DNA from: a virus
IMG/VR virus record: IMGVR_UViG_3300005253_000341
Location: 1 to 48,425 of that record
DNA: 48,425 bases
Reading direction: 5' to 3' (one strand)
The position numbers and the translations under genes are program-made. The notes beneath the pieces were generated by a model. That model was not told the DNA's origin and did no database searches. It saw only the letters and a program-made list of their open reading frames with translations. Shown one piece after another: positions 1-48,425 of the stretch (its first letter is position 1; every line of letters begins with the position of its first letter).

Positions 1-180
1 ACCGCTGGCGAACGCCCCGCCTGCGTGAAGATCAGGGGAAGTTCCAAATACTCTAAGGCCGAGGATATACTCACGCAATCCTCGCTGTTTACATGAGTCG
101 AAGGTAGAAAGTATCGAACTATCTATTTTCGACGGGAAGAGGAGCTGAAGGGGCTCCTGAGACTCTATTGCTTGTTGCAT
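1..180 (-). CDS. Cas4/RecB-like PD-(D/E)XK exonuclease, N-terminal part, runs off left edge
   Basis: This is the first 60 residues of a nuclease whose frame is open to the window edge. ATG at 180 is preceded by AAGGA at a good distance, and it overlaps the end of the upstream gene in another frame. Residues about 31-60 contain STFDSCKQRGLREYILGL and SPDLHAGGAFA, the N-terminal signature of Cas4/AddB-like nucleases; Cys in STFDSC is the usual first ligand of their 4Fe-4S cluster. The same segment occurs in diverged form at the right edge (47501-48425), where the catalytic part lies. I read both as one gene spanning the junction of a circular genome. Two paralogues are the alternative. Confidence 0.8.
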   Translation of the reverse strand, partial: MQQAIESQEPLQLLFPSKIDSSILSTFDSCKQRGLREYILGLRVFGTSPDLHAGGAFASG

Positions 181-454
181 TGGCCAGTTCCTTAGCTACG
201 GTGTCATAGTATATGATAAGTGTACTGCCACGTATGCGAGTGCGAGCCTGTGGGAGGATGGATATCAAGTGTGCTCGGTTCTCCGGCGAGGCTTCAAGCG
301 TGGCGCTACGGAAGGCGTACAGGTGAGAGCGTAGGTTTCGGGCGGCGCGGGGCGAGTCACAGCCGATGGCTATCATGGAACAGCTTTGCCACGCACTTAG
401 GAAGAAGTTAGCGTAATGGGGGGGGTATGACTCGAACCGCCTGGGGGTAGTCAT
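119..454 (-). CDS. Hypothetical phage protein, paralogue of the gene at 2720-3127
   Basis: A 111-residue protein without a recognised domain. ATG at 454 shares its A with the TAA of the upstream gene (TAATG), implying coupled translation; a longer frame to 463 exists. It shares a pattern with the protein at 2720-3127: an aromatic-rich start (SYPPHYANFF versus SYAPEFLEFY), then SPRAARNLRSHLYAFRSA versus SKRAATSLRARLHALRNA. The repeated basic S-x-R-A-A-x-x-L-R core looks like a nucleic-acid or protein contact surface (inference). Its 3' end overlaps the exonuclease start. Confidence 0.6.
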   Translation of the reverse strand: MTTPRRFESYPPHYANFFLSAWQSCSMIAIGCDSPRAARNLRSHLYAFRSATLEASPENRAHLISILPQARTRIRGSTLIIYYDTVAKELANATSNRVSGAPSAPLPVENR

Positions 455-675
455 TAGCAACACCCTGCATTAGGCATGTAGAAGACTTTTTCCTCGTGGT
501 CAACCTGTAATGTAAAAATTGCGCTCGGCTGTTCATGTTCCTGTATCTGACAGCCGTTGTTGCTGTTTGCGAGGGTTCGGGCTCGCGCAAGGGCAGCCGC
601 GAGTACTACGACGCCCCCATCGCAGTGGTAACTGTCACTCATTCGGGCGACGTACTCCCATATGAAGACTTTCAT
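454..675 (-). CDS. Small hypothetical phage protein ending in NAGCC
   Basis: A 73-residue protein. It begins MKVFIWEYVARMSDSYHCDG, has an Ala/Arg-rich helix, and ends FYMPNAGCC. I recognise this kind of ending (FPxxGCC) from small uncharacterised phage early proteins, but no function follows. The paired terminal cysteines plus Cys18 could bind metal. Its stop overlaps the next start as TAATG. Confidence 0.55.
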   Translation of the reverse strand: MKVFIWEYVARMSDSYHCDGGVVVLAAALARARTLANSNNGCQIQEHEQPSAIFTLQVDHEEKVFYMPNAGCC

Positions 676-690
676 AGCGAGTCTCCTGGG

Positions 691-930
691 CTAGAACAGA
701 TCGAGAGAGGTCGGGGTAACGGGAGCCTTGCGCTTGGCCCCCGCGGCAGCGGCTGAGACCTTACGCTCGCTTCGCATACATCTCACCGCGAACTTAAGGT
801 GGGAGTCTGTAAGGGTTTCGCCTACAGCCCTCCGCATCCGAGCGTCATTGATAAAGGCAATGCGCTGCTCCGGGGTCATGGAGTCAGGATCGAGCGCTGA
901 GATTTGCTCGTCGGTGATAGGGCTAGACAC
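691..930 (-). CDS. Small hypothetical early protein, helical and basic
   Basis: A 79-residue protein. GTG at 930 is preceded by GAGGAG about seven bases upstream and lies just inside the end of the upstream gene. The pattern MTPEQRIAFINDARMRRAVG, then sDSHLKFAVRCMRSER, resembles small alpha-helical phage proteins with two predicted amphipathic helices. The C-terminus is Ala/Lys-rich and probably disordered. No function is assigned. Confidence 0.55.
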   Translation of the reverse strand: MSSPITDEQISALDPDSMTPEQRIAFINDARMRRAVGETLTDSHLKFAVRCMRSERKVSAAAAGAKRKAPVTPTSLDLF

Positions 931-1624
931 TGGGGGGCTCCTCTTTGGGTGGGTCGTTGAGATCGGGCAGGTCGTCGAGGGGGTCGGACTCGACGAGTCC
1001 ATCCAATTTCTTGAGGGCCTCCTCCTTCGTTACCTCGGTAACTTCAGCCACAGGCTCGATAACCGAGTCCGGCAGATCAACTGCGACGGGTTCGGCCTGG
1101 GCAGCCGCCTGCTCCAGGGCTGCAGCGGCTTGAGCCTGGGCCTCAGGAGGCAGGGAGAAATCAGCGGTGCCGGCGTCCTTGGCCAGAGCGGCCTCGACGA
1201 TCTTATCGGTAGCTGCCTTAACAAGTGGCAAAGCCACGTCCGGGGTGTCAACTGCGACAGGTGGGGGCTCGACACCCACCTGCTCCAGGACCCCATCGAC
1301 TCTAGTCTGGGCCTCAGGGGCGCGAGGAATGGGGTCCACAAGCGGCAAAGCCGCTGCCCCGGCCGCGACTGGAGGGCCTACGAGATATTCCTTCGGTGTA
1401 TCGGGCATCTTGTGGGGCGTCCAATCGGCCATGCGGTGGGCCTGGCCGCGGATAGAGGCGATGAGCTCTGGGTCTCTCCCGTAGCCTTCCAGGAGCTGGG
1501 CATAAAGCTCAACCACTTGGTAGGCTACAGCATCCTGGCCTCGGAGTAAGAGGACGGGTTCGTCCTCAGGTATGAGGTTCTGGGGGTCTTGGATGCGATC
1601 GTGGTCAGTCCGGGCGTGGCGCAT
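923..1624 (-). CDS. Hypothetical protein: conserved 70-residue N-terminal domain plus long Pro/Ala/Glu-rich tail
   Basis: A 233-residue protein. Residues 5-70 contain the motif LIPEDEPVLLLRGQD followed by a helix with HRMADW, a pattern I have seen in short phage and alphaproteobacterial proteins of unknown function. Residues 80-233 are low-complexity acidic/Pro/Ala sequence with repeated VAVDxPD segments (VAVDTPDVALP, VAVDLPDSVIEP), suggesting an internally duplicated, disordered tail of about 90 residues. The start overlaps the previous gene's end by 20 bases. No function is assigned. Confidence 0.65.
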   Translation of the reverse strand: MRHARTDHDRIQDPQNLIPEDEPVLLLRGQDAVAYQVVELYAQLLEGYGRDPELIASIRGQAHRMADWTPHKMPDTPKEYLVGPPVAAGAAALPLVDPIPRAPEAQTRVDGVLEQVGVEPPPVAVDTPDVALPLVKAATDKIVEAALAKDAGTADFSLPPEAQAQAAAALEQAAAQAEPVAVDLPDSVIEPVAEVTEVTKEEALKKLDGLVESDPLDDLPDLNDPPKEEPPSV

Positions 1625-1970
1625 TGGAGTTCTCCAAATAATGTTTGGCTATGGCCCGCGCTTCTCTTGCAGTCCGGGCACTTGTTGCCATGAAGGCACC
1701 TGACCGCCGATTTGCCTGTAGCGACCAACGGTGGTTTGTCAGGCCGTGTTTGATAGCCCAGCGATGTAAAGGGGACCGTGGAAAGCGTTTTTCCAATGAC
1801 CCAAGAATATGAAAGTTTGGGTAGATAACCGCTCCGCCATGTTCATTCGTGAAAACAAGACCGAGTGCCTGTTCTACTTCCTCTAAACTCTTAAACAGTT
1901 CCTCCGGGTCGCCGCCGCCAATAGAAAGAGTACCGGGGATTACCTCGTCCATGTAAGGTTGTGCGTTCAC
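1605..1970 (-). CDS. Hypothetical protein (121 aa)
   Basis: No recognisable domain. GTG at 1970 overlaps the TGA of the upstream gene (GTGA). A cluster of basic residues (RRSGAFMATSARTAREARAI) precedes the C-terminus, and the first half is acidic and mixed alpha/beta. It is co-transcribed with its neighbours from the promoter at 2370-2398. Confidence 0.55.
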   Translation of the reverse strand: MNAQPYMDEVIPGTLSIGGGDPEELFKSLEEVEQALGLVFTNEHGGAVIYPNFHILGSLEKRFPRSPLHRWAIKHGLTNHRWSLQANRRSGAFMATSARTAREARAIAKHYLENSNAPRPD

Positions 1971-2221
1971 TGTCTTCCCTTTTCGGGGGCTTGTGCCCCG
2001 CTTGCGTCGGCCATTTCGACGGGCGGGACGATGGCTGGCAGTGCCATAGTGGCCTCCACAGTAGTATTTCTAAGCCAGCGCTCTAGCAAGCCCACAATTA
2101 GTCTGCTGCGGGTTCCGTATTTGATCTTGCAGCGCACGGGGTCAAAGAGTTGCAGGTCTACGTCGGCGAGAACCGTCGTAGGGATTGAAACGCAAATACT
2201 GGTGAAATCATCTTTTGGCAT
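1967..2221 (-). CDS. Ribbon-helix-helix-like small protein, candidate DNA-binding regulator
   Basis: An 84-residue protein. Residues 8-20 (ICVSIPTTVLADV) could form the beta strand and first helix of an MetJ/Arc (RHH) fold, and GTRSRLIVGLLERWLRN (about 36-52) the second turn and helix; the order strand-helix-SR-helix is typical of the family. The C-terminal 30 residues look disordered. It is the first clear gene behind a strong operator-containing promoter. An RHH protein there would be a natural candidate to bind the dyad element, but this is inference; the fold assignment is by eye. Confidence 0.5.
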   Translation of the reverse strand: MPKDDFTSICVSIPTTVLADVDLQLFDPVRCKIKYGTRSRLIVGLLERWLRNTTVEATMALPAIVPPVEMADASGAQAPEKGRQ

Positions 2222-2361
2222 TAGAGTTTATTCCTTAAAGCAGTGGAGACTGGAATGGGAGGAGTCTCCACTGCCACAAATTTCATGGTTGGGCCTCGCG
2301 GAGCTATCGCATGATGACCTCCTGACCTTGGGGCTAGGGGAGTATATGGTCGAGCTTTCAT
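2221..2361 (-). CDS. Possible leader ORF (46 aa, or 21 aa from internal ATG 2286)
   Basis: An open frame between the promoter at 2370-2398 and the RHH-like gene, ending in TAATG with the next start. The first ATG lies almost at the predicted transcription start; the internal ATG at 2286 has a GAGG upstream. The frame covers a perfect 12-bp inverted repeat (2240-2251/2263-2274). Codon content is unremarkable. It may be a leader peptide or chance. Confidence 0.25.
   Translation of the reverse strand: MKARPYTPLAPRSGGHHAIAPRGPTMKFVAVETPPIPVSTALRNKL
2240..2274 (-). repeat. 12-bp perfect inverted repeat in a 5' leader
   Basis: GCAGTGGAGACT and its exact complement are separated by 11 bases. The repeat lies in the transcribed leader of the RHH-like gene, about 20 bases from its start. 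There is no T tract, so it is not a canonical terminator; an attenuator or RNA-stability hairpin is possible. Confidence 0.5.
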
Positions 2362-2369
2362 GATGTAAT

Positions 2370-2398
2370 ATTGTATCATACATTATATGGTGTGTCAA
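2370..2398 (-). promoter_or_regulatory. Leftward sigma70-type promoter with embedded dyad operator
   Basis: Read on the minus strand: TTGACA (2393-2398), 17-bp spacer, TACAAT (2370-2375). The spacer holds the element equivalent to TACATTATATGGTGTG (2379-2394 on plus), one copy of the genome-wide dyad. It drives the leftmost early genes (2221 down to the exonuclease). Confidence 0.8.
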
Positions 2399-2423
2399 GG
2401 CTTTTTTTGCTCGCTGGTGTCTT

Positions 2424-2723
2424 TTATTCCGTGAGCCATTCCTTTACCAATTCGGCGTGGCCTTTCTTTGCTTCCTCTTGAGTGGCGTATCTTCGGCAAT
2501 CCTCGTCGTGAGAGCTTCCTTCCTTGAATACCATAGTCTCGAAAAGGATAGGAGGGCCATCGCCGAAGTTGTGGTTAAGGGCGAGGAATACCGTACTCAC
2601 CCTGTAGTTTTCGTTCGAGTCAAAGGCGACCCTTCTGTCAGCAGTTTCAAACCATGCACCCCACTTAAGAATACAGGGCTCTGGCGTCGGGATGCCGTCT
2701 ACTAAGGTGTACCTGTTCATCAT
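2424..2723 (-). CDS. Conserved phage hypothetical protein (STVFLALNH / FETMVF family)
   Basis: A 99-residue protein. It contains RVSTVFLALNHNFGDGPP, ILFETMVF, RRYATQEEAKKGH and a C-terminal helix, the recurrent pattern of a very common small phage and prophage protein of unknown function. The length fits the family. ATG at 2723 overlaps the upstream TGA (ATGA). Confidence 0.75.
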   Translation of the reverse strand: MMNRYTLVDGIPTPEPCILKWGAWFETADRRVAFDSNENYRVSTVFLALNHNFGDGPPILFETMVFKEGSSHDEDCRRYATQEEAKKGHAELVKEWLTE

Positions 2724-3127
2724 TTGTTTTCTCCTCCACTAAAGATTTTTTTCATGGCCTCAGCTTGAGGATCAGAGGGCGTATCATTGCCTGCGGTGGG
2801 GGGAAGTTCAAGCTCTGGCTCTATACTGGGTAAAGTGTCAACTGTAATACCCGCGTCTGCTAGTGCTGGTAGGTAGGCCTTGTCACAGGGATTACCGATT
2901 AAGAGCCACCGGCCCTCCGTGTCGGGGGTATGAGGTACTGATATGGTAACTGAGTTGGCGATAGTAGTAAGGGGATGCTCCTCTTTTCGCATGGCGTTGC
3001 GGAGAGCGTGCAAGCGGGCACGAAGGGAAGTGGCTGCGCGCTTGGATTTGAGGTAGATGGTCTTGGGCTCTTGCGCTGCTTGGCGGTAGAACTCCAAGAA
3101 CTCCGGGGCGTAGGAGGTTACGGGCAT
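2720..3127 (-). CDS. Hypothetical phage protein, paralogue of 119-454
   Basis: A 135-residue protein. ATG at 3127 shares its A with the TAA of the tiny gene upstream (TAATG). Residues 22-40 (SKRAATSLRARLHALRNA) match the core of the protein at 119-454. The second half adds a mixed alpha/beta segment (RWLLIGNPCDKAY) and an acidic, probably disordered tail that the paralogue lacks. Function unknown. Confidence 0.65.
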   Translation of the reverse strand: MPVTSYAPEFLEFYRQAAQEPKTIYLKSKRAATSLRARLHALRNAMRKEEHPLTTIANSVTISVPHTPDTEGRWLLIGNPCDKAYLPALADAGITVDTLPSIEPELELPPTAGNDTPSDPQAEAMKKIFSGGENK

Positions 3128-3213
3128 TAACAGATGCTCCACTTGTGCTTCTCGTTGGCAAGTTTGAGGATACTCCAGTCAGCCTCGTCGTCGGTAATGA
3201 TGCGGTCTGGCAT
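3127..3213 (-). CDS. 28-residue acidic microprotein
   Basis: The frame reads MPDRIITDDEADWSILKLAN and ends with a WSIC tail. It has AAGGAG nine to ten bases upstream of ATG 3213 and ends in a TAATG junction with the next gene, so translation signals are present at both ends. It is the first gene behind the operator element at 3232-3264. No function recognised. Confidence 0.5.
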   Translation of the reverse strand: MPDRIITDDEADWSILKLANEKHKWSIC

Positions 3214-3231
3214 GATGTAGGCTCCTTGTGT

Positions 3232-3264
3232 GACTATATGGTGTGTAAATTGCACATTATATGG
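3232..3264. promoter_or_regulatory. Double half-site operator/promoter element (copy A)
   Basis: GACTATATGGTGTG (3232-3245) faces TGCACATTATATGG (3251-3264): two inverted half-sites of the genome-wide dyad, six bases apart. It lies between the 3' end of one gene and the small gene at 3127-3213. No TTGACA box is evident, so activation by another factor or a weak promoter is possible. Confidence 0.6.
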
Positions 3265-3265
3265 T

Positions 3266-3613
3266 TTAAGGCTTTAACCCTCTGCATCGCGGCCGTGCCT
3301 TGAGGGCCGCGATGCAGAGGGCGAGGGCGGGGGTTGGTGCATCACCAAATTTCCCGGTGCCGTATCCCCCCGACCACAGAAGAGCACGCCAGCCTTTCCG
3401 ATGTCTTGATTGTTTAATCTCCACATCCCACCCATCCGGCACCAGTATCAGCGCGGCGTCGAGGAACGCGCCGACACCAACAAATAGCCGGGCATCTTCC
3501 CGCGCCTTGGCGCTTATCCATCCTTGCTTTCGGGCATAGTCTATCGCTTCAAGGATTACGTTGCCTTGTTCCGCCTCCGTCGCCGCCTCCAGCTTTGCGA
3601 TGATGTCAGTCAT
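3266..3613 (-). CDS. Conserved small phage protein (LVPDGW ... TPALALC family)
   Basis: A 115-residue protein. The pattern LEAATEAEQGN ... DAALILVPDGW ... APTPALALCIAALKAR is a widespread phage family of unknown role, usually ending near the ALKAR motif. Here about nine extra residues follow, encoded by an inverted copy of the preceding bases (see the terminator at 3278-3321). The start overlaps the upstream stop in ATGACTGA. Confidence 0.75.
   Translation of the reverse strand: MTDIIAKLEAATEAEQGNVILEAIDYARKQGWISAKAREDARLFVGVGAFLDAALILVPDGWDVEIKQSRHRKGWRALLWSGGYGTGKFGDAPTPALALCIAALKARPRCRGLKP
3278..3321 (-). terminator. 17-bp perfect hairpin formed by the 3' end of the coding region
   Basis: CCCTCTGCATCGCGGCC (3278-3294) pairs with its exact complement (3305-3321) around a 10-base loop. 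On the minus strand the stem is followed by an A/T-rich stretch (TTAAAGCCTTAAA) but no strong T run. It probably ends or protects the upstream transcript just before the operator element at 3232-3264. Confidence 0.55.
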
Positions 3614-3710
3614 CTAGTCCTCCCTTTGTATCCCAAGGTGTAAGCATGGCGTAGAACACGAGGCAGATTATAACCAACGCCACTAAACTTGCGATGATGT
3701 TACTTGTCAT
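3606..3710 (-). CDS. 34-residue single-span membrane micropeptide
   Basis: MTSNIIASLVALVIICLVFY is one hydrophobic helix (residues 4-23), followed by a short polar tail (TPWDTKGGLDD). Start and stop both overlap neighbours (ATGA upstream, ATGACTGA downstream). A GC-rich phage keeping this frame tightly packed argues it is real. Role unknown; small holin-like or regulatory membrane peptides are possible. Confidence 0.6.
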   Translation of the reverse strand: MTSNIIASLVALVIICLVFYAMLTPWDTKGGLDD

Positions 3711-3784
3711 GGGAGCAACCACGCACCAAGCAAAATCGCTGCAACTACCCCCGTATAAGCCCAGAATATTAGTTCACTCGTCAT
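3707..3784 (-). CDS. 25-residue single-span membrane micropeptide
   Basis: It starts MTSELIFWAYTGVVAAILLG and ends AWLLP, one transmembrane helix with almost no tail. It starts within the last codons of the MazZ-like gene and ends in ATGA with the next membrane micropeptide, which also begins MTS. The two form a tandem pair. Function unknown. Confidence 0.55.
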   Translation of the reverse strand: MTSELIFWAYTGVVAAILLGAWLLP

Positions 3785-4538
3785 GGGGCTTGTCCCTCAT
3801 ATGTTCCATTACAGTTCCGTCCGTTGTCGCCCGCCAGTCGGGCCACTCTCGACCCTCGTTCGTGACTTGCTTGGCTACCAAGGCAGACACAACATCCTTG
3901 GGGGTATGCCCCGCCCTCCGGGCACCGTCGAGGGCTAATAGGATTACATCTATCCATTCGACGAGATCGGTGGGCGCGGCCTCTATCTCCGCCAGCTCCT
4001 TCCTGATATGGTTGGTTATCCCGGTTGTTCTACGGCCCGGCCCAAACTTGGCTTCGGTAAAGGCCCCATGCCTTTGTAAGAACGCCACTAGGTCGAAACT
4101 GGCTACCTCCCAGGGCTGTGTGTTCTCCAATGCTTTAACTAGCGCCATATAGGCTACTTGGTTTAGATCGGGACTATCCTCCGCTACCCCATCTTCTAAG
4201 AAAAAGTCGATAGCTTCCCGCAGCCGCTTGTTCGCCTTCGCCAGCGCCTCATTCCTTTCATCAGCATCCCACGCTAATTTTAGTGCCAGCGTAAGTCTCT
4301 TCGCCAGCACGGAGTCGTCGGCTTCGATGGCGGCAAGGGCTAGAAACATTGCGTCTTCTTTGCCTAGTCTAAAACTTGGAAACAGCACATTCCATTTGCG
4401 GATTAAAGCGTCTGCTATACGATTTCTTCGCTCCACGCGCTCATCCATGGTGGTCATGGCTTTGGCTCCTTGTGGTTGCCCGACCTGCCGTTCGGCGCAA
4501 CAATAATCACAGTCACACGTCGGCTTGTGGCTACCCAT
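3774..4538 (-). CDS. MazZ-like dATP/dGTP diphosphohydrolase (DUF550) with helical N-terminal extension
   Basis: A 254-residue protein. Residues 145-254 match the DUF550/PF04447 family, whose phage member MazZ hydrolyses dATP and dGTP: FGPGRRTTGITNHIRKELAE, then DLVEWIDVILLALDGARR, AKQ and REWPDWR. The acidic residues of KELAEIE and EWIDV would bind the metals of the MazG-type all-alpha site. Residues 1-30 are Cys-rich (CDCDYCC, possible zinc site) and 30-140 are helical, atypical for the family. In Z-genome phages MazZ supplies dGMP to PurZ and removes dATP; no PurZ is encoded here, so nucleotide-pool control is the safer reading. Confidence 0.8.
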   Translation of the reverse strand: MGSHKPTCDCDYCCAERQVGQPQGAKAMTTMDERVERRNRIADALIRKWNVLFPSFRLGKEDAMFLALAAIEADDSVLAKRLTLALKLAWDADERNEALAKANKRLREAIDFFLEDGVAEDSPDLNQVAYMALVKALENTQPWEVASFDLVAFLQRHGAFTEAKFGPGRRTTGITNHIRKELAEIEAAPTDLVEWIDVILLALDGARRAGHTPKDVVSALVAKQVTNEGREWPDWRATTDGTVMEHMRDKPHDE

Positions 4539-4800
4539 CGTCTGGCTCCTCGTTCATGATCTTGTGCATCTCAACCCACGTTTCGTTGTCCGCCCACTCC
4601 CTAGCGTATTCCAGCGCTCGTTCGAGGCGGTTGATCCTGTCCAAGGTCCACGGGAGGTCTACACGAGCGTGTTCAACAAACTTCCTTTCTTCAACATCTC
4701 TTTTCCATGCAAGAGAAGGACGGGAAGCTTTAATGTCATCGGCGTAAAACTTCTCAAACGCTTTGCACCGCTCCCTGATCTCGTCCAGTCTGTCAGCCAT
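4531..4800 (-). CDS. Small helical early protein (DRLDEIRERC family)
   Basis: An 89-residue protein starting MADRLDEIRERC, with GGAGG placed for ATG 4800. The N-terminal DRLDEIRER helix, and the later DRINRLERALEYAREW helix, are the hallmarks of a small uncharacterised phage family. It probably forms a helical hairpin. Its stop overlaps the MazZ-like gene start. Confidence 0.6.
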   Translation of the reverse strand: MADRLDEIRERCKAFEKFYADDIKASRPSLAWKRDVEERKFVEHARVDLPWTLDRINRLERALEYAREWADNETWVEMHKIMNEEPDDG

Positions 4801-4827
4801 CATCACCTCCACGATTTGTCCAGTGCA

Positions 4828-5061
4828 TCATTGCAATGGCGGTTCGTCGGACTTGTCACTGCTGTGGCCGCCGCAACTGTCCCATCCGCCTGCGTGGTGG
4901 TCGGTATAACAGTTCTCACAAAATGAGACGCGGCCATGATCGCAGCCATGATAACACTCATGGACATTTGCTATTCCAGAACCGTGTGCCGCCATAATAT
5001 CGGCCTCGAGGGGCTTGTAGTTTTGGCACGGTTGCTCGCCTACGGTATATTCATTTGGCAT
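4828..5061 (-). CDS. Cys/His-rich small zinc-binding protein
   Basis: A 77-residue protein starting MPNEYTVGEQPC after GGAGGA. Cys and His cluster in residues 30-70: HECYHGCDHGRVSFCENCY, then DHHAGGWDSCGGH. The spacing fits two zinc knuckles of treble-clef or RING-like type. Function unknown; zinc microproteins like this are common in phage early regions. Confidence 0.55.
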   Translation of the reverse strand: MPNEYTVGEQPCQNYKPLEADIMAAHGSGIANVHECYHGCDHGRVSFCENCYTDHHAGGWDSCGGHSSDKSDEPPLQ

Positions 5062-5079
5062 CGTTTTGTCCTCCAATTC

Positions 5080-5439
5080 TTAAAATGCCGATAGGGGTGT
5101 AGGCCTTACAAGTTCGCCTGTGGGTACATCCCTGAGTTCCAGTACCTCCTGTTGGTAACTCTCTTCTTTGTAACAGTTCTCACAGGCCATAAGGCTAGAG
5201 TCTCCACCTTCGCGTATCTCCCGTGGTAGGCCGGGGAAGCCAGTACCCTGAGCTTTTATTACTGTTGTGCCCTTGCGGTGGGTGTTGGAGTAGAGGTACA
5301 TGAGCTTAGGATTGGGGACTCGGTATTGGGTTCCACAGCGCCTGCAGGTGTAGGTAAGGATGAAAAGTATCTCGGCTAGAGGTATGGTGACCTCGGAAGG
5401 TGTGGGAGGCTCTGTGAGGTTTAATTCGATTTCGTGCAT
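5080..5439 (-). CDS. Hypothetical zinc-ribbon protein (119 aa)
   Basis: Two CxxC pairs, CRRCGTQYRVPNPKLM at about 32-47 and CENCYKEE at about 86-93, would form a zinc ribbon around a beta-rich core. The N-terminus (ELNLTEPPTPSEVTIPLAE) is a short strand/linker. No function recognised. Confidence 0.6.
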   Translation of the reverse strand: MHEIELNLTEPPTPSEVTIPLAEILFILTYTCRRCGTQYRVPNPKLMYLYSNTHRKGTTVIKAQGTGFPGLPREIREGGDSSLMACENCYKEESYQQEVLELRDVPTGELVRPTPLSAF

Positions 5440-5483
5440 GAGGCTATTCCAGGCATTGTATCATGTTGGCGAAGATAAAGCCT

Positions 5484-5666
5484 TCAAGAAGTTTCATGAG
5501 TCTTCTCCTTGATCTGGCAGTCAATCACATGGGGAGAGTGCTGAGGGTCGGCTGGAATTAGTAGCTTGACCTCAAGGTTGCGAAGCTCGGCAGTATGTAT
5601 AAGGTCTCGCAAGCTCTTGATCTGCCGCTCAATGAGTAAGACTATGCGGAGCTGGGTGGTGTTCAT
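5484..5666 (-). CDS. Hypothetical protein (60 aa)
   Basis: An N-terminal helix with heptad-like leucines (IVLLIERQIKSLRDLIHTAE) is followed by a beta/polar tail. ATG at 5666 overlaps the stop of the membrane micropeptide upstream (ATGA). No family recognised. Confidence 0.45.
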   Translation of the reverse strand: MNTTQLRIVLLIERQIKSLRDLIHTAELRNLEVKLLIPADPQHSPHVIDCQIKEKTHETS

Positions 5667-5758
5667 GATAGGCTCTCCAGAAGTGAGAATATAAGAGTTA
5701 ATACCCCGTATGTGAGTCCGGCTGTGACTGCGAATGTGACTAGCTGGAGAGGAGTCAT
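5663..5758 (-). CDS. 31-residue single-span membrane micropeptide
   Basis: The frame reads MTPLQLVTFAVTAGLTYGVL and continues TLIFSLLESLS, almost entirely hydrophobic. It is locked into the operon by ATGA overlaps at both ends. It resembles the other micropeptides at 3606-3784 and 47403-47501 in size and layout, not in sequence. Confidence 0.55.
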   Translation of the reverse strand: MTPLQLVTFAVTAGLTYGVLTLIFSLLESLS

Positions 5759-5973
5759 GAGGGGTCAGCCGTATCTCGCCTGGGGACTCCGGGAGAGGTA
5801 CCAGTAGAGGGCGTCGCCCAGCTCGGACGCTTCAGGGCGTGGGAGCGGAAAACCACAGCGGCTTCGAGTATCTGGGGGGTGGTGAGGGGAAGATCGTACT
5901 TACGGTTGAAGTGTTTGCGAATGCTGGCTATGGCCCGGCTTGTTGCTGGCGTGATATAGACTCTGGTTGTCAT
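5755..5973 (-). CDS. Small RHH-like or helical early protein (72 aa)
   Basis: The N-terminus RVYITPATSRAIASIRKHFN, then LTTPQILEAAVVF, could form a strand-helix-helix (RHH-like) unit; the last 25 residues are Pro/Ser/Thr-rich and disordered. AGGAG precedes ATG 5973. This is a second, weaker candidate for the operator-binding protein. Function unproven. Confidence 0.45.
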   Translation of the reverse strand: MTTRVYITPATSRAIASIRKHFNRKYDLPLTTPQILEAAVVFRSHALKRPSWATPSTGTSPGVPRRDTADPS

Positions 5974-5988
5974 GGCTAGCTACTCCTG

Positions 5989-6168
5989 TCATGCGCGTGG
6001 AATTACATTTCTGCCGCAATCGGGGCAGTCGTGACAGTCCCGAACTGCGCGCTCGCTGTATATGTGCCCGCAGTTGCAGCAAGCAAAGGTATAGGCCGGA
6101 CGTGCGGCTATGATAGCTGCGAGTGCGTGGCGCAGGCGTTCCTTATCGCTCATGAAGGGGGAGTTCAT
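5989..6168 (-). CDS. 59-residue zinc-ribbon protein
   Basis: An N-terminal helix (SDKERLRHALAAIIAARPAY) is followed by a classic ribbon: CCNCGHIYSERAVRDCHDC and PDCGRNV. Four or more Cys in CxxC/CxxC arrangement would hold one zinc. ATG 6168 overlaps the upstream TGA (ATGA). Probably a DNA/RNA- or protein-binding early factor (inference). Confidence 0.65.
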   Translation of the reverse strand: MNSPFMSDKERLRHALAAIIAARPAYTFACCNCGHIYSERAVRDCHDCPDCGRNVIPRA

Positions 6169-6362
6169 GAGAGGCTCTCATCGGGTATCTCGGAGATCCC
6201 CTCAAGGACATTCAAGAGTATACTCTCCGTGAGGGAGGAGATGGGAGTGTAAATGAGTTTACCTCCTTCCCATGTTAGGTTCGTGTTCTCTCGCCCGTAT
6301 ATGAGGATGGTGCTTACTAGCTCGCGCAGGGGATTGTACTTGTCAGGCAGTATCGATGTCAT
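6165..6362 (-). CDS. Hypothetical protein (65 aa)
   Basis: A mostly amphipathic sequence without a recognised motif (NPLRELVSTILIYGR, SSLTESILLNVLEGI). It is the first gene after the promoter at 6401-6429 and leads the operon with the zinc-ribbon gene. Confidence 0.5.
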   Translation of the reverse strand: MTSILPDKYNPLRELVSTILIYGRENTNLTWEGGKLIYTPISSLTESILLNVLEGISEIPDESLS

Positions 6363-6400
6363 GAGGGTAACTCCTGTATCCTAATTGCGCCAATGGTGGT

Positions 6401-6429
6401 ATTGTATCACATTATATGGTGTGTGTCAA
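6401..6429 (-). promoter_or_regulatory. Leftward sigma70-type promoter, spacer filled by a 16-bp dyad operator
   Basis: Minus strand: TTGACA (6424-6429), 17-bp spacer, TACAAT (6401-6406). The spacer is occupied by CACATTATATGGTGTG (6408-6423), the best copy of the dyad CACAyyATATrrTGTG. A protein bound there would block RNA polymerase directly. Confidence 0.85.
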
Positions 6430-6432
6430 GGG

Positions 6433-6463
6433 AAAAATGAGTAGTGGGGAAATTAATCCCCAC
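6433..6463 (-). terminator. Leftward rho-independent terminator
   Basis: GTGGGGA (6444-6450) pairs with TCCCCAC (6457-6463). On the minus strand the hairpin is followed by CTCATTTTT. It ends the transcript of 6485-6784 immediately before the next promoter. Confidence 0.7.
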
Positions 6464-6484
6464 CACCAGTTGAAAGGTTCGCGG

Positions 6485-6784
6485 TTAGAGTTCCCAACAT
6501 ACCTTGCCCCGGCGTATTACCTGGGCGTACTTCCCGTCAGGTGTTGGGTTGCGTTGAGCCTCGACGGCCGCAAGGACTTCACGGATTATCTCTTGTTGCC
6601 CCCTTGGCTTGAGATGACGCAGGCACTTGGTCTTGTCCACGAGTTGGCTTACTTTGAACGGTACGTCGAGTTGCATGATGTCGCAGATTTCGCCCCATAC
6701 CTCATCGAAGTCGAACACTGAAAGGTGTGTATGTGTGTAAGGCCCGATAGCGCTTTTCGTGTAATCGTGGGCGGGTGTACCCAT
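6485..6784 (-). CDS. Hypothetical early protein (99 aa), own transcription unit
   Basis: It starts MGTPAHDYTKSAIGPY at ATG 6784 with GGAGG upstream. It has a C-terminal basic segment (RHLKPRGQQEIIREVLAAVE) and ends KVCWEL. It sits alone between the promoter at 6850-6878 and the terminator at 6433-6463, with a leader element shared with two other early genes. Function unknown; a monocistronic unit next to the origin-like block suggests an immediate-early gene (inference). Confidence 0.6.
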   Translation of the reverse strand: MGTPAHDYTKSAIGPYTHTHLSVFDFDEVWGEICDIMQLDVPFKVSQLVDKTKCLRHLKPRGQQEIIREVLAAVEAQRNPTPDGKYAQVIRRGKVCWEL

Positions 6785-6793
6785 GATGACAAC

Positions 6794-6838
6794 CTCCATA
6801 TTCAATTGTAAAAGAACAGGTCCGGGCAATTTTGCCCG
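6794..6838 (-). promoter_or_regulatory. Early leader element (copy 1) plus 5' hairpin
   Basis: Upstream of the gene at 6485-6784, the minus-strand leader carries TGTTCTTTTACAATTGAATA just before the GGAG ribosome site. The block recurs before 8419-8649 and, more loosely, before 7648-8265. A perfect 7-bp stem CGGGCAA/TTGCCCG (6823-6829/6832-6838) precedes it. It may control translation. Confidence 0.45.
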
Positions 6839-6849
6839 ATCGTGATTAT

Positions 6850-6878
6850 GTGGTAACACAAATAAAATGGCGTGTCAA
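6850..6878 (-). promoter_or_regulatory. Leftward sigma70-type promoter
   Basis: Minus strand: TTGACA (6873-6878), 17-bp spacer, TACCAC (6850-6855). It resembles the promoter at 8324-8352 (TTGACA-17-TACCGT). It drives 6485-6784. Confidence 0.6.
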
Positions 6879-6937
6879 CAACTAAATTCAACTATGGATA
6901 GCTGGCGGGTCGTGGGGTTGGTAGTCAAATAGGCTGG

Positions 6938-7274
6938 ATTATATAATTGCCCCTAATATGCCCTAATAAATCTGTATGAGACCTAGATATGCCCTAATAT
7001 CCCCTGTTATACAGCTAAATACACCCCCCCCCCATTTAATGATACCGTATCTAGTATCCGGGGAGCTTCCAGGTAACTATGTTTCGACTTACTAATAAAA
7101 AAAAAAAACTAAAAGAAACTAAAGGAGCCAGCTTAATTATATGGTGTGAGCCCGGTGGCATTAAATGGTGGCCCCCCCCCGTTAGCTGCATAACAGGCGA
7201 TAACAGGGGATATGAAGGGGATGTGGGGAAATATTAGGGGGTATTAGGGGCAATCGGGGCGATTATATGTTGTG
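6938..7274. other. Gene-free inverted-repeat block, candidate replication origin
   Basis: No gene is seen in 6879-7307. The left arm has ATTATATAATTGCCCCTAAT, GCCCTAATA repeats and ATCCCCTGTTATACAGCTAA (6999-7018). The right arm has TTAGCTGCATAACAGGCGAT (7182-7201, 18 of 20 complementary), a second ATAACAGGGGATAT, and TATTAGGGGGTATTAGGGG with CAAT (to 7254). Between the arms lie C10 (7024-7033), A12 (7097-7108), C9 (7172-7180) and operator half-sites. Iterons, AT-rich patches and dyads fit an origin; a recombination or packaging site is the alternative. Confidence 0.5.
7136..7148. promoter_or_regulatory. Operator half-site in origin-like block
   Basis: ATTATATGGTGTG matches the right half of the dyad element exactly. 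A second, weaker copy (ATTATATGTTGTG) is at 7262-7274. Confidence 0.5.
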
Positions 7275-7307
7275 CATATGGTACAGCATATAGTTGGATT
7301 GTGGGCG

Positions 7308-7340
7308 AAAAAATCCCCCAAGCTGCTTCACCTGGGGGGA
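7308..7340 (-). terminator. Leftward rho-independent terminator
   Basis: On the minus strand TCCCCC (7340-7335) pairs with GGGGGA (7319-7314), with an inner AG/CT pair, and is followed directly by TTTTTT (7313-7308). It ends the transcript of 7648-8265 and 7360-7560 before the origin-like block. Confidence 0.75.
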
Positions 7341-7359
7341 AGTTACAGGGGAAAAACAT

Positions 7360-7560
7360 TCATTTCGTAAGAGTGTGTTCGTCATTGTTCTCGTCGATAA
7401 CAATGATCCCGGTTACTTCAGAGTCCATGAAGGCCAACAGAACGGCGGTTGGTGTATATGGAATACACTTCATCATTATACCCCGTACAGCGAACGCGTT
7501 CTCCGGCCGGAAGGGTTTCTTATCCTTGCCCAGTACACCCTTGCATTTCTTGTATTTCAT
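7360..7560 (-). CDS. Hypothetical early protein (66 aa)
   Basis: It starts MKYKKCKGVLGKDKKPFRPE, with AAGGAG eight bases before ATG 7560. The first 20 residues are strongly basic and the rest is beta-rich and ends acidic (DENNDEHTLTK). It is the second gene of the unit starting at 8324. No family recognised. Confidence 0.5.
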   Translation of the reverse strand: MKYKKCKGVLGKDKKPFRPENAFAVRGIMMKCIPYTPTAVLLAFMDSEVTGIIVIDENNDEHTLTK

Positions 7561-7647
7561 GCCAGTGACTCCTTGCCAGTTGTGCTTCAACAATACCCTG
7601 AAAGGGAAACATTCTGTCTCCCCTTCCGGTTAGTGTCGGCGCTTGTG

Positions 7648-8265
7648 TTAGAACCCTTCGAGTCCTTCCTTCGACCCGGGGGCTTGTGCCGCCGCGTCAG
7701 CCGCACGCTTGGTCGATGCTTCGAGTTGAAGTTGCTTGAACTCCGCTTCGATATCCTTGTTGGCCATTGCGCCGTCGCGGCCTTCCTTGGTGGAAACCTT
7801 GACGCGGTTGGCCTCCATTCGTTCCTTGTTTTCCGTCGGGCTGCCGTCGGCGTCGGCATCCCAGGTGCCGGCCTTGACACAGGCACGGGCGATAGCCAGG
7901 ATAAGCACTCCAGTCTTCGGGCCGGCACCTTCGCCAGGCTTGACCCACTCATCGCCGTTCAGACGTTCAATCATCGTCTCGTGCGACTCGCGGGCTTCTT
8001 CCCAAGTTGTGGCCTTGTTGCCTTCGTCGCCGATCTTCTGGGCGCCTCCGTGCCAGGCACAGGCCCGGGCACAACCCTTTCCGATCTCGTTGAGCCTGAA
8101 AACGGTTTTTTCGCCGTTCAGCTTGCCGTCGATACCGTAATACCGGAACTCCAGTTGCACAACATCCGGCCCGGCATGCCGTGACTCGGTGCCGTCCTTG
8201 TTGACGTAGACCTTGGAACAGAACTTCTTGCGAGTGGCTTTCGCCACCGTGGCTTCTTCAGCCAT
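7648..8265 (-). CDS. Hypothetical, probably abundant early protein (205 aa)
   Basis: Residues 12-100 are mixed alpha/beta (KFCSKVYVNKDGTE, FRYYGIDGKLNGEKTVFRLN, RACAWHGGAQKIGDEGN). Residues 120-205 are helical, charged and Ala-rich. The codon choice (C/G-ending, few rare codons) resembles the capsid and ssDNA-binding-like genes, which suggests high expression. It has its own promoter (8324-8352). I do not recognise a domain; roles in host takeover or DNA binding are guesses. Confidence 0.7.
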   Translation of the reverse strand: MAEEATVAKATRKKFCSKVYVNKDGTESRHAGPDVVQLEFRYYGIDGKLNGEKTVFRLNEIGKGCARACAWHGGAQKIGDEGNKATTWEEARESHETMIERLNGDEWVKPGEGAGPKTGVLILAIARACVKAGTWDADADGSPTENKERMEANRVKVSTKEGRDGAMANKDIEAEFKQLQLEASTKRAADAAAQAPGSKEGLEGF

Positions 8266-8273
8266 GATCGTTA

Positions 8274-8298
8274 CTCCTATACAATGTCAAAGAACAGT
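8274..8298 (-). promoter_or_regulatory. Early leader element (copy 3, divergent)
   Basis: Minus strand TGTTCTTTGACATTGTATAG followed by GAG, before the start at 8265. It aligns with the leaders at 6794 and 8656 allowing two gaps. It also contains a TTGACA. Confidence 0.35.
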
Positions 8299-8323
8299 CG
8301 CAATGTCTTCGTGTCGATTTTCC

Positions 8324-8352
8324 ACGGTAACATATAATCAATATCGTGTCAA
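8324..8352 (-). promoter_or_regulatory. Leftward sigma70-type promoter
   Basis: Minus strand: TTGACA (8347-8352), 17-bp spacer, TACCGT (8324-8329). It lies directly after the terminator of the preceding unit. Confidence 0.6.
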
Positions 8353-8372
8353 GCGGAAAATACATGGACTCG

Positions 8373-8404
8373 AAAAAAAAACCCCCGGATTGTGAGTCCG
8401 GGGG
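8373..8404 (-). terminator. Strong leftward rho-independent terminator
   Basis: CCCCCGGA/TCCGGGGG perfect 8-bp stem (8382-8389/8397-8404) with a 7-base loop, followed on the minus strand by nine T (8381-8373). It ends the unit of 8419-8649. Confidence 0.9.
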
Positions 8405-8418
8405 ACAGAATTGCTTCA

Positions 8419-8649
8419 TTACTCGGTTGTGACCTTGCCGAATACACCAACCAGTGTCTCTTTATCGGTGTATCGAAGCAATGTACGTATCACACATTCC
8501 ACAACCTCCGGCTTATACAAACAACCACCGTGAGCCTGCGTTGCATAAATGCACGTCGTCAGGATGGATTGTTGAAGTTCAGATTTTGAGCAGTTTCTTT
8601 TCTCCACCTGACGTTTTGTGAAGGTTCTTGCCCTTGTTGGGTAAGCCAT
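8419..8649 (-). CDS. Small early protein (76 aa), first leftward gene
   Basis: It starts MAYPTRARTFTKRQVEKRNC at ATG 8649 with GGAG upstream. It has a basic N-terminus, then a helical segment with VVECVIRTLLRYTDKETL. It lies alone between the divergent control region and a strong terminator. No family recognised. Confidence 0.5.
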   Translation of the reverse strand: MAYPTRARTFTKRQVEKRNCSKSELQQSILTTCIYATQAHGGCLYKPEVVECVIRTLLRYTDKETLVGVFGKVTTE

Positions 8650-8655
8650 GAGTGT

Positions 8656-8680
8656 CTCCATCTTCAGTTGTAAAAGAGCA
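8656..8680 (-). promoter_or_regulatory. Early leader element (copy 2)
   Basis: Minus strand TGCTCTTTTACAACTGAAGA followed by TGGAG; 21 of 25 bases match the copy at 6794-6818. It is located just before the start of 8419-8649. Confidence 0.45.
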
Positions 8681-8885
8681 ATCGAACGGTATATGTATCA
8701 GGCCACACCTCGGCCCGAATGTCAATCCCCTATCTTTGCGAACGTCTCGCAACAACTCGCCAGGACCCGCACCCGGGGCGCTGTCCCCTGTCACTGCAAC
8801 CGCGAGTAAGTCGTATCCCCCCTTCCCTCCCACGGGGGGCGCCGCGGCTCTGTATCAATGACCACTCGGAAAACATTTTGTATTT

Positions 8886-8913
8886 TTGCACACTATATAG
8901 TCTAAGTTATAAT
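8886..8913 (+). promoter_or_regulatory. Rightward promoter overlapping an operator half-site
   Basis: TTGCAC (8886-8891), 16-bp spacer, TATAAT (8908-8913). The spacer begins with the inverted half-site, GCACACTATATAGTC at 8888-8902. It probably drives the late operon. Confidence 0.6.
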
Positions 8914-8959
8914 CCCCCACCTAGCTCTATATAATCTCCCACATTTCCCACATTTCCCC

Positions 8960-8988
8960 TTGACAGGCTTAGCTAACTATGATATGAT
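8960..8988 (+). promoter_or_regulatory. Rightward sigma70-type promoter
   Basis: TTGACA (8960-8965), exact 17-bp spacer, TATGAT (8983-8988). The predicted start near 8995 gives a 28-base leader before the TerS start codon. This promoter has no dyad copy, so late genes may have one regulated and one unregulated promoter. Confidence 0.8.
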
Positions 8989-9022
8989 ATACGATCAATA
9001 TAGCTCTGTAAGGAGCAGGAAC

Positions 9023-9532
9023 TTGGCCGAAAGCAACCAAATTCGCCACTCAGGAACCCCCCGCCACGAGGCCATTGTGGACTGGGAGCTACTTAATCCT
9101 GGGGATACCAGACGGAACTGTGCTTTAGCCTTGGGCATAAGCGAGTGTGGGCTGAGCATTATCTACAATTCTGACGCCTTTATCGACTATCGCTCCCGGC
9201 GCATGAGGGAACACCAAGCCCTCGTGAGCGAGAGCGTGATTGAGAAGACCGAGGCTGTGGCTAAGATAAGCCTGGATATTCTGGAAGAGAGGTTCGACCA
9301 GGAACGCAAGGTCATTCCCCTTGGTGGGGTTAAAGATACTGCTGAAATGGCCCTTAAGGCCTTGGGTTTCGGCCAGCCGCGCCCCGGGAACTACCCGCCG
9401 GGTGGGGGCAATGTTACTGTCATAGTCGGCGCCAGCCCGGAGCAACTAGCCCAGGCTCGGGACAGAATGAAGACTATCAATGCTACGGTTGTTGAGGAGG
9501 AACCAACCCCTGATAAACAGGTCGCCCCCTGA
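9023..9532 (+). CDS. terS: Terminase small subunit-like protein
   Basis: A 169-residue protein. TTG at 9023 has AAGGAG seven bases upstream; a longer frame from 8960 starts inside the promoter and is rejected. Residues 30-60 (CALALGISECGLSIIYNSDA, then FIDYRSRR) look like an HTH followed by the recognition segment of podoviral small terminases. A helical middle and a Gly/Pro-rich tail follow. It is first in the late operon, upstream of TerL. TerS would bind the packaging site and regulate TerL. Assignment is by position and HTH pattern. Confidence 0.65.
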   Translation: MAESNQIRHSGTPRHEAIVDWELLNPGDTRRNCALALGISECGLSIIYNSDAFIDYRSRRMREHQALVSESVIEKTEAVAKISLDILEERFDQERKVIPLGGVKDTAEMALKALGFGQPRPGNYPPGGGNVTVIVGASPEQLAQARDRMKTINATVVEEEPTPDKQVAP

Positions 9533-10049
9533 TGGCTTCCGTCCTGCGGGGGAGGTATCCTCTGCTCAGTTCTCGCCTACACCGCCTTCGTTTCTTAAGA
9601 CTCGCAGAGTCAAGGGCAGTAGAGCCGATGGAATTCGCTACGAAAACAAGGCCCAGGCGAAACTACTCGCGGCGAGACCCCACTCTTATGTCCCCTCGCC
9701 GTGGCTTAAGTTTAACCCGGCAAGTTGGGATGCTAAGTCTGGTGATCCTTATTGGCTTTGGTGTCAGCCTGACGGTCTGGACTTTGATCTCAATATTGGC
9801 CTTATCACAATTGTGGAGTTCAAACTTGCCCACACCCCGAACGCCTGGTGGCAGACGCGGCGGCTTTACGAACCTGTGGTCAGGAAACTCTTCCAGGGGG
9901 CTCCCTGGCGGTATGCTATTATTGAGATTGTCAAGTGGTATGACCCTGATACTGTATTTCCTGAGGAACTTTATTTCATTAAAGAGTTTTCTCTCGCGCA
10001 TACTAGGCCGGGCCGGTTCCACCTGCACATATGGAATGGAAGGGACTAG
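9480..10049 (+). CDS. PD-(D/E)XK nuclease-like protein between TerS and TerL
   Basis: About 189 residues from ATG 9480. It overlaps the terS end, and the start is uncertain because the first 45 residues are low quality. The core shows YENKAQAKLL, WLKFNPASW, WCQPDGLDFDL and ITIVEFKLAHTPNAWWQTRR: D of QPDGLD and E-x-K of VEFK form a PD-(D/E)XK catalytic triad as in VRR-NUC/holliday-resolvase-like enzymes. Sitting inside the packaging module it may trim or resolve DNA before packaging (inference). Confidence 0.65.
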   Translation: MLRLLRRNQPLINRSPPDGFRPAGEVSSAQFSPTPPSFLKTRRVKGSRADGIRYENKAQAKLLAARPHSYVPSPWLKFNPASWDAKSGDPYWLWCQPDGLDFDLNIGLITIVEFKLAHTPNAWWQTRRLYEPVVRKLFQGAPWRYAIIEIVKWYDPDTVFPEELYFIKEFSLAHTRPGRFHLHIWNGRD

Positions 10050-10055
10050 AGCCTG

Positions 10056-10151
10056 ATGAAGAAGGACGCGAAATGTGCTGCCTGCGGGGCTACAAGATCG
10101 GGCGACTCCCGGGTAGTATGTGATAGGTGTGGGTGCAAATGGATGCGCTAG
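10056..10151 (+). CDS. 31-residue zinc-ribbon microprotein
   Basis: It starts MKKDAKCAACGATRSGDSRV and ends VCDRCGCKWMR. Two CxxC pairs (CAAC and CDRC) separated by 13 residues form a minimal zinc ribbon. ATG 10056 follows the nuclease stop by six bases; the frame overlaps the TerL start by 13 bases. Its position in the packaging module suggests a DNA- or terminase-binding cofactor (inference). Confidence 0.6.
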   Translation: MKKDAKCAACGATRSGDSRVVCDRCGCKWMR

Positions 10152-11653
10152 CCCCTCAGCCTTCCACCTCCATGTCTGTAGAGGAGCTTGTCAACCTCGG
10201 CGCTGTTGACAACGAGTTCTTCTCGAGGGTATTCTTCCCCAAGACTGTGCGGCAGCCATTTGCCCCCTATCACGCACACGTCTGGAATGACCTCGAAAGC
10301 GAGTCCCGACTAGTTAATGAGTTAATCTTTCGTGGAGGAGCTAAGACCTCCATCGCCCGCATGTATACCGCCAAGCGCATTGCCTACGGCCTTGCTCACA
10401 CTATACTCTATGTAGGTAAGAGTGAAGGCCATGCCCTGCGCAGTATCAAGTGGCTCAAGCAGAATATCGAGTTCAACCACGTTTTCTCTCAAGTGTTCAA
10501 TCTCCGCCGGGGTTCAAAGTGGCAAGATGGTGAGGCGGAGATACACAGAGGCTCAGATGAGCATCCTGTATGGATCATGGGGACGGGCATTACTGGCTCG
10601 GTCCGTGGTATTAACCAGGATGACTTCCGGCCGGACCTTATAGTCCTGGACGACTGCCTCAACGAAGAGAACTCCGCAACCGCGGACATGCGGGAGAAGA
10701 ATAGCAACCTTATCTACGGCGCGCTTATCGAAAGTCTTACCCCCGCGAGCGAGTCGACTGACGCCAAGTTGGTAATGCTACAGACTCCTCAAAATCGGGA
10801 AGATGCCTCGATGCTTGCGCTGAAAGACTCGGCTTGGCGAAGCTCCGTCTTCGGTTGCTGGACTGAAGCCTCGAAGGGACTACCGTTACATCTCCAAGAG
10901 TCCATCTGGCCTGAGCGGTGGAGTAGTGAGACTCTGCGGAAAGAAAAGCGCGAGGCTATCGAGCGCAACAAGCTCTCAGTCTGGCTGAGAGAGAAGGAGT
11001 GTCTGCTAGTCTCCCCCGAGACCTCAGCCTTCAAGGCTATCTGGCTGCAGTACTACGATCTCCTGCCCGAGCAAATGGTGAAAGTGCTTGTGATTGATCC
11101 CGTACCGCCTCCGAGTGCTATCCAGATCGCCAAAGGTATGAGAGGCAAGGACTATGAGGCTTTTGCGGTAGTAGGGAAGTGCAAGGGTAAGTACTACCTG
11201 CTAGAATATGAGCTTAACCGCGGTCATGATCCCTCCTGGTCGAAGGCAACCTTTTTGCGCTTGTGCTTCAAGCACAATCCCAGGAGAGTGATTGTGGAGT
11301 CTATCGCATATCAGCGCACCCTCGCCTGGATACTCCGGCAGGCAATGACAGAGCAAGGTCGGTACTGGGCCATCAAGGAGACTGACGATAAGCGCAGCAA
11401 GTTCGATAAGATCGTGGACGGGCTTAATGGACCCGCGGCCGAGGGAGCTTTCTTCATCCATAAAGAGCATCATGAGTTCGCCGCGCAGTTTACTGACTAT
11501 CCCGATGTGGCGAATGACGACCTGCTAGAGGTCGTAGCGTTGGGCGTGGCAGAGCTAGCTACTACCGTTTTCGACTATACCGACGAGGAAATGGACGAGG
11601 CCTCGAATGAAAACTCCATCCGCAGGCTGGTCTATCAGAGGGGGGCTCCATAA
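10139..11653 (+). CDS. terL: Terminase large subunit (packaging ATPase/nuclease)
   Basis: About 504 residues from ATG 10139 (a GTG at 10127 is also possible). Walker-A-like RGGAKTS at about 65-71 and Walker B DLIVLDDC at 166-173 mark the ATPase; the C-terminal RNaseH-like nuclease has VIDP near 318-321, VIVES near 384-388 and a late DDLLEV. The length and the RGxxKTS variant are typical of podoviral enzymes. It pumps DNA through the portal encoded next (overlapping start). Confidence 0.93.
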   Translation: MDALAPQPSTSMSVEELVNLGAVDNEFFSRVFFPKTVRQPFAPYHAHVWNDLESESRLVNELIFRGGAKTSIARMYTAKRIAYGLAHTILYVGKSEGHALRSIKWLKQNIEFNHVFSQVFNLRRGSKWQDGEAEIHRGSDEHPVWIMGTGITGSVRGINQDDFRPDLIVLDDCLNEENSATADMREKNSNLIYGALIESLTPASESTDAKLVMLQTPQNREDASMLALKDSAWRSSVFGCWTEASKGLPLHLQESIWPERWSSETLRKEKREAIERNKLSVWLREKECLLVSPETSAFKAIWLQYYDLLPEQMVKVLVIDPVPPPSAIQIAKGMRGKDYEAFAVVGKCKGKYYLLEYELNRGHDPSWSKATFLRLCFKHNPRRVIVESIAYQRTLAWILRQAMTEQGRYWAIKETDDKRSKFDKIVDGLNGPAAEGAFFIHKEHHEFAAQFTDYPDVANDDLLEVVALGVAELATTVFDYTDEEMDEASNENSIRRLVYQRGAP

Positions 11654-13572
11654 TGCCTTCCCTCACTCTCACCCTCAGCCCGGACTCGGAACTTCATAAG
11701 CGTATCCTCGACGCTGTAAGTGATAGGGTAAAGTTCTCCAAGACCAAGTTCCAGGCCCGACATAATGCCTGGAAAAAGTCTGAAGAAGCTGCCCTCGCAT
11801 TTTTGCCTGAGCGAGATGTCGATGCTGTAAAGCGCCTCAAGCGGGAAGAAGGCGCGCCCCAGTACACTACCATTGTTATCCCATATTCCTACGGAGTCCT
11901 GATGGCGAGCCATACATACTGGACCACAGTGTTTATGTCTCGCGCCCCTGTTATGCAGTTCTCTGGCCGGCACGGGGAAACTGAGCAAGCTACCCAAGCG
12001 ATCGAGGCCGCAGTCGACTACCAGATGCAAGTCGGGGGAATGATGGTGCCTCTGTATATTTGGCTGCTCGATGTGGGCAAGTACGGAATAGGTGTCGTCG
12101 GCGACTACTGGGATATAAATGAAAGCGTGATTGTTGAGATCACGAAAGAAGAAGAACTCATTCTTGGGCTCATTAAAACCGGCCGCACTAAGAAACGGAA
12201 AAGGTCCAAGCGAATTCAGAGCTATGCGGGTAACAGGCTACTGAATGTTCGGCCCTATGACTTCCTCCCCGATCCCCGAGTACCTATTCACCGTTTCCAA
12301 GAGGGGGAATTCTGTGCGATCTACAATGAGCTTGGCTGGAATAGTGTCCTCAAGCGCGCGGACCAGGGCTTCTACACGAATATCAAGAGGCTACAAAAGG
12401 GAGATCAGGGCAACGCCGGTGCGCGGGAAGCTGGAAGTGGAGAGCTAGAACTTCCCGGCGACGGTATTCCAGGTCTCTTCGACAAAAAAGCCGGAGACAT
12501 TACCAAGCTCTATGAGTGCTACATTGAACTCGTGCCGAACAAGTGGGGCCTGGGTAAGAGCAACTTCCCGGAGAAGTGGGTCTTTACTGTTACTTCGGAC
12601 TACTTAACTGTGATTGGAGCCCAGCCTCTCGGAGCGCTGCACGATAAGTTCCCCTTCCAAGTGATTGAGTATGAGCCGGAAGGTTACTCACTGGTCAATC
12701 GGTCAATTCCCGAAGTGCTGGAGCCAATAAGTAATACCCTCGACTGGCTCTTTAATTCCCACTTCTATAATGTGCGCAAGACCCTTAATAACCAATTCGT
12801 CGTTGATCCTTCTAAAGTTGTAATGAAGGACGTACTTGATCCTCTACCGGGCGGGACTATCAGGCTCAAGCCCGAGGCTTACGGTACTGACGTGAGGGAA
12901 GTACTGCACCAACTGGGTGTCGTTGACATTACCCAAGGTCACCTCCGGGACGCGAAGATTGTGGAAGAGCTAGGCCAGATGGCCGTGGGCGTCAACGATC
13001 AAATCATGGGCGTCCTGCAGGGCGGAGGCCGGAAGTCAGCAACGGAGATCCGTACAAGCTCTACCTTCGGCGTCAACAGGCTGAAGTCAGGGGCCGAGTA
13101 CATGTCGGCTATGGGCTGGGGACCCCTCGCGCAGATGATCGTGCAAAATACCCAGCAGTTCTTTGATGAGGAGCGGAAGTTCAAGCTAGTAGGCGATCTT
13201 GCACTCGAGGCCGGGCCGAAATTCGTTGATGTAGACCCGGAGGCGATTGCCGGCTTCTTTGACTTCGTGCCTATTGACGGGACGCTTCCTGTGGATCGCT
13301 TCGCGCAGGCCAATCTCTGGAAAGAGCTGCTGGCTGCTATGGTAAGGTTCCCGCAGGTACTGGAGCGCTACGATGTAAGCAGGATATTCGGCTGGGTGGC
13401 ACAGCTGGCTGGTCTGAAGAATATCAACCAGTTCCGCATTGACCTCCAGCCCGATGGGCAGGTACAGCAACAGGCACAAGCAGGTAATGTCATCCCACTT
13501 GGTGGAGGAAGGGTTGATCTCGAACGTGCGGGCGAGCCGGGTCAGGTTCCGAACGTCGGGCCTACGGCCTAG
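11653..13572 (+). CDS. Portal protein
   Basis: A 639-residue protein, the usual size for podovirus portals. N-terminal helical wing region (KTKFQARHNAWKKSEEAALA), then PYSYGVLMASHTYW, VRPYDFLPDPRVP and a C-terminal part with QGGGRKSATEIRTSSTFG, all characteristic of large podoviral/SU10-like portals. The C-terminal 30 residues are Gln/Gly-rich. It forms the dodecameric DNA channel at the head vertex. Confidence 0.88.
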   Translation: MPSLTLTLSPDSELHKRILDAVSDRVKFSKTKFQARHNAWKKSEEAALAFLPERDVDAVKRLKREEGAPQYTTIVIPYSYGVLMASHTYWTTVFMSRAPVMQFSGRHGETEQATQAIEAAVDYQMQVGGMMVPLYIWLLDVGKYGIGVVGDYWDINESVIVEITKEEELILGLIKTGRTKKRKRSKRIQSYAGNRLLNVRPYDFLPDPRVPIHRFQEGEFCAIYNELGWNSVLKRADQGFYTNIKRLQKGDQGNAGAREAGSGELELPGDGIPGLFDKKAGDITKLYECYIELVPNKWGLGKSNFPEKWVFTVTSDYLTVIGAQPLGALHDKFPFQVIEYEPEGYSLVNRSIPEVLEPISNTLDWLFNSHFYNVRKTLNNQFVVDPSKVVMKDVLDPLPGGTIRLKPEAYGTDVREVLHQLGVVDITQGHLRDAKIVEELGQMAVGVNDQIMGVLQGGGRKSATEIRTSSTFGVNRLKSGAEYMSAMGWGPLAQMIVQNTQQFFDEERKFKLVGDLALEAGPKFVDVDPEAIAGFFDFVPIDGTLPVDRFAQANLWKELLAAMVRFPQVLERYDVSRIFGWVAQLAGLKNINQFRIDLQPDGQVQQQAQAGNVIPLGGGRVDLERAGEPGQVPNVGPTA

Positions 13573-13608
13573 ACTATATCGTGTGTGAAATGCACAACAT
13601 ATGGTGTG
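13572..13608 (+). promoter_or_regulatory. Operator/promoter element inside late operon (copy B)
   Basis: GACTATATCGTGTG, then TGCACA, then ACATATGGTGTG: inverted half-sites facing each other directly after the portal stop. It fills the whole intergenic gap, leaving no clear Shine-Dalgarno for the next gene; a secondary promoter for the scaffold and capsid genes is likely (inference). Confidence 0.55.
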
Positions 13609-13611
13609 AAA

Positions 13612-13962
13612 ATGAGTGAAAGGGCCAAACAGTTTACCGAAGCGGCTGAGCAGCGCGACGCGCTCACCTCGCTTCTTAAAACCCCTGGATGGAAGATACT
13701 TGCGAAGGCCTGCCAAGCTAAGATCGAGGAGGGAGACAAGAAACTTGATAAACCTCTCGAGTCCACGGCTGACGGATATGCTCAAGAGTACACTAAAGGC
13801 GCTCGCGCAACCTTTAAGTATGTGTTGGCCTGGCCTCAAGGTATAGTTGATCAGGCCGTGGCTGCGATAGAGGCCATAGAGAAGGAGAAGGAAGATGCCG
13901 AAAGAGAAGACGGAAACGGAACCGGAAGTTACGGAGACCCCAACGGAGGGTACGAAGTCTGA
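13612..13962 (+). CDS. Hypothetical head-module protein (116 aa)
   Basis: It starts MSERAKQFTEAAEQRDALTS at ATG 13612; an upstream in-frame ATG lies within the operator. It is helical, with a central WKILAKACQAKIEEGDKKLD and later YVLAWPQGIVDQAVAAIEAI. It sits between portal and scaffold and overlaps the scaffold by 68 bases. Probably a small capsid-assembly or portal-associated factor; no family recognised. Confidence 0.55.
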   Translation: MSERAKQFTEAAEQRDALTSLLKTPGWKILAKACQAKIEEGDKKLDKPLESTADGYAQEYTKGARATFKYVLAWPQGIVDQAVAAIEAIEKEKEDAEREDGNGTGSYGDPNGGYEV

Positions 13963-14938
13963 GACTGAGGTTAAGACTGAACCTGAGTCTACTGTCCCCG
14001 AGTCTCCCGACGACATTCCCGAGCTGGGTGAAGAAGGCATTTCTCAGCTCTTAAAGGATGACGACGACTCAGAGAGTGAAGGTGAGGAGGCGGTGGAGTC
14101 TCCAGAGCCTACTCCTGAGCCGAAGCCCGAAGGGGAAGTCAAAGATGAGCCTGTACCTGTCAAGGCTGAGGAAAAGGCTCCTCCAGCAGTCGAAAAGCCT
14201 GCAGAGGCTAAGCCTGCTGTGGAGCCCATTCCTGTGCCTGAGCCGGTGCCTGTGCCTGTCAAGACTGAGCCCGAAAAGCCTGCGGCGGAAACTCCGCCCG
14301 CCGAACCGCCGGCTGAAGTCAAACCTGCCCTCACGGCTGAGGAGCAGACTGAGGCGTATAACGAGTGGCGAGGGAAGACCGAAGGTGCACTCGCTAGTAC
14401 TCGCTATGCAATCTCAGAGGAAGAGGCGCAGGAGCTGGATATTACTCCGGAGTTCGGCAAGATGATCTCCACCCATTCAGCTCGTGTCTACATGGACGCC
14501 GTTACTGGGGCGATTGGGCACGTTATAGCGTCGATGCCACAATTGCTGGAAGCTGCGCTCGTGACGAGGGACGCAACAGCTAAGGGCGAGGCCGCTTTCT
14601 ATGCGGCTTGGCCGCAACTCAACAGTACTGAACACGGAGCGTCAATCTCGCGCATTGGGCACTCCTATCGCAGCCTGAACCCGAAGGTCGATACGGAGAC
14701 CTTCATTCGGGATGTTGGTGCCCAGGCGATTATTGCGCTTCGTATTCCGACGGAGGCGCCAACTGCGCCGGGTACTCCCGTAGTACCTGCTGTTGAGCCT
14801 GTTGTTCCTGAGACACCTGTACAGCCATTCAAGCCGGCCGGGTCGGCTACCCCAGGCGGAGGTCGAGAGGCACCCGAAAGTGGTTATTCTGCCCTCACCC
14901 GAGAGTTCGACGAGGAGGAGGCCGCAGAATTTGGTTAG
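13895..14938 (+). CDS. Scaffolding protein (capsid assembly)
   Basis: A 347-residue protein, immediately upstream of the capsid gene. Residues 1-145 are an extreme Glu/Pro/Lys/Thr tract (KPAEAKPAVEPIPVPEPVPV), disordered and acidic. Residues 150-275 are helical (VYMDAVTGAIGHVIASMPQL), and the tail is Pro-rich ending in an acidic DEEEAAEFG. This layout is normal for podoviral scaffolds, which shape the procapsid and then leave it. Confidence 0.75.
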   Translation: MPKEKTETEPEVTETPTEGTKSETEVKTEPESTVPESPDDIPELGEEGISQLLKDDDDSESEGEEAVESPEPTPEPKPEGEVKDEPVPVKAEEKAPPAVEKPAEAKPAVEPIPVPEPVPVPVKTEPEKPAAETPPAEPPAEVKPALTAEEQTEAYNEWRGKTEGALASTRYAISEEEAQELDITPEFGKMISTHSARVYMDAVTGAIGHVIASMPQLLEAALVTRDATAKGEAAFYAAWPQLNSTEHGASISRIGHSYRSLNPKVDTETFIRDVGAQAIIALRIPTEAPTAPGTPVVPAVEPVVPETPVQPFKPAGSATPGGGREAPESGYSALTREFDEEEAAEFG

Positions 14939-14956
14939 ACAAAAGGAAACCAAGCC

Positions 14957-16201
14957 ATGACTGCAGTAGCAGGCTTGCGCGGCACGGGTGACTGGGGTAC
15001 TGACGAACGCCCCAAGAACTTCCGTGAAATGATCCTCTGGCGTAGCCCGAATGGGAGCGCCCCAATCTTCGCCCTGACGGCGAAGGCCCAGAAAGAGTCC
15101 ACCGATGATCCCGAGTTCTCGTGGTGGGACGAACCGAACGATCTGCTGAGACTGCAGGTCGCCGGCGCGATCTCGGACACGGCTCAGCAACAGATCACGG
15201 TTGACTCGAGCGACAACTCAACGAGTGCTCCAGGCAGTGCCTGGGGGCTCGCGACACATCTCGTCGCGGGCGACCTCTTGCTCGTGGAGCCCACGGCCGA
15301 CAACGCCACCTACGACCACGAGATCATCGAAGTGCTTACTGTGGTCTCTACCACGGTCTTCACTGCTACCCGAGGTGTCTGTGGCACGAGCGCTGCCACT
15401 ATCGTGAACGACGCGTTCTTGCTGAAGATCGGCAACAGGTTTGCGGAAGGCACGGCGGAAGCGGATGCTTCCACTCGCAACCCGACGAAGTACTTCAACT
15501 ACACGCAGATCTTCAAGACCGTCTACGAGCTGACTCGTACGGCCTCCGTGACTCGCACTCGCACCGGCGATCCCCTGCGGAACGACAAGAAGCGCAAGAG
15601 CTTCGACCATGCGAGGGATATCGAATTGGCTATGCTATTCGGCCAGAAGAACGAAACCACCGGCACGAACGGCAAGCCGATGCGGACCATGGACGGTATC
15701 AGGAAGTTCATCCCCAGCGCGACTACTACTATCCTCACCAACGGCTGGACGCTGGAGACCTTCCTCGATGCGGTCTCGCCTGTATTCGATTTCGATAGCC
15801 CTGCCGGTGATACTCGGCTGGCCTTCTGTGGCAACTCAGCCCTCAACTTCTTCAACAAGCAAATCGCGAGTGCCAGCGGCCACACGGCTATCAACCTCAA
15901 CGTCAGCCAGAAGGAAAAGGTCTTCGGGGTCAACTTCATCGAGTACATCCTCCCTCAGGGGCGGCTGCTGCTCAAGACCCATCCACTCCTGAACCGCCAT
16001 TCGCTGTACAAGAACTCCATGTTTATTCTCGACTTCAGCTCCATCCGCTGGCGTCCCCTGAAGGGCGGCGATACCAAGTTCCAGGATAACATCCAAGCTA
16101 AGGGCGAAGATGTCATTCGGGGACAGTGGTTGACTGAAGCCGGCATCGAAGTTCGTGGCGGCGGCCTGACCAACGGCTACATCGGCGGCTTCGGCGCCTA
16201 G
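14957..16201 (+). CDS. Major capsid protein, SU10/DUF5309 type (HK97 fold)
   Basis: A 414-residue protein. It contains KYFNYTQIFKTVYELTRTAS and FDHARDIELAMLFGQKNE, MRTMDGIRKFI, FCGNSALNFFNK and a basic C-terminal half ending in GGLTNGYIGGFGA, as in SU10-like capsid proteins. A domain inserted near 85-140 (ATYDHEIIEVLTVVSTTVF, ATRGVCGTSAAT) looks like the Ig/beta-barrel insertion seen in some members. Codon choice is strongly C/G-ended, consistent with very high expression. Confidence 0.88.
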   Translation: MTAVAGLRGTGDWGTDERPKNFREMILWRSPNGSAPIFALTAKAQKESTDDPEFSWWDEPNDLLRLQVAGAISDTAQQQITVDSSDNSTSAPGSAWGLATHLVAGDLLLVEPTADNATYDHEIIEVLTVVSTTVFTATRGVCGTSAATIVNDAFLLKIGNRFAEGTAEADASTRNPTKYFNYTQIFKTVYELTRTASVTRTRTGDPLRNDKKRKSFDHARDIELAMLFGQKNETTGTNGKPMRTMDGIRKFIPSATTTILTNGWTLETFLDAVSPVFDFDSPAGDTRLAFCGNSALNFFNKQIASASGHTAINLNVSQKEKVFGVNFIEYILPQGRLLLKTHPLLNRHSLYKNSMFILDFSSIRWRPLKGGDTKFQDNIQAKGEDVIRGQWLTEAGIEVRGGGLTNGYIGGFGA

Positions 16202-16234
16202 CAGTGCCAAGCGCCTAGGAAAGGAGTACAGCCA

Positions 16235-16576
16235 ATGGCTGGTTATAACATCAGAGACAGCAAGTCCAAGAACTTGCGCATGACCGAGACGCGCTTGGAC
16301 AACGAAACGAAGACGCTAAGCGCGAACCTGACGCTCACGGTCGACTCGCCCTCCATGCAGCACATCGACCCGAACGGTGCGCGAGACCTCACACTTCCGG
16401 CTGAGTCCGACAGCGACGGACTGGTGTTCTTCATCTACAACGCCGCCGGCGGTTCCGAGGTCATCACGATCAAGGATGACGGCGGGAGTACTGTGTGTAC
16501 GCCGGGGCAGAACGAGAGCGCGATTGTGTTCTGTGACGGCACGACTTGGGCCGGCCTCGTTGGGGCCAGCTCGTAA
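16235..16576 (+). CDS. Capsid decoration/stabilising protein, putative
   Basis: A 113-residue, beta-rich protein (DLTLPAESDSDGLVFFIYNA, EVITIKDDGGSTV, VFCDGTTWAGLVGAS) immediately after the capsid gene and with the same codon style. The ending CDGTTWAGL is common in phage fibres and head-decoration proteins. An external cement trimer is the likely role; a head fibre is the alternative. Confidence 0.6.
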   Translation: MAGYNIRDSKSKNLRMTETRLDNETKTLSANLTLTVDSPSMQHIDPNGARDLTLPAESDSDGLVFFIYNAAGGSEVITIKDDGGSTVCTPGQNESAIVFCDGTTWAGLVGASS

Positions 16577-16579
16577 GCA

Positions 16580-16620
16580 GTAGGACTTGGGGGAGGGCAT
16601 TGTGTTCTCCCCCGGCCTAC
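16580..16620 (+). other. Intercistronic stem-loop after the capsid/decoration genes
   Basis: GGGGGAG (16589-16595) pairs perfectly with CTCCCCC (16607-16613); outer GTAGG/CCTAC also pair. There is no T run, so it is more likely an mRNA-stabilising or partial-attenuation hairpin that keeps capsid mRNA abundant. Confidence 0.5.
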
Positions 16621-16633
16621 GGGAGCAAGTACT

Positions 16634-17659
16634 ATGGCGCGGCTTGAAGGTAACGCACCCAACCTCGACATCATGCAGAGGGCTCTAATTGGAACCCCCC
16701 GGCTGATTGTTGACGAGGAAGTCAACGACAGTGACAAGACATTCATCGTTCCCGCTACATACCAGTGGCGGATACAGCATATCTGGGTCGAGTTCACTGC
16801 AGCTGGAGCGAGCGATAGACAGCTGGAGGTCCAGATACAGGACCTCGCTGGGGATGTCATTGGAGTAGTGCGAGCGGGGAAGGAACAGGCAACTGGCAAT
16901 ACGAAGAAGTATATGTTTGCCCCCGGCCTTACTCGCTTGACCGCCTTCTATGACACCGATTATCTGACAGTTCCTTTACCTGAAAATTGGGTTCTCCTGG
17001 GCGGCTGGGGTATTCGTATCTTTGATAACAATGCACAAGCAGCTGGCGCTGACGACATGGTTATCCAGATGCTGGTCATGGAGATGGATACTGTCTCGCC
17101 GAGGCCTGGCCAAGATCCTACGCGCAGGAGAGACTTTGGGACTACAATCCCTCACATACAGCTCAGGCTTTCATCCACGGCTCCCAAAATCGGAGTCTTT
17201 CCAGTTATCACACCGGGTGCGGAGCAACTCACCCTCACCACCACGGCTCCAACAGTTGGGCCAACGCCTACGGTGCCTAGGAGAGAGCTGGTACTGTCAA
17301 CTACTGCACCGGCACGAGTTACGAACTTCAATCGCCAGCCGGCTGGTGAGCAACTCACGGTTACTTTCACGGCGCCGTCTGTCGTGCAAGACACGCCGTT
17401 CGCACCGCCAGCGGAGCAGCTTACCTTTACATTTAGCGCACCGACTCGCGGTATATTCCCCGTTATCTTCCCGGGTGCAGCGCAGCTGCGTATTGCCCCC
17501 GCGACACCAAGCGCGGTTGTCGATACGGCACTCGAGGTTCCGTATGCTGAACTAGCAATTACCTCGACCACGCCGGTTATTGGTATCTTCCCAGTCCTCG
17601 AGCCGGGCGCAGAGCAGCTTACTATTACCCCGACGGCGCCTACAGTAGTGGCGACCTAG
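16634..17659 (+). CDS. Structural protein: beta-rich head domain plus eight QLTxTxTAP modules
   Basis: A 341-residue protein. Residues 1-155 form a beta-rich domain (QWRIQHIWVEFTAAG, RQLEVQIQDLAGDVI, VLLGGWGIRIFDNN) typical of capsid-associated phage proteins. Residues about 175-341 are about eight tandem modules of roughly 21 residues with core (A)EQLTxTxTAPxx and a Pro-rich linker. The same module appears in the genes at 22182, 25735 and 26100. The modules probably form beta-sandwich or extended virion surface stalks (inference). Confidence 0.65.
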   Translation: MARLEGNAPNLDIMQRALIGTPRLIVDEEVNDSDKTFIVPATYQWRIQHIWVEFTAAGASDRQLEVQIQDLAGDVIGVVRAGKEQATGNTKKYMFAPGLTRLTAFYDTDYLTVPLPENWVLLGGWGIRIFDNNAQAAGADDMVIQMLVMEMDTVSPRPGQDPTRRRDFGTTIPHIQLRLSSTAPKIGVFPVITPGAEQLTLTTTAPTVGPTPTVPRRELVLSTTAPARVTNFNRQPAGEQLTVTFTAPSVVQDTPFAPPAEQLTFTFSAPTRGIFPVIFPGAAQLRIAPATPSAVVDTALEVPYAELAITSTTPVIGIFPVLEPGAEQLTITPTAPTVVAT

Positions 17660-17668
17660 GAGAGTCTC

Positions 17669-17929
17669 GTGGCTCAGAAAGAAACAATGTTCCTCGAGTT
17701 ACCCGGGGCCGATCTCAAAGGGTTTGAACTTGGCGACAAGGTAACAGCTACCGTAAGCGGAAAGCTGATCGAACTCACGGCCCCCGATACTCAGGAATTC
17801 GATGACGGCGCGACTATGGAGTTCCCGGCTGGCGTCGGTATCGAAGTTATTGGCAAAGCTACTCTCGTGCCTAAGACTAAGAAGAAAAATGACTTTGACG
17901 ATCTCTCAGAAGAAAAGGAAGGAGACTAG
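17669..17929 (+). CDS. Small beta-rich hypothetical protein (86 aa)
   Basis: GTG at 17669 follows TAGGAGAG. Strands GDKVTATVSGKLIEL and GVGIEVIGKATLV suggest a small beta barrel; the tail KTKKKNDFDDLSEEKEGD is charged. Its position among virion genes suggests a minor structural or chaperone role. No family recognised. Confidence 0.55.
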   Translation: MAQKETMFLELPGADLKGFELGDKVTATVSGKLIELTAPDTQEFDDGATMEFPAGVGIEVIGKATLVPKTKKKNDFDDLSEEKEGD

Positions 17930-17931
17930 CA

Positions 17932-18531
17932 GTGAACAAAAAGCTAACCCAAATTGAAATAGATCGCTACGATGCGATCTGGAAGGTTCCCGCGTACAGT
18001 GAAGTATCTCCTGGTGAAGGGCTCGCAGCTATGTTTGGCAAGATTGCGAAGCCGAAAACTAGGGAAACGCTTATCGACCTCGGATGCGGTAGGGGAGCCG
18101 GCGGCCTCAACCTTATGGGAATGTATGGCCTTGCCATAACGTACCTTGATGTGGTTAAGGTCGCTGGTGTTCCCGAACCATATATCTGTCAGTCACTGTG
18201 GGAACCGATCAAGGTGACTCGCCCAGGCAGGAAGAAATGGAAATGGGATTACGGCTACTGCTGTGATGTCATGGAGCATCTTCCGAAGGAATTCACTATG
18301 CTCGCCGTGAAGAACATGCTTGCGGTGTGTGAGAAGGTGTTCTTCTGCATAGCGTTTCTCCCGGACCGCTCCGGGCCGAAGCACACAGACATCGGCTTCG
18401 CAGTTGGAGCGGGCCAACTCCACCACACAATCGAGAATTTCGTTTGGTGGAGGGATCGCCTTGAAGAAATCTGCACACTGATAGATGGCCGCGATCTCAT
18501 GGGCCGAGGAGTTTTCTATGTTGAAAGCTGA
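17932..18531 (+). CDS. Class I SAM-dependent methyltransferase-like protein
   Basis: A 199-residue protein. Motif I is LIDLGCGRGAGGL (residues about 46-58), motif II ITYLDVV, and motif IV is CCDVMEHLP, the post-core signature of small-molecule/lipid/sugar methyltransferases rather than DNA methylases (no DPPY). It overlaps the next gene, an MptE-like protein, by 14 bases; the two look like a modification pair embedded in the structural operon. The substrate is unknown. Confidence 0.75.
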   Translation: MNKKLTQIEIDRYDAIWKVPAYSEVSPGEGLAAMFGKIAKPKTRETLIDLGCGRGAGGLNLMGMYGLAITYLDVVKVAGVPEPYICQSLWEPIKVTRPGRKKWKWDYGYCCDVMEHLPKEFTMLAVKNMLAVCEKVFFCIAFLPDRSGPKHTDIGFAVGAGQLHHTIENFVWWRDRLEEICTLIDGRDLMGRGVFYVES

Positions 18532-19411
18532 CACAGCTAGAGGAAACGGTCAACAGTTGACCGATCTTCCGGCCGAGGCGAAACGCTTCGACAAGCACAA
18601 GATGAACCTTAACACTTCCGAGGAAGAAATCCTCGCGAATGTAGCTCTTAATATCCAGAGGCCGCTACCACAACTGGATATCTATCCTCCCCAGTCGAGG
18701 GAAGTTGTTATTGTCGGTGGAGGGTGGTCAACGGAGGACACGATCGACGAGCTACATGAACTGGCCTTGGAAGGGAAGGCCATTATTGCTACGAACGGTG
18801 CAGGGAACTATCTGGTGAAAAACCACATCCGCCCTGACATTCTTATGGTTCTTGATGCAAGGATTGAGAACCTTGCGTTTGTCGAGGAACCTATCCCCAA
18901 CTGCAAATACTTCCTTGCGAGTCAGTGTCACCCGGAGCTATTCGAAGCCTGTAAGGACCGTGACCTGACTATCTATCATATCGTGACGTTCCAGGAAGTG
19001 GAATTTGCTCTGCTTTACACTTACTATGGACCACACTTCCGTGTTGTTCCTGGCGGGTCGACTGTAGGTCTACGAGGCATCTCGATGTCTCATATGCTAG
19101 GTTTCCGCCTTATGCACCTGTTCGGTTTCGATAGCTGCTATGCCCCCGACGGACGTCACCACTCCTACGAGCAAAAGTGGAATGACAAAGAGGGGGCTAC
19201 TACGATGTGGGCGGAACTCAAAGGCCCCAGTACTCAGGGCGCTACCTTGAAGTTCCGTTGTTCCTCGTGGCAGGCTCACCAAACCGAACAGTTCTTTAGG
19301 TTCCTGAAGAGTAACGGTGACGAGTTCAAGCTGGACATCCACGGAGATGGCTTGCTCGCTACTATGTTACGGACAGGGGCGAGACTTCATCTGCAGAATG
19401 AGGAGACTTAG
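18518..19411 (+). CDS. DUF115/MptE-like protein
   Basis: About 297 residues. ATG 18518 has GAGGAG seven bases upstream. REVVIVGGGWSTEDTIDEL (about 62-80), AIIATNGAGNYLVKNHIRPD and ILMVLDARIENL are the GGG/ATN/D signature of DUF115 (6-hydroxymethylpterin pyrophosphokinase MptE-like, also found in Maf flagellin glycosylation proteins). Later PGGSTVGLRGISMSHMLGFR fits the C-terminal half of the domain. In a phage it probably helps modify a glycan or nucleotide-sugar with the methyltransferase upstream (inference). Confidence 0.7.
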   Translation: MLKADTARGNGQQLTDLPAEAKRFDKHKMNLNTSEEEILANVALNIQRPLPQLDIYPPQSREVVIVGGGWSTEDTIDELHELALEGKAIIATNGAGNYLVKNHIRPDILMVLDARIENLAFVEEPIPNCKYFLASQCHPELFEACKDRDLTIYHIVTFQEVEFALLYTYYGPHFRVVPGGSTVGLRGISMSHMLGFRLMHLFGFDSCYAPDGRHHSYEQKWNDKEGATTMWAELKGPSTQGATLKFRCSSWQAHQTEQFFRFLKSNGDEFKLDIHGDGLLATMLRTGARLHLQNEET

Positions 19412-19413
19412 TC

Positions 19414-19899
19414 ATGGCTGTTGTAGCTTGGGTTACTTACGACTCTTTCCACCGGCATCTCTGTGATGGCACGATCGCGCTATCCACAACGGAGATCTAC
19501 ATGCACCTTGCCCGGTCGGGCAGCAACTACTCGACAACTACCCTCTCGTCCCTCGGTTCACTGACCGGGGAGATGAGCGCTACAAGGGGTTACAGCAAAT
19601 CGGGTGAATTGCTCTCCGATACCTGGTTGACTGGTGCCTCGACAGGCGAGATGCGGTACGACGCCACCGCGGTGATCTGGACGGCGGGCGGAGGCTCTCT
19701 CGGTTCAGGCGCTTCCGCCGGTGCGGACGACATACTTGCGGCGTTCTTGGTGGCGAAGACGCAGACTACCGGAAAGGACGGGAGCAACAAGTTGGTGGCC
19801 TGGAGCAAGCTCTCGACTTCGAGCTTCACCATCACCGACGGCAACACGCTCACGATCACCCCTTCGGCGAACGGTATCTTCGAGCTCAACCGCGCCTAG
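19414..19899 (+). CDS. Hypothetical virion protein (161 aa)
   Basis: The N-terminus (VTYDSFHRHLCDGTIAL, IYMHLARSGSNYS) and the beta-rich repeats that follow match a widely seen small phage tail-associated family in which a protein starts with a short strand, DG turn and a ~LLxSxY motif. The C-terminus FTITDGNTLTITPSANGIFE is beta. Function unknown. C/G-ended codons suggest high expression. Confidence 0.55.
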   Translation: MAVVAWVTYDSFHRHLCDGTIALSTTEIYMHLARSGSNYSTTTLSSLGSLTGEMSATRGYSKSGELLSDTWLTGASTGEMRYDATAVIWTAGGGSLGSGASAGADDILAAFLVAKTQTTGKDGSNKLVAWSKLSTSSFTITDGNTLTITPSANGIFELNRA

Positions 19900-19914
19900 G
19901 GAGTGATCTGATCG

Positions 19915-19964
19915 CTCGCTGTGGGGGTCTACGCACACCGTTCGCGTAGACCCCATAGCGAATA
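19915..19964 (+). other. Long intercistronic stem-loop before the fibre gene
   Basis: GGGGTCTACGC (19924-19934) pairs perfectly with GCGTAGACCCC (19944-19954). Flanking TCGCTGTG/CATAGCGA add about seven more pairs. No T run follows. It is a candidate partial terminator or RNase-processing signal separating the abundant head mRNA from the fibre genes. Confidence 0.55.
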
Positions 19965-19977
19965 GGAGAACTGTACC

Positions 19978-21435
19978 ATGGCCTTTGCACTAGATGATAG
20001 GGTGAGAGAGACAAGCACGACTACCGGAACTGGGACCCTAGATCTTGACGGGGCCGTGAGTAACTTTCAGACCTTTGTTGCTGGAATTGGTAGTACCAAT
20101 ACTACTCACTATGCAATCATAAACCGGGATGCAGCTGAGTGGGAAGTTGGCCTAGGCACAGTTACGGACGCGGCGCCTGATACCCTGGCGAGGACGACAG
20201 TATTTTCATCCTCCAATGGTGACGCAGCGGTTAGCTTCAGCGCTGGCACGAAGGACGTGATTTGTACTCGGCCGGCGGGTACAGTAGCTGCAGCTCTTTT
20301 GGTCATGCGGCCTGAGACCTCACAAAATATTACGGTTGCGAGCGCAGCAATCATTTCAACAACTAGTCATATTGAATTGACTTCGGATGCTGATTATCTA
20401 CTTACAAGCACACCCTCTATTGTAGCTGGCCGAGATGGTCAAATGTTATATATTCATAACGGAAACGCTTCAGATACTGTAACAATCCAAGACGATAGTG
20501 TACTCGCGGGAAGTGATGTCCACCTTGGGGGTGCGAGCGGCATTATTAAGCCTATGAGTACAATGACTCTACAATACCATACAGATACTCCGGCTTGGTC
20601 AATTATTTCAAATCCTAATGAAGCTGCTATTGGAGCTACTGCCTCAGTGTTGAATGTGAGGAATACTTCCGGGAGTTCGATTGCTGGGGGTTCACCTGTA
20701 TACATTACAGGCTATAACACAGGGTTAAATCTCATTACGATTGACCTTGCCGATGCCAACGACGCTGCGAAAATGCCAGCGGTTGGTATTACATCTGCGG
20801 CAATAGGCAACAATGCTAACGGTACAGTTATAACGTCAGGTATTGCCGAAGGCCAAATTGATTGTGTCGGGCAAGCTGTGGGTGACGGCATTTGGGTAAG
20901 TACTACGGCCGGAGCTGTTGTGTTCGTGCGCCCGAGTGTTGATAATATCCAACGTATTGGTACTGTCGCGCATGTCGCGCAGGATGTGGTACATATCTTC
21001 GGTGCAGGGAGGGCGAATGATATTCCGATTATAGTTCCGGCGCATACCCTCGGTGGAACGATTTCTGGTGCGGACAAGGAAGTCAACAGGATCAAGCTCA
21101 AGGACTACGGGGAAGTCGTCAATATTATTGGCGGAACAGGCGGTGGCGCGCAGACCATCGACCTGGAACTCGGAAATGTCGTTTCGGCAACACAAGATAC
21201 TGGCGCGACAACGTATACGTTTTCAAATCCACCAGCATCAGGCACGATGGGCGGGTTTACGTTCTTCCTGACGAATGGGGCGTCGAATGGGGGTACAGTG
21301 TGGCCGGGGTCTGTAGACTGGGACGGTGGCAATGTCCCCTCATTAACTGCTGCAGGCGTGGATGTACTGGTTTTTGAAACGATTGATGGGGGAACGATCT
21401 GGTACGGATTTGCAGCAGGATTGGATTTCTCATGA
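19978..21435 (+). CDS. Tail/head fibre protein
   Basis: A 485-residue protein. The N-terminus LDDRVRETSTTTGTGTLDLD, then THYAIINRDAAEWEVGLGTV and LARTTVFSSSN is the recurring virion-anchoring part of phage fibres. Residues 220-350 contain VRNTSGSSIAGGSPVYITGY, a shaft domain repeated in many fibres; the C-terminal 100 residues are a beta-rich tip. The stop overlaps the next start (ATGA). Confidence 0.75.
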   Translation: MAFALDDRVRETSTTTGTGTLDLDGAVSNFQTFVAGIGSTNTTHYAIINRDAAEWEVGLGTVTDAAPDTLARTTVFSSSNGDAAVSFSAGTKDVICTRPAGTVAAALLVMRPETSQNITVASAAIISTTSHIELTSDADYLLTSTPSIVAGRDGQMLYIHNGNASDTVTIQDDSVLAGSDVHLGGASGIIKPMSTMTLQYHTDTPAWSIISNPNEAAIGATASVLNVRNTSGSSIAGGSPVYITGYNTGLNLITIDLADANDAAKMPAVGITSAAIGNNANGTVITSGIAEGQIDCVGQAVGDGIWVSTTAGAVVFVRPSVDNIQRIGTVAHVAQDVVHIFGAGRANDIPIIVPAHTLGGTISGADKEVNRIKLKDYGEVVNIIGGTGGGAQTIDLELGNVVSATQDTGATTYTFSNPPASGTMGGFTFFLTNGASNGGTVWPGSVDWDGGNVPSLTAAGVDVLVFETIDGGTIWYGFAAGLDFS

Positions 21436-22178
21436 CCCTTCGTAGAGGACTTATTGCTGCTGCCGGGAACTATAAGAGCCCCATTTCCGTGGATGCTGTG
21501 ACATTTGATGGCTCTAATGATTACACAACTCGTGGAGCTGACCTGACAGGGGCCGCGAATGGGAAACTCGGGATAGCTTCCTTTTGGATCAACACCAACA
21601 CCATCGCAGCACAGGTTATTTATAGAGGCACCAACCAGTTGATGAGGATATTGCTCTTGAACGATAACACTATCCAAGTGCGGGGACAAAATGCGGCAGT
21701 TTCTACTATCTTGCAAATGGCATCTACAACAGTTCTTTCTACAGGGAAATGGCATCATGTTCTGGCTTCTTGGGACTTGGCAAACACTGTAGGGCATCTA
21801 TATTGTGATGGGCAGGAAGATCAAGCTGGAGGTTCAACCTTGACAGACGACACCATTGATTACACGGATACTGACCATGCCATCGGCGCGAGCCCGGCAG
21901 GAGGGACAAAATTAAACGGCGACTTGGCCGAGGTCTACATAAACCTCGCTGAATATATTGATTTAAGTGTTCAGGCGAACAGGCAGAAGTTCCGCGTCCA
22001 ACACCATTTCCCGGCGAACGTAGGTGCGGCTGGGGCAACCCCGACAGGCACAGCGCCGATCATGTACTTTAAGGCTAGTAGCGGAACTCCAGCCAACTTC
22101 GCTAACAACCTTGGCGGCGGTGGAAACTTCTCCGTAACGGGGACACTCACTAATGCCTCATCCAGCCCGAGTGATTAA
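21432..22178 (+). CDS. LamG/concanavalin-like lectin-fold virion protein
   Basis: A 248-residue protein. VTFDGSNDYTTRGADLTG, GIASFWINTN, GKWHHVLASWDLANTVGHLY and DLAEVYINLAEYIDL are typical LamG jellyroll segments: W-H-H-V-x-x-x-W-D, then the (L)xG(D)xAEV strand. It is encoded directly after the fibre and overlaps it, so it is probably a sugar-binding receptor or host-attachment component. Confidence 0.75.
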   Translation: MTLRRGLIAAAGNYKSPISVDAVTFDGSNDYTTRGADLTGAANGKLGIASFWINTNTIAAQVIYRGTNQLMRILLLNDNTIQVRGQNAAVSTILQMASTTVLSTGKWHHVLASWDLANTVGHLYCDGQEDQAGGSTLTDDTIDYTDTDHAIGASPAGGTKLNGDLAEVYINLAEYIDLSVQANRQKFRVQHHFPANVGAAGATPTGTAPIMYFKASSGTPANFANNLGGGGNFSVTGTLTNASSSPSD

Positions 22179-22181
22179 ATA

Positions 22182-22715
22182 ATGACCTTCGGCCTCAACA
22201 CATTCGCGGAAGAGGCTTTCGCAGCAGCTAACATACCAGCCATAAGCGTGCCGGTGAGGCAGCTAACTATTACCACTACTGCTCCCGCAAGGGCAGTTGA
22301 CAACAGCCTTGAGGTTCCGACAGCGCAGCTAACACTGAGCTTCACTGCAGCTGGCTTAATGGTAGGCGTTCCAAGAAGTCCCGGGGCGGGAGACTTAACA
22401 CTCACCTCAACCGCGCCTACCAGAGTTATTGCATGGAGCCGGCTCCCGGGGGCTGAGCAACTTACGGTTACTACTACTGCCCCCGCGAAACTAGTAGGTA
22501 GAAGTCTCGAAGTTCCTACCACGCAGCTGACTATTACTCCTACCGCTCCCTCAGTTATTGGGGGCTTGAAGCGCGCAACTCCTACAGCGCAACTGGCCAT
22601 TACTACTACTGCGCCCTCAAGAGTCTATACCACTAACCCAGCCCCGGCCGAGACTCCCTGGAGAGACGAGGACGCACTTACTGACGGTTGGACTGAAGAA
22701 GCGGAGGCAGCCTGA
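22182..22715 (+). CDS. Repeat protein of six QLTxTxTAP modules
   Basis: A 177-residue protein. After 18 N-terminal residues (FGLNTFAEEAFAAA) almost all of it is six modules of about 21 residues: VRQLTITTTAPARAV, AQLTLSFTAAG, GDLTLTSTAPTRVI, EQLTVTTTAPAKLV, TQLTITPTAPSVIG, AQLAITTTAPSRVY. An acidic/Trp tail (WRDEDALTDGWTEEAEAA) follows. The same module ends the protein at 16634-17659. Probably a virion spacer or decoration. Confidence 0.6.
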   Translation: MTFGLNTFAEEAFAAANIPAISVPVRQLTITTTAPARAVDNSLEVPTAQLTLSFTAAGLMVGVPRSPGAGDLTLTSTAPTRVIAWSRLPGAEQLTVTTTAPAKLVGRSLEVPTTQLTITPTAPSVIGGLKRATPTAQLAITTTAPSRVYTTNPAPAETPWRDEDALTDGWTEEAEAA

Positions 22716-23353
22716 TGGATAGAGACACAGCGGTTGAGCGGGTTCAAGAGACTCTCGGTTTCACAACCGCGCACACTACCAAAATTATCTCCCGGCTGCA
22801 AGATGCACAAGTGGACCTCGAGAAGGGCATGACCCTGCCCTGGTTCTTGAGGACTGAGATTTCGAGCATTAGCACGGTGGCTGATGAGGAGAGGGTAAAG
22901 TTACCGAGCGACTTCTTGCGCCAGTGGGAGGAAGACCCACTCTGGTACTACAACGCTGACGCTGAGGAAACGGCTGATGTTTGGAAGGCACTGATAAAGG
23001 AGGAGCTAGAGACCCTAAGGAATGATCTCCCTGGTACAGGCTCGCCTCAGGCCTACTCGCTCGACGACAGTTATTTCCGTATCTTCCCGACGCCTGATGC
23101 GGCATATGTGTTGAAGATGATTTACTACAAGGCAGACGCTTTACTTACTACCAATGTTGAGAACTTGTGGCTAGAGCATTTTCCTTGGTTATTGATTGGT
23201 ATTGCAGGCGCACCGCTCGCGGCTGGATTAAGAGATAAAGCGGCGGTTAGTGTGTTCGCGGCTCTGGAGGCAAAGCACCATGCTAAGATGGTCGTGGATA
23301 CTGAAGCTCGAATACATGCGGGCAGAAGGTATGTAATGGGAGGACCAGACTAA
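22715..23353 (+). CDS. Head-tail adaptor (SU10-adaptor-like)
   Basis: A 212-residue protein. The helical N-terminus, LPWFLRTE, VKLPSDFLRQWEEDPLWY, YFRIFPTPDAAYVLKMIYYK and a C-terminal helix bundle are the usual order in podoviral adaptor proteins (gp4/gp11 functional equivalents) that bind under the portal. It starts on the A of the preceding TGA. Confidence 0.75.
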   Translation: MDRDTAVERVQETLGFTTAHTTKIISRLQDAQVDLEKGMTLPWFLRTEISSISTVADEERVKLPSDFLRQWEEDPLWYYNADAEETADVWKALIKEELETLRNDLPGTGSPQAYSLDDSYFRIFPTPDAAYVLKMIYYKADALLTTNVENLWLEHFPWLLIGIAGAPLAAGLRDKAAVSVFAALEAKHHAKMVVDTEARIHAGRRYVMGGPD

Positions 23354-24567
23354 TGGGACTCGAGAGCGGTAACTTTGTCAATGACCTCAACGCCTCTAAC
23401 CCTGTAGGCGGTACGGACGATATTAACCAGGGGGATGATCACCTTAGGTTGGTTAAGACTGTATTGCGTAATACCTTTATTGGGTTTACTCGGGCGTTTC
23501 ACTTCCCGGCAGCCGGGAGCGCAAAGGCTGGGGCTTACGCGGTATTACTCACTGACCAGAACGCCCTCATCAGAGGCGACACGACAAGTGGCGGGTTTAC
23601 TATCACCCTACCGCTAGGTAGTGTTGTGTTTACAGGATATGAAGTCACTGTGATGAAAAGTGACTCCAGCGCGAATGTACTGACGGTTGATGGGGCGGGG
23701 AGTGAGACTATTGCCGGGTCAACAACCCGGCCGTTGATCGCGCAGTATAGCTCGGAGACCTATCGGTGGGAGGGCTCGGAGTGGAAGATAGTTGCCGAGT
23801 ATAATCCACTCACTGGCAATGGCACTTCCATTGCCAGCGCGTCTACTATAACAATAGGTCTCGATGGCCAGATTTTCACTATCACTGGAACAGATACTAT
23901 CGCTACCATGACAGTCGCGGCTGGACGGTTCTTCATTCTAGTATTCGCCAGTACTGCGGAGTTGACGAATAGCTCCTCATTGCTACTTCCTGGCGGCGCG
24001 GACATTACAGCTGCGGCCGGTGATGTGGCCTATTGCTTCGCAACGGCGGCTGATACTGTAAAAGTGTTCCCGTATGTGCCGGCTGATGGCGCGGCTGTGG
24101 TGGATGATGACACTGCAGCGACTGGCACGGTTATACAGGTGTTGAATTCGAGTGTCAATGCCGTTTCAACCGGGACCACAATTTTACCTAACGACGACAC
24201 AATTCCGCAGAATACTGAAGGAGACGAATATATTACCCTTGCTATAACCCCGGGGGCTACGGATAATAATTTGCTTATAAGTGTGGTTCTGTATTGTGCC
24301 TTATCTATTACTGGAGATGCAGTAGTTGCGCTCTTTCAGGACTCTACAGCCGGTGCGCTTGCTGCCGCGGGGCACCGACAGGCAAGCGATCCCGTTCTAC
24401 TTGTACTCGATTACTTCATGGCAGCCGGTACTACTAGCGAAACTACATTCAAAGTCCGGGCAGGTCCAGCCGCGAGTGCAACTTTCACACTTAACGGTGC
24501 TCTGGGTGTTCGGGATTTCGGCGGTGTAGCTGTAAGTTCTATTACCATAACTGAAATCAAAGGCTAG
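23353..24567 (+). CDS. Tail fibre protein
   Basis: A 404-residue protein. The N-terminus NFVNDLNASNPVGGTDDINQ, then GDDHLRLVKTVLRNTF is the highly conserved virion-attachment motif of podoviral and siphoviral tail fibres. It is followed by a beta-rich shaft (VTVMKSDSSANVLTVDGAGS) and a C-terminal beta domain ending in an Ig-like strand pattern. It probably recognises the host together with the fibre and lectin-fold proteins. Confidence 0.82.
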   Translation: MGLESGNFVNDLNASNPVGGTDDINQGDDHLRLVKTVLRNTFIGFTRAFHFPAAGSAKAGAYAVLLTDQNALIRGDTTSGGFTITLPLGSVVFTGYEVTVMKSDSSANVLTVDGAGSETIAGSTTRPLIAQYSSETYRWEGSEWKIVAEYNPLTGNGTSIASASTITIGLDGQIFTITGTDTIATMTVAAGRFFILVFASTAELTNSSSLLLPGGADITAAAGDVAYCFATAADTVKVFPYVPADGAAVVDDDTAATGTVIQVLNSSVNAVSTGTTILPNDDTIPQNTEGDEYITLAITPGATDNNLLISVVLYCALSITGDAVVALFQDSTAGALAAAGHRQASDPVLLVLDYFMAAGTTSETTFKVRAGPAASATFTLNGALGVRDFGGVAVSSITITEIKG

Positions 24568-24571
24568 GGCT

Positions 24572-24865
24572 GTGACTATAAATAATACGGTTTCCCCCTC
24601 GACGTTGGTTAAGTTGTTTACGCTATTAATTCTTATTGGTGGGGTTGTCTTCGCCGGGGGGATACTTTATGCACAAACTGATGACAACACGGAGGATATT
24701 GCCAAAAACGTAGTTGACATAACTAAGAACTCCACCGCGATTACTGAAACCGATATGGTGCTAGGTCGGATCGAATTGCAGTTCAAATATATCGAAAGGG
24801 CCCAGACCGAGCAGAAACAAATGCTCAGGAAGGTACTAAGCAAGCTGGAGGACAGTCCCCGATGA
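24572..24865 (+). CDS. Putative holin or lysis membrane protein
   Basis: A 97-residue protein starting at GTG 24572. One transmembrane helix (LVKLFTLLILIGGVVFAGGI, about 11-31) is followed by a polar, helical, possibly coiled-coil tail (VLGRIELQFKYIERAQTEQK). It is directly upstream of the lysozyme. A pinholin-like or spanin/Rz-like role is plausible; with one span and a periplasmic coiled coil it resembles an i-spanin as much as a holin. Confidence 0.55.
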   Translation: MTINNTVSPSTLVKLFTLLILIGGVVFAGGILYAQTDDNTEDIAKNVVDITKNSTAITETDMVLGRIELQFKYIERAQTEQKQMLRKVLSKLEDSPR

Positions 24866-24879
24866 GGGGATGATGTGAC

Positions 24880-25305
24880 ATGGAAATCGACAGAGTTAAG
24901 CTCTTTAAAGACTTGATGGTGGATGAGGGGCTGAGGCTGAAGCCGTACAGATGTAGTGCGGGGAAGTTGACTATTGGCTTCGGTCATAACCTAGAGGCCA
25001 GAGGTATTAGCGAAAGTGTTGCGGCGGCGATACTTCATGAGGATATTGATTACGATTTGCCGGGGCTTTACCAGCGCATTCCCTGGCTCCGGGATTACCC
25101 CGAACCTGTACAGCGGGCGCTCGCGAACATGGCCTTCAACATGGGCACTTCGAAGCTCATGCGGTTCGTGAAGATGCTCAAGGCCCTGAGGGATAGGAAC
25201 TATAGCCTCGCGGCCGAGGAGGCACTGGACTCGAAGTGGGCCAGACAAGTCGGTGACAGGGCAATCAGAATTGCCGAGCTGTTGGAGGGTCCTCATGGTA
25301 GTTAG
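24880..25305 (+). CDS. Endolysin, T4-type lysozyme (GH24), Cys variant
   Basis: A 141-residue muramidase. DEGLRLKPYRCSAGKLTIGF followed by GHN gives the catalytic pattern E16 - 8 residues - C25 - 5 residues - T31, the known E-x8-D/C-x5-T motif, with Cys where T4 lysozyme has Asp20. The remainder (ALANMAFNMG, KWARQVGDRA) fits the family. There is no signal peptide or SAR helix, so it needs a holin to cross the membrane. Confidence 0.88.
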   Translation: MEIDRVKLFKDLMVDEGLRLKPYRCSAGKLTIGFGHNLEARGISESVAAAILHEDIDYDLPGLYQRIPWLRDYPEPVQRALANMAFNMGTSKLMRFVKMLKALRDRNYSLAAEEALDSKWARQVGDRAIRIAELLEGPHGS

Positions 25306-25687
25306 TGACTTCCAGTACATCGAAGACATCTACTTTTACCGTAAGGTAAAAGGGAAGGGCAAGCTGCTCATCCTCGAGCGGGACTACTCAGTTACATTCC
25401 GCCTCAACGGGAACATCGTCAAGTATACGGTCCCGGCAGAGTTCGAGACGGATGGTCCCTCAGTACCTTACCTAGTCCCGAAGTGGATTGCTCAGACGGG
25501 ATTGAGCGCGGCGCTTGAAGCAGCAGTTATCCACGACCATATGTGTGTCGTGCTGTGGGGGAAGTCAAATGAGACTGCTGCGAAGGTATTCTACGAGGGA
25601 CTCAAGGTAACTAGCATGAGTGACTTTAAGGCCTGGTATATGTACAAGTCGGTTCTGCTAGGCGGGCCGAAATGGGAGTTTGATTAG
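25295..25687 (+). CDS. DUF1353 family protein
   Basis: A 130-residue protein starting MVVSDFQYIEDIYFYRKV, with GGAGGG upstream of ATG 25295. The core YTVPAEFETDGPSVP, then AALEAAVIHDHMC, is the DUF1353 signature (vPaGFxTDgaSvP ... A.v.HD). The family commonly accompanies phage lysis or tail genes; its biochemical role is unknown. Confidence 0.8.
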   Translation: MVVSDFQYIEDIYFYRKVKGKGKLLILERDYSVTFRLNGNIVKYTVPAEFETDGPSVPYLVPKWIAQTGLSAALEAAVIHDHMCVVLWGKSNETAAKVFYEGLKVTSMSDFKAWYMYKSVLLGGPKWEFD

Positions 25688-25721
25688 ACTATATAATGTG
25701 CAATCTTCACACCATATAATG
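25687..25721 (+). promoter_or_regulatory. Operator/promoter element inside late operon (copy C)
   Basis: GACTATATAATGTG, six to seven bases, then CACACCATATAATG: two inverted half-sites in the gap before the tail stabilisation gene. It gives two TATAAT hexamers 23 bases apart, so it could be a promoter. Confidence 0.6.
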
Positions 25722-25734
25722 TAAGGCAGACACT

Positions 25735-26100
25735 ATGGTAAAGATACCTTTCGACGATGTGGGTACGGTAGGGATCAATAAAGATCTCGACGACCATGCT
25801 CTGCCTTTAAGTGCTTGGACAGCCGGGCGAAATATCAGATTTAATGATAATAAGGCTGAAAAGTTCCTGGGGCATGAGCTTGTTTTTAATCCTCCCGCAA
25901 TTCCGCCCTATTGGGCCATGCCCGTGCTAACTGCGGATAACGTGTTCTGGATATACGCAGGGTTGACTAAGGTGTATGCTTTTCAAGGAGGGACTCATTC
26001 GAATATCACGAGGATCAAGACTAGTCCTGAATTTGAGATACCACCTTCAGAACTGACAATCACTACGACAGCCCCTAGTGTAGCGGTGGCACCTGTATAA
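25735..26100 (+). CDS. Tail stabilisation protein, N-terminal piece, ends in a QLTxTxTAP-like module
   Basis: A 121-residue protein. The start VKIPFDDVGTVGINKDLDDH, then LPLSAWTAGRNIRFNDNKAE is the N-terminus of podoviral stabilisation/packaged-DNA plug proteins (P22 gp10-like), normally followed without a break by about 400 further residues. Here the frame acquires IPPSELTITTTAPSVAVAP and stops. The downstream frame starts on the same TAATG and carries the rest. Read as a split gene, possibly two subunits. Confidence 0.7.
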   Translation: MVKIPFDDVGTVGINKDLDDHALPLSAWTAGRNIRFNDNKAEKFLGHELVFNPPAIPPYWAMPVLTADNVFWIYAGLTKVYAFQGGTHSNITRIKTSPEFEIPPSELTITTTAPSVAVAPV

Positions 26101-27500
26101 TGGCTGACACAAACATCTCACCTGGTGCGGCTCAGTTAACCCTATCTACTTCGGCCTTGACCTTGGACCGCGATCTTACCGCTGACAACTACACTGGCGA
26201 TGCGGATAACTTTTGGGATGGAGGAGTACTTGGCGGTATTCCAGTAATCAATAACGGGATTGACGTACCGCAAGCCTGGAACCCTATTACCGGAGGGACG
26301 AAGCTAGTTGATCTGGCTAATTGGCCCAGTGCTACTACCGCAAAGATCGTTAAGCCCTTTAGGAATTACCTCATTGCGATGAATATAACCCAGTCTGCTA
26401 CGGATAAACCCCATATGATCTGGTGGAGTCATCAGGCCGATCCAGGCACGATACCTGACTCCTGGGATCACAGCGATGCTACGAAGGACGCAGGGAGGTT
26501 CGAGCTAACTGACGTAAATGCTGGGGTTATTCAGGATGGCGAGGCTCTTGGCGATTTCTTTATGATATACAAAGATAATGCTACGCATGGTTTGCAGTTC
26601 GTTGGGGGTTCGTTTATCTGGCGCAGATTTAACGTGTTTACCGCTACAGGTATTTTAGCCCAAAGGTGCGTTGCGGTATTGCCTGTAATGAAGGGCAAGC
26701 CCTCTAGGCATCTACTAGCTACTGGGGACGACATTATAGTCCACAACGGCCGGACAGCTGATAGTGTCCTGGATAAGCGTATGCGGAAGTTTCTTAACTC
26801 AAACATGGACCCCACGAATTATACTCGAAGCTACATGACTATCAACCCCAGGTATACTGAAGGTTGGTTCTGCTTCCCCGAACAGGGAGAAGACTTTCCC
26901 ACCCTTGCGATAGTGTGGAACTACGTAGACGATACCCTAGGAGTTAGAGACCTTACCCCTGGCGCCGCCTTCATCGCGGCCGGAGTGGTAAGCGAGGCTG
27001 CGGCTTCAAGGCTCTGGGATGACATGACTGGAACCTGGGACGAAAGTAAAGAGACTTGGGGGGCTAGGCAATTTACTCCGCAAGAGGTCGATCTCCTGCA
27101 GTGTAGCCCGGCCGAGGCTCAACTCCTGCATCTCGATAATACCAACCAGCTAGCTGGCGTGAATATGAACTCCTCCCTGGAGAGAACCGGACTCGCAGCC
27201 TCGCGCCTTGATCGCTTCGGCAGGCCCGTTATTGACATAACTAGGCGGAAGCTGGCAACGAGGCTTTGGCCGCGCATGACAGGGGGGCCGGTAGAGTTAA
27301 GATTGGGGTCACAAGAGGAGATTGGAGGGACGGTAACGTGGACTGAAGCGAAAACCTTTACGCCCGGTACGGACAACTACGTGGACTTTGACGCCCCAGC
27401 TAATGGAAGGCTGCTGGCACTTCGTATCGAGTCTAATACTGACGTAGCCTGGACGATAGAGGGCTACGACATTGACATTGCTGAGCTAGGAGAAATCTAA
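26100..27500 (+). CDS. Tail stabilisation protein, main (C-terminal) piece
   Basis: A 466-residue protein. After one N-terminal module (SPGAAQLTLSTSALT) comes NFWDGGVLGGIPVINNG, then IDVPQAWNP and KPFRNYLIAMNI, MIWWSHQADPG and MRKFLNSNMDP, the middle and end of podoviral stabilisation proteins. It reinitiates at TAATG in the -1 frame relative to the upstream piece; an upstream TAG makes frameshift fusion possible only over a few codons. It caps the neck and retains DNA. Confidence 0.78.
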   Translation: MADTNISPGAAQLTLSTSALTLDRDLTADNYTGDADNFWDGGVLGGIPVINNGIDVPQAWNPITGGTKLVDLANWPSATTAKIVKPFRNYLIAMNITQSATDKPHMIWWSHQADPGTIPDSWDHSDATKDAGRFELTDVNAGVIQDGEALGDFFMIYKDNATHGLQFVGGSFIWRRFNVFTATGILAQRCVAVLPVMKGKPSRHLLATGDDIIVHNGRTADSVLDKRMRKFLNSNMDPTNYTRSYMTINPRYTEGWFCFPEQGEDFPTLAIVWNYVDDTLGVRDLTPGAAFIAAGVVSEAAASRLWDDMTGTWDESKETWGARQFTPQEVDLLQCSPAEAQLLHLDNTNQLAGVNMNSSLERTGLAASRLDRFGRPVIDITRRKLATRLWPRMTGGPVELRLGSQEEIGGTVTWTEAKTFTPGTDNYVDFDAPANGRLLALRIESNTDVAWTIEGYDIDIAELGEI

Positions 27501-27760
27501 TGGGTACGTATGAGCCTGATCCCTTCCCTACAGGTGACGCGGCTGACAGCGAGGCCCTACTAGATTACCTGTATAATGAGTTCCAAAAGCTCGCGGCCAG
27601 CTTTCTAGGGGTTGAGAATATACTGCTGGAGGAAATGAATGAGGAACCTACAAAGCCTAGAACGGGCATGATAGTGCTTGCGGATGGCACGAACTGGAAC
27701 CCTGGTAGTGGAGCCGGTTTTTACGGCTACCACAGTAGTAGCTGGAATAAGTTAGGATAG
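27500..27760 (+). CDS. Small tail-module protein (86 aa)
   Basis: A helical N-terminal half (EALLDYLYNEFQKLAASFLG) and a C-terminal GMIVLADGTNWNPGSGAGFY, then SSWNKL form a short beta tail seen in many small proteins located next to podoviral stabilisation proteins. Probably a minor virion component. Confidence 0.6.
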   Translation: MGTYEPDPFPTGDAADSEALLDYLYNEFQKLAASFLGVENILLEEMNEEPTKPRTGMIVLADGTNWNPGSGAGFYGYHSSSWNKLG

Positions 27761-27767
27761 GGCTGTG

Positions 27768-28238
27768 ATGGAATTACAGTCACTAGAGAACCCTGAGAGC
27801 CTAAAGCCCCGGCAGTTACTTTGGGTCCAGGCGGACATACTCGACACTGTATGGTGGGGGGCTGTACCGCTACTGCTAGAGGGCAAGAAGCACTGGGAAG
27901 AGTTCATGACTCTTGAGTCCATTTACCACTCAATTAAAAGTGGTGACTTGCAACTGTGGCTGATGAACGATGAAGATGAGTTCCTACTCGCAATGCTTAC
28001 GCAGCTCATTCGGTATCCTAAGATACTGGACCTGCGGCTGGTCTGGATCGGAGGGACTGACCTTGCAAGCGGGATAGAGCTTTTCTTCGACTATATAGAA
28101 CTATGGGGCCATCGCCAAGGCGCTTCCAGAGTCACCGTATCCGGTCGTAAGGGCTGGATACGTAGGCTTTTAAAGTCAGGCTATAAGCTAGAGAGCTATA
28201 CGGTATGTAAGGACATCTCAGAGATAAAGGAGCACTAA
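27768..28238 (+). CDS. GNAT-fold-like virion module protein
   Basis: A 156-residue protein (ATG 27768; a GTG lies three bases earlier). Position and pattern (LLEGKKHWEEFMTLESIYHS, LRLVWIGGTDLASG, RQGASRVTVSGRKGWIRRLL) match podoviral internal-virion or tail genes with an acetyltransferase-like fold. The acetyl-CoA P-loop (Q/RxxGxG/A) is not evident, so it is probably structural rather than catalytic. Confidence 0.5.
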   Translation: MELQSLENPESLKPRQLLWVQADILDTVWWGAVPLLLEGKKHWEEFMTLESIYHSIKSGDLQLWLMNDEDEFLLAMLTQLIRYPKILDLRLVWIGGTDLASGIELFFDYIELWGHRQGASRVTVSGRKGWIRRLLKSGYKLESYTVCKDISEIKEH

Positions 28239-28239
28239 G

Positions 28240-29109
28240 ATGTCAGGTGGTGGAGGCGAGCCCCAACAGTCTACCTCGACGACTACGCAGCAGCTGTCAC
28301 CCGAGCAGCGGGCTATTCTCGAGCCGCTCATTCCGATCTTTACGGAGTTCGGGCAGACGCCGCTGCAGCAGTTCCCTGGGTCGCAGGTAGTGCCTTTCAA
28401 TCCTACGGAACTGGCCTCGCAAGAGCAGGCACGGGGGGCGGCAACTGCGGCCGCAGGGCCAATAGGGCAGGCCAATCTGTTTAGTCAGTTCCTCCAGGGA
28501 CCAGCACTATTTCCGGAGTCCAACCCGGCACTGCGGGCCAATATCGAGGCGGCCATCAGGCCATTGACTGAGAGCTTTACGCAGAGTATTTTGCCCAACA
28601 TTCGCACGGCCGAAAACCTTGCAGGGCAAGTCGGCGGCTCGCGTGGGGGACTGGCCGAGCAAAGCGCGACCAATGCGCTGCTACGCCAGATTGGGGAAAC
28701 TTCGCAAGGCCTGGTAGGGCAGAACTTCGAGAATGCGCTAAGGGTAGGGGCACAATCTCTAGCGTTCACCCCGAGTCTTTTGTCTTCTTCTCTGTTCCCT
28801 GCCCAGACACTGGCCGGAGTCGGTGGGGCTGAAAGGGCACTCACTGAGGCCGAACTGTTCGAGCAGGCACAGAGGTTTGGGGCGGAGCAACTGGCTGAGT
28901 TCGCCCCCGCGGCAGCCGCGGCTAATATCGCGGTTGGCCTTCCTGGCGGTAGTACTACTTCCGTAGGGACTGTCACAGGCGGCGGAGGTACGAGTCCCTT
29001 CCAGGGGTTCATATCGGGCGGCGCGCTCGGCACTGCCATGTTCCCCTCAAATCCAGCGGTCGGTGGGGGTGTAGGTGCCCTTGCCGGACTGTTGTTGAGT
29101 CAATTCTAG
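28240..29109 (+). CDS. DNA ejection / internal virion protein 1
   Basis: A 289-residue protein. It starts with Gly/Ser/Thr-rich MSGGGGEPQQSTSTTTQQLS and has a helical middle rich in Ala/Gln. The end is a hydrophobic glycine-zipper (ALGTAMFPSNPAVGGGVGAL, AGLLL). The pattern is that of podoviral ejection proteins that leave the head and form a channel. Confidence 0.65.
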   Translation: MSGGGGEPQQSTSTTTQQLSPEQRAILEPLIPIFTEFGQTPLQQFPGSQVVPFNPTELASQEQARGAATAAAGPIGQANLFSQFLQGPALFPESNPALRANIEAAIRPLTESFTQSILPNIRTAENLAGQVGGSRGGLAEQSATNALLRQIGETSQGLVGQNFENALRVGAQSLAFTPSLLSSSLFPAQTLAGVGGAERALTEAELFEQAQRFGAEQLAEFAPAAAAANIAVGLPGGSTTSVGTVTGGGGTSPFQGFISGGALGTAMFPSNPAVGGGVGALAGLLLSQF

Positions 29110-29119
29110 GAGAAGTAAA

Positions 29120-29542
29120 ATGGCTATAGGAAATCCTCCCTCAGCCGCGTTCTTTGATAAGCTACAGATGGTAGCACAAGCTGCCCAGACTCCAGAAGGA
29201 ATAGAGCGGCTAGCCGAAACTGCCGCAGCTGCGGGACTTCCCCTTCCGGGAGCTGCAGGCGTCCCTCAAGGAGTAGGTACTGCAATACCCCCCGCTGCAG
29301 CCCCTGGTGCTGGAGGTCCTGCAGGCCCAGCTCCCGGCCCGATGGATAGTTTCTTCCAGTCGCTCCAAGGCCTGGAAGCCCCGGTTGCGCCGCAGTTGCC
29401 GCAACTGCCGGGGGCCGCAGCTGCTCCTCGCCCCGGCCAAGGTCTCAACCCACAGCTTCTGGAGCAAATACGACAGCTACTTGTGCCACAAGGTCAGTCT
29501 CCTCAAGTCAGCGCCTTGGGTTCACTAGTGCTAGGGAGATAG
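29120..29542 (+). CDS. Pro/Ala/Gln-rich internal virion protein
   Basis: A 140-residue, low-complexity protein (PPAAAPGAGGPAGPAPGPMD, QLPQLPGAAAAPRPGQG) with a short helical N-terminus. It lies between two ejection proteins. Probably a disordered linker or ejection component. Confidence 0.5.
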   Translation: MAIGNPPSAAFFDKLQMVAQAAQTPEGIERLAETAAAAGLPLPGAAGVPQGVGTAIPPAAAPGAGGPAGPAPGPMDSFFQSLQGLEAPVAPQLPQLPGAAAAPRPGQGLNPQLLEQIRQLLVPQGQSPQVSALGSLVLGR

Positions 29543-29545
29543 GTC

Positions 29546-30823
29546 ATGGCAGATCAAATTCAAGGACTTCTTCCACAGTCCCAGGTACAAGGGGCTCAGC
29601 TTCAGCCTCCTGGTATAGGTAACGCTGTACCTGAGCAGTCCCTTACCCCTCCGGCTACCCCAGAGGAAAAGGAAACCCTTAAGCAAGGCTGGAGAGAATT
29701 TCTCCAGTCTCCCGAGACCCGAGCCGCATTACTGCAATTCGGGGTGAACTTTGCTCAGCCTGTACAGCCGGGAGATACGACACTCGCGGCCTTTGGGCGA
29801 AGTGTAGCCGCCGGAGGGGAAGCTGCCGGGCGGGTTACTGAGAAGCGCGAGGCTGAAGAACAAACTGAGTTCAAGCGGGGAATTGAGGAGCGGAAAGTCG
29901 GAGTAGCCGAGGAAGGGCTCGCAGTTGAAAGGGAAGGAATTACGAGCCGAGAGACAATCGCGGGGGAGAGAGTTGAGAGTGAGGAAGCCATAGCTGCACG
30001 GGGGGTTACAAGTGCGGAGAAAATCCGGAAGTCTGCTAACGAAGCAGCGCAAGCAGTTGCTAATATCAGGGCCGGGGCTACAGCCGCAGCTGGCGGGGTT
30101 ACAGCCGGTGCGACTCTTGAAGGTGCTCGAATTCGGGCCAAGGCTACGGCTGAGGCTGCAGCAGCTAGGATCAAGGCGGACATTGCGTTGCTGACGAAAC
30201 GTGGGGAACTCCAGGCCGAGGCGGCTGACGCTGCACTCCAGCAGAGTATTCTTGAGGTCTGGGCCGCTCAGGTGGACCTGGATGGGAACTTGCTCCTTAC
30301 GCCTGATGAACTGGCTACGAAGTCCCTTCAGACCTTTGTTAGGATCAAGAAGGGCCTTGTACTCTCGGAGTCCAGCCTAGCGGCTGGCGTGACCTTCACT
30401 GACGAGGACATTCGCAAGGCCCTTGAGTCAGGACTGAGCGGTGCGGAGGTAGTGAGTGTATTCGTACCGCTGGGGGTTACTCCTGAGAGGATCGAAGCGA
30501 TGGCTCAGAGTATCGTGAGTGGGCCCGAAACTACCCCTGAGACAGACACTACTCAACCCTCAGGGGTACAAGAAACACTCGCGGCTCTCGAGAGGGGAGA
30601 GGCTCCTCAAGGGGTTAGTAGGGTGGGGGTAGTCCCCGAGTTCGAGCCCACAGGCATCCTAGCACCAGGAGCCCGGACAGCACTGCAAAAGAGTCGGGGC
30701 AGTCCCGAATTGTTAGAGGCTATAAGAATATTCGCGCAGAGGCACCCTGACAGAGTTAATGAGTTACAAGGTAAGTATCCTCCAGCCCTGATCAATAAGG
30801 CCTTAGGAGAAACGAGGTTCTAA
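29546..30823 (+). CDS. DNA ejection / internal virion protein 2, coiled coil, EF-hand-like loop
   Basis: A 425-residue protein. Residues 90-230 are a long Ala/Glu/Arg-rich coiled coil (KREAEEQTEFKRGIEERKVG). DLDGNLLLTPDE (about 245-256) has the D-x-D-x-N...E ligands of an EF-hand calcium loop, but lacks the Gly at position 6. The C-terminus is a helical domain. It overlaps the giant ejection gene's start and is co-expressed. Confidence 0.6.
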   Translation: MADQIQGLLPQSQVQGAQLQPPGIGNAVPEQSLTPPATPEEKETLKQGWREFLQSPETRAALLQFGVNFAQPVQPGDTTLAAFGRSVAAGGEAAGRVTEKREAEEQTEFKRGIEERKVGVAEEGLAVEREGITSRETIAGERVESEEAIAARGVTSAEKIRKSANEAAQAVANIRAGATAAAGGVTAGATLEGARIRAKATAEAAAARIKADIALLTKRGELQAEAADAALQQSILEVWAAQVDLDGNLLLTPDELATKSLQTFVRIKKGLVLSESSLAAGVTFTDEDIRKALESGLSGAEVVSVFVPLGVTPERIEAMAQSIVSGPETTPETDTTQPSGVQETLAALERGEAPQGVSRVGVVPEFEPTGILAPGARTALQKSRGSPELLEAIRIFAQRHPDRVNELQGKYPPALINKALGETRF

Positions 30824-33800
30824 TGGCTGGTGATCCCCTTATAGATGCTTTGTTCCCAGCCGAGGCTGGAGGGGATATCCCTACGTCTAGGGGCGACCCT
30901 CTAGTAGATGCCCTCTTTGGGGTTGAGTCTAGAGTACCTCAGCCGGAGGAAAAGGCTAGGCCTGAGGCGGGTGTAGGTAGCGAGTTCATCACAGGTATCG
31001 GGGCAGGGTTAAAGAGTCTAGGTGGGCAATTTACAGCCGCGGCCGGAGTAGTATCGCAGCTAGTTGGAGCAGAGGAAACTGCACAAGGCTTGTTCGAGTC
31101 CGCGGCTGAGACTGAGGCTGAGATACAGGCCGAGACTCCAAGAGCTGTAGGCTTCGAGCAGGCTTTTGACTCTCCCGGCAATTTCGTTACTTGGCTTTCA
31201 CGCATGACGGGGGAACAGATACCTGTGTTAGGTACTATACTGCTCGGTGGAGGGCTAGGAGGTATCGTTGGGGGACTAATAGGGAGGGGAGTTCTGACGG
31301 CGGCGGAGGCCGGAAGTGTACTAGCTCGCGCCGGGGGCCTAGCACAAAAGTTCGGGGTCGCGGCCGGGGGTATTGGCGCTGCGGCGGGTTTCGAGACCGG
31401 GGCTACAGCGGGGGAGCAGTTCCAGGCAGTTGGTGAAGTCCAGCCAGGGGTATCGCTCGCGGCCGGGGTAGCCAAGGGTGCGCTGGAGGTTATAGTTCCT
31501 TTCGGGCTGGCGAAGGTACTGGGGATTTCGAGCGCGGCTGCCGGGGGGGTGCTGGCTAGGATTACTGAGTCCCTGACAAAGATACAATCAAGAACGGGCC
31601 GGGCGCTTGTGACGGGGGCTGTGGCTGCGCCTGTGGAAGGCGCAACGGAGCTAATGCAAGAGGCTATTGATCTAGGAGTCCGTAGCTATGTTGATGAGAA
31701 CTTTCAAGCGCTGGGGCCGGAAGGTGTACAAAGGCTGCTGGAAGCAAGCACTACAGGGCTCTTCATGGGGGTTATTTTTGGTGGAGCTGCTGGGGGTCTG
31801 TCGAAGCGCCCGGTTGATGATCTGGAAGTGGATGACTTTGATCCAGGGAGTGCTACGGGGAGGGTGAAGCCACAGGGGGAAGTGAAGGAAGCAAAGGTGG
31901 AAGAGGCAGTCCGGGAGCCTCTGAAGTCTAAGTTCGAGGGTGAAGCCGTACCTGAGCCCGCGAGGGCAGAACCTACTGTTGCAGTTTCTTTAGATGGCGC
32001 CGCCGTTGAGGTCGAACGGGAGCAACCTCCTTCAAGTGAAACCTTCCAAGAAGCCTCAGTCATAATTTCTCTCGGCCTCAACAAGATCGAGGCCGGTGAT
32101 CTGGCAACAGTCGTAAATGCCTACAACCGGAGTCTCGCAGAGGCTGAGGTGGTTGTACCTCCGACTGATACGACAGCCTACTGGCAAGGACTAGATGCCT
32201 GGATAAGTGAGAAGATACTGGAGGAAGGTAAAGGGCTTACTAGTCTCGACAACAGCTTGCGAAGTATCGGGCGAGAGTTGAAGTCACTGTATGGAAAGGA
32301 AGACATCCAACAGCCGCGCCCTGTAATCCCTCACGAGTTGACCTCAACAGGTAAGGTTACTGTCGACGAAGTCTTGTCGCTAGACCACTCAATTATGGGG
32401 GATACTTCGCCTGTATTGACCGTCGATGGGAACTTTCGAGATACGAGTGGAGATCATGAAGCGTTTGCTTCAGAAGTTAGCGATGGTACCGCTGCTATAA
32501 GGGACATACAGAAGTCCCACGGGGTTATAAGAGCCTCGGGAGTATTTGTAAATACGGGCGGGGAAGTCTCCGCAGGGTTTGAGATAGTCAAAGACCAGCC
32601 AGTTACTAAGGCGCAGCTCGATACTGTAAGGAAGATACAAAAGAACGTCAATATACTGTATATAGACATCTCGGATGGGGAAGGACTCCGTTACACCTTC
32701 AAGATCAGGGGTAAGTCTTTCGAGATACTTAAGCTAGCGGATGTTAAAGGCAAGTTCAAAGTACCCAAGACCTTTAATGAGCTTCTGGCTATGGTTAAGA
32801 AAGATAGCGAAGAGATTGAGGACAATATCCAACAGCTCAGGAAAGACATTTCGACTCGCGGCGAAACCTCGACTGAGGGGATATTCGAGTCAGTGTATAA
32901 GGCATCGCTCGCTGAAAGCGTGAAGGACAATGCCCAGGTGCTAGAGAATATGGGCCTTAATCCTGATAGTATCTCCCATACCCCGGAAGGCACTAAGGTT
33001 GACAGAGTACTAAAGCGAATGAAAGTTCCTCGCGGCAAGCGACGGAAGCTCCGAGCCCTGACGGATCGCTACGGGAAAATTCGTGAGTGGGGAATAAACG
33101 TCATCCAACTCGCCAAAGACAACCCCCACATCCAGGGATTAGTTCGGTACGTCGAACTCATGGATCGCATGTGGAGCGAGAAGATGGGGATTGTAGCGGA
33201 TACTGACGAAATCCTCCGCAAGTGGATGGCTAGCATGAGTGTCGGGATGCAGGACAGATTTGCTAAGTTCCTATTCGACATGGACGGAATGGAATACCTC
33301 ACGGAGGAGGAGGTTGAGGCGGGAGTGTCGAGGTTCCCTACTGATGAGGAGTTCGGAGCGCTAGTGCGGAAGCACAAGCTATCAAGAGAAGCGGTGGAAA
33401 TGTATCGGTTGGTGAGGGACTCTACGGGTGACATACTAAACAGGGTCGAGGCGGCTGACCTAGACCGGGCTGGGAAGACCTTTAGTGACCCTGCTATGCT
33501 AGCCCAGGAAACTAACCGTATTAAGGCGAGCATGAATAGGCTGAGGGAACGACCCTATTTTCCTCACAGTAGGTTTGGAGACTATGCACTGATAGTGCAC
33601 AATTTAACTGCTGATGGGGAGATAGACACTGTAGCGTATTTTGAGCAATTCGAAGATAAGGCCGCGGCTCAGGCACAAGTGGAGGCTGTACGTGAGGAAT
33701 TCCCGGAGGAGGGCGAATTTACTGACGTAGGGCTCAGATTAATCCCTGATGATGTGAAAAGTTTTAAGGGTATGCCGCCGCAGCTGCTGGAGCAAATGAA

Positions 33801-35802
33801 AGCCGAACTCTCCAAGAGTGACATGCTTACCGATGAGATGCGTGACTGGCTAGACCTATTTGCTGGGGAATTCCTACCGGGTAAGAGCTTCCGCAAGAGA
33901 CTGCTAAGGCGCAAGAATGTTCCGGGCTTTAGTGTGGATGCCCTGCGCTCGTATGCAAGCTATATGCGTAGCGCAGCTGGGCATGTTTCAAGGATAAAGT
34001 TCAACGGCGATATGGACCAGACGATATTTGACATGAAGGCTGAGATGAGAGCCCTCACGCCGGGGACAGATGTAACTAAGAGGTCTGGAATTATCTCGTT
34101 TGTCGAGCGGCACAAGGAGGAAGTACTAAATCCCAAGGCGGACTTTGCTGAGCTGCGAAGCGTGGCGTTTATCTGGTATCTGGGGTTTGTTCCGGCCAGC
34201 GCGGCGCTGAATTTCACCCAGGTTCCTATGGTAGCCTATCCATTCCTCGCGTCGAGGTTCCCGAGTGCGTTCGATACAAAGACAATAAATGCTCTCAAGA
34301 ACGGGATACTTAGAATTCACAATACCTACAGGAATAAAACCAAGGATGTTAGCGATTTCAAGGTCTGGGCGCTTGATAGGGCTATGTCGCAGAATGTCAT
34401 TAACGAGTCACTAGCCACGGAGCTAGCTGCCGTGGCTGACGGGAACAACATGGCGAAGCTCATTCCCGGTAGTCCGATGCAGAGGTTCATTGCTCAGACG
34501 GCTCACTGGAGTGCCTTTTTGTTCCATCATAGTGAGATGATAAACCGAGGGATTGTGTTCGATGCGGGGGTGGAACTGGCACTAGCGAACCCAGACACAA
34601 AGTATCTTACGGAGTTACGCGAGGCAAAGAGTCTGGAGTTTGAGGAGGTAGTTAAGGAGGGTAAGACTCCAAGTGAGGCTATGGCCTATATTGCAGGCAA
34701 GGACGCTGTTGAGGGATCGCAGTTTCAGTACTCTCTCTGGGCGCGACCTAGGTTCATGCGAGGCAAGAAGGCAGTGATTTTTACTTTCTTTATGTTCCAG
34801 CAGAATATGCTGAGGTTTGCCTTACGAGATCCGGGCGCCGCCCGGTACTGGCTCATGATGCTATTCGCAGCTGGGGTTATGGGCTTGCCGGGAGCTGAGG
34901 ACCTGGCGGCTGTGGCTAAGTGGATGGCGAGGAAATTTGACAAGGACTTTGATGTAGAGAGGGAATTAAGAGAGTTCTCCCTAGCACTGCTGGATGATAA
35001 GGTGGCCCCTGACATGATGCTCCATGGCCTGTCGCGTATCGGGTTCGGTATCCCTCAGGCCATGGAGCTGATTGGGTTGCCGAGGCCTAGTTTTGATTTC
35101 AGCGCGAACCTTTCGATGGGGCAATTAGTGCCGGGGCTGCAGGAACTAACGTCCGTAGGAGGGGACTTCGAGTCTAGGTTCTCCCGCGCGACTACGGACA
35201 TGGCTGGAGCAACCATTGGTATAGGTATTAATGCGATAAAAGCGTTGACAGATGACGCACTCCCGGCTGGGGACTGGAAGCGGTGGGAAAGGGCGATGCC
35301 GAGGGCCTTGCGCAATATGTCCAAGGCAAATAGGTTCCTTACAGAAGGCCGAGAGCGAAATAGGGCTGATGCGACTGTAGTGGAATTCGATGCCTCGGAC
35401 TCAAACCACGTGGCTGAGATATTCGCGCAGCTGACAGGGTTTACACCCTTGCGCTTGTCTCGAAGGTGGGACCGAGACCGGATGGTAAAGGAAGCTGAGA
35501 TGTATTGGAGTACAAGGCGGAATACTCTGATGAAGCAGCTGGATCATGCGAGAGTACTAGATGACCGGGCGCTAGAAAAGTCCATAAAGGGAAAGATTAG
35601 GCAGTATAATCACGAAATTCCCTTCGGGAGCATGAGGATAAGTCACGCGAATTTGAGAGCGAGTGCCAAGGCAAGGGCTAGAAGTAGGAGACTGCAAGAA
35701 GCTGGTATACCTAGCGTGAAGGGGCTGAGACCGCTGGCACGAGGTATTAGCGCCCTGTTTCCTGAAGTGGAAGAGGATGTGGAGGAGATTAGAGTGCGCT
35801 AG
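30823..35802 (+). CDS. Giant internal virion/ejection protein (1659 aa)
   Basis: The largest gene. The N-terminus repeats a short motif, GDPLIDALF (3-11) and GDPLVDALF (24-32). Residues 60-220 are glycine-zipper, membrane-like (LLGGGLGGIVGGLIGRG). A long helical middle follows. Near residue 1110-1140 lies FIWYLGFVPASAALNFTQVP; the end has the helical pattern of podoviral gp16-like or polyvalent proteins. I see no lysozyme or transglycosylase motif (no GH23 ESxW-type catalytic core). It is probably ejected to form the DNA conduit through the envelope. Confidence 0.8.
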   Translation: MAGDPLIDALFPAEAGGDIPTSRGDPLVDALFGVESRVPQPEEKARPEAGVGSEFITGIGAGLKSLGGQFTAAAGVVSQLVGAEETAQGLFESAAETEAEIQAETPRAVGFEQAFDSPGNFVTWLSRMTGEQIPVLGTILLGGGLGGIVGGLIGRGVLTAAEAGSVLARAGGLAQKFGVAAGGIGAAAGFETGATAGEQFQAVGEVQPGVSLAAGVAKGALEVIVPFGLAKVLGISSAAAGGVLARITESLTKIQSRTGRALVTGAVAAPVEGATELMQEAIDLGVRSYVDENFQALGPEGVQRLLEASTTGLFMGVIFGGAAGGLSKRPVDDLEVDDFDPGSATGRVKPQGEVKEAKVEEAVREPLKSKFEGEAVPEPARAEPTVAVSLDGAAVEVEREQPPSSETFQEASVIISLGLNKIEAGDLATVVNAYNRSLAEAEVVVPPTDTTAYWQGLDAWISEKILEEGKGLTSLDNSLRSIGRELKSLYGKEDIQQPRPVIPHELTSTGKVTVDEVLSLDHSIMGDTSPVLTVDGNFRDTSGDHEAFASEVSDGTAAIRDIQKSHGVIRASGVFVNTGGEVSAGFEIVKDQPVTKAQLDTVRKIQKNVNILYIDISDGEGLRYTFKIRGKSFEILKLADVKGKFKVPKTFNELLAMVKKDSEEIEDNIQQLRKDISTRGETSTEGIFESVYKASLAESVKDNAQVLENMGLNPDSISHTPEGTKVDRVLKRMKVPRGKRRKLRALTDRYGKIREWGINVIQLAKDNPHIQGLVRYVELMDRMWSEKMGIVADTDEILRKWMASMSVGMQDRFAKFLFDMDGMEYLTEEEVEAGVSRFPTDEEFGALVRKHKLSREAVEMYRLVRDSTGDILNRVEAADLDRAGKTFSDPAMLAQETNRIKASMNRLRERPYFPHSRFGDYALIVHNLTADGEIDTVAYFEQFEDKAAAQAQVEAVREEFPEEGEFTDVGLRLIPDDVKSFKGMPPQLLEQMKAELSKSDMLTDEMRDWLDLFAGEFLPGKSFRKRLLRRKNVPGFSVDALRSYASYMRSAAGHVSRIKFNGDMDQTIFDMKAEMRALTPGTDVTKRSGIISFVERHKEEVLNPKADFAELRSVAFIWYLGFVPASAALNFTQVPMVAYPFLASRFPSAFDTKTINALKNGILRIHNTYRNKTKDVSDFKVWALDRAMSQNVINESLATELAAVADGNNMAKLIPGSPMQRFIAQTAHWSAFLFHHSEMINRGIVFDAGVELALANPDTKYLTELREAKSLEFEEVVKEGKTPSEAMAYIAGKDAVEGSQFQYSLWARPRFMRGKKAVIFTFFMFQQNMLRFALRDPGAARYWLMMLFAAGVMGLPGAEDLAAVAKWMARKFDKDFDVERELREFSLALLDDKVAPDMMLHGLSRIGFGIPQAMELIGLPRPSFDFSANLSMGQLVPGLQELTSVGGDFESRFSRATTDMAGATIGIGINAIKALTDDALPAGDWKRWERAMPRALRNMSKANRFLTEGRERNRADATVVEFDASDSNHVAEIFAQLTGFTPLRLSRRWDRDRMVKEAEMYWSTRRNTLMKQLDHARVLDDRALEKSIKGKIRQYNHEIPFGSMRISHANLRASAKARARSRRLQEAGIPSVKGLRPLARGISALFPEVEEDVEEIRVR

Positions 35803-35983
35803 ATCTCTTTCGGCGCCATTTCCTCGTAGCTTTCTTTGCTCTATAGGCCCGAAATTGAACCCTTCCCTTCCTTATTCTGAAGTCCATTTTATGGATGAGC
35901 CCACAGTCACAACAGGCCATTAGGTGTCTCCTAGCTGTGGGTTGTATCCACTCTCCGTCCTTAACCGTAACCATCTTCCGCAT
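35789..35983 (-). CDS. Small zinc-binding basic protein
   Basis: A 64-residue protein. HLMACCDCGLIHKMDFRI provides CxxC-like and His ligands; the C-terminal 25 residues are very basic (RAYRAKKATRKWRRKRSS). This form (CxxCGLxH plus basic tail) recurs in phage genomes. It overlaps the 3' end of the giant ejection gene tail to tail by 14 bases. Confidence 0.65.
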   Translation of the reverse strand: MRKMVTVKDGEWIQPTARRHLMACCDCGLIHKMDFRIRKGRVQFRAYRAKKATRKWRRKRSSAL

Positions 35984-36222
35984 TATCCTTGTCCTAAGAT
36001 ATTGTAAAGTCTCGCACAGGCATTACTAACATTCCACCACAGGTCCCGCTTGAGCATTTTGCTCCAGCTCATCCCGGCGCTTCCGTCACTTTTCTCCCAA
36101 ATTATGAGAATGGAAGCCATCTCGTCAGCCTGAGCTAGTGCCGCTCTAAGGACTGCCCTGGGGGTCTGTTCGGCTCCTGGCCCAGGGACTACTTCGTGCC
36201 TGTCACTTGGTTTCTTTGGCAT
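35983..36222 (-). CDS. Hypothetical early protein (79 aa)
   Basis: It starts MPKKPSDRHEVVPGPGAEQT, with AAAGGAG before ATG 36222; a longer frame exists but lacks a ribosome site. It is mostly helical, with RAVLRAALAQADEMASILII and WWNVSNACARLYNIL. No family recognised. Confidence 0.5.
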   Translation of the reverse strand: MPKKPSDRHEVVPGPGAEQTPRAVLRAALAQADEMASILIIWEKSDGSAGMSWSKMLKRDLWWNVSNACARLYNILGQG

Positions 36223-36227
36223 TGGAA

Positions 36228-36455
36228 TTACTCCTTTCGTTCCCAATTGGTTCCTGTAACCCCGCAGGCCTCCGCGAACTCCTCCCTTAGTCCTCCGCAA
36301 GGTAGAGGCTCGCCTGTTACTCTATCTAGGGTTATAGAGCAAGAGTACTCCTTTCTGGACGCCAGTTTGGCGCTCTCAGTAGTGAGTGTGAACCCTTGGA
36401 TAATAACATGCCGACAACTTACGCAACAGCCTTTGAGCTTCTCTGAGTCACTCAT
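36228..36455 (-). CDS. Small Cys-rich protein (75 aa)
   Basis: KGCCVSCRHVII supplies a CCxxC knuckle; further Cys occur at EYSCSI, PLPCGG and EACGV, spaced as in small zinc-binding phage proteins that end with GxxW. It overlaps the helicase end by eight bases. Confidence 0.55.
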   Translation of the reverse strand: MSDSEKLKGCCVSCRHVIIQGFTLTTESAKLASRKEYSCSITLDRVTGEPLPCGGLREEFAEACGVTGTNWERKE

Positions 36456-37677
36456 CTTTCTTCTCCTTTACTACCTTATATCTCATGCTTTGTGAGTCTA
36501 GTTTCATATACCCCGCCTTGATTGCTGCGCGGGTTGCGATCTCGAATTCCTGTGGTGACATAATGGGAAGCATGTACCTCCACAGGGTTTTATTATCTAT
36601 CCCGTTATAGGCTTTAACATATGCGAGAATTTCCGTGACATGACGAGACACATCACCTACGCCGATGGACTGGAAGACCATACTCATGGATTGCTCCAAG
36701 CCGGTAGTCATGTTCTCGGCTATAATGAGGTCCCCTTCAGTTATCGAAAGTTCGTTACGCTGGGCCGCGGCTATCACGATTGCCAGCTTGTGGATGTGGG
36801 CCTGCTTACGGGCTACGTAACCTCCATACCGTTCGCTAGCCATATGTCGGGGACGAGCCTTGTTGTGGTTCACGTACCAAATTTTGCCCCAGGCCTTAGC
36901 CTCAGGGGTTAGAGTGTATTCCCCCTTCAGCTCGGCGATAAGCCTGAGGTCTTCCACGAGCTTCTTTTCATTCTCTTTGAACTCAATAGGTTCTATCACG
37001 TCCGATAGGTAAGGAACAAGATGGCGCTTTTTATCTCCGTATACCCAAACTATTCGAGAGGTAAAGCCGCCACCTATCATGGACTCAGGGAAGTTATCCC
37101 GGAGCCAGGAAGGAGTAGTGCAGGCTATGACATTAATCCATGGGTTTTCTATCCGGGTGTCGGCTGAGGACTTCAGCTTCCGGGTCCAGGTTTCTAATTC
37201 GCTGTCCCAGAGGTCAACTAGTACGTCTATCATCTCTTTGTCAGCAGGGCGTAAGAAAGTGCCGAGTTCAGTAACGACGCATGTGATACAACTCATATTC
37301 AGAAAGTCCCCCTCCATTCCAAAGGGGACCATTCGCTGGGCTTCGGATAGAGCGAGGGTGAGTCCTTGCCAAGTCATGGACTTGGGACCGAAAACAACTC
37401 CCTCAACCTGAGATAGAAGTCTCATCCCAATACGAGCGGAAGTAGACTTAGAAACAACCCCCGCCGGCCCTACCATTATGATGTAGAAGTTCGGGGTCCA
37501 TTGGAAAAACCTCTCATTTATCCATACCTGCCGGCGGAGGGCCCCGGCAATAGTACTGACGGCTGTCCAGAAATGGAACAGGTCTGGGGACTCGGACTGG
37601 GAGGTATAGTGGTAGTATGCCTCGAGCCAGTTGGAGTGGATGCGAGAGGGCACAGGAATTCCTAGGGAGCGTTCCAT
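36448..37677 (-). CDS. DUF3987-type P-loop protein, primase/helicase-like
   Basis: A 409-residue protein. FHFWTAVSTIAGALRRQVWI, then GPAGVVSKST (residues 70-79), a Walker A with SKST, and VVTELGTFLRPAD are the DUF3987 signature; these are SF4/archaeal-primase-associated helicase-like enzymes and often replace DnaB in phages. VIACTTPSWL matches the later ATPase motif (sensor I). It overlaps the next gene. Probable replicative helicase (inference). Confidence 0.75.
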   Translation of the reverse strand: MERSLGIPVPSRIHSNWLEAYYHYTSQSESPDLFHFWTAVSTIAGALRRQVWINERFFQWTPNFYIIMVGPAGVVSKSTSARIGMRLLSQVEGVVFGPKSMTWQGLTLALSEAQRMVPFGMEGDFLNMSCITCVVTELGTFLRPADKEMIDVLVDLWDSELETWTRKLKSSADTRIENPWINVIACTTPSWLRDNFPESMIGGGFTSRIVWVYGDKKRHLVPYLSDVIEPIEFKENEKKLVEDLRLIAELKGEYTLTPEAKAWGKIWYVNHNKARPRHMASERYGGYVARKQAHIHKLAIVIAAAQRNELSITEGDLIIAENMTTGLEQSMSMVFQSIGVGDVSRHVTEILAYVKAYNGIDNKTLWRYMLPIMSPQEFEIATRAAIKAGYMKLDSQSMRYKVVKEKKDE

Positions 37678-38063
37678 TTAGATCTGGCTTCTTTCTGGGT
37701 GATGAACTTGACTTCCAGCTTGCCGAGGTCGTTGAACTCAATATATCTAACGGGAATACCTTCATCCTCTGCATACCGCCTTTCGGCGGCTACGCCTTCA
37801 GATTTTGCTACCCCGTTGATACAAAGGATGTAGACTTCAGCACTGTGGTAAATGAATACCTGAGAGTGTTTCTGCCAGAACGGGAAGTTAGTGGGTAACA
37901 TGCACCTTTGGGCAAGATCGTGGTCGTGGAGGATAGGGGAAAACACTATAGCCTGCTTCCGCATCAGGGCTGCGACCGCTACAGCAGCGAAGTTGTGCCT
38001 AAGCTGGCGGACAGACGGGTTTTTGTGGCTGTAGGGTGAGGCGAGGTAGATATAAGATAGCAT
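37662..38063 (-). CDS. DUF1937 nucleoside 2-deoxyribosyltransferase-like protein
   Basis: A 133-residue protein. YIYLASPYSHKNPSVRQLRH, AIVFSPILHDHDLA and AKSEGVAAERRYAEDEGIPV are the family's strand-LASPYS, SPI-H and S-x-GV-x-x-E motifs; the last Glu would be the nucleophile. A nucleotide salvage or modified-base role fits the neighbouring replication genes. Confidence 0.82.
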   Translation of the reverse strand: MLSYIYLASPYSHKNPSVRQLRHNFAAVAVAALMRKQAIVFSPILHDHDLAQRCMLPTNFPFWQKHSQVFIYHSAEVYILCINGVAKSEGVAAERRYAEDEGIPVRYIEFNDLGKLEVKFITQKEARSKWNAP

Positions 38064-38079
38064 GAGAGTTCCTTTTCTG

Positions 38080-38113
38080 GACTATATAATGTGCATTTCG
38101 CACACCATATAAT
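38080..38113 (-). promoter_or_regulatory. Operator/promoter element in replication operon (copy D)
   Basis: GACTATATAATGTG, seven bases, CACACCATATAAT: the same inverted half-site arrangement as at 25687. It fills the gap between the polymerase C-terminal gene and the deoxyribosyltransferase-like gene. Confidence 0.6.
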
Positions 38114-38914
38114 TCACCAAGCCCGCTTTTCGCAATCCCCCCAGGAAATGCGCGAGGTTTTCAGTCCCCAGGGAATGATGAGAGGATCATCATATGGGAT
38201 AACTACAGTGAGTGCCCTTTTGATAGTAGCTAATGACTTTGCGTTTGACATTGCTATTGGGTATTGGAATACTAGGCTATCGTGGACTTGGAGAAGGATC
38301 TGAACCCAATTAATCTCATGTAGCTTTATGCTACCTTTAATGGTGGTGATACCTACGGTCGACTGCGGTATCCAGGCGAGAGCTTTAGGCAGCAATGCCT
38401 TTACCCTATCGAAGAAAACAATACGGTAGCCAAACTTGTTATATATTGTGCGGGTTCGCTTCTTCCCGTCGGGCCAGAAGTATAGACCCATTAACTGTGA
38501 GTTCACCCGTTCCTTGTAGATCGGTATACTGGGGTGGAGGCCAAACCAGCTTCGCTGAAAGTTCTCAGCATCACGCAGTGGTATACCAATCTGTTGCGAT
38601 AAGCCCATAGGGGCGCCGCCGTTGTGGGTTGCATGGACACAACGCTTGCAGATATAGTATATGCCTCCAGGGTAGCTAGTAGCTTTGATAGCCTCGTCGC
38701 TCCAGCCCGAGACCCGTTCAGGAAACACGTCTCGGGCGTTTTTAATGTGGACGTTTATGCCAGAGCGAAAGTCAGCCTTGAGGTCTGAGTCTTCGGCCTC
38801 CCAGGCTACCACTTGTGCCTCAGCGCCGCTAAGGTCGGCTTCCGCTATCTCGAACCCTGGGTCGGGGATGAACATTTTGCGGATGTTAGGGAGTTCAACG
38901 GTTTGGGCGACCAT
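38114..38914 (-). CDS. DNA polymerase family A, catalytic (palm/fingers) piece
   Basis: A 266-residue protein. Motif A is EADLSGAEAQV (25-35, Asp27) and motif C is QVHDSLVF (209-216, Asp212). The motif-B region reads KRCVHATHNGGAPMGLS; the aromatic residue usually before the conserved Gly is not obvious. The protein begins exactly where family A enzymes continue from NLxNIPxG to xLPNIRKMF, so it is the second half of a split polymerase whose first half is 39371-41101. The frame upstream is closed by a TAA, so it starts afresh at ATG 38914. Confidence 0.85.
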   Translation of the reverse strand: MVAQTVELPNIRKMFIPDPGFEIAEADLSGAEAQVVAWEAEDSDLKADFRSGINVHIKNARDVFPERVSGWSDEAIKATSYPGGIYYICKRCVHATHNGGAPMGLSQQIGIPLRDAENFQRSWFGLHPSIPIYKERVNSQLMGLYFWPDGKKRTRTIYNKFGYRIVFFDRVKALLPKALAWIPQSTVGITTIKGSIKLHEINWVQILLQVHDSLVFQYPIAMSNAKSLATIKRALTVVIPYDDPLIIPWGLKTSRISWGDCEKRAW

Positions 38915-39120
38915 GAGAAGGGTTTTCCTTTGTAGTCCTTAGAGCGCTTCCAGTAGCACTTGGCATGATGGAGGGCACAGTATGAGGAGCGGGGCTTGAA
39001 TGGCTGGCCGCAGTACTCGTGAGTGGGAGGCTCATCGTCGCCCCATAGGGGGTAACGGCAACCCGGTGGAGTCCAGTCACTGCCTTTAAGGGGGGCTCCT
39101 CCGTCCCAGGTAGGAGTCAT
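38845..39120 (-). CDS. GcrA-like sigma-interacting-domain protein (SID only)
   Basis: A 91-residue protein. GCRYPLWGDDEP, EYCGQPFKPRSSYCALHHAK match the C-terminal domain of GcrA (C-K/R-W/Y-P-I/L..., F/Y-CG, YC-x-x-H), the part that binds sigma70 domain 2 in Caulobacter. The GcrA N-terminal DNA-binding domain is absent. It lies between the two polymerase halves; its 3' end overlaps the second half by 70 bases in another frame. It may redirect or inhibit host sigma70 (inference). Confidence 0.7.
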   Translation of the reverse strand: MTPTWDGGAPLKGSDWTPPGCRYPLWGDDEPPTHEYCGQPFKPRSSYCALHHAKCYWKRSKDYKGKPFSWSPKPLNSLTSAKCSSPTQGSR

Positions 39121-39368
39121 CTCCAGGGTTCCCTATCATCACGTTCGGCCATTTCCTGTAGCTTGGCGTACTGGGCTTCAGTCAAAAACCCCTTCTCGGT
39201 CCACCAGTCGTGGATGGAGTCGATATAATCGGAGGAGGGAGCCTGAGAAAACAACCATTCAATATCGGTTGAGTCTGTGACTGCGCCCTCAGGAAGCTGG
39301 GAAGTCTCATGAGGTTCACGAATGTTTGACTTCATGAAGGTATCGACGTCGAAAGGTTGTTTACTCAC
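39117..39368 (-). CDS. Small hypothetical protein inside the split polymerase locus
   Basis: An 83-residue acidic protein. GTG 39368 follows GGAGGACTAGAC. The C-terminal half WTEKGFLTEAQYAKLQEMAE resembles a short helical LTxxQxxxL motif common in small phage replication proteins. It overlaps the GcrA-like gene in ATGA. Function unknown. Confidence 0.5.
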   Translation of the reverse strand: MSKQPFDVDTFMKSNIREPHETSQLPEGAVTDSTDIEWLFSQAPSSDYIDSIHDWWTEKGFLTEAQYAKLQEMAERDDREPWR

Positions 39369-39370
39369 GT

Positions 39371-41101
39371 CTAGTCCTCCTCTCTTCCTTCAGGGATATT
39401 CATTAAATTCGTCCCAGTACCAAAGGCATTACGAGATGATTTGTATCTGAAGGTCTTAGCGGTGGGGTTATAGCTACAGCGCAGGCGCTTATCCAGGTCT
39501 AGCCTTGCCTTGCAGAAGTTCGAGTTAAAGGTTCTAAGACTGCGCATCTCCTGAATGGTTTGAGTAATGGGGGTGAGTATAGGGTTTATCTTTCCTATAC
39601 GCTCTAGCGCATCATCGTCCATAGAGCGACCCTTGGGCGGGCGGACCGCTAAGAGATCGTAGAATAATTCTCCCTGCTGCTTCGGGCTACCAGTCCAGCA
39701 CGAGGCCTTGGGCTTGGTAGGCATTACGTCTTCGCCGATGATGTGCCTGAGCCACTCGCGGCGTGAGTCCACAGCCGCGACTAAATCCATAGACAGTCTG
39801 GCTCTCATGTCGGTGTTTATGAGAGTGCCTCGAAGTTGCATTTCCAATAGCATAGGGAACTGAGCCATCTGGATAGCGGCCTGAGCCTCTAGGCCACAGT
39901 CCTTAATCACTGTGACTAGTTCGTACTTTACCTCGGTGGTATTGATAACGTCCTTACAGTTGTATTCCCACAGTTGTTCCTCTGGTACGTCCTTGCCCCA
40001 TTCTTTATCCTCTCCGATGTCGCCTTCGTCTTTCCAGTAGCAGTGGTAATCGCAGTAAAGTGAAGATAAGTGTCCTAGCCCCATAGGAGTTCCGGGCCAG
40101 CACAAGTGGTGCATGAGCATAGTATCGAAGAAGCATTTGACTGTTATACCCCACCACTTGGCGAAATATTGAGCGTCGTATAGGAAGTTCTGGCCGATTA
40201 GCCGGATGTTAGGGTGGGTGAGGATATAGCAAAGGTTTGTAACTATCATCGCTTCCTCGTCGAGAGTGAAATACCCTTCTGGGTTCTCGGCACACATGAA
40301 GGGAATGCAGATAGCATCGGAGGAAGCGTCGTCGTAGCCTAAGCCGCAACAGGCTATATGTCCGTTACGAGTTTCTAGATCGCATGATACCTCGGTAGGA
40401 GTAGGGGAGGTCTTCAGCATTACGGCTAGATTTACTATGTATTTCATCGTTTGGTCGAAGCTAGGCCGGATAATGAAATCCCTCTTAGGTTCCTGCCACC
40501 CCCCGTACTCGAAAGCCTTAGGCAGCCTTTGGCTGAGGTCGTGCTTGATAAGTGTCCTCCATGGCCAAGTACGCAACGCAGCCGCCGGGTGGTAGGTAGG
40601 TAAGAGTGGAAAGCCTCCCATGTCTGGCCGGCAGTATAGCTGTGACCCTCTCCAGGCACCTATGCCGGTAGGAACTTTGCGCTTATCCTTGTCGCCTATT
40701 TTGAAGTCGTCCTCGGTAAGGGCCCATAGGGCATAGTTACCGTATCCTATCACGATGTCCGGCTGGACAATGGCTAGTTGCTGGCGAACCTTTTCCAGGC
40801 CTAGTATCACATTATCCTGCGGATAAAGCCCACGAATGAGTGTCTTGCCGAGCGCCCGCGCCTCCTGCGTAGGGTGAAAGAACCTCCACATTTCGTTCTT
40901 CCAGGGCTGGGAATTAATGACGTTGGTGCAGAAGATGGAGTCGCGGCTGAGGCCGCACTCGCTGAGGATTTTGTCATTCTCTTGGCCGGAGCGACCGACG
41001 AAAGGCTGCTGGAGGTAGGCTTCATCAGAGCCATAAGACTCTCCTACAATTGCGATGGAAGCATTGTGAGGGCCGGAAGTGCCGGCGAAGATGTCAGTCA
41101 T
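39371..41101 (-). CDS. UDG-like domain fused to 3'-5' exonuclease and N-terminal part of family A DNA polymerase
   Basis: About 576 residues from ATG 41101, which overlaps the upstream stop (ATGACTGA). Residues 15-175 are family-4-UDG-like: VGESYGSDEA, PFVGRSGQ, FCTNVINSQPW, LPTYHPAAALR; the four Fe-S cysteines are missing, so activity is doubtful. The 3'-5' exonuclease follows: SCDLETRNG (DLE 241-243), NFLYDAQ (305-311), YNCKD (380-384). The protein ends at GTGTNLMNIPEGREED, just before polymerase motif A, which is in the separate gene at 38114-38914. Confidence 0.85.
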   Translation of the reverse strand: MTDIFAGTSGPHNASIAIVGESYGSDEAYLQQPFVGRSGQENDKILSECGLSRDSIFCTNVINSQPWKNEMWRFFHPTQEARALGKTLIRGLYPQDNVILGLEKVRQQLAIVQPDIVIGYGNYALWALTEDDFKIGDKDKRKVPTGIGAWRGSQLYCRPDMGGFPLLPTYHPAAALRTWPWRTLIKHDLSQRLPKAFEYGGWQEPKRDFIIRPSFDQTMKYIVNLAVMLKTSPTPTEVSCDLETRNGHIACCGLGYDDASSDAICIPFMCAENPEGYFTLDEEAMIVTNLCYILTHPNIRLIGQNFLYDAQYFAKWWGITVKCFFDTMLMHHLCWPGTPMGLGHLSSLYCDYHCYWKDEGDIGEDKEWGKDVPEEQLWEYNCKDVINTTEVKYELVTVIKDCGLEAQAAIQMAQFPMLLEMQLRGTLINTDMRARLSMDLVAAVDSRREWLRHIIGEDVMPTKPKASCWTGSPKQQGELFYDLLAVRPPKGRSMDDDALERIGKINPILTPITQTIQEMRSLRTFNSNFCKARLDLDKRLRCSYNPTAKTFRYKSSRNAFGTGTNLMNIPEGREED

Positions 41102-41285
41102 CGCGATACTGCCATATCCATGTTTCATGAACTCCGATACAATTAGGATCACGAGGGTCCCAACCCCGCCGTTTCACCCAGCAGAGCCAACAACAGTCCC
41201 CTGTACCAGTTAGCTGAACAGGAAACCAAGCGTACCACCGATGCCATTGGCTAAGGTCTTTACTCTTCTTCACTTTGAATTTCAT
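41094..41285 (-). CDS. Small Trp-rich phage protein
   Basis: A 63-residue protein (HRWYAWFPVQL, DCCWLCWVKRRGW, TWIWQYR). The spacing W-x-AWxPV...W-L-x-W-V-x-R is a recurrent small phage family of unknown function. Confidence 0.6.
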   Translation of the reverse strand: MKFKVKKSKDLSQWHRWYAWFPVQLTGTGDCCWLCWVKRRGWDPRDPNCIGVHETWIWQYRDD

Positions 41286-41288
41286 AAG

Positions 41289-41843
41289 CTAAAACCTCAC
41301 ATCAAAGTCTTCAATGTCTTCCTTGTGCTGGCGAGCGAGGTAGTCTCCTGATGCCTCCTTCGCCTTAATTGCATCGAGCGTGGCCTTATCATAGGGGGTT
41401 TTTGTGATCTCGACGGTGGGTGTTGGAGGCTTGCCTGGCGGCTCTCTCAGCCAGAACTTCTCGGGCTCAGGTTCAGCCTCAATGTAACCTATATCAAGCA
41501 TATGCCTTTCGAGGGTCTTACCGATAAATGCTAAAAGGCTCTTGTACTCCTCACCATCTACGTGCTGCGCGCCGCGAGGGTCGAAGACTTCCTGCAGTTC
41601 GTATGCTACAAATGCGACGCTCTCGCCGCGACGGAATACAGCGCTGACCATGCGAGATAACCCTACCTCCCAGGCATAGTGTGTCACATTCTTCGAGGTA
41701 AGGAACATCTCAAAGGGATGCCGCTTGCCCTCGAAGATTATGTCATTGATAGTAAGGTAATACAGCTCGTCATTGACTCCCTCGTTCCAACGGAGGGTGT
41801 ATGTAGCCCCGTGTACTACGTCGGGGCGCTCAATTTTTGTCAT
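41289..41843 (-). CDS. TSCPD-domain-like protein (ribonucleotide-reductase-associated family)
   Basis: A 184-residue protein. YYLTINDIIFEGKRHPFEMF, LTSKN, LSRMVSAVFRRGESVAFVAY, ELQEVFDP follows the beta-strand/Pro-phe-E order of the TSCPD domain found at the C-terminus of B12-dependent RNRs and as standalone phage proteins. The TSCPD tetrad itself is not seen. The tail is disordered. Confidence 0.6.
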   Translation of the reverse strand: MTKIERPDVVHGATYTLRWNEGVNDELYYLTINDIIFEGKRHPFEMFLTSKNVTHYAWEVGLSRMVSAVFRRGESVAFVAYELQEVFDPRGAQHVDGEEYKSLLAFIGKTLERHMLDIGYIEAEPEPEKFWLREPPGKPPTPTVEITKTPYDKATLDAIKAKEASGDYLARQHKEDIEDFDVRF

Positions 41844-42048
41844 AGGAGATGATCCTTTCGTTCAGCCGCTCGAGCCCTACCTCGGCCCGGTCGAGTAGGA
41901 TGTTCATGTGGCGCCAGTCAACAGCCTCGGAGAAACGGGCACAGTCAGGTACTTCCACTTCGATAACTCCGAGGGAGACGATGATACCTACAATAAGGCC
42001 GAGAATGAAGGCCCCCCCCACAACGGCGGTAGCGTTGTCACTACTCAT
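41830..42048 (-). CDS. Small single-span membrane protein
   Basis: A 72-residue protein. AVVGGAFILGLIVGIIVSLG (8-28) is a transmembrane helix with small-residue packing; the remainder is a helical, charged tail (LDRAEVGLERLNERIIS). It overlaps both neighbours. Role unknown. Confidence 0.6.
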   Translation of the reverse strand: MSSDNATAVVGGAFILGLIVGIIVSLGVIEVEVPDCARFSEAVDWRHMNILLDRAEVGLERLNERIISYDKN

Positions 42049-43369
42049 TCTGGTGCATCCTTATCCTAGCGTGATCTAGATACTCGCTGTTGATTTCAAT
42101 TCCGGTTGCTATAACACCCGCACTGATGGCTGCAGAGAAGATGGCTCCGCTTCCGCAGCATGGGTCGAGTACCTTATCGCCTGGGAGGCAGCTGCGCTTA
42201 AGTAACTCGGCGTAGAGTTGAAAGGGTTTCTCAGCGGCGTGAAGTTTGTGCTGAGAGGGAGAGCACTCAATGACATCCTTGTGAGCTGCACCGAAGGGCT
42301 TGCCGCCTTTAGATGCAAAAAGGATAAGTTCATAGCACCGCTTAAAGCCAGAGGATTGTCGTGGGGCATAACCAGTACCTTTGTTCCAGATGATAGGAGT
42401 GCGCCAGCAGTTCCACTCGGTCATGGAGTCGATGTCATCGCGTAGTCTAATAAACATCCCGATATCACAGAACATCCACAGGTGGGCCTCGGCTTTACAG
42501 ATGCGGGGGGTGAAGTAAGCTATGTCTCTAGCAAGGTCTCCGGCTCCTTCAGGGTCATCCGAGTAGTTATGCGATAGCTCAGCCACGTCACCGAACTTGT
42601 CTGCTCCTATACCATATGGAGGGTCAGCGATTACGCAAGTATAGGTATCGGCCGGGAGCTCACGGAGTTCGATATGGAGGTCGCCCTGGATGAGAGTGTG
42701 CGCGGTCGCGGCCGTGGCGCCGCGTCGCTCTAGCTCCGCCATGAACTCGGCCTCGACCTTAGCCGCGACTACGTTGAAAGCTTGATGAGCGGAGGATGCC
42801 CCGGCGACTGCAGGGTCGTCGAGGTAAGGGGCTATAATTCTAGCGCGCGATACCTCGCGGCGGGCATTAGCGATCTTGGAGTCAGTAGCAGGAGTCTCGA
42901 CTGGGACACTGGCTAGTCCTCTGGCTGTATCGGCAACAGACTGTTTCGGGTTCTGGGCCTGACGAAGTTTGTGCAGTTCGTCAAGCGCGGCTATGCGCTC
43001 CTGCCATGTGAGGTCCTCGCGGTGGAGATTTTCCGCTAGTTCTGCCTCGCGGAGATCAATGTGCTGACTTTCGCTAGGGAAGGTATTAACGAGTATGTAA
43101 GGTACGTGACCTTCAGGAACCTTTTCCCCATCGTGACGGTAACAGGTGACGTGCGGAGCAAAACCCTGGCCGTCCGTAATCATCTGCAGCGCGCGCAACC
43201 GGCGGCCCCCAGCTACAAGGTATAGCTTCCCGCCTTCCTCGTTGAGTATGATGGGATGGAGTAGCCCGTTGGAGGCTATACTCTTTGTCAATTCAAAGAG
43301 TGAAGACTCGTCGAAGGCTTTACGCTGACGATCTCCGATATGGATGTCAGCGATGGGGATTGTTTTCAA
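42041..43369 (-). CDS. ParB/Spo0J-like domain fused to beta-class DNA adenine/cytosine-N4 methyltransferase
   Basis: About 442 residues from TTG 43369 with TAGGAG upstream (the GTG at 43435 lies within the previous gene). Residues 1-120: ParB-N pattern (PIILNEEGGKLYLVAGGRRL, AENLHRED). Residues 225-442: catalytic DPPYGIG (249-255) followed by the SAM-binding DPCCGSGAIF (402-411); DPPY before FxGxG makes it beta class, like CcrM. It probably modifies phage DNA to escape host restriction or changes promoter use. Confidence 0.85.
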   Translation of the reverse strand: MKTIPIADIHIGDRQRKAFDESSLFELTKSIASNGLLHPIILNEEGGKLYLVAGGRRLRALQMITDGQGFAPHVTCYRHDGEKVPEGHVPYILVNTFPSESQHIDLREAELAENLHREDLTWQERIAALDELHKLRQAQNPKQSVADTARGLASVPVETPATDSKIANARREVSRARIIAPYLDDPAVAGASSAHQAFNVVAAKVEAEFMAELERRGATAATAHTLIQGDLHIELRELPADTYTCVIADPPYGIGADKFGDVAELSHNYSDDPEGAGDLARDIAYFTPRICKAEAHLWMFCDIGMFIRLRDDIDSMTEWNCWRTPIIWNKGTGYAPRQSSGFKRCYELILFASKGGKPFGAAHKDVIECSPSQHKLHAAEKPFQLYAELLKRSCLPGDKVLDPCCGSGAIFSAAISAGVIATGIEINSEYLDHARIRMHQNE

Positions 43370-43380
43370 GAGGCTGGCTC

Positions 43381-44604
43381 CTAGCTCATAAGTGTTACAG
43401 TTTCTACCGCACGAGTAAGGCCGGTATATAGCCACTTGCTTCTTTCCTCTTGCTTCCAGTTCAGGAACTTGTCATCATAGAAACCGCTGTTTTCCCACTG
43501 AGAGCCTTGGCTCTTATGGACAGTTATCGCGTATCCAAAGTCAAACTCCTCTGAGTCCTGGAAGTCCCACCACTGAAGGGATTTCACCAGTCCTGGCTTA
43601 GCATACTCATCAAAGTGAGCCCTGTGGGTACGAACACAGACATCTGTACCCAGTTCAGTAGCGACTGTCATCTCGATGAACCTATCGTACTCTTCGAGAA
43701 TTTCTTTCACGGTAACTAACAGTCCGTTAAAGAGGCCCAAGGATTTTTTGTTCTTAAGGCAGATGAGCTTCTCGCCAGGATTTGGATACGAGCCTTTGTA
43801 TTCTAGTATACCTCTCATCCGCCTGTTCCAGTTACGCCTAGTGGCGTTCTTACCAGTAAGTATCTGGTCAAAGTCTAGGGCCTGCTGCTTGGAGAGATCA
43901 GCAAGGGCTATATGGGAGGACCGCCCGTACTGTCCCCTGGGGATGGGTTTGCCCTGCCGGGCGAGGAATGAGAGTTTAATGATAGGGTTGTCTAGAGCCT
44001 GGCGATGGATTTCGGTGAACATGACATCAGGCCTAGCGGCTATGAGTGCTCCCGTGCCATGGATAGGCGGGAGCTGTCCTGGGTCGCCAAGGACCAGGAT
44101 GGGAACATCAAAAGTAAGTAAGTCCTGTAGCATCTCGTCGTTGACCATGGAACACTCGTCGAGGACGAGTAAAGCAGCTGAGTTGAGAGGGGACTCGTCG
44201 TTGAGCTCGAACGATAGGGCCGAGCATTTCCGCATTTCATCGGACAATTCCTTTGAAGCTTCTCTGTTCCCGGCTTCTCGTGCCAGCTGGAAGTTCTCCT
44301 TTACTTCCTTGAAGTATTCCTCCTCAGGAATGATGGGCTTGTAGATGAGCGAGTGGATTGTACTCGCGGGAACGCCATGTCTTCGCATTACTAAGGCGGC
44401 TTTGCCTGTAAAGGCCGCGTATAGGATTTTGCCCTTGATCTCCTCAACGAACTCCTTGATGACAGTGGTTTTGCCTGTGCCAGCGTAGCCGAAGACGCGG
44501 AAGACAGGATCAGAGTCGGGGTTCTCGAACCAGGAAAGGGCTAGTTCCTTCGCGGCCTGTTGTTCGGGGTAAAGAGTTATAGTTTCTCCTAATGTGTGCG
44601 CCAT
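43381..44604 (-). CDS. SF1 helicase (RecD/Dda-like)
   Basis: A 407-residue protein. Walker A GYAGTGKTT (39-47), Ia FTGKAALVM, motif II LDECSM (148-153), III GDPGQLPP (173-180), V ITVHKSQGSQW, VI YTGLTRAVE. Full helicase core of Dda size. Likely 5'-3' unwinding during replication or recombination. Confidence 0.93.
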   Translation of the reverse strand: MAHTLGETITLYPEQQAAKELALSWFENPDSDPVFRVFGYAGTGKTTVIKEFVEEIKGKILYAAFTGKAALVMRRHGVPASTIHSLIYKPIIPEEEYFKEVKENFQLAREAGNREASKELSDEMRKCSALSFELNDESPLNSAALLVLDECSMVNDEMLQDLLTFDVPILVLGDPGQLPPIHGTGALIAARPDVMFTEIHRQALDNPIIKLSFLARQGKPIPRGQYGRSSHIALADLSKQQALDFDQILTGKNATRRNWNRRMRGILEYKGSYPNPGEKLICLKNKKSLGLFNGLLVTVKEILEEYDRFIEMTVATELGTDVCVRTHRAHFDEYAKPGLVKSLQWWDFQDSEEFDFGYAITVHKSQGSQWENSGFYDDKFLNWKQEERSKWLYTGLTRAVETVTLMS

Positions 44605-44798
44605 ATTCTATACCCCCGAGCTACAGCACGTTGGGTGAATATGAAGCCCGTTCTCTTCTCGGCTAGTTTAGTCGAACTAGCGAGGGAACGCTTTGAAAAA
44701 AAGCTGTCCCCTACAACCATTTGGTCATACGGATACTTTCGCGCTCCGGCCTTGGGGTTTTCTTCCTTCAAGGGGATGCCTTTGTCAATTTCCACCAT
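44589..44798 (-). CDS. Small conserved phage protein (KYPYDQMxVGDSF family)
   Basis: A 69-residue protein. DKGIPLKEENPKAGARKYPY, DQMVVGDSFFSK and a C-terminal RGYRIWRT match a widespread small phage family of unknown function found beside helicase and SSB genes. It overlaps the helicase start. Confidence 0.75.
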   Translation of the reverse strand: MVEIDKGIPLKEENPKAGARKYPYDQMVVGDSFFSKRSLASSTKLAEKRTGFIFTQRAVARGYRIWRTH

Positions 44799-44946
44799 GA
44801 GTCTTTTCCCTTTCCTGTTGTGCTATTGCTTCGAGTATGGCTCTTATCAAAAATTCATCTTTGAGTTTCCGTGCTGTTGCTAAAAGGGACGCGAGGCGGT
44901 TGAGCTTATATGCTTGGCCGGTAAGTAATACAAATTTTGTAGCCAC
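44785..44946 (-). CDS. Small helical protein (53 aa)
   Basis: It starts VATKFVLLTGQAYKLNRLAS at GTG 44946, with AGGAG seven bases upstream. Two amphipathic helices are separated by a short loop. A longer frame to 45063 crosses the hairpin region and has no ribosome site. No function recognised. Confidence 0.5.
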   Translation of the reverse strand: MATKFVLLTGQAYKLNRLASLLATARKLKDEFLIRAILEAIAQQEREKTHGGN

Positions 44947-44963
44947 TATCTGTCTCCTAAAAG

Positions 44964-45098
44964 GATAGGGGGGAAGCCCACCGGGCAAGGTCGGAACCTC
45001 CCCCCTATCGGCGCCAAGAGAGCAGAGTCTGGCCTCTCTGTCTCTCGTCGCCTTCTCAGCCACCAGGGCCCTGGAAGAAACCCTGGTAGCGAGAAGGC
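44964..45098 (-). other. Array of three strong hairpins downstream of the ssDNA-binding-like gene
   Basis: (i) GATAGGGGGGA/TCCCCCCTATC, perfect 11 bp (44964-44974/44999-45009), with an inner GCCC/GGGC stem. (ii) AGAGAG/CTCTCT near 45019-45040. (iii) GCCTTCTC/GAGAAGGC plus ACCAGGG/CCCTGGT (45050-45098). None has a T run. The placement suggests mRNA protection or partial termination to give excess upstream gene product. Confidence 0.55.
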
Positions 45099-45553
45099 TA
45101 AGTCGCCTGCATGGAGGCGACGGCGTTCACCTCATTGTAAACGATGGTAGGATCGTTCTTGTCCGGCCGGTGGCCAACCTTGATACGCACGGGACCGGCT
45201 CCCGCCAGCATCTGGAAGTTCCAGGTCTGGCCGGCGACGTTCTGGCCGAGCGCGGCGCGCAAGCGGCCCAACTTGACGTTCTTGTTCGTGCCGAAAGCGA
45301 TGCGTCCGTCGTCGTTCACGTCGGTGAAGAGGGACTGCTTGACGATCAGTTCCTCGACATCCATCTTGGCGCGTAGTTCCTCGTCGTCGATGATGTACAG
45401 CACATCGACGACGGGGCTGTCGTTCACCTCGCGGAGAGTCAGCTTGTCGCTGAGCATAGCGACGTAGTTGTTGTCGGGGATGGGAGTATAGCGCGTTTCC
45501 ATCTCGCCATCGACGGCCTGGCTCATGAAGGACTCAGCATCGAATGTGGACAT
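45098..45553 (-). CDS. Single-stranded-DNA-binding-like protein
   Basis: A 151-residue, beta-rich protein (DNNYVAMLSDKLTLREVNDS, VVDVLYIIDDEELRAKM, PVRIKVGHRPDKND). The order, acidic composition and neighbours (Sak4-like ATPase, Cas4-like exonuclease) fit a phage SSB (DUF669-like). Codon use is C/G-ended like the capsid gene, so it is probably abundant. The hairpin array begins at its stop. Confidence 0.6.
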   Translation of the reverse strand: MSTFDAESFMSQAVDGEMETRYTPIPDNNYVAMLSDKLTLREVNDSPVVDVLYIIDDEELRAKMDVEELIVKQSLFTDVNDDGRIAFGTNKNVKLGRLRAALGQNVAGQTWNFQMLAGAGPVRIKVGHRPDKNDPTIVYNEVNAVASMQAT

Positions 45554-45602
45554 TTGGAGTACCTCTAGTTGGTTAGGGTTAAGATAGTTGCTTTAGCTAG
45601 TG

Positions 45603-45938
45603 CTATTGCTTTTGCTTTTGCTTTTGGGTAGCTAAGGCCGCGAGAACTCCCTCCAGGCGCATCTTGGCCTCCTGGATGACGGAGCACAGGTCCTCTAGCT
45701 CCATGGTGATACACTGGAGTTGGCCGGAGGGGGAAGGGGACGCAGCGCCCTCCTGGCCCCCGACGGACCACTCCCCCACAAGTAGTTCGTAGGTACGGTG
45801 TGCCTTGACGCGGAGAGCGTTGGCATTGTCACGGGTAGTCTGGAGTTGGTTCAAGAGGGTCTCGAGTAGTGAGGGCTCCCCCTCAACTTGAGCCCCCCCT
45901 TGTTGTCCAATAGGCATTGGCATGTTGATGGCTCCCAT
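45603..45938 (-). CDS. Hypothetical helical protein with (CAAAAG) hexamer tail
   Basis: A 111-residue protein. Helices LLETLLNQLQTTRDNANALR and MELEDLCSVIQEAKMRLEGV flank a Ser/Gly linker. The C-terminus is QKQKQKQ, from a short tandem repeat CAAAAG. Function unknown. Confidence 0.55.
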   Translation of the reverse strand: MGAINMPMPIGQQGGAQVEGEPSLLETLLNQLQTTRDNANALRVKAHRTYELLVGEWSVGGQEGAASPSPSGQLQCITMELEDLCSVIQEAKMRLEGVLAALATQKQKQKQ

Positions 45939-45944
45939 AGCTAG

Positions 45945-46832
45945 CTACTCCTTTCCTTGTGTTTGCGCTGCTGCAGTCCGCTGCTTCCACTTATCAACCA
46001 TCTGCCCGAAGTCGGGCTTGAGCTTGTCGGCTATTGGAAGCGCGCGGTTCTTGAGGTCTACGTTGATTGCGGCTGTAGACCAGGTGAATTCGATGCCGGC
46101 TTTTACAGCAAGCACTACATCGCTGAAGTCCTTGGGTATCTTGGGCGCGAGCTTAGTTCCTAGCGCGTCTACCATGAGGGTCATCCCTCCCGCGAGTTCG
46201 TCGACTAAGCGCTGGAGATGAGCGGTAAGCAGGAAGTAACATCGCAAGTCTGAGCAGCACTTTTTGATAAAGCGCTCCTCGGCGTTCATTGCTATCCCCC
46301 ACTCGCCTTGGTGAGCCGCGGGTTTGGAACCTATCGTCATGTCCATTGACATGGTATTGAGGCCAGACATGCTGTCGAAGGCAAAGGCCCGGTTAGGTCC
46401 CCACGAGTCGATGGCCCCGTACTCCTTGCCGTCGCGCTGGCACTTGAAGTTGGCGCACACCGCAAGCATGTTGAAGAACTGCTGGTAGTCCTGCTTGTTT
46501 AGGCCGGACTTAATTTCAGTGACGGCCTTGTAACTGAGAGAGGTAATGGTTGTAGCCATGGTTTGTAGTGTCGCCCATGAGGGACTTGCCTGGGCGACAT
46601 AGTGCCAGTGAAGCTTGTCCATGGGGAGGTTGTGGAGTTCCATGGCATCTATGAGGGACTCCTCCCCCCGCGGGTCAGTAATAAGCACGAAGGTCTCAAT
46701 ACCGGCGGCTATAAATGTGGGTATCGCGGTAGTTTTTCCGGTCCCGGCCGGGCCAATTAGGAGGGTGCTGGAGCCTGGAATTGAGGCTTGGGGCTGAGTC
46801 TCGATTGGGGTTCGCTCTGTGGCTGAGGTCAT
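45945..46832 (-). CDS. Sak4-like AAA (RecA-fold) ATPase
   Basis: A 295-residue protein. Walker A GPAGTGKTT (27-35), FAFDSMSGL as the B-strand acidic segment, LLTAHLQR as sensor. Phage nucleotide-binding/AAA_24 type; Sak4 proteins are single-strand annealing recombinases, and pair with an SSB and a Cas4-like exonuclease, which is what surrounds it here. Confidence 0.8.
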   Translation of the reverse strand: MTSATERTPIETQPQASIPGSSTLLIGPAGTGKTTAIPTFIAAGIETFVLITDPRGEESLIDAMELHNLPMDKLHWHYVAQASPSWATLQTMATTITSLSYKAVTEIKSGLNKQDYQQFFNMLAVCANFKCQRDGKEYGAIDSWGPNRAFAFDSMSGLNTMSMDMTIGSKPAAHQGEWGIAMNAEERFIKKCCSDLRCYFLLTAHLQRLVDELAGGMTLMVDALGTKLAPKIPKDFSDVVLAVKAGIEFTWSTAAINVDLKNRALPIADKLKPDFGQMVDKWKQRTAAAQTQGKE

Positions 46833-47068
46833 GGTAGTGGTCCTCGGTAGTCACAAATGAACATGACTCCCTTAGGCATCCGGTCGCAAACTTCTTTGGC
46901 CTCGTCGAAGGTGTAAGGGCCTGAAACAAGGGGCCGGCTGTCCTGGACGTTCCCTGCTACCATGAACTTCTCGTGGCCTTTTAGCTCCGCGCGGTCCAGT
47001 GCGTGGGCTCGGTCTTCCAAGACCTTTGCATGTTCGCGTAGCTCTCTGGCGGTAGGAGTATCAGTCAT
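46829..47068 (-). CDS. Hypothetical protein (79 aa)
   Basis: An N-terminal helix (TARELREHAKVLEDRAHALD) is followed by a small beta segment ending MFICDYRGPLP. It overlaps the ATPase start by four bases. No family recognised. Confidence 0.5.
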   Translation of the reverse strand: MTDTPTARELREHAKVLEDRAHALDRAELKGHEKFMVAGNVQDSRPLVSGPYTFDEAKEVCDRMPKGVMFICDYRGPLP

Positions 47069-47403
47069 GAGGCTGGTCCCGTCTCTCGCGAGACCCTCCT
47101 TATGATGGACTTGTACTCGAAGGGAGCCCTGGGGTCCAGGATCATGCCTACCTGCATGACTACAGGGGTCTTGCCGCCAGGGATTAGGACTTCGTCCCCG
47201 ACCTTGATGCTGAGGTCGGTGTTCAGGTAAGTATACCTTCGCTTGTCGCCGAAAGAAACTGAAAGATGGTTGGTGGGTGAGTCTTCAGTCATCGGGGTTC
47301 TCCCTTTGCTATGTCTGTCCCAAGGTCCGAATAGTAAGTAATCTATTTCCCGCGCGGCTTGCCGGGCAGGGCTCTCCATGTCTTCTTCAGTCAGTAAGGC
47401 CAT
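47065..47403 (-). CDS. Hypothetical protein with small beta-barrel-like C-terminus (112 aa)
   Basis: The C-terminal half (YTYLNTDLSIKVGDEVLIPG, KTPVVMQVGMI) resembles a short translation- or OB/SH3-like barrel. The N-terminal half is helical and acidic. ATG 47403 shares its A with the TAA of the micropeptide gene upstream. Confidence 0.5.
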   Translation of the reverse strand: MALLTEEDMESPARQAAREIDYLLFGPWDRHSKGRTPMTEDSPTNHLSVSFGDKRRYTYLNTDLSIKVGDEVLIPGGKTPVVMQVGMILDPRAPFEYKSIIRRVSRETGPAS

Positions 47404-47517
47404 TAGTTATCCCCCCCGAGAATGAATATAATCGGTGCGAGCAGGAGGAAGAGTGCTGCGGCGAAAAGTACTAGAAAACCTACTAAGTATACGAGTCCCA
47501 TTAGTTATTCCCCCCGA
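47402..47517. repeat. Direct repeat at two successive gene junctions
   Basis: ATTAGTTATCCCCCCCGA (from 47402) recurs as ATTAGTTATTCCCCCCGA (from 47500), encoding the end of one gene (GG-D/N-N-stop) and the next start. The copies flank the membrane micropeptide gene. Confidence 0.6.
47403..47501 (-). CDS. 32-residue single-span membrane micropeptide
   Basis: MGLVYLVGFLVLFAAALFLL, then APIIFILGGDN: one long hydrophobic helix. It is flanked by TAATG junctions on both sides, each embedded in the same 17-18-bp direct repeat. It appears to be an insertion between the exonuclease and the following gene. Confidence 0.6.
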   Translation of the reverse strand: MGLVYLVGFLVLFAAALFLLLAPIIFILGGDN

Positions 47518-48425
47518 CCAAAATAGGAACTGCTGGGTTTTTCTTCAGTGGATCCCACCTACGGATGTCGAATTCTGAGAGCCAGTCCTCAGGGTTCTCA
47601 CAGGTGCAGATATCCTTACGGTAAGGACAGCCTCCATAGCTATCACAGGCGTCGCCGTAGCTATGTTGCCAGGAGTTGCAGAACTGGGTGAAGGTAGGAG
47701 AGTCAATGGTATCGCCATAGACCTCACAGTTGAAGTTCCAGATGTCCACTAAGTGCTGAACCTTCGCGTTGGCCTCCTGCCACCAGCGGTCGATCTGCCA
47801 TTGTGGATACTGCTCTATGACTTGCATGTGTTTAAATTCTTTAACCTGAAAGGCAATGCCACGGATGAGAGCACTAGAAATTGGTAGTCCGTAATGCTGT
47901 GCGGCATAGCAATAACCGATAAACTGCCCCCTCATGGCCCACTTGTAGACCCACTGAGTGCCTAGACTAGTGGTAGTCTTCTCATCAACTACACAAAAGA
48001 AATCATTGAAATGACCCAAGAGGTCGCACCTACCGCAGAAGATAATAGGCTCACCGGAAACCGGATGGTTGACCTCCATAGGAATTGCAAAGGTGAATTC
48101 GATGGCCGGCTTGCCGTCGCCGTAGTAATAGGGCTCAATCCCGTCAGTATTAGGATCGTACTCCTCGAAGTAGGAATAGAGGGCGGCTACTGTATTGACT
48201 AGCGATTTGATATGGGGCTTGCCGTGCTTCTCCGGCTCGGGGTCAACATCACCCCAGTAATCGCTAATGGCCCAAGCGCCGCGGAGAGTAGCGTCAGAGA
48301 GTGAGTCGCCGCGTACCCACAGTGCGTGCCGTGACACTTCGAGCCCTTTGGCAAAGGCTCCGCCGCAATGTAGATCGGGGGAGATTGCGCTGTGAGTGAG
48401 GCCGAGAATATACTCGCGTAATCCT
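47501..48425 (-). CDS. Cas4/RecB-like PD-(D/E)XK exonuclease, catalytic part, starts beyond right edge
   Basis: About 307 residues visible, open to the window edge. The edge begins GLREYILGLTHSAISPDLHC, the same segment as residues 35-54 of the left-edge piece. Catalytic centre: FCGRCDLLGHFNDFFCVVDE, then K of DEKTT (G-x-x-D...D-E-x-K), then WVYKWAMRGQFIGYCYAA (motif with Gln-x-x-x-Y). C-terminal CDSYGGCPYRKDIC gives three Cys that with the N-terminal Cys make a Cas4-type 4Fe-4S cluster. Probably a 5'-3' recombination exonuclease acting with the Sak4-like ATPase. Confidence 0.82.
   Translation of the reverse strand, partial: GLREYILGLTHSAISPDLHCGGAFAKGLEVSRHALWVRGDSLSDATLRGAWAISDYWGDVDPEPEKHGKPHIKSLVNTVAALYSYFEEYDPNTDGIEPYYYGDGKPAIEFTFAIPMEVNHPVSGEPIIFCGRCDLLGHFNDFFCVVDEKTTTSLGTQWVYKWAMRGQFIGYCYAAQHYGLPISSALIRGIAFQVKEFKHMQVIEQYPQWQIDRWWQEANAKVQHLVDIWNFNCEVYGDTIDSPTFTQFCNSWQHSYGDACDSYGGCPYRKDICTCENPEDWLSEFDIRRWDPLKKNPAVPILVGGNN

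Follow-up and report, generated by a model that had tools for sequence, protein, structure and literature searches.

Genome organization

The window, i.e. the whole stretch of DNA analysed here, is the 48,425-base IMG/VR virus record IMGVR_UViG_3300005253_000341. Its genes fall into two blocks. The leftward one extends from 6362 to position 1 and continues from 48424 to 36448; the rightward one (8960-35802) includes the terminase, SU10-type portal, head and tail genes. The two are separated by a region with little convincing coding sequence (6,860-7,640), of which the non-coding part 6938-7300 has poly-A and poly-C runs as well as GC-rich short repeats, is partly conserved in a related contig (L008, see below) and is a possible replication origin; within it lies a 23-nt inverted repeat (6946-6968 and 7232-7254, 91% complementary). 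An exonuclease-like gene is interrupted at the record ends (1-180 and 47501-48424, - strand), both of which bear a similar, non-identical stretch (GLREYILGL...SPDLH.GGAFA.G); this points to a genome that is circular or has terminal redundancy, or else to an assembly whose end is imperfect.

Among the other genes, 3774-4538 (dATP/dGTP pyrophosphohydrolase, PF04447), 37662-38063 (DUF1937) and 41289-41843 (TSCPD/ribonucleotide-reductase-like) belong to nucleotide metabolism, and this set possibly serves modified-base or dNTP-pool control. DNA polymerase A is apparently split between a short polymerase-domain piece (38114-38914) and a fusion of uracil-DNA-glycosylase and 3'-5' exonuclease (39371-41152). 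Moreover, 42041-43435 encodes a ParB_N domain fused to an N6/N4 DNA methylase, with no ParA partner recognised, and the 1659-aa late protein encoded by 30823-35802 is similar to phage proteins of very large size, DarB-like antirestriction families among them.

A 16-bp palindrome in single and tandem copies

Dispersed over the window is a 16-bp palindrome with the half-site CACAYYATAT and the variant TAGACTATAT (Table 1); in the site alignment the half-sites appear as CACACCATAT and CACATTATAT, and TAGACTATAT is often found on the outer side of pairs. The motif is present at all nine places listed in an earlier reading of this DNA (the original prediction) and well above chance when compared with shuffled sequence: over the whole window CACAYYATATRRTGTG with up to three mismatches occurs 14 times (1.04 expected) and the half-site with up to one mismatch 21 times (6.59 expected), with none of 100 shuffles reaching either number, both counts being partly circular because the consensus was built from the very sites counted. 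Free of this circularity are the spacing of the sites, their intergenic position and their conservation in the two relatives L007 and L008. Specifically, 12 of the 14 sites (up to three mismatches) are intergenic, the intergenic share of the window being 7.7% according to our own gene list, and when the sites are counted as 10 independent places, eight of them intergenic, a binomial calculation by hand gives about 5e-8. The remaining matches, 26407 and 27843, are weak, lie within genes and look like chance occurrences. An RNA hairpin function was considered and rejected, since at 3230 and 25685 pairing of the arms would involve A-C mismatches in the transcribed strand; searches for Rfam families and tRNAs found none.

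Table 1 Promoters, predicted operators and candidate regulator genes in the window
Position	Strand	Feature	Remarks
2370-2398	-	leftward promoter TTGACA-17-TACAAT	single operator 2379-2394 (TACATTATATGGTGTG) overlaps spacer
6401-6429	-	leftward early promoter TTGACA-17-TACAAT	perfect operator 6408-6423 in spacer
6850-6878	-	leftward promoter-like copy TTGACA-17-TACCAC	degenerate operator 6859-6874, 4 mismatches
8885-8913	+	rightward promoter-like TTTGCA-17-TATAAT	single operator 8889-8904 (CACACTATATAGTCTA); upstream of late promoter
8960-8988	+	probable late promoter TTGACA-17-TATGAT	without overlapping operator
7133-7148	.	single weak operator TTAATTATATGGTGTG	non-coding control region
3230-3268	.	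tandem pair 3230-3245 / 3253-3268	between leftward genes 3266-3613 and 2720-3142
7259-7297	.	degenerate pair 7259 / 7282, 4 mismatches each	adjoins leftward terminator 7338-7315, non-coding control region
13570-13608	.	tandem pair 13570 / 13593	gap between portal gene and next structural gene; conserved in L007 (4154/4177)
25685-25723	.	tandem pair 25685 / 25708	between tail-assembly-chaperone-like gene 25253-25687 and virion gene 25735-26100
38078-38116	.	tandem pair 38078 / 38101	between polA-like 38114-38914 (-) and DUF1937 gene 37662-38063 (-)
1967-2221	-	candidate regulator, 84 aa, RHH-like	first gene after 2370-2398 promoter
5755-5973	-	candidate regulator, 72 aa, RHH-like (TTRVYIT strand, two helices)	sequence pattern only
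6485-6784	-	weak candidate regulator, 99 aa, possible HTH-like tail	downstream of 6850-6878 promoter-like copy

The single units at 2379, 6408 and 8889 are found in the spacers of sigma70-type promoters. The palindrome had been placed inside the 17-bp spacer of two leftward promoters, which is correct for 6408, where 16 of the 17 spacer bases belong to the operator. It is almost correct for 2379, where the operator covers 14 spacer bases and the last two of TTGACA. Both promoters rank among the top three sigma70-type matches (11/12) in positions 1-14500 of the window and, like the 6850-6878 copy, belong to the direct-repeat family D4. That 8889 lies in a third spacer was missed in the original prediction; its offset is the same as at 2379.

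Five pairs of sites lie less than 60 bp apart when up to four mismatches are allowed, and all five are exactly 23 bp from centre to centre (0.32 close pairs, at any distance, expected in shuffles), with a linker of 7 bp between the paired palindromes in each. They had been described as half-sites facing each other six to seven bases apart; the half-sites do face each other, and the spacing is exactly seven in every pair. What had escaped notice is that each belongs to a complete 16-bp palindrome, of which it is the inner arm: the flanks, often TAGACTATAT, complete each facing half-site, and the pair is therefore a 39-bp tandem of two operators. Among the 39-bp composites (five copies in the window and two in relatives) A..ATAT..TG is invariant in each arm, and the pair copies have linker sequence in common, in direct or inverted orientation. 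Four of the pairs (3230, 13570, 25685 and 38078; two leftward and two rightward) occupy short gaps just upstream of genes within operons, and the orientation of pairs relative to genes is mixed, with no bias. The tandem pairs show no conspicuous sigma70-type promoter, and we rejected them as sigma70 promoters given that the consensus -35 is absent; the promoter match at 38062-38090 is directed away from the leftward gene.

These four pairs, at 3.2, 13.6, 25.7 and 38.1 kb, follow one another at intervals of about a quarter of the genome, and several sites flank the non-coding 6860-7300 with its 23-nt inverted repeat (6946/7232), as might be seen if the sites served partition or replication, i.e. 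as dispersed centromere-like sites of the kind known from phage N15 or as origin elements. The even spacing is post hoc and leaves out pair 7259, sites occupy promoter spacers, and the proteins searched include no ParA-like protein, only the ParB_N-methyltransferase fusion; we regard this as the least probable of the explanations weighed here.

Conservation in relatives and clade distribution

Searches with the terminase and portal yielded two fragmentary relatives, the short contigs L007 and L008, which are about 71-75% identical to the window in these two proteins. Both of these short contigs keep sites at orthologous places, and do so despite about 25-29% protein divergence and a GC content of 43-45% vs 53% in the window. 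Specifically, L007 has a pair with the 23-bp geometry between the portal stop and the next gene, which is the place of the window pair 13570. L008, syntenic with window 7090-13500, has a pair (196/219) at the place of 7259/7282, with 18 identical bases around the left part and an identical flank AATCGGGGCGATTATATG, and, where the window has 8889, a single site that precedes the late promoter (1195-1223, TTGACA-17-TATAAT, the equivalent of 8960). The number of paired sites expected in L007 and L008 by shuffling is 0.000. Finally, the L008 homologue of gene 7648-8265 has a leftward promoter, TTGACA-17-TATGAT, whose spacer holds the single site 964. The operator offset within the promoter varies by up to about 5 bp among 2379, 6408 and L008:964, which fits occlusion of polymerase and not a precisely phased activator contact.

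In the window 8889 does not overlap the probable late promoter 8960 but lies upstream of it, and the same holds for its L008 counterpart, an arrangement that is also compatible with an activator. One protein might thus repress the leftward early promoters and activate the late promoter from 8889, giving an early-to-late switch: the window and L008 each have a single site upstream of a strong late promoter, behind a common TTTCCCCTTGACA, and the distances from site centre to -35 (63.5 and 29.5 bp) differ by about three helical turns. We consider such a dual regulator unlikely, as there are two examples only, an activator is not needed by the late promoters, which come close to consensus as they are (11 and 12 of 12), and the window site has a promoter of its own, TTTGCA-17-TATAAT, in whose spacer it lies.

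The motif is absent from relatives below about 66% portal or terminase identity, in which little or no gap separates the portal gene from the one that follows. Kept in L007 and L008 and absent below about 66%, the element therefore belongs to a clade, for which it can serve as a marker, the transition falling between about 66% and 70% protein identity. One pair occupies a post-portal gap that is absent altogether from these more distant relatives, and together with the common linker sequence, direct or inverted, this could be taken to mean that the 39-bp pair is a dispersed short cassette spreading among intergenic gaps, with regulation secondary (cf. the mobile intergenic cassettes of T4-type phages). 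A cassette leaves the single 16-bp units in promoter spacers unexplained, and the diverged relatives keep the orthologous positions; we find this explanation highly improbable.

Single-sequence searches with 1967-2221, 7648-8265 and the terminase gave no loci, no terminase relative was found in bacterial genomes, and a search for an own repeated dyad in the genome of L009 gave nothing clear. The exact paired pattern was found in two stretches among 2.9 million viral contigs and in six among 84,980 bacterial genomes, numbers that by our own estimate are close to chance, in contexts that are terminator-like or unrelated; there is therefore no widespread host regulon with this exact paired site. 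With a relaxed paired pattern 23 stretches were found in viral contigs, mostly AT-rich ones, none of which had a homologue of the window proteins tested. Another contig, L005 (30% GC), has a 33-bp perfect palindrome of the same shape ahead of a gene (CTTATATAATGTGTATGATACACATTATATAAG, 4523-4561), which is probably unrelated to the window element.

These counts bear on whether the phage has borrowed sites of a host regulator, the closest known consensus being the NrdR box, acaCwAtATaTwGtg. The likeness lies in the 16-bp AT-centred palindrome with ACA/TGT arms, in the half-site ACAYYATA, which resembles the ACACWATA of NrdR (PMC4009431), and in the paired use, and the phage encodes the TSCPD/ribonucleotide-reductase-like protein and the dATP/dGTP pyrophosphohydrolase. 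Good binding by NrdR requires two boxes separated by a spacer of 14-17 or 24-27 bp (PMC12051234), whereas each of the five window pairs has a 7-bp spacer and several sites stand alone; the register at the centre also differs (ATAT vs TATA between the arms), and on spacing and register we ruled out NrdR boxes. Structural genes are also among those with sites, and the exact paired site was not found as a regulon in the 84,980 bacterial genomes scanned. Since the paired pattern is at chance level in bacteria and NrdR fails on spacing, a host regulator is very unlikely.

Predicted operator function and candidate regulators

The element is real, conserved and operator-like, and a repressor-operator function is probable: like dispersed operators of phage repressors, the sites are enriched, placed in promoters and intergenic regions, and conserved at orthologous places (in two short contigs). 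We favour, as the likely explanation, that they are operators of a phage-encoded, clade-specific repressor, which would act by promoter occlusion and, at internal gene boundaries, through cooperative pairs. According to the original prediction one protein could coordinate the whole programme. Spacing, position and conservation in two relatives support part of this, an operator-like element linked to the control regions of early, replication and late genes; the single coordinating protein stays a conjecture, as no DNA-binding protein could be tied to the sites.

For the favoured repressor we suggest two modes of action. A single unit in the -35/-10 spacer would, when occupied, exclude RNA polymerase, at leftward promoters (6408, 2379 and the degenerate 6859) and at one rightward promoter (8889). 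Two units with a 7-bp linker, their centres 23 bp (about 2.2 helical turns) apart, would give stronger cooperative sites upstream of intra-operon genes (3230, 13570, 25685 and 38078) and in the control region (7259). The 23-bp geometry would allow cooperative binding of two dimers; alternatively, the pair may act as four half-sites 11-12 bp apart, suited to a row of ribbon-helix-helix dimers. Protein bound to a pair may silence weak internal promoters or impede passing polymerase, and from the finding that no sigma70 promoter stands out at the internal pairs we infer either a roadblock or an unrecognised weak promoter. In a more far-reaching version, which we estimate to be unlikely, cooperative dyad pairs at internal gene boundaries act as elongation roadblocks in a phage clade without recognised integrase or repressor, and a single small protein specific to the clade, possibly of RHH type, thereby throttles early, replication and structural operons in many places.

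Comparable arrangements are known. The lambda oR/oL operators (CI/Cro) are palindromes of about 16-17 bp over the -35/-10 of early promoters, with adjacent centres about 23-24 bp apart, and the sites described here are alike in palindrome size, early-promoter overlap and 23-bp pair geometry; they differ in being spread genome-wide in ones and twos, and no CI/Cro-like protein was found among the proteins searched. The conserved inverted repeats (CIRs) of the Streptomyces phage phiC31 are also many short intergenic palindromes around the genome, to which one phage repressor binds; they differ in sequence from the window motif and are not known to form fixed 23-bp tandem pairs. The stoperators of Cluster A mycobacteriophages are likewise distributed across the genome, where the repressor bound to them stops elongation, and also cover the early promoter (PMC9283540, PMC6550527), but lack symmetry and mostly face the same way with respect to transcription, whereas the window sites are symmetric dyads of mixed orientation. 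For an uncultured group of phages with an SU10-type portal our data provide a defined, testable regulatory code (16-bp site, 23-bp pair geometry and list of controlled genes) and raise the question of whether apparently non-integrating phages retain a genome-wide repressor circuit.

As to the protein, neither a known repressor family nor a CI/Cro-type HTH repressor gene was recognised among the window proteins searched (a subset of the ORFs), and, within the libraries and proteins covered, the phage indeed has no obvious repressor. Three small genes are candidates (Table 1), none of which gave matches in the phage collection; the two RHH-like ones have no Pfam, PHROG or PDB match. The 5755-5973 gene sits in the leftward block downstream of the 6401-6429 promoter and has no homologue among the loci fetched, which suits a clade-specific regulator and proves nothing. 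The structure model of 1967-2221 (pLDDT 66.4) is helical where expected, with no PDB fold match, and that of 6485-6784 is unreliable (pLDDT 43.5). Orthologues of 1967-2221 occur in the genomes of L009 and L010, both of which are without the motif, and this gene is consequently not uniquely tied to it. In the L009 genome an XRE-type HTH gene (L026:4597-4878, -) adjoins the RHH gene, at the place where the window has the unrelated 2424-2723.
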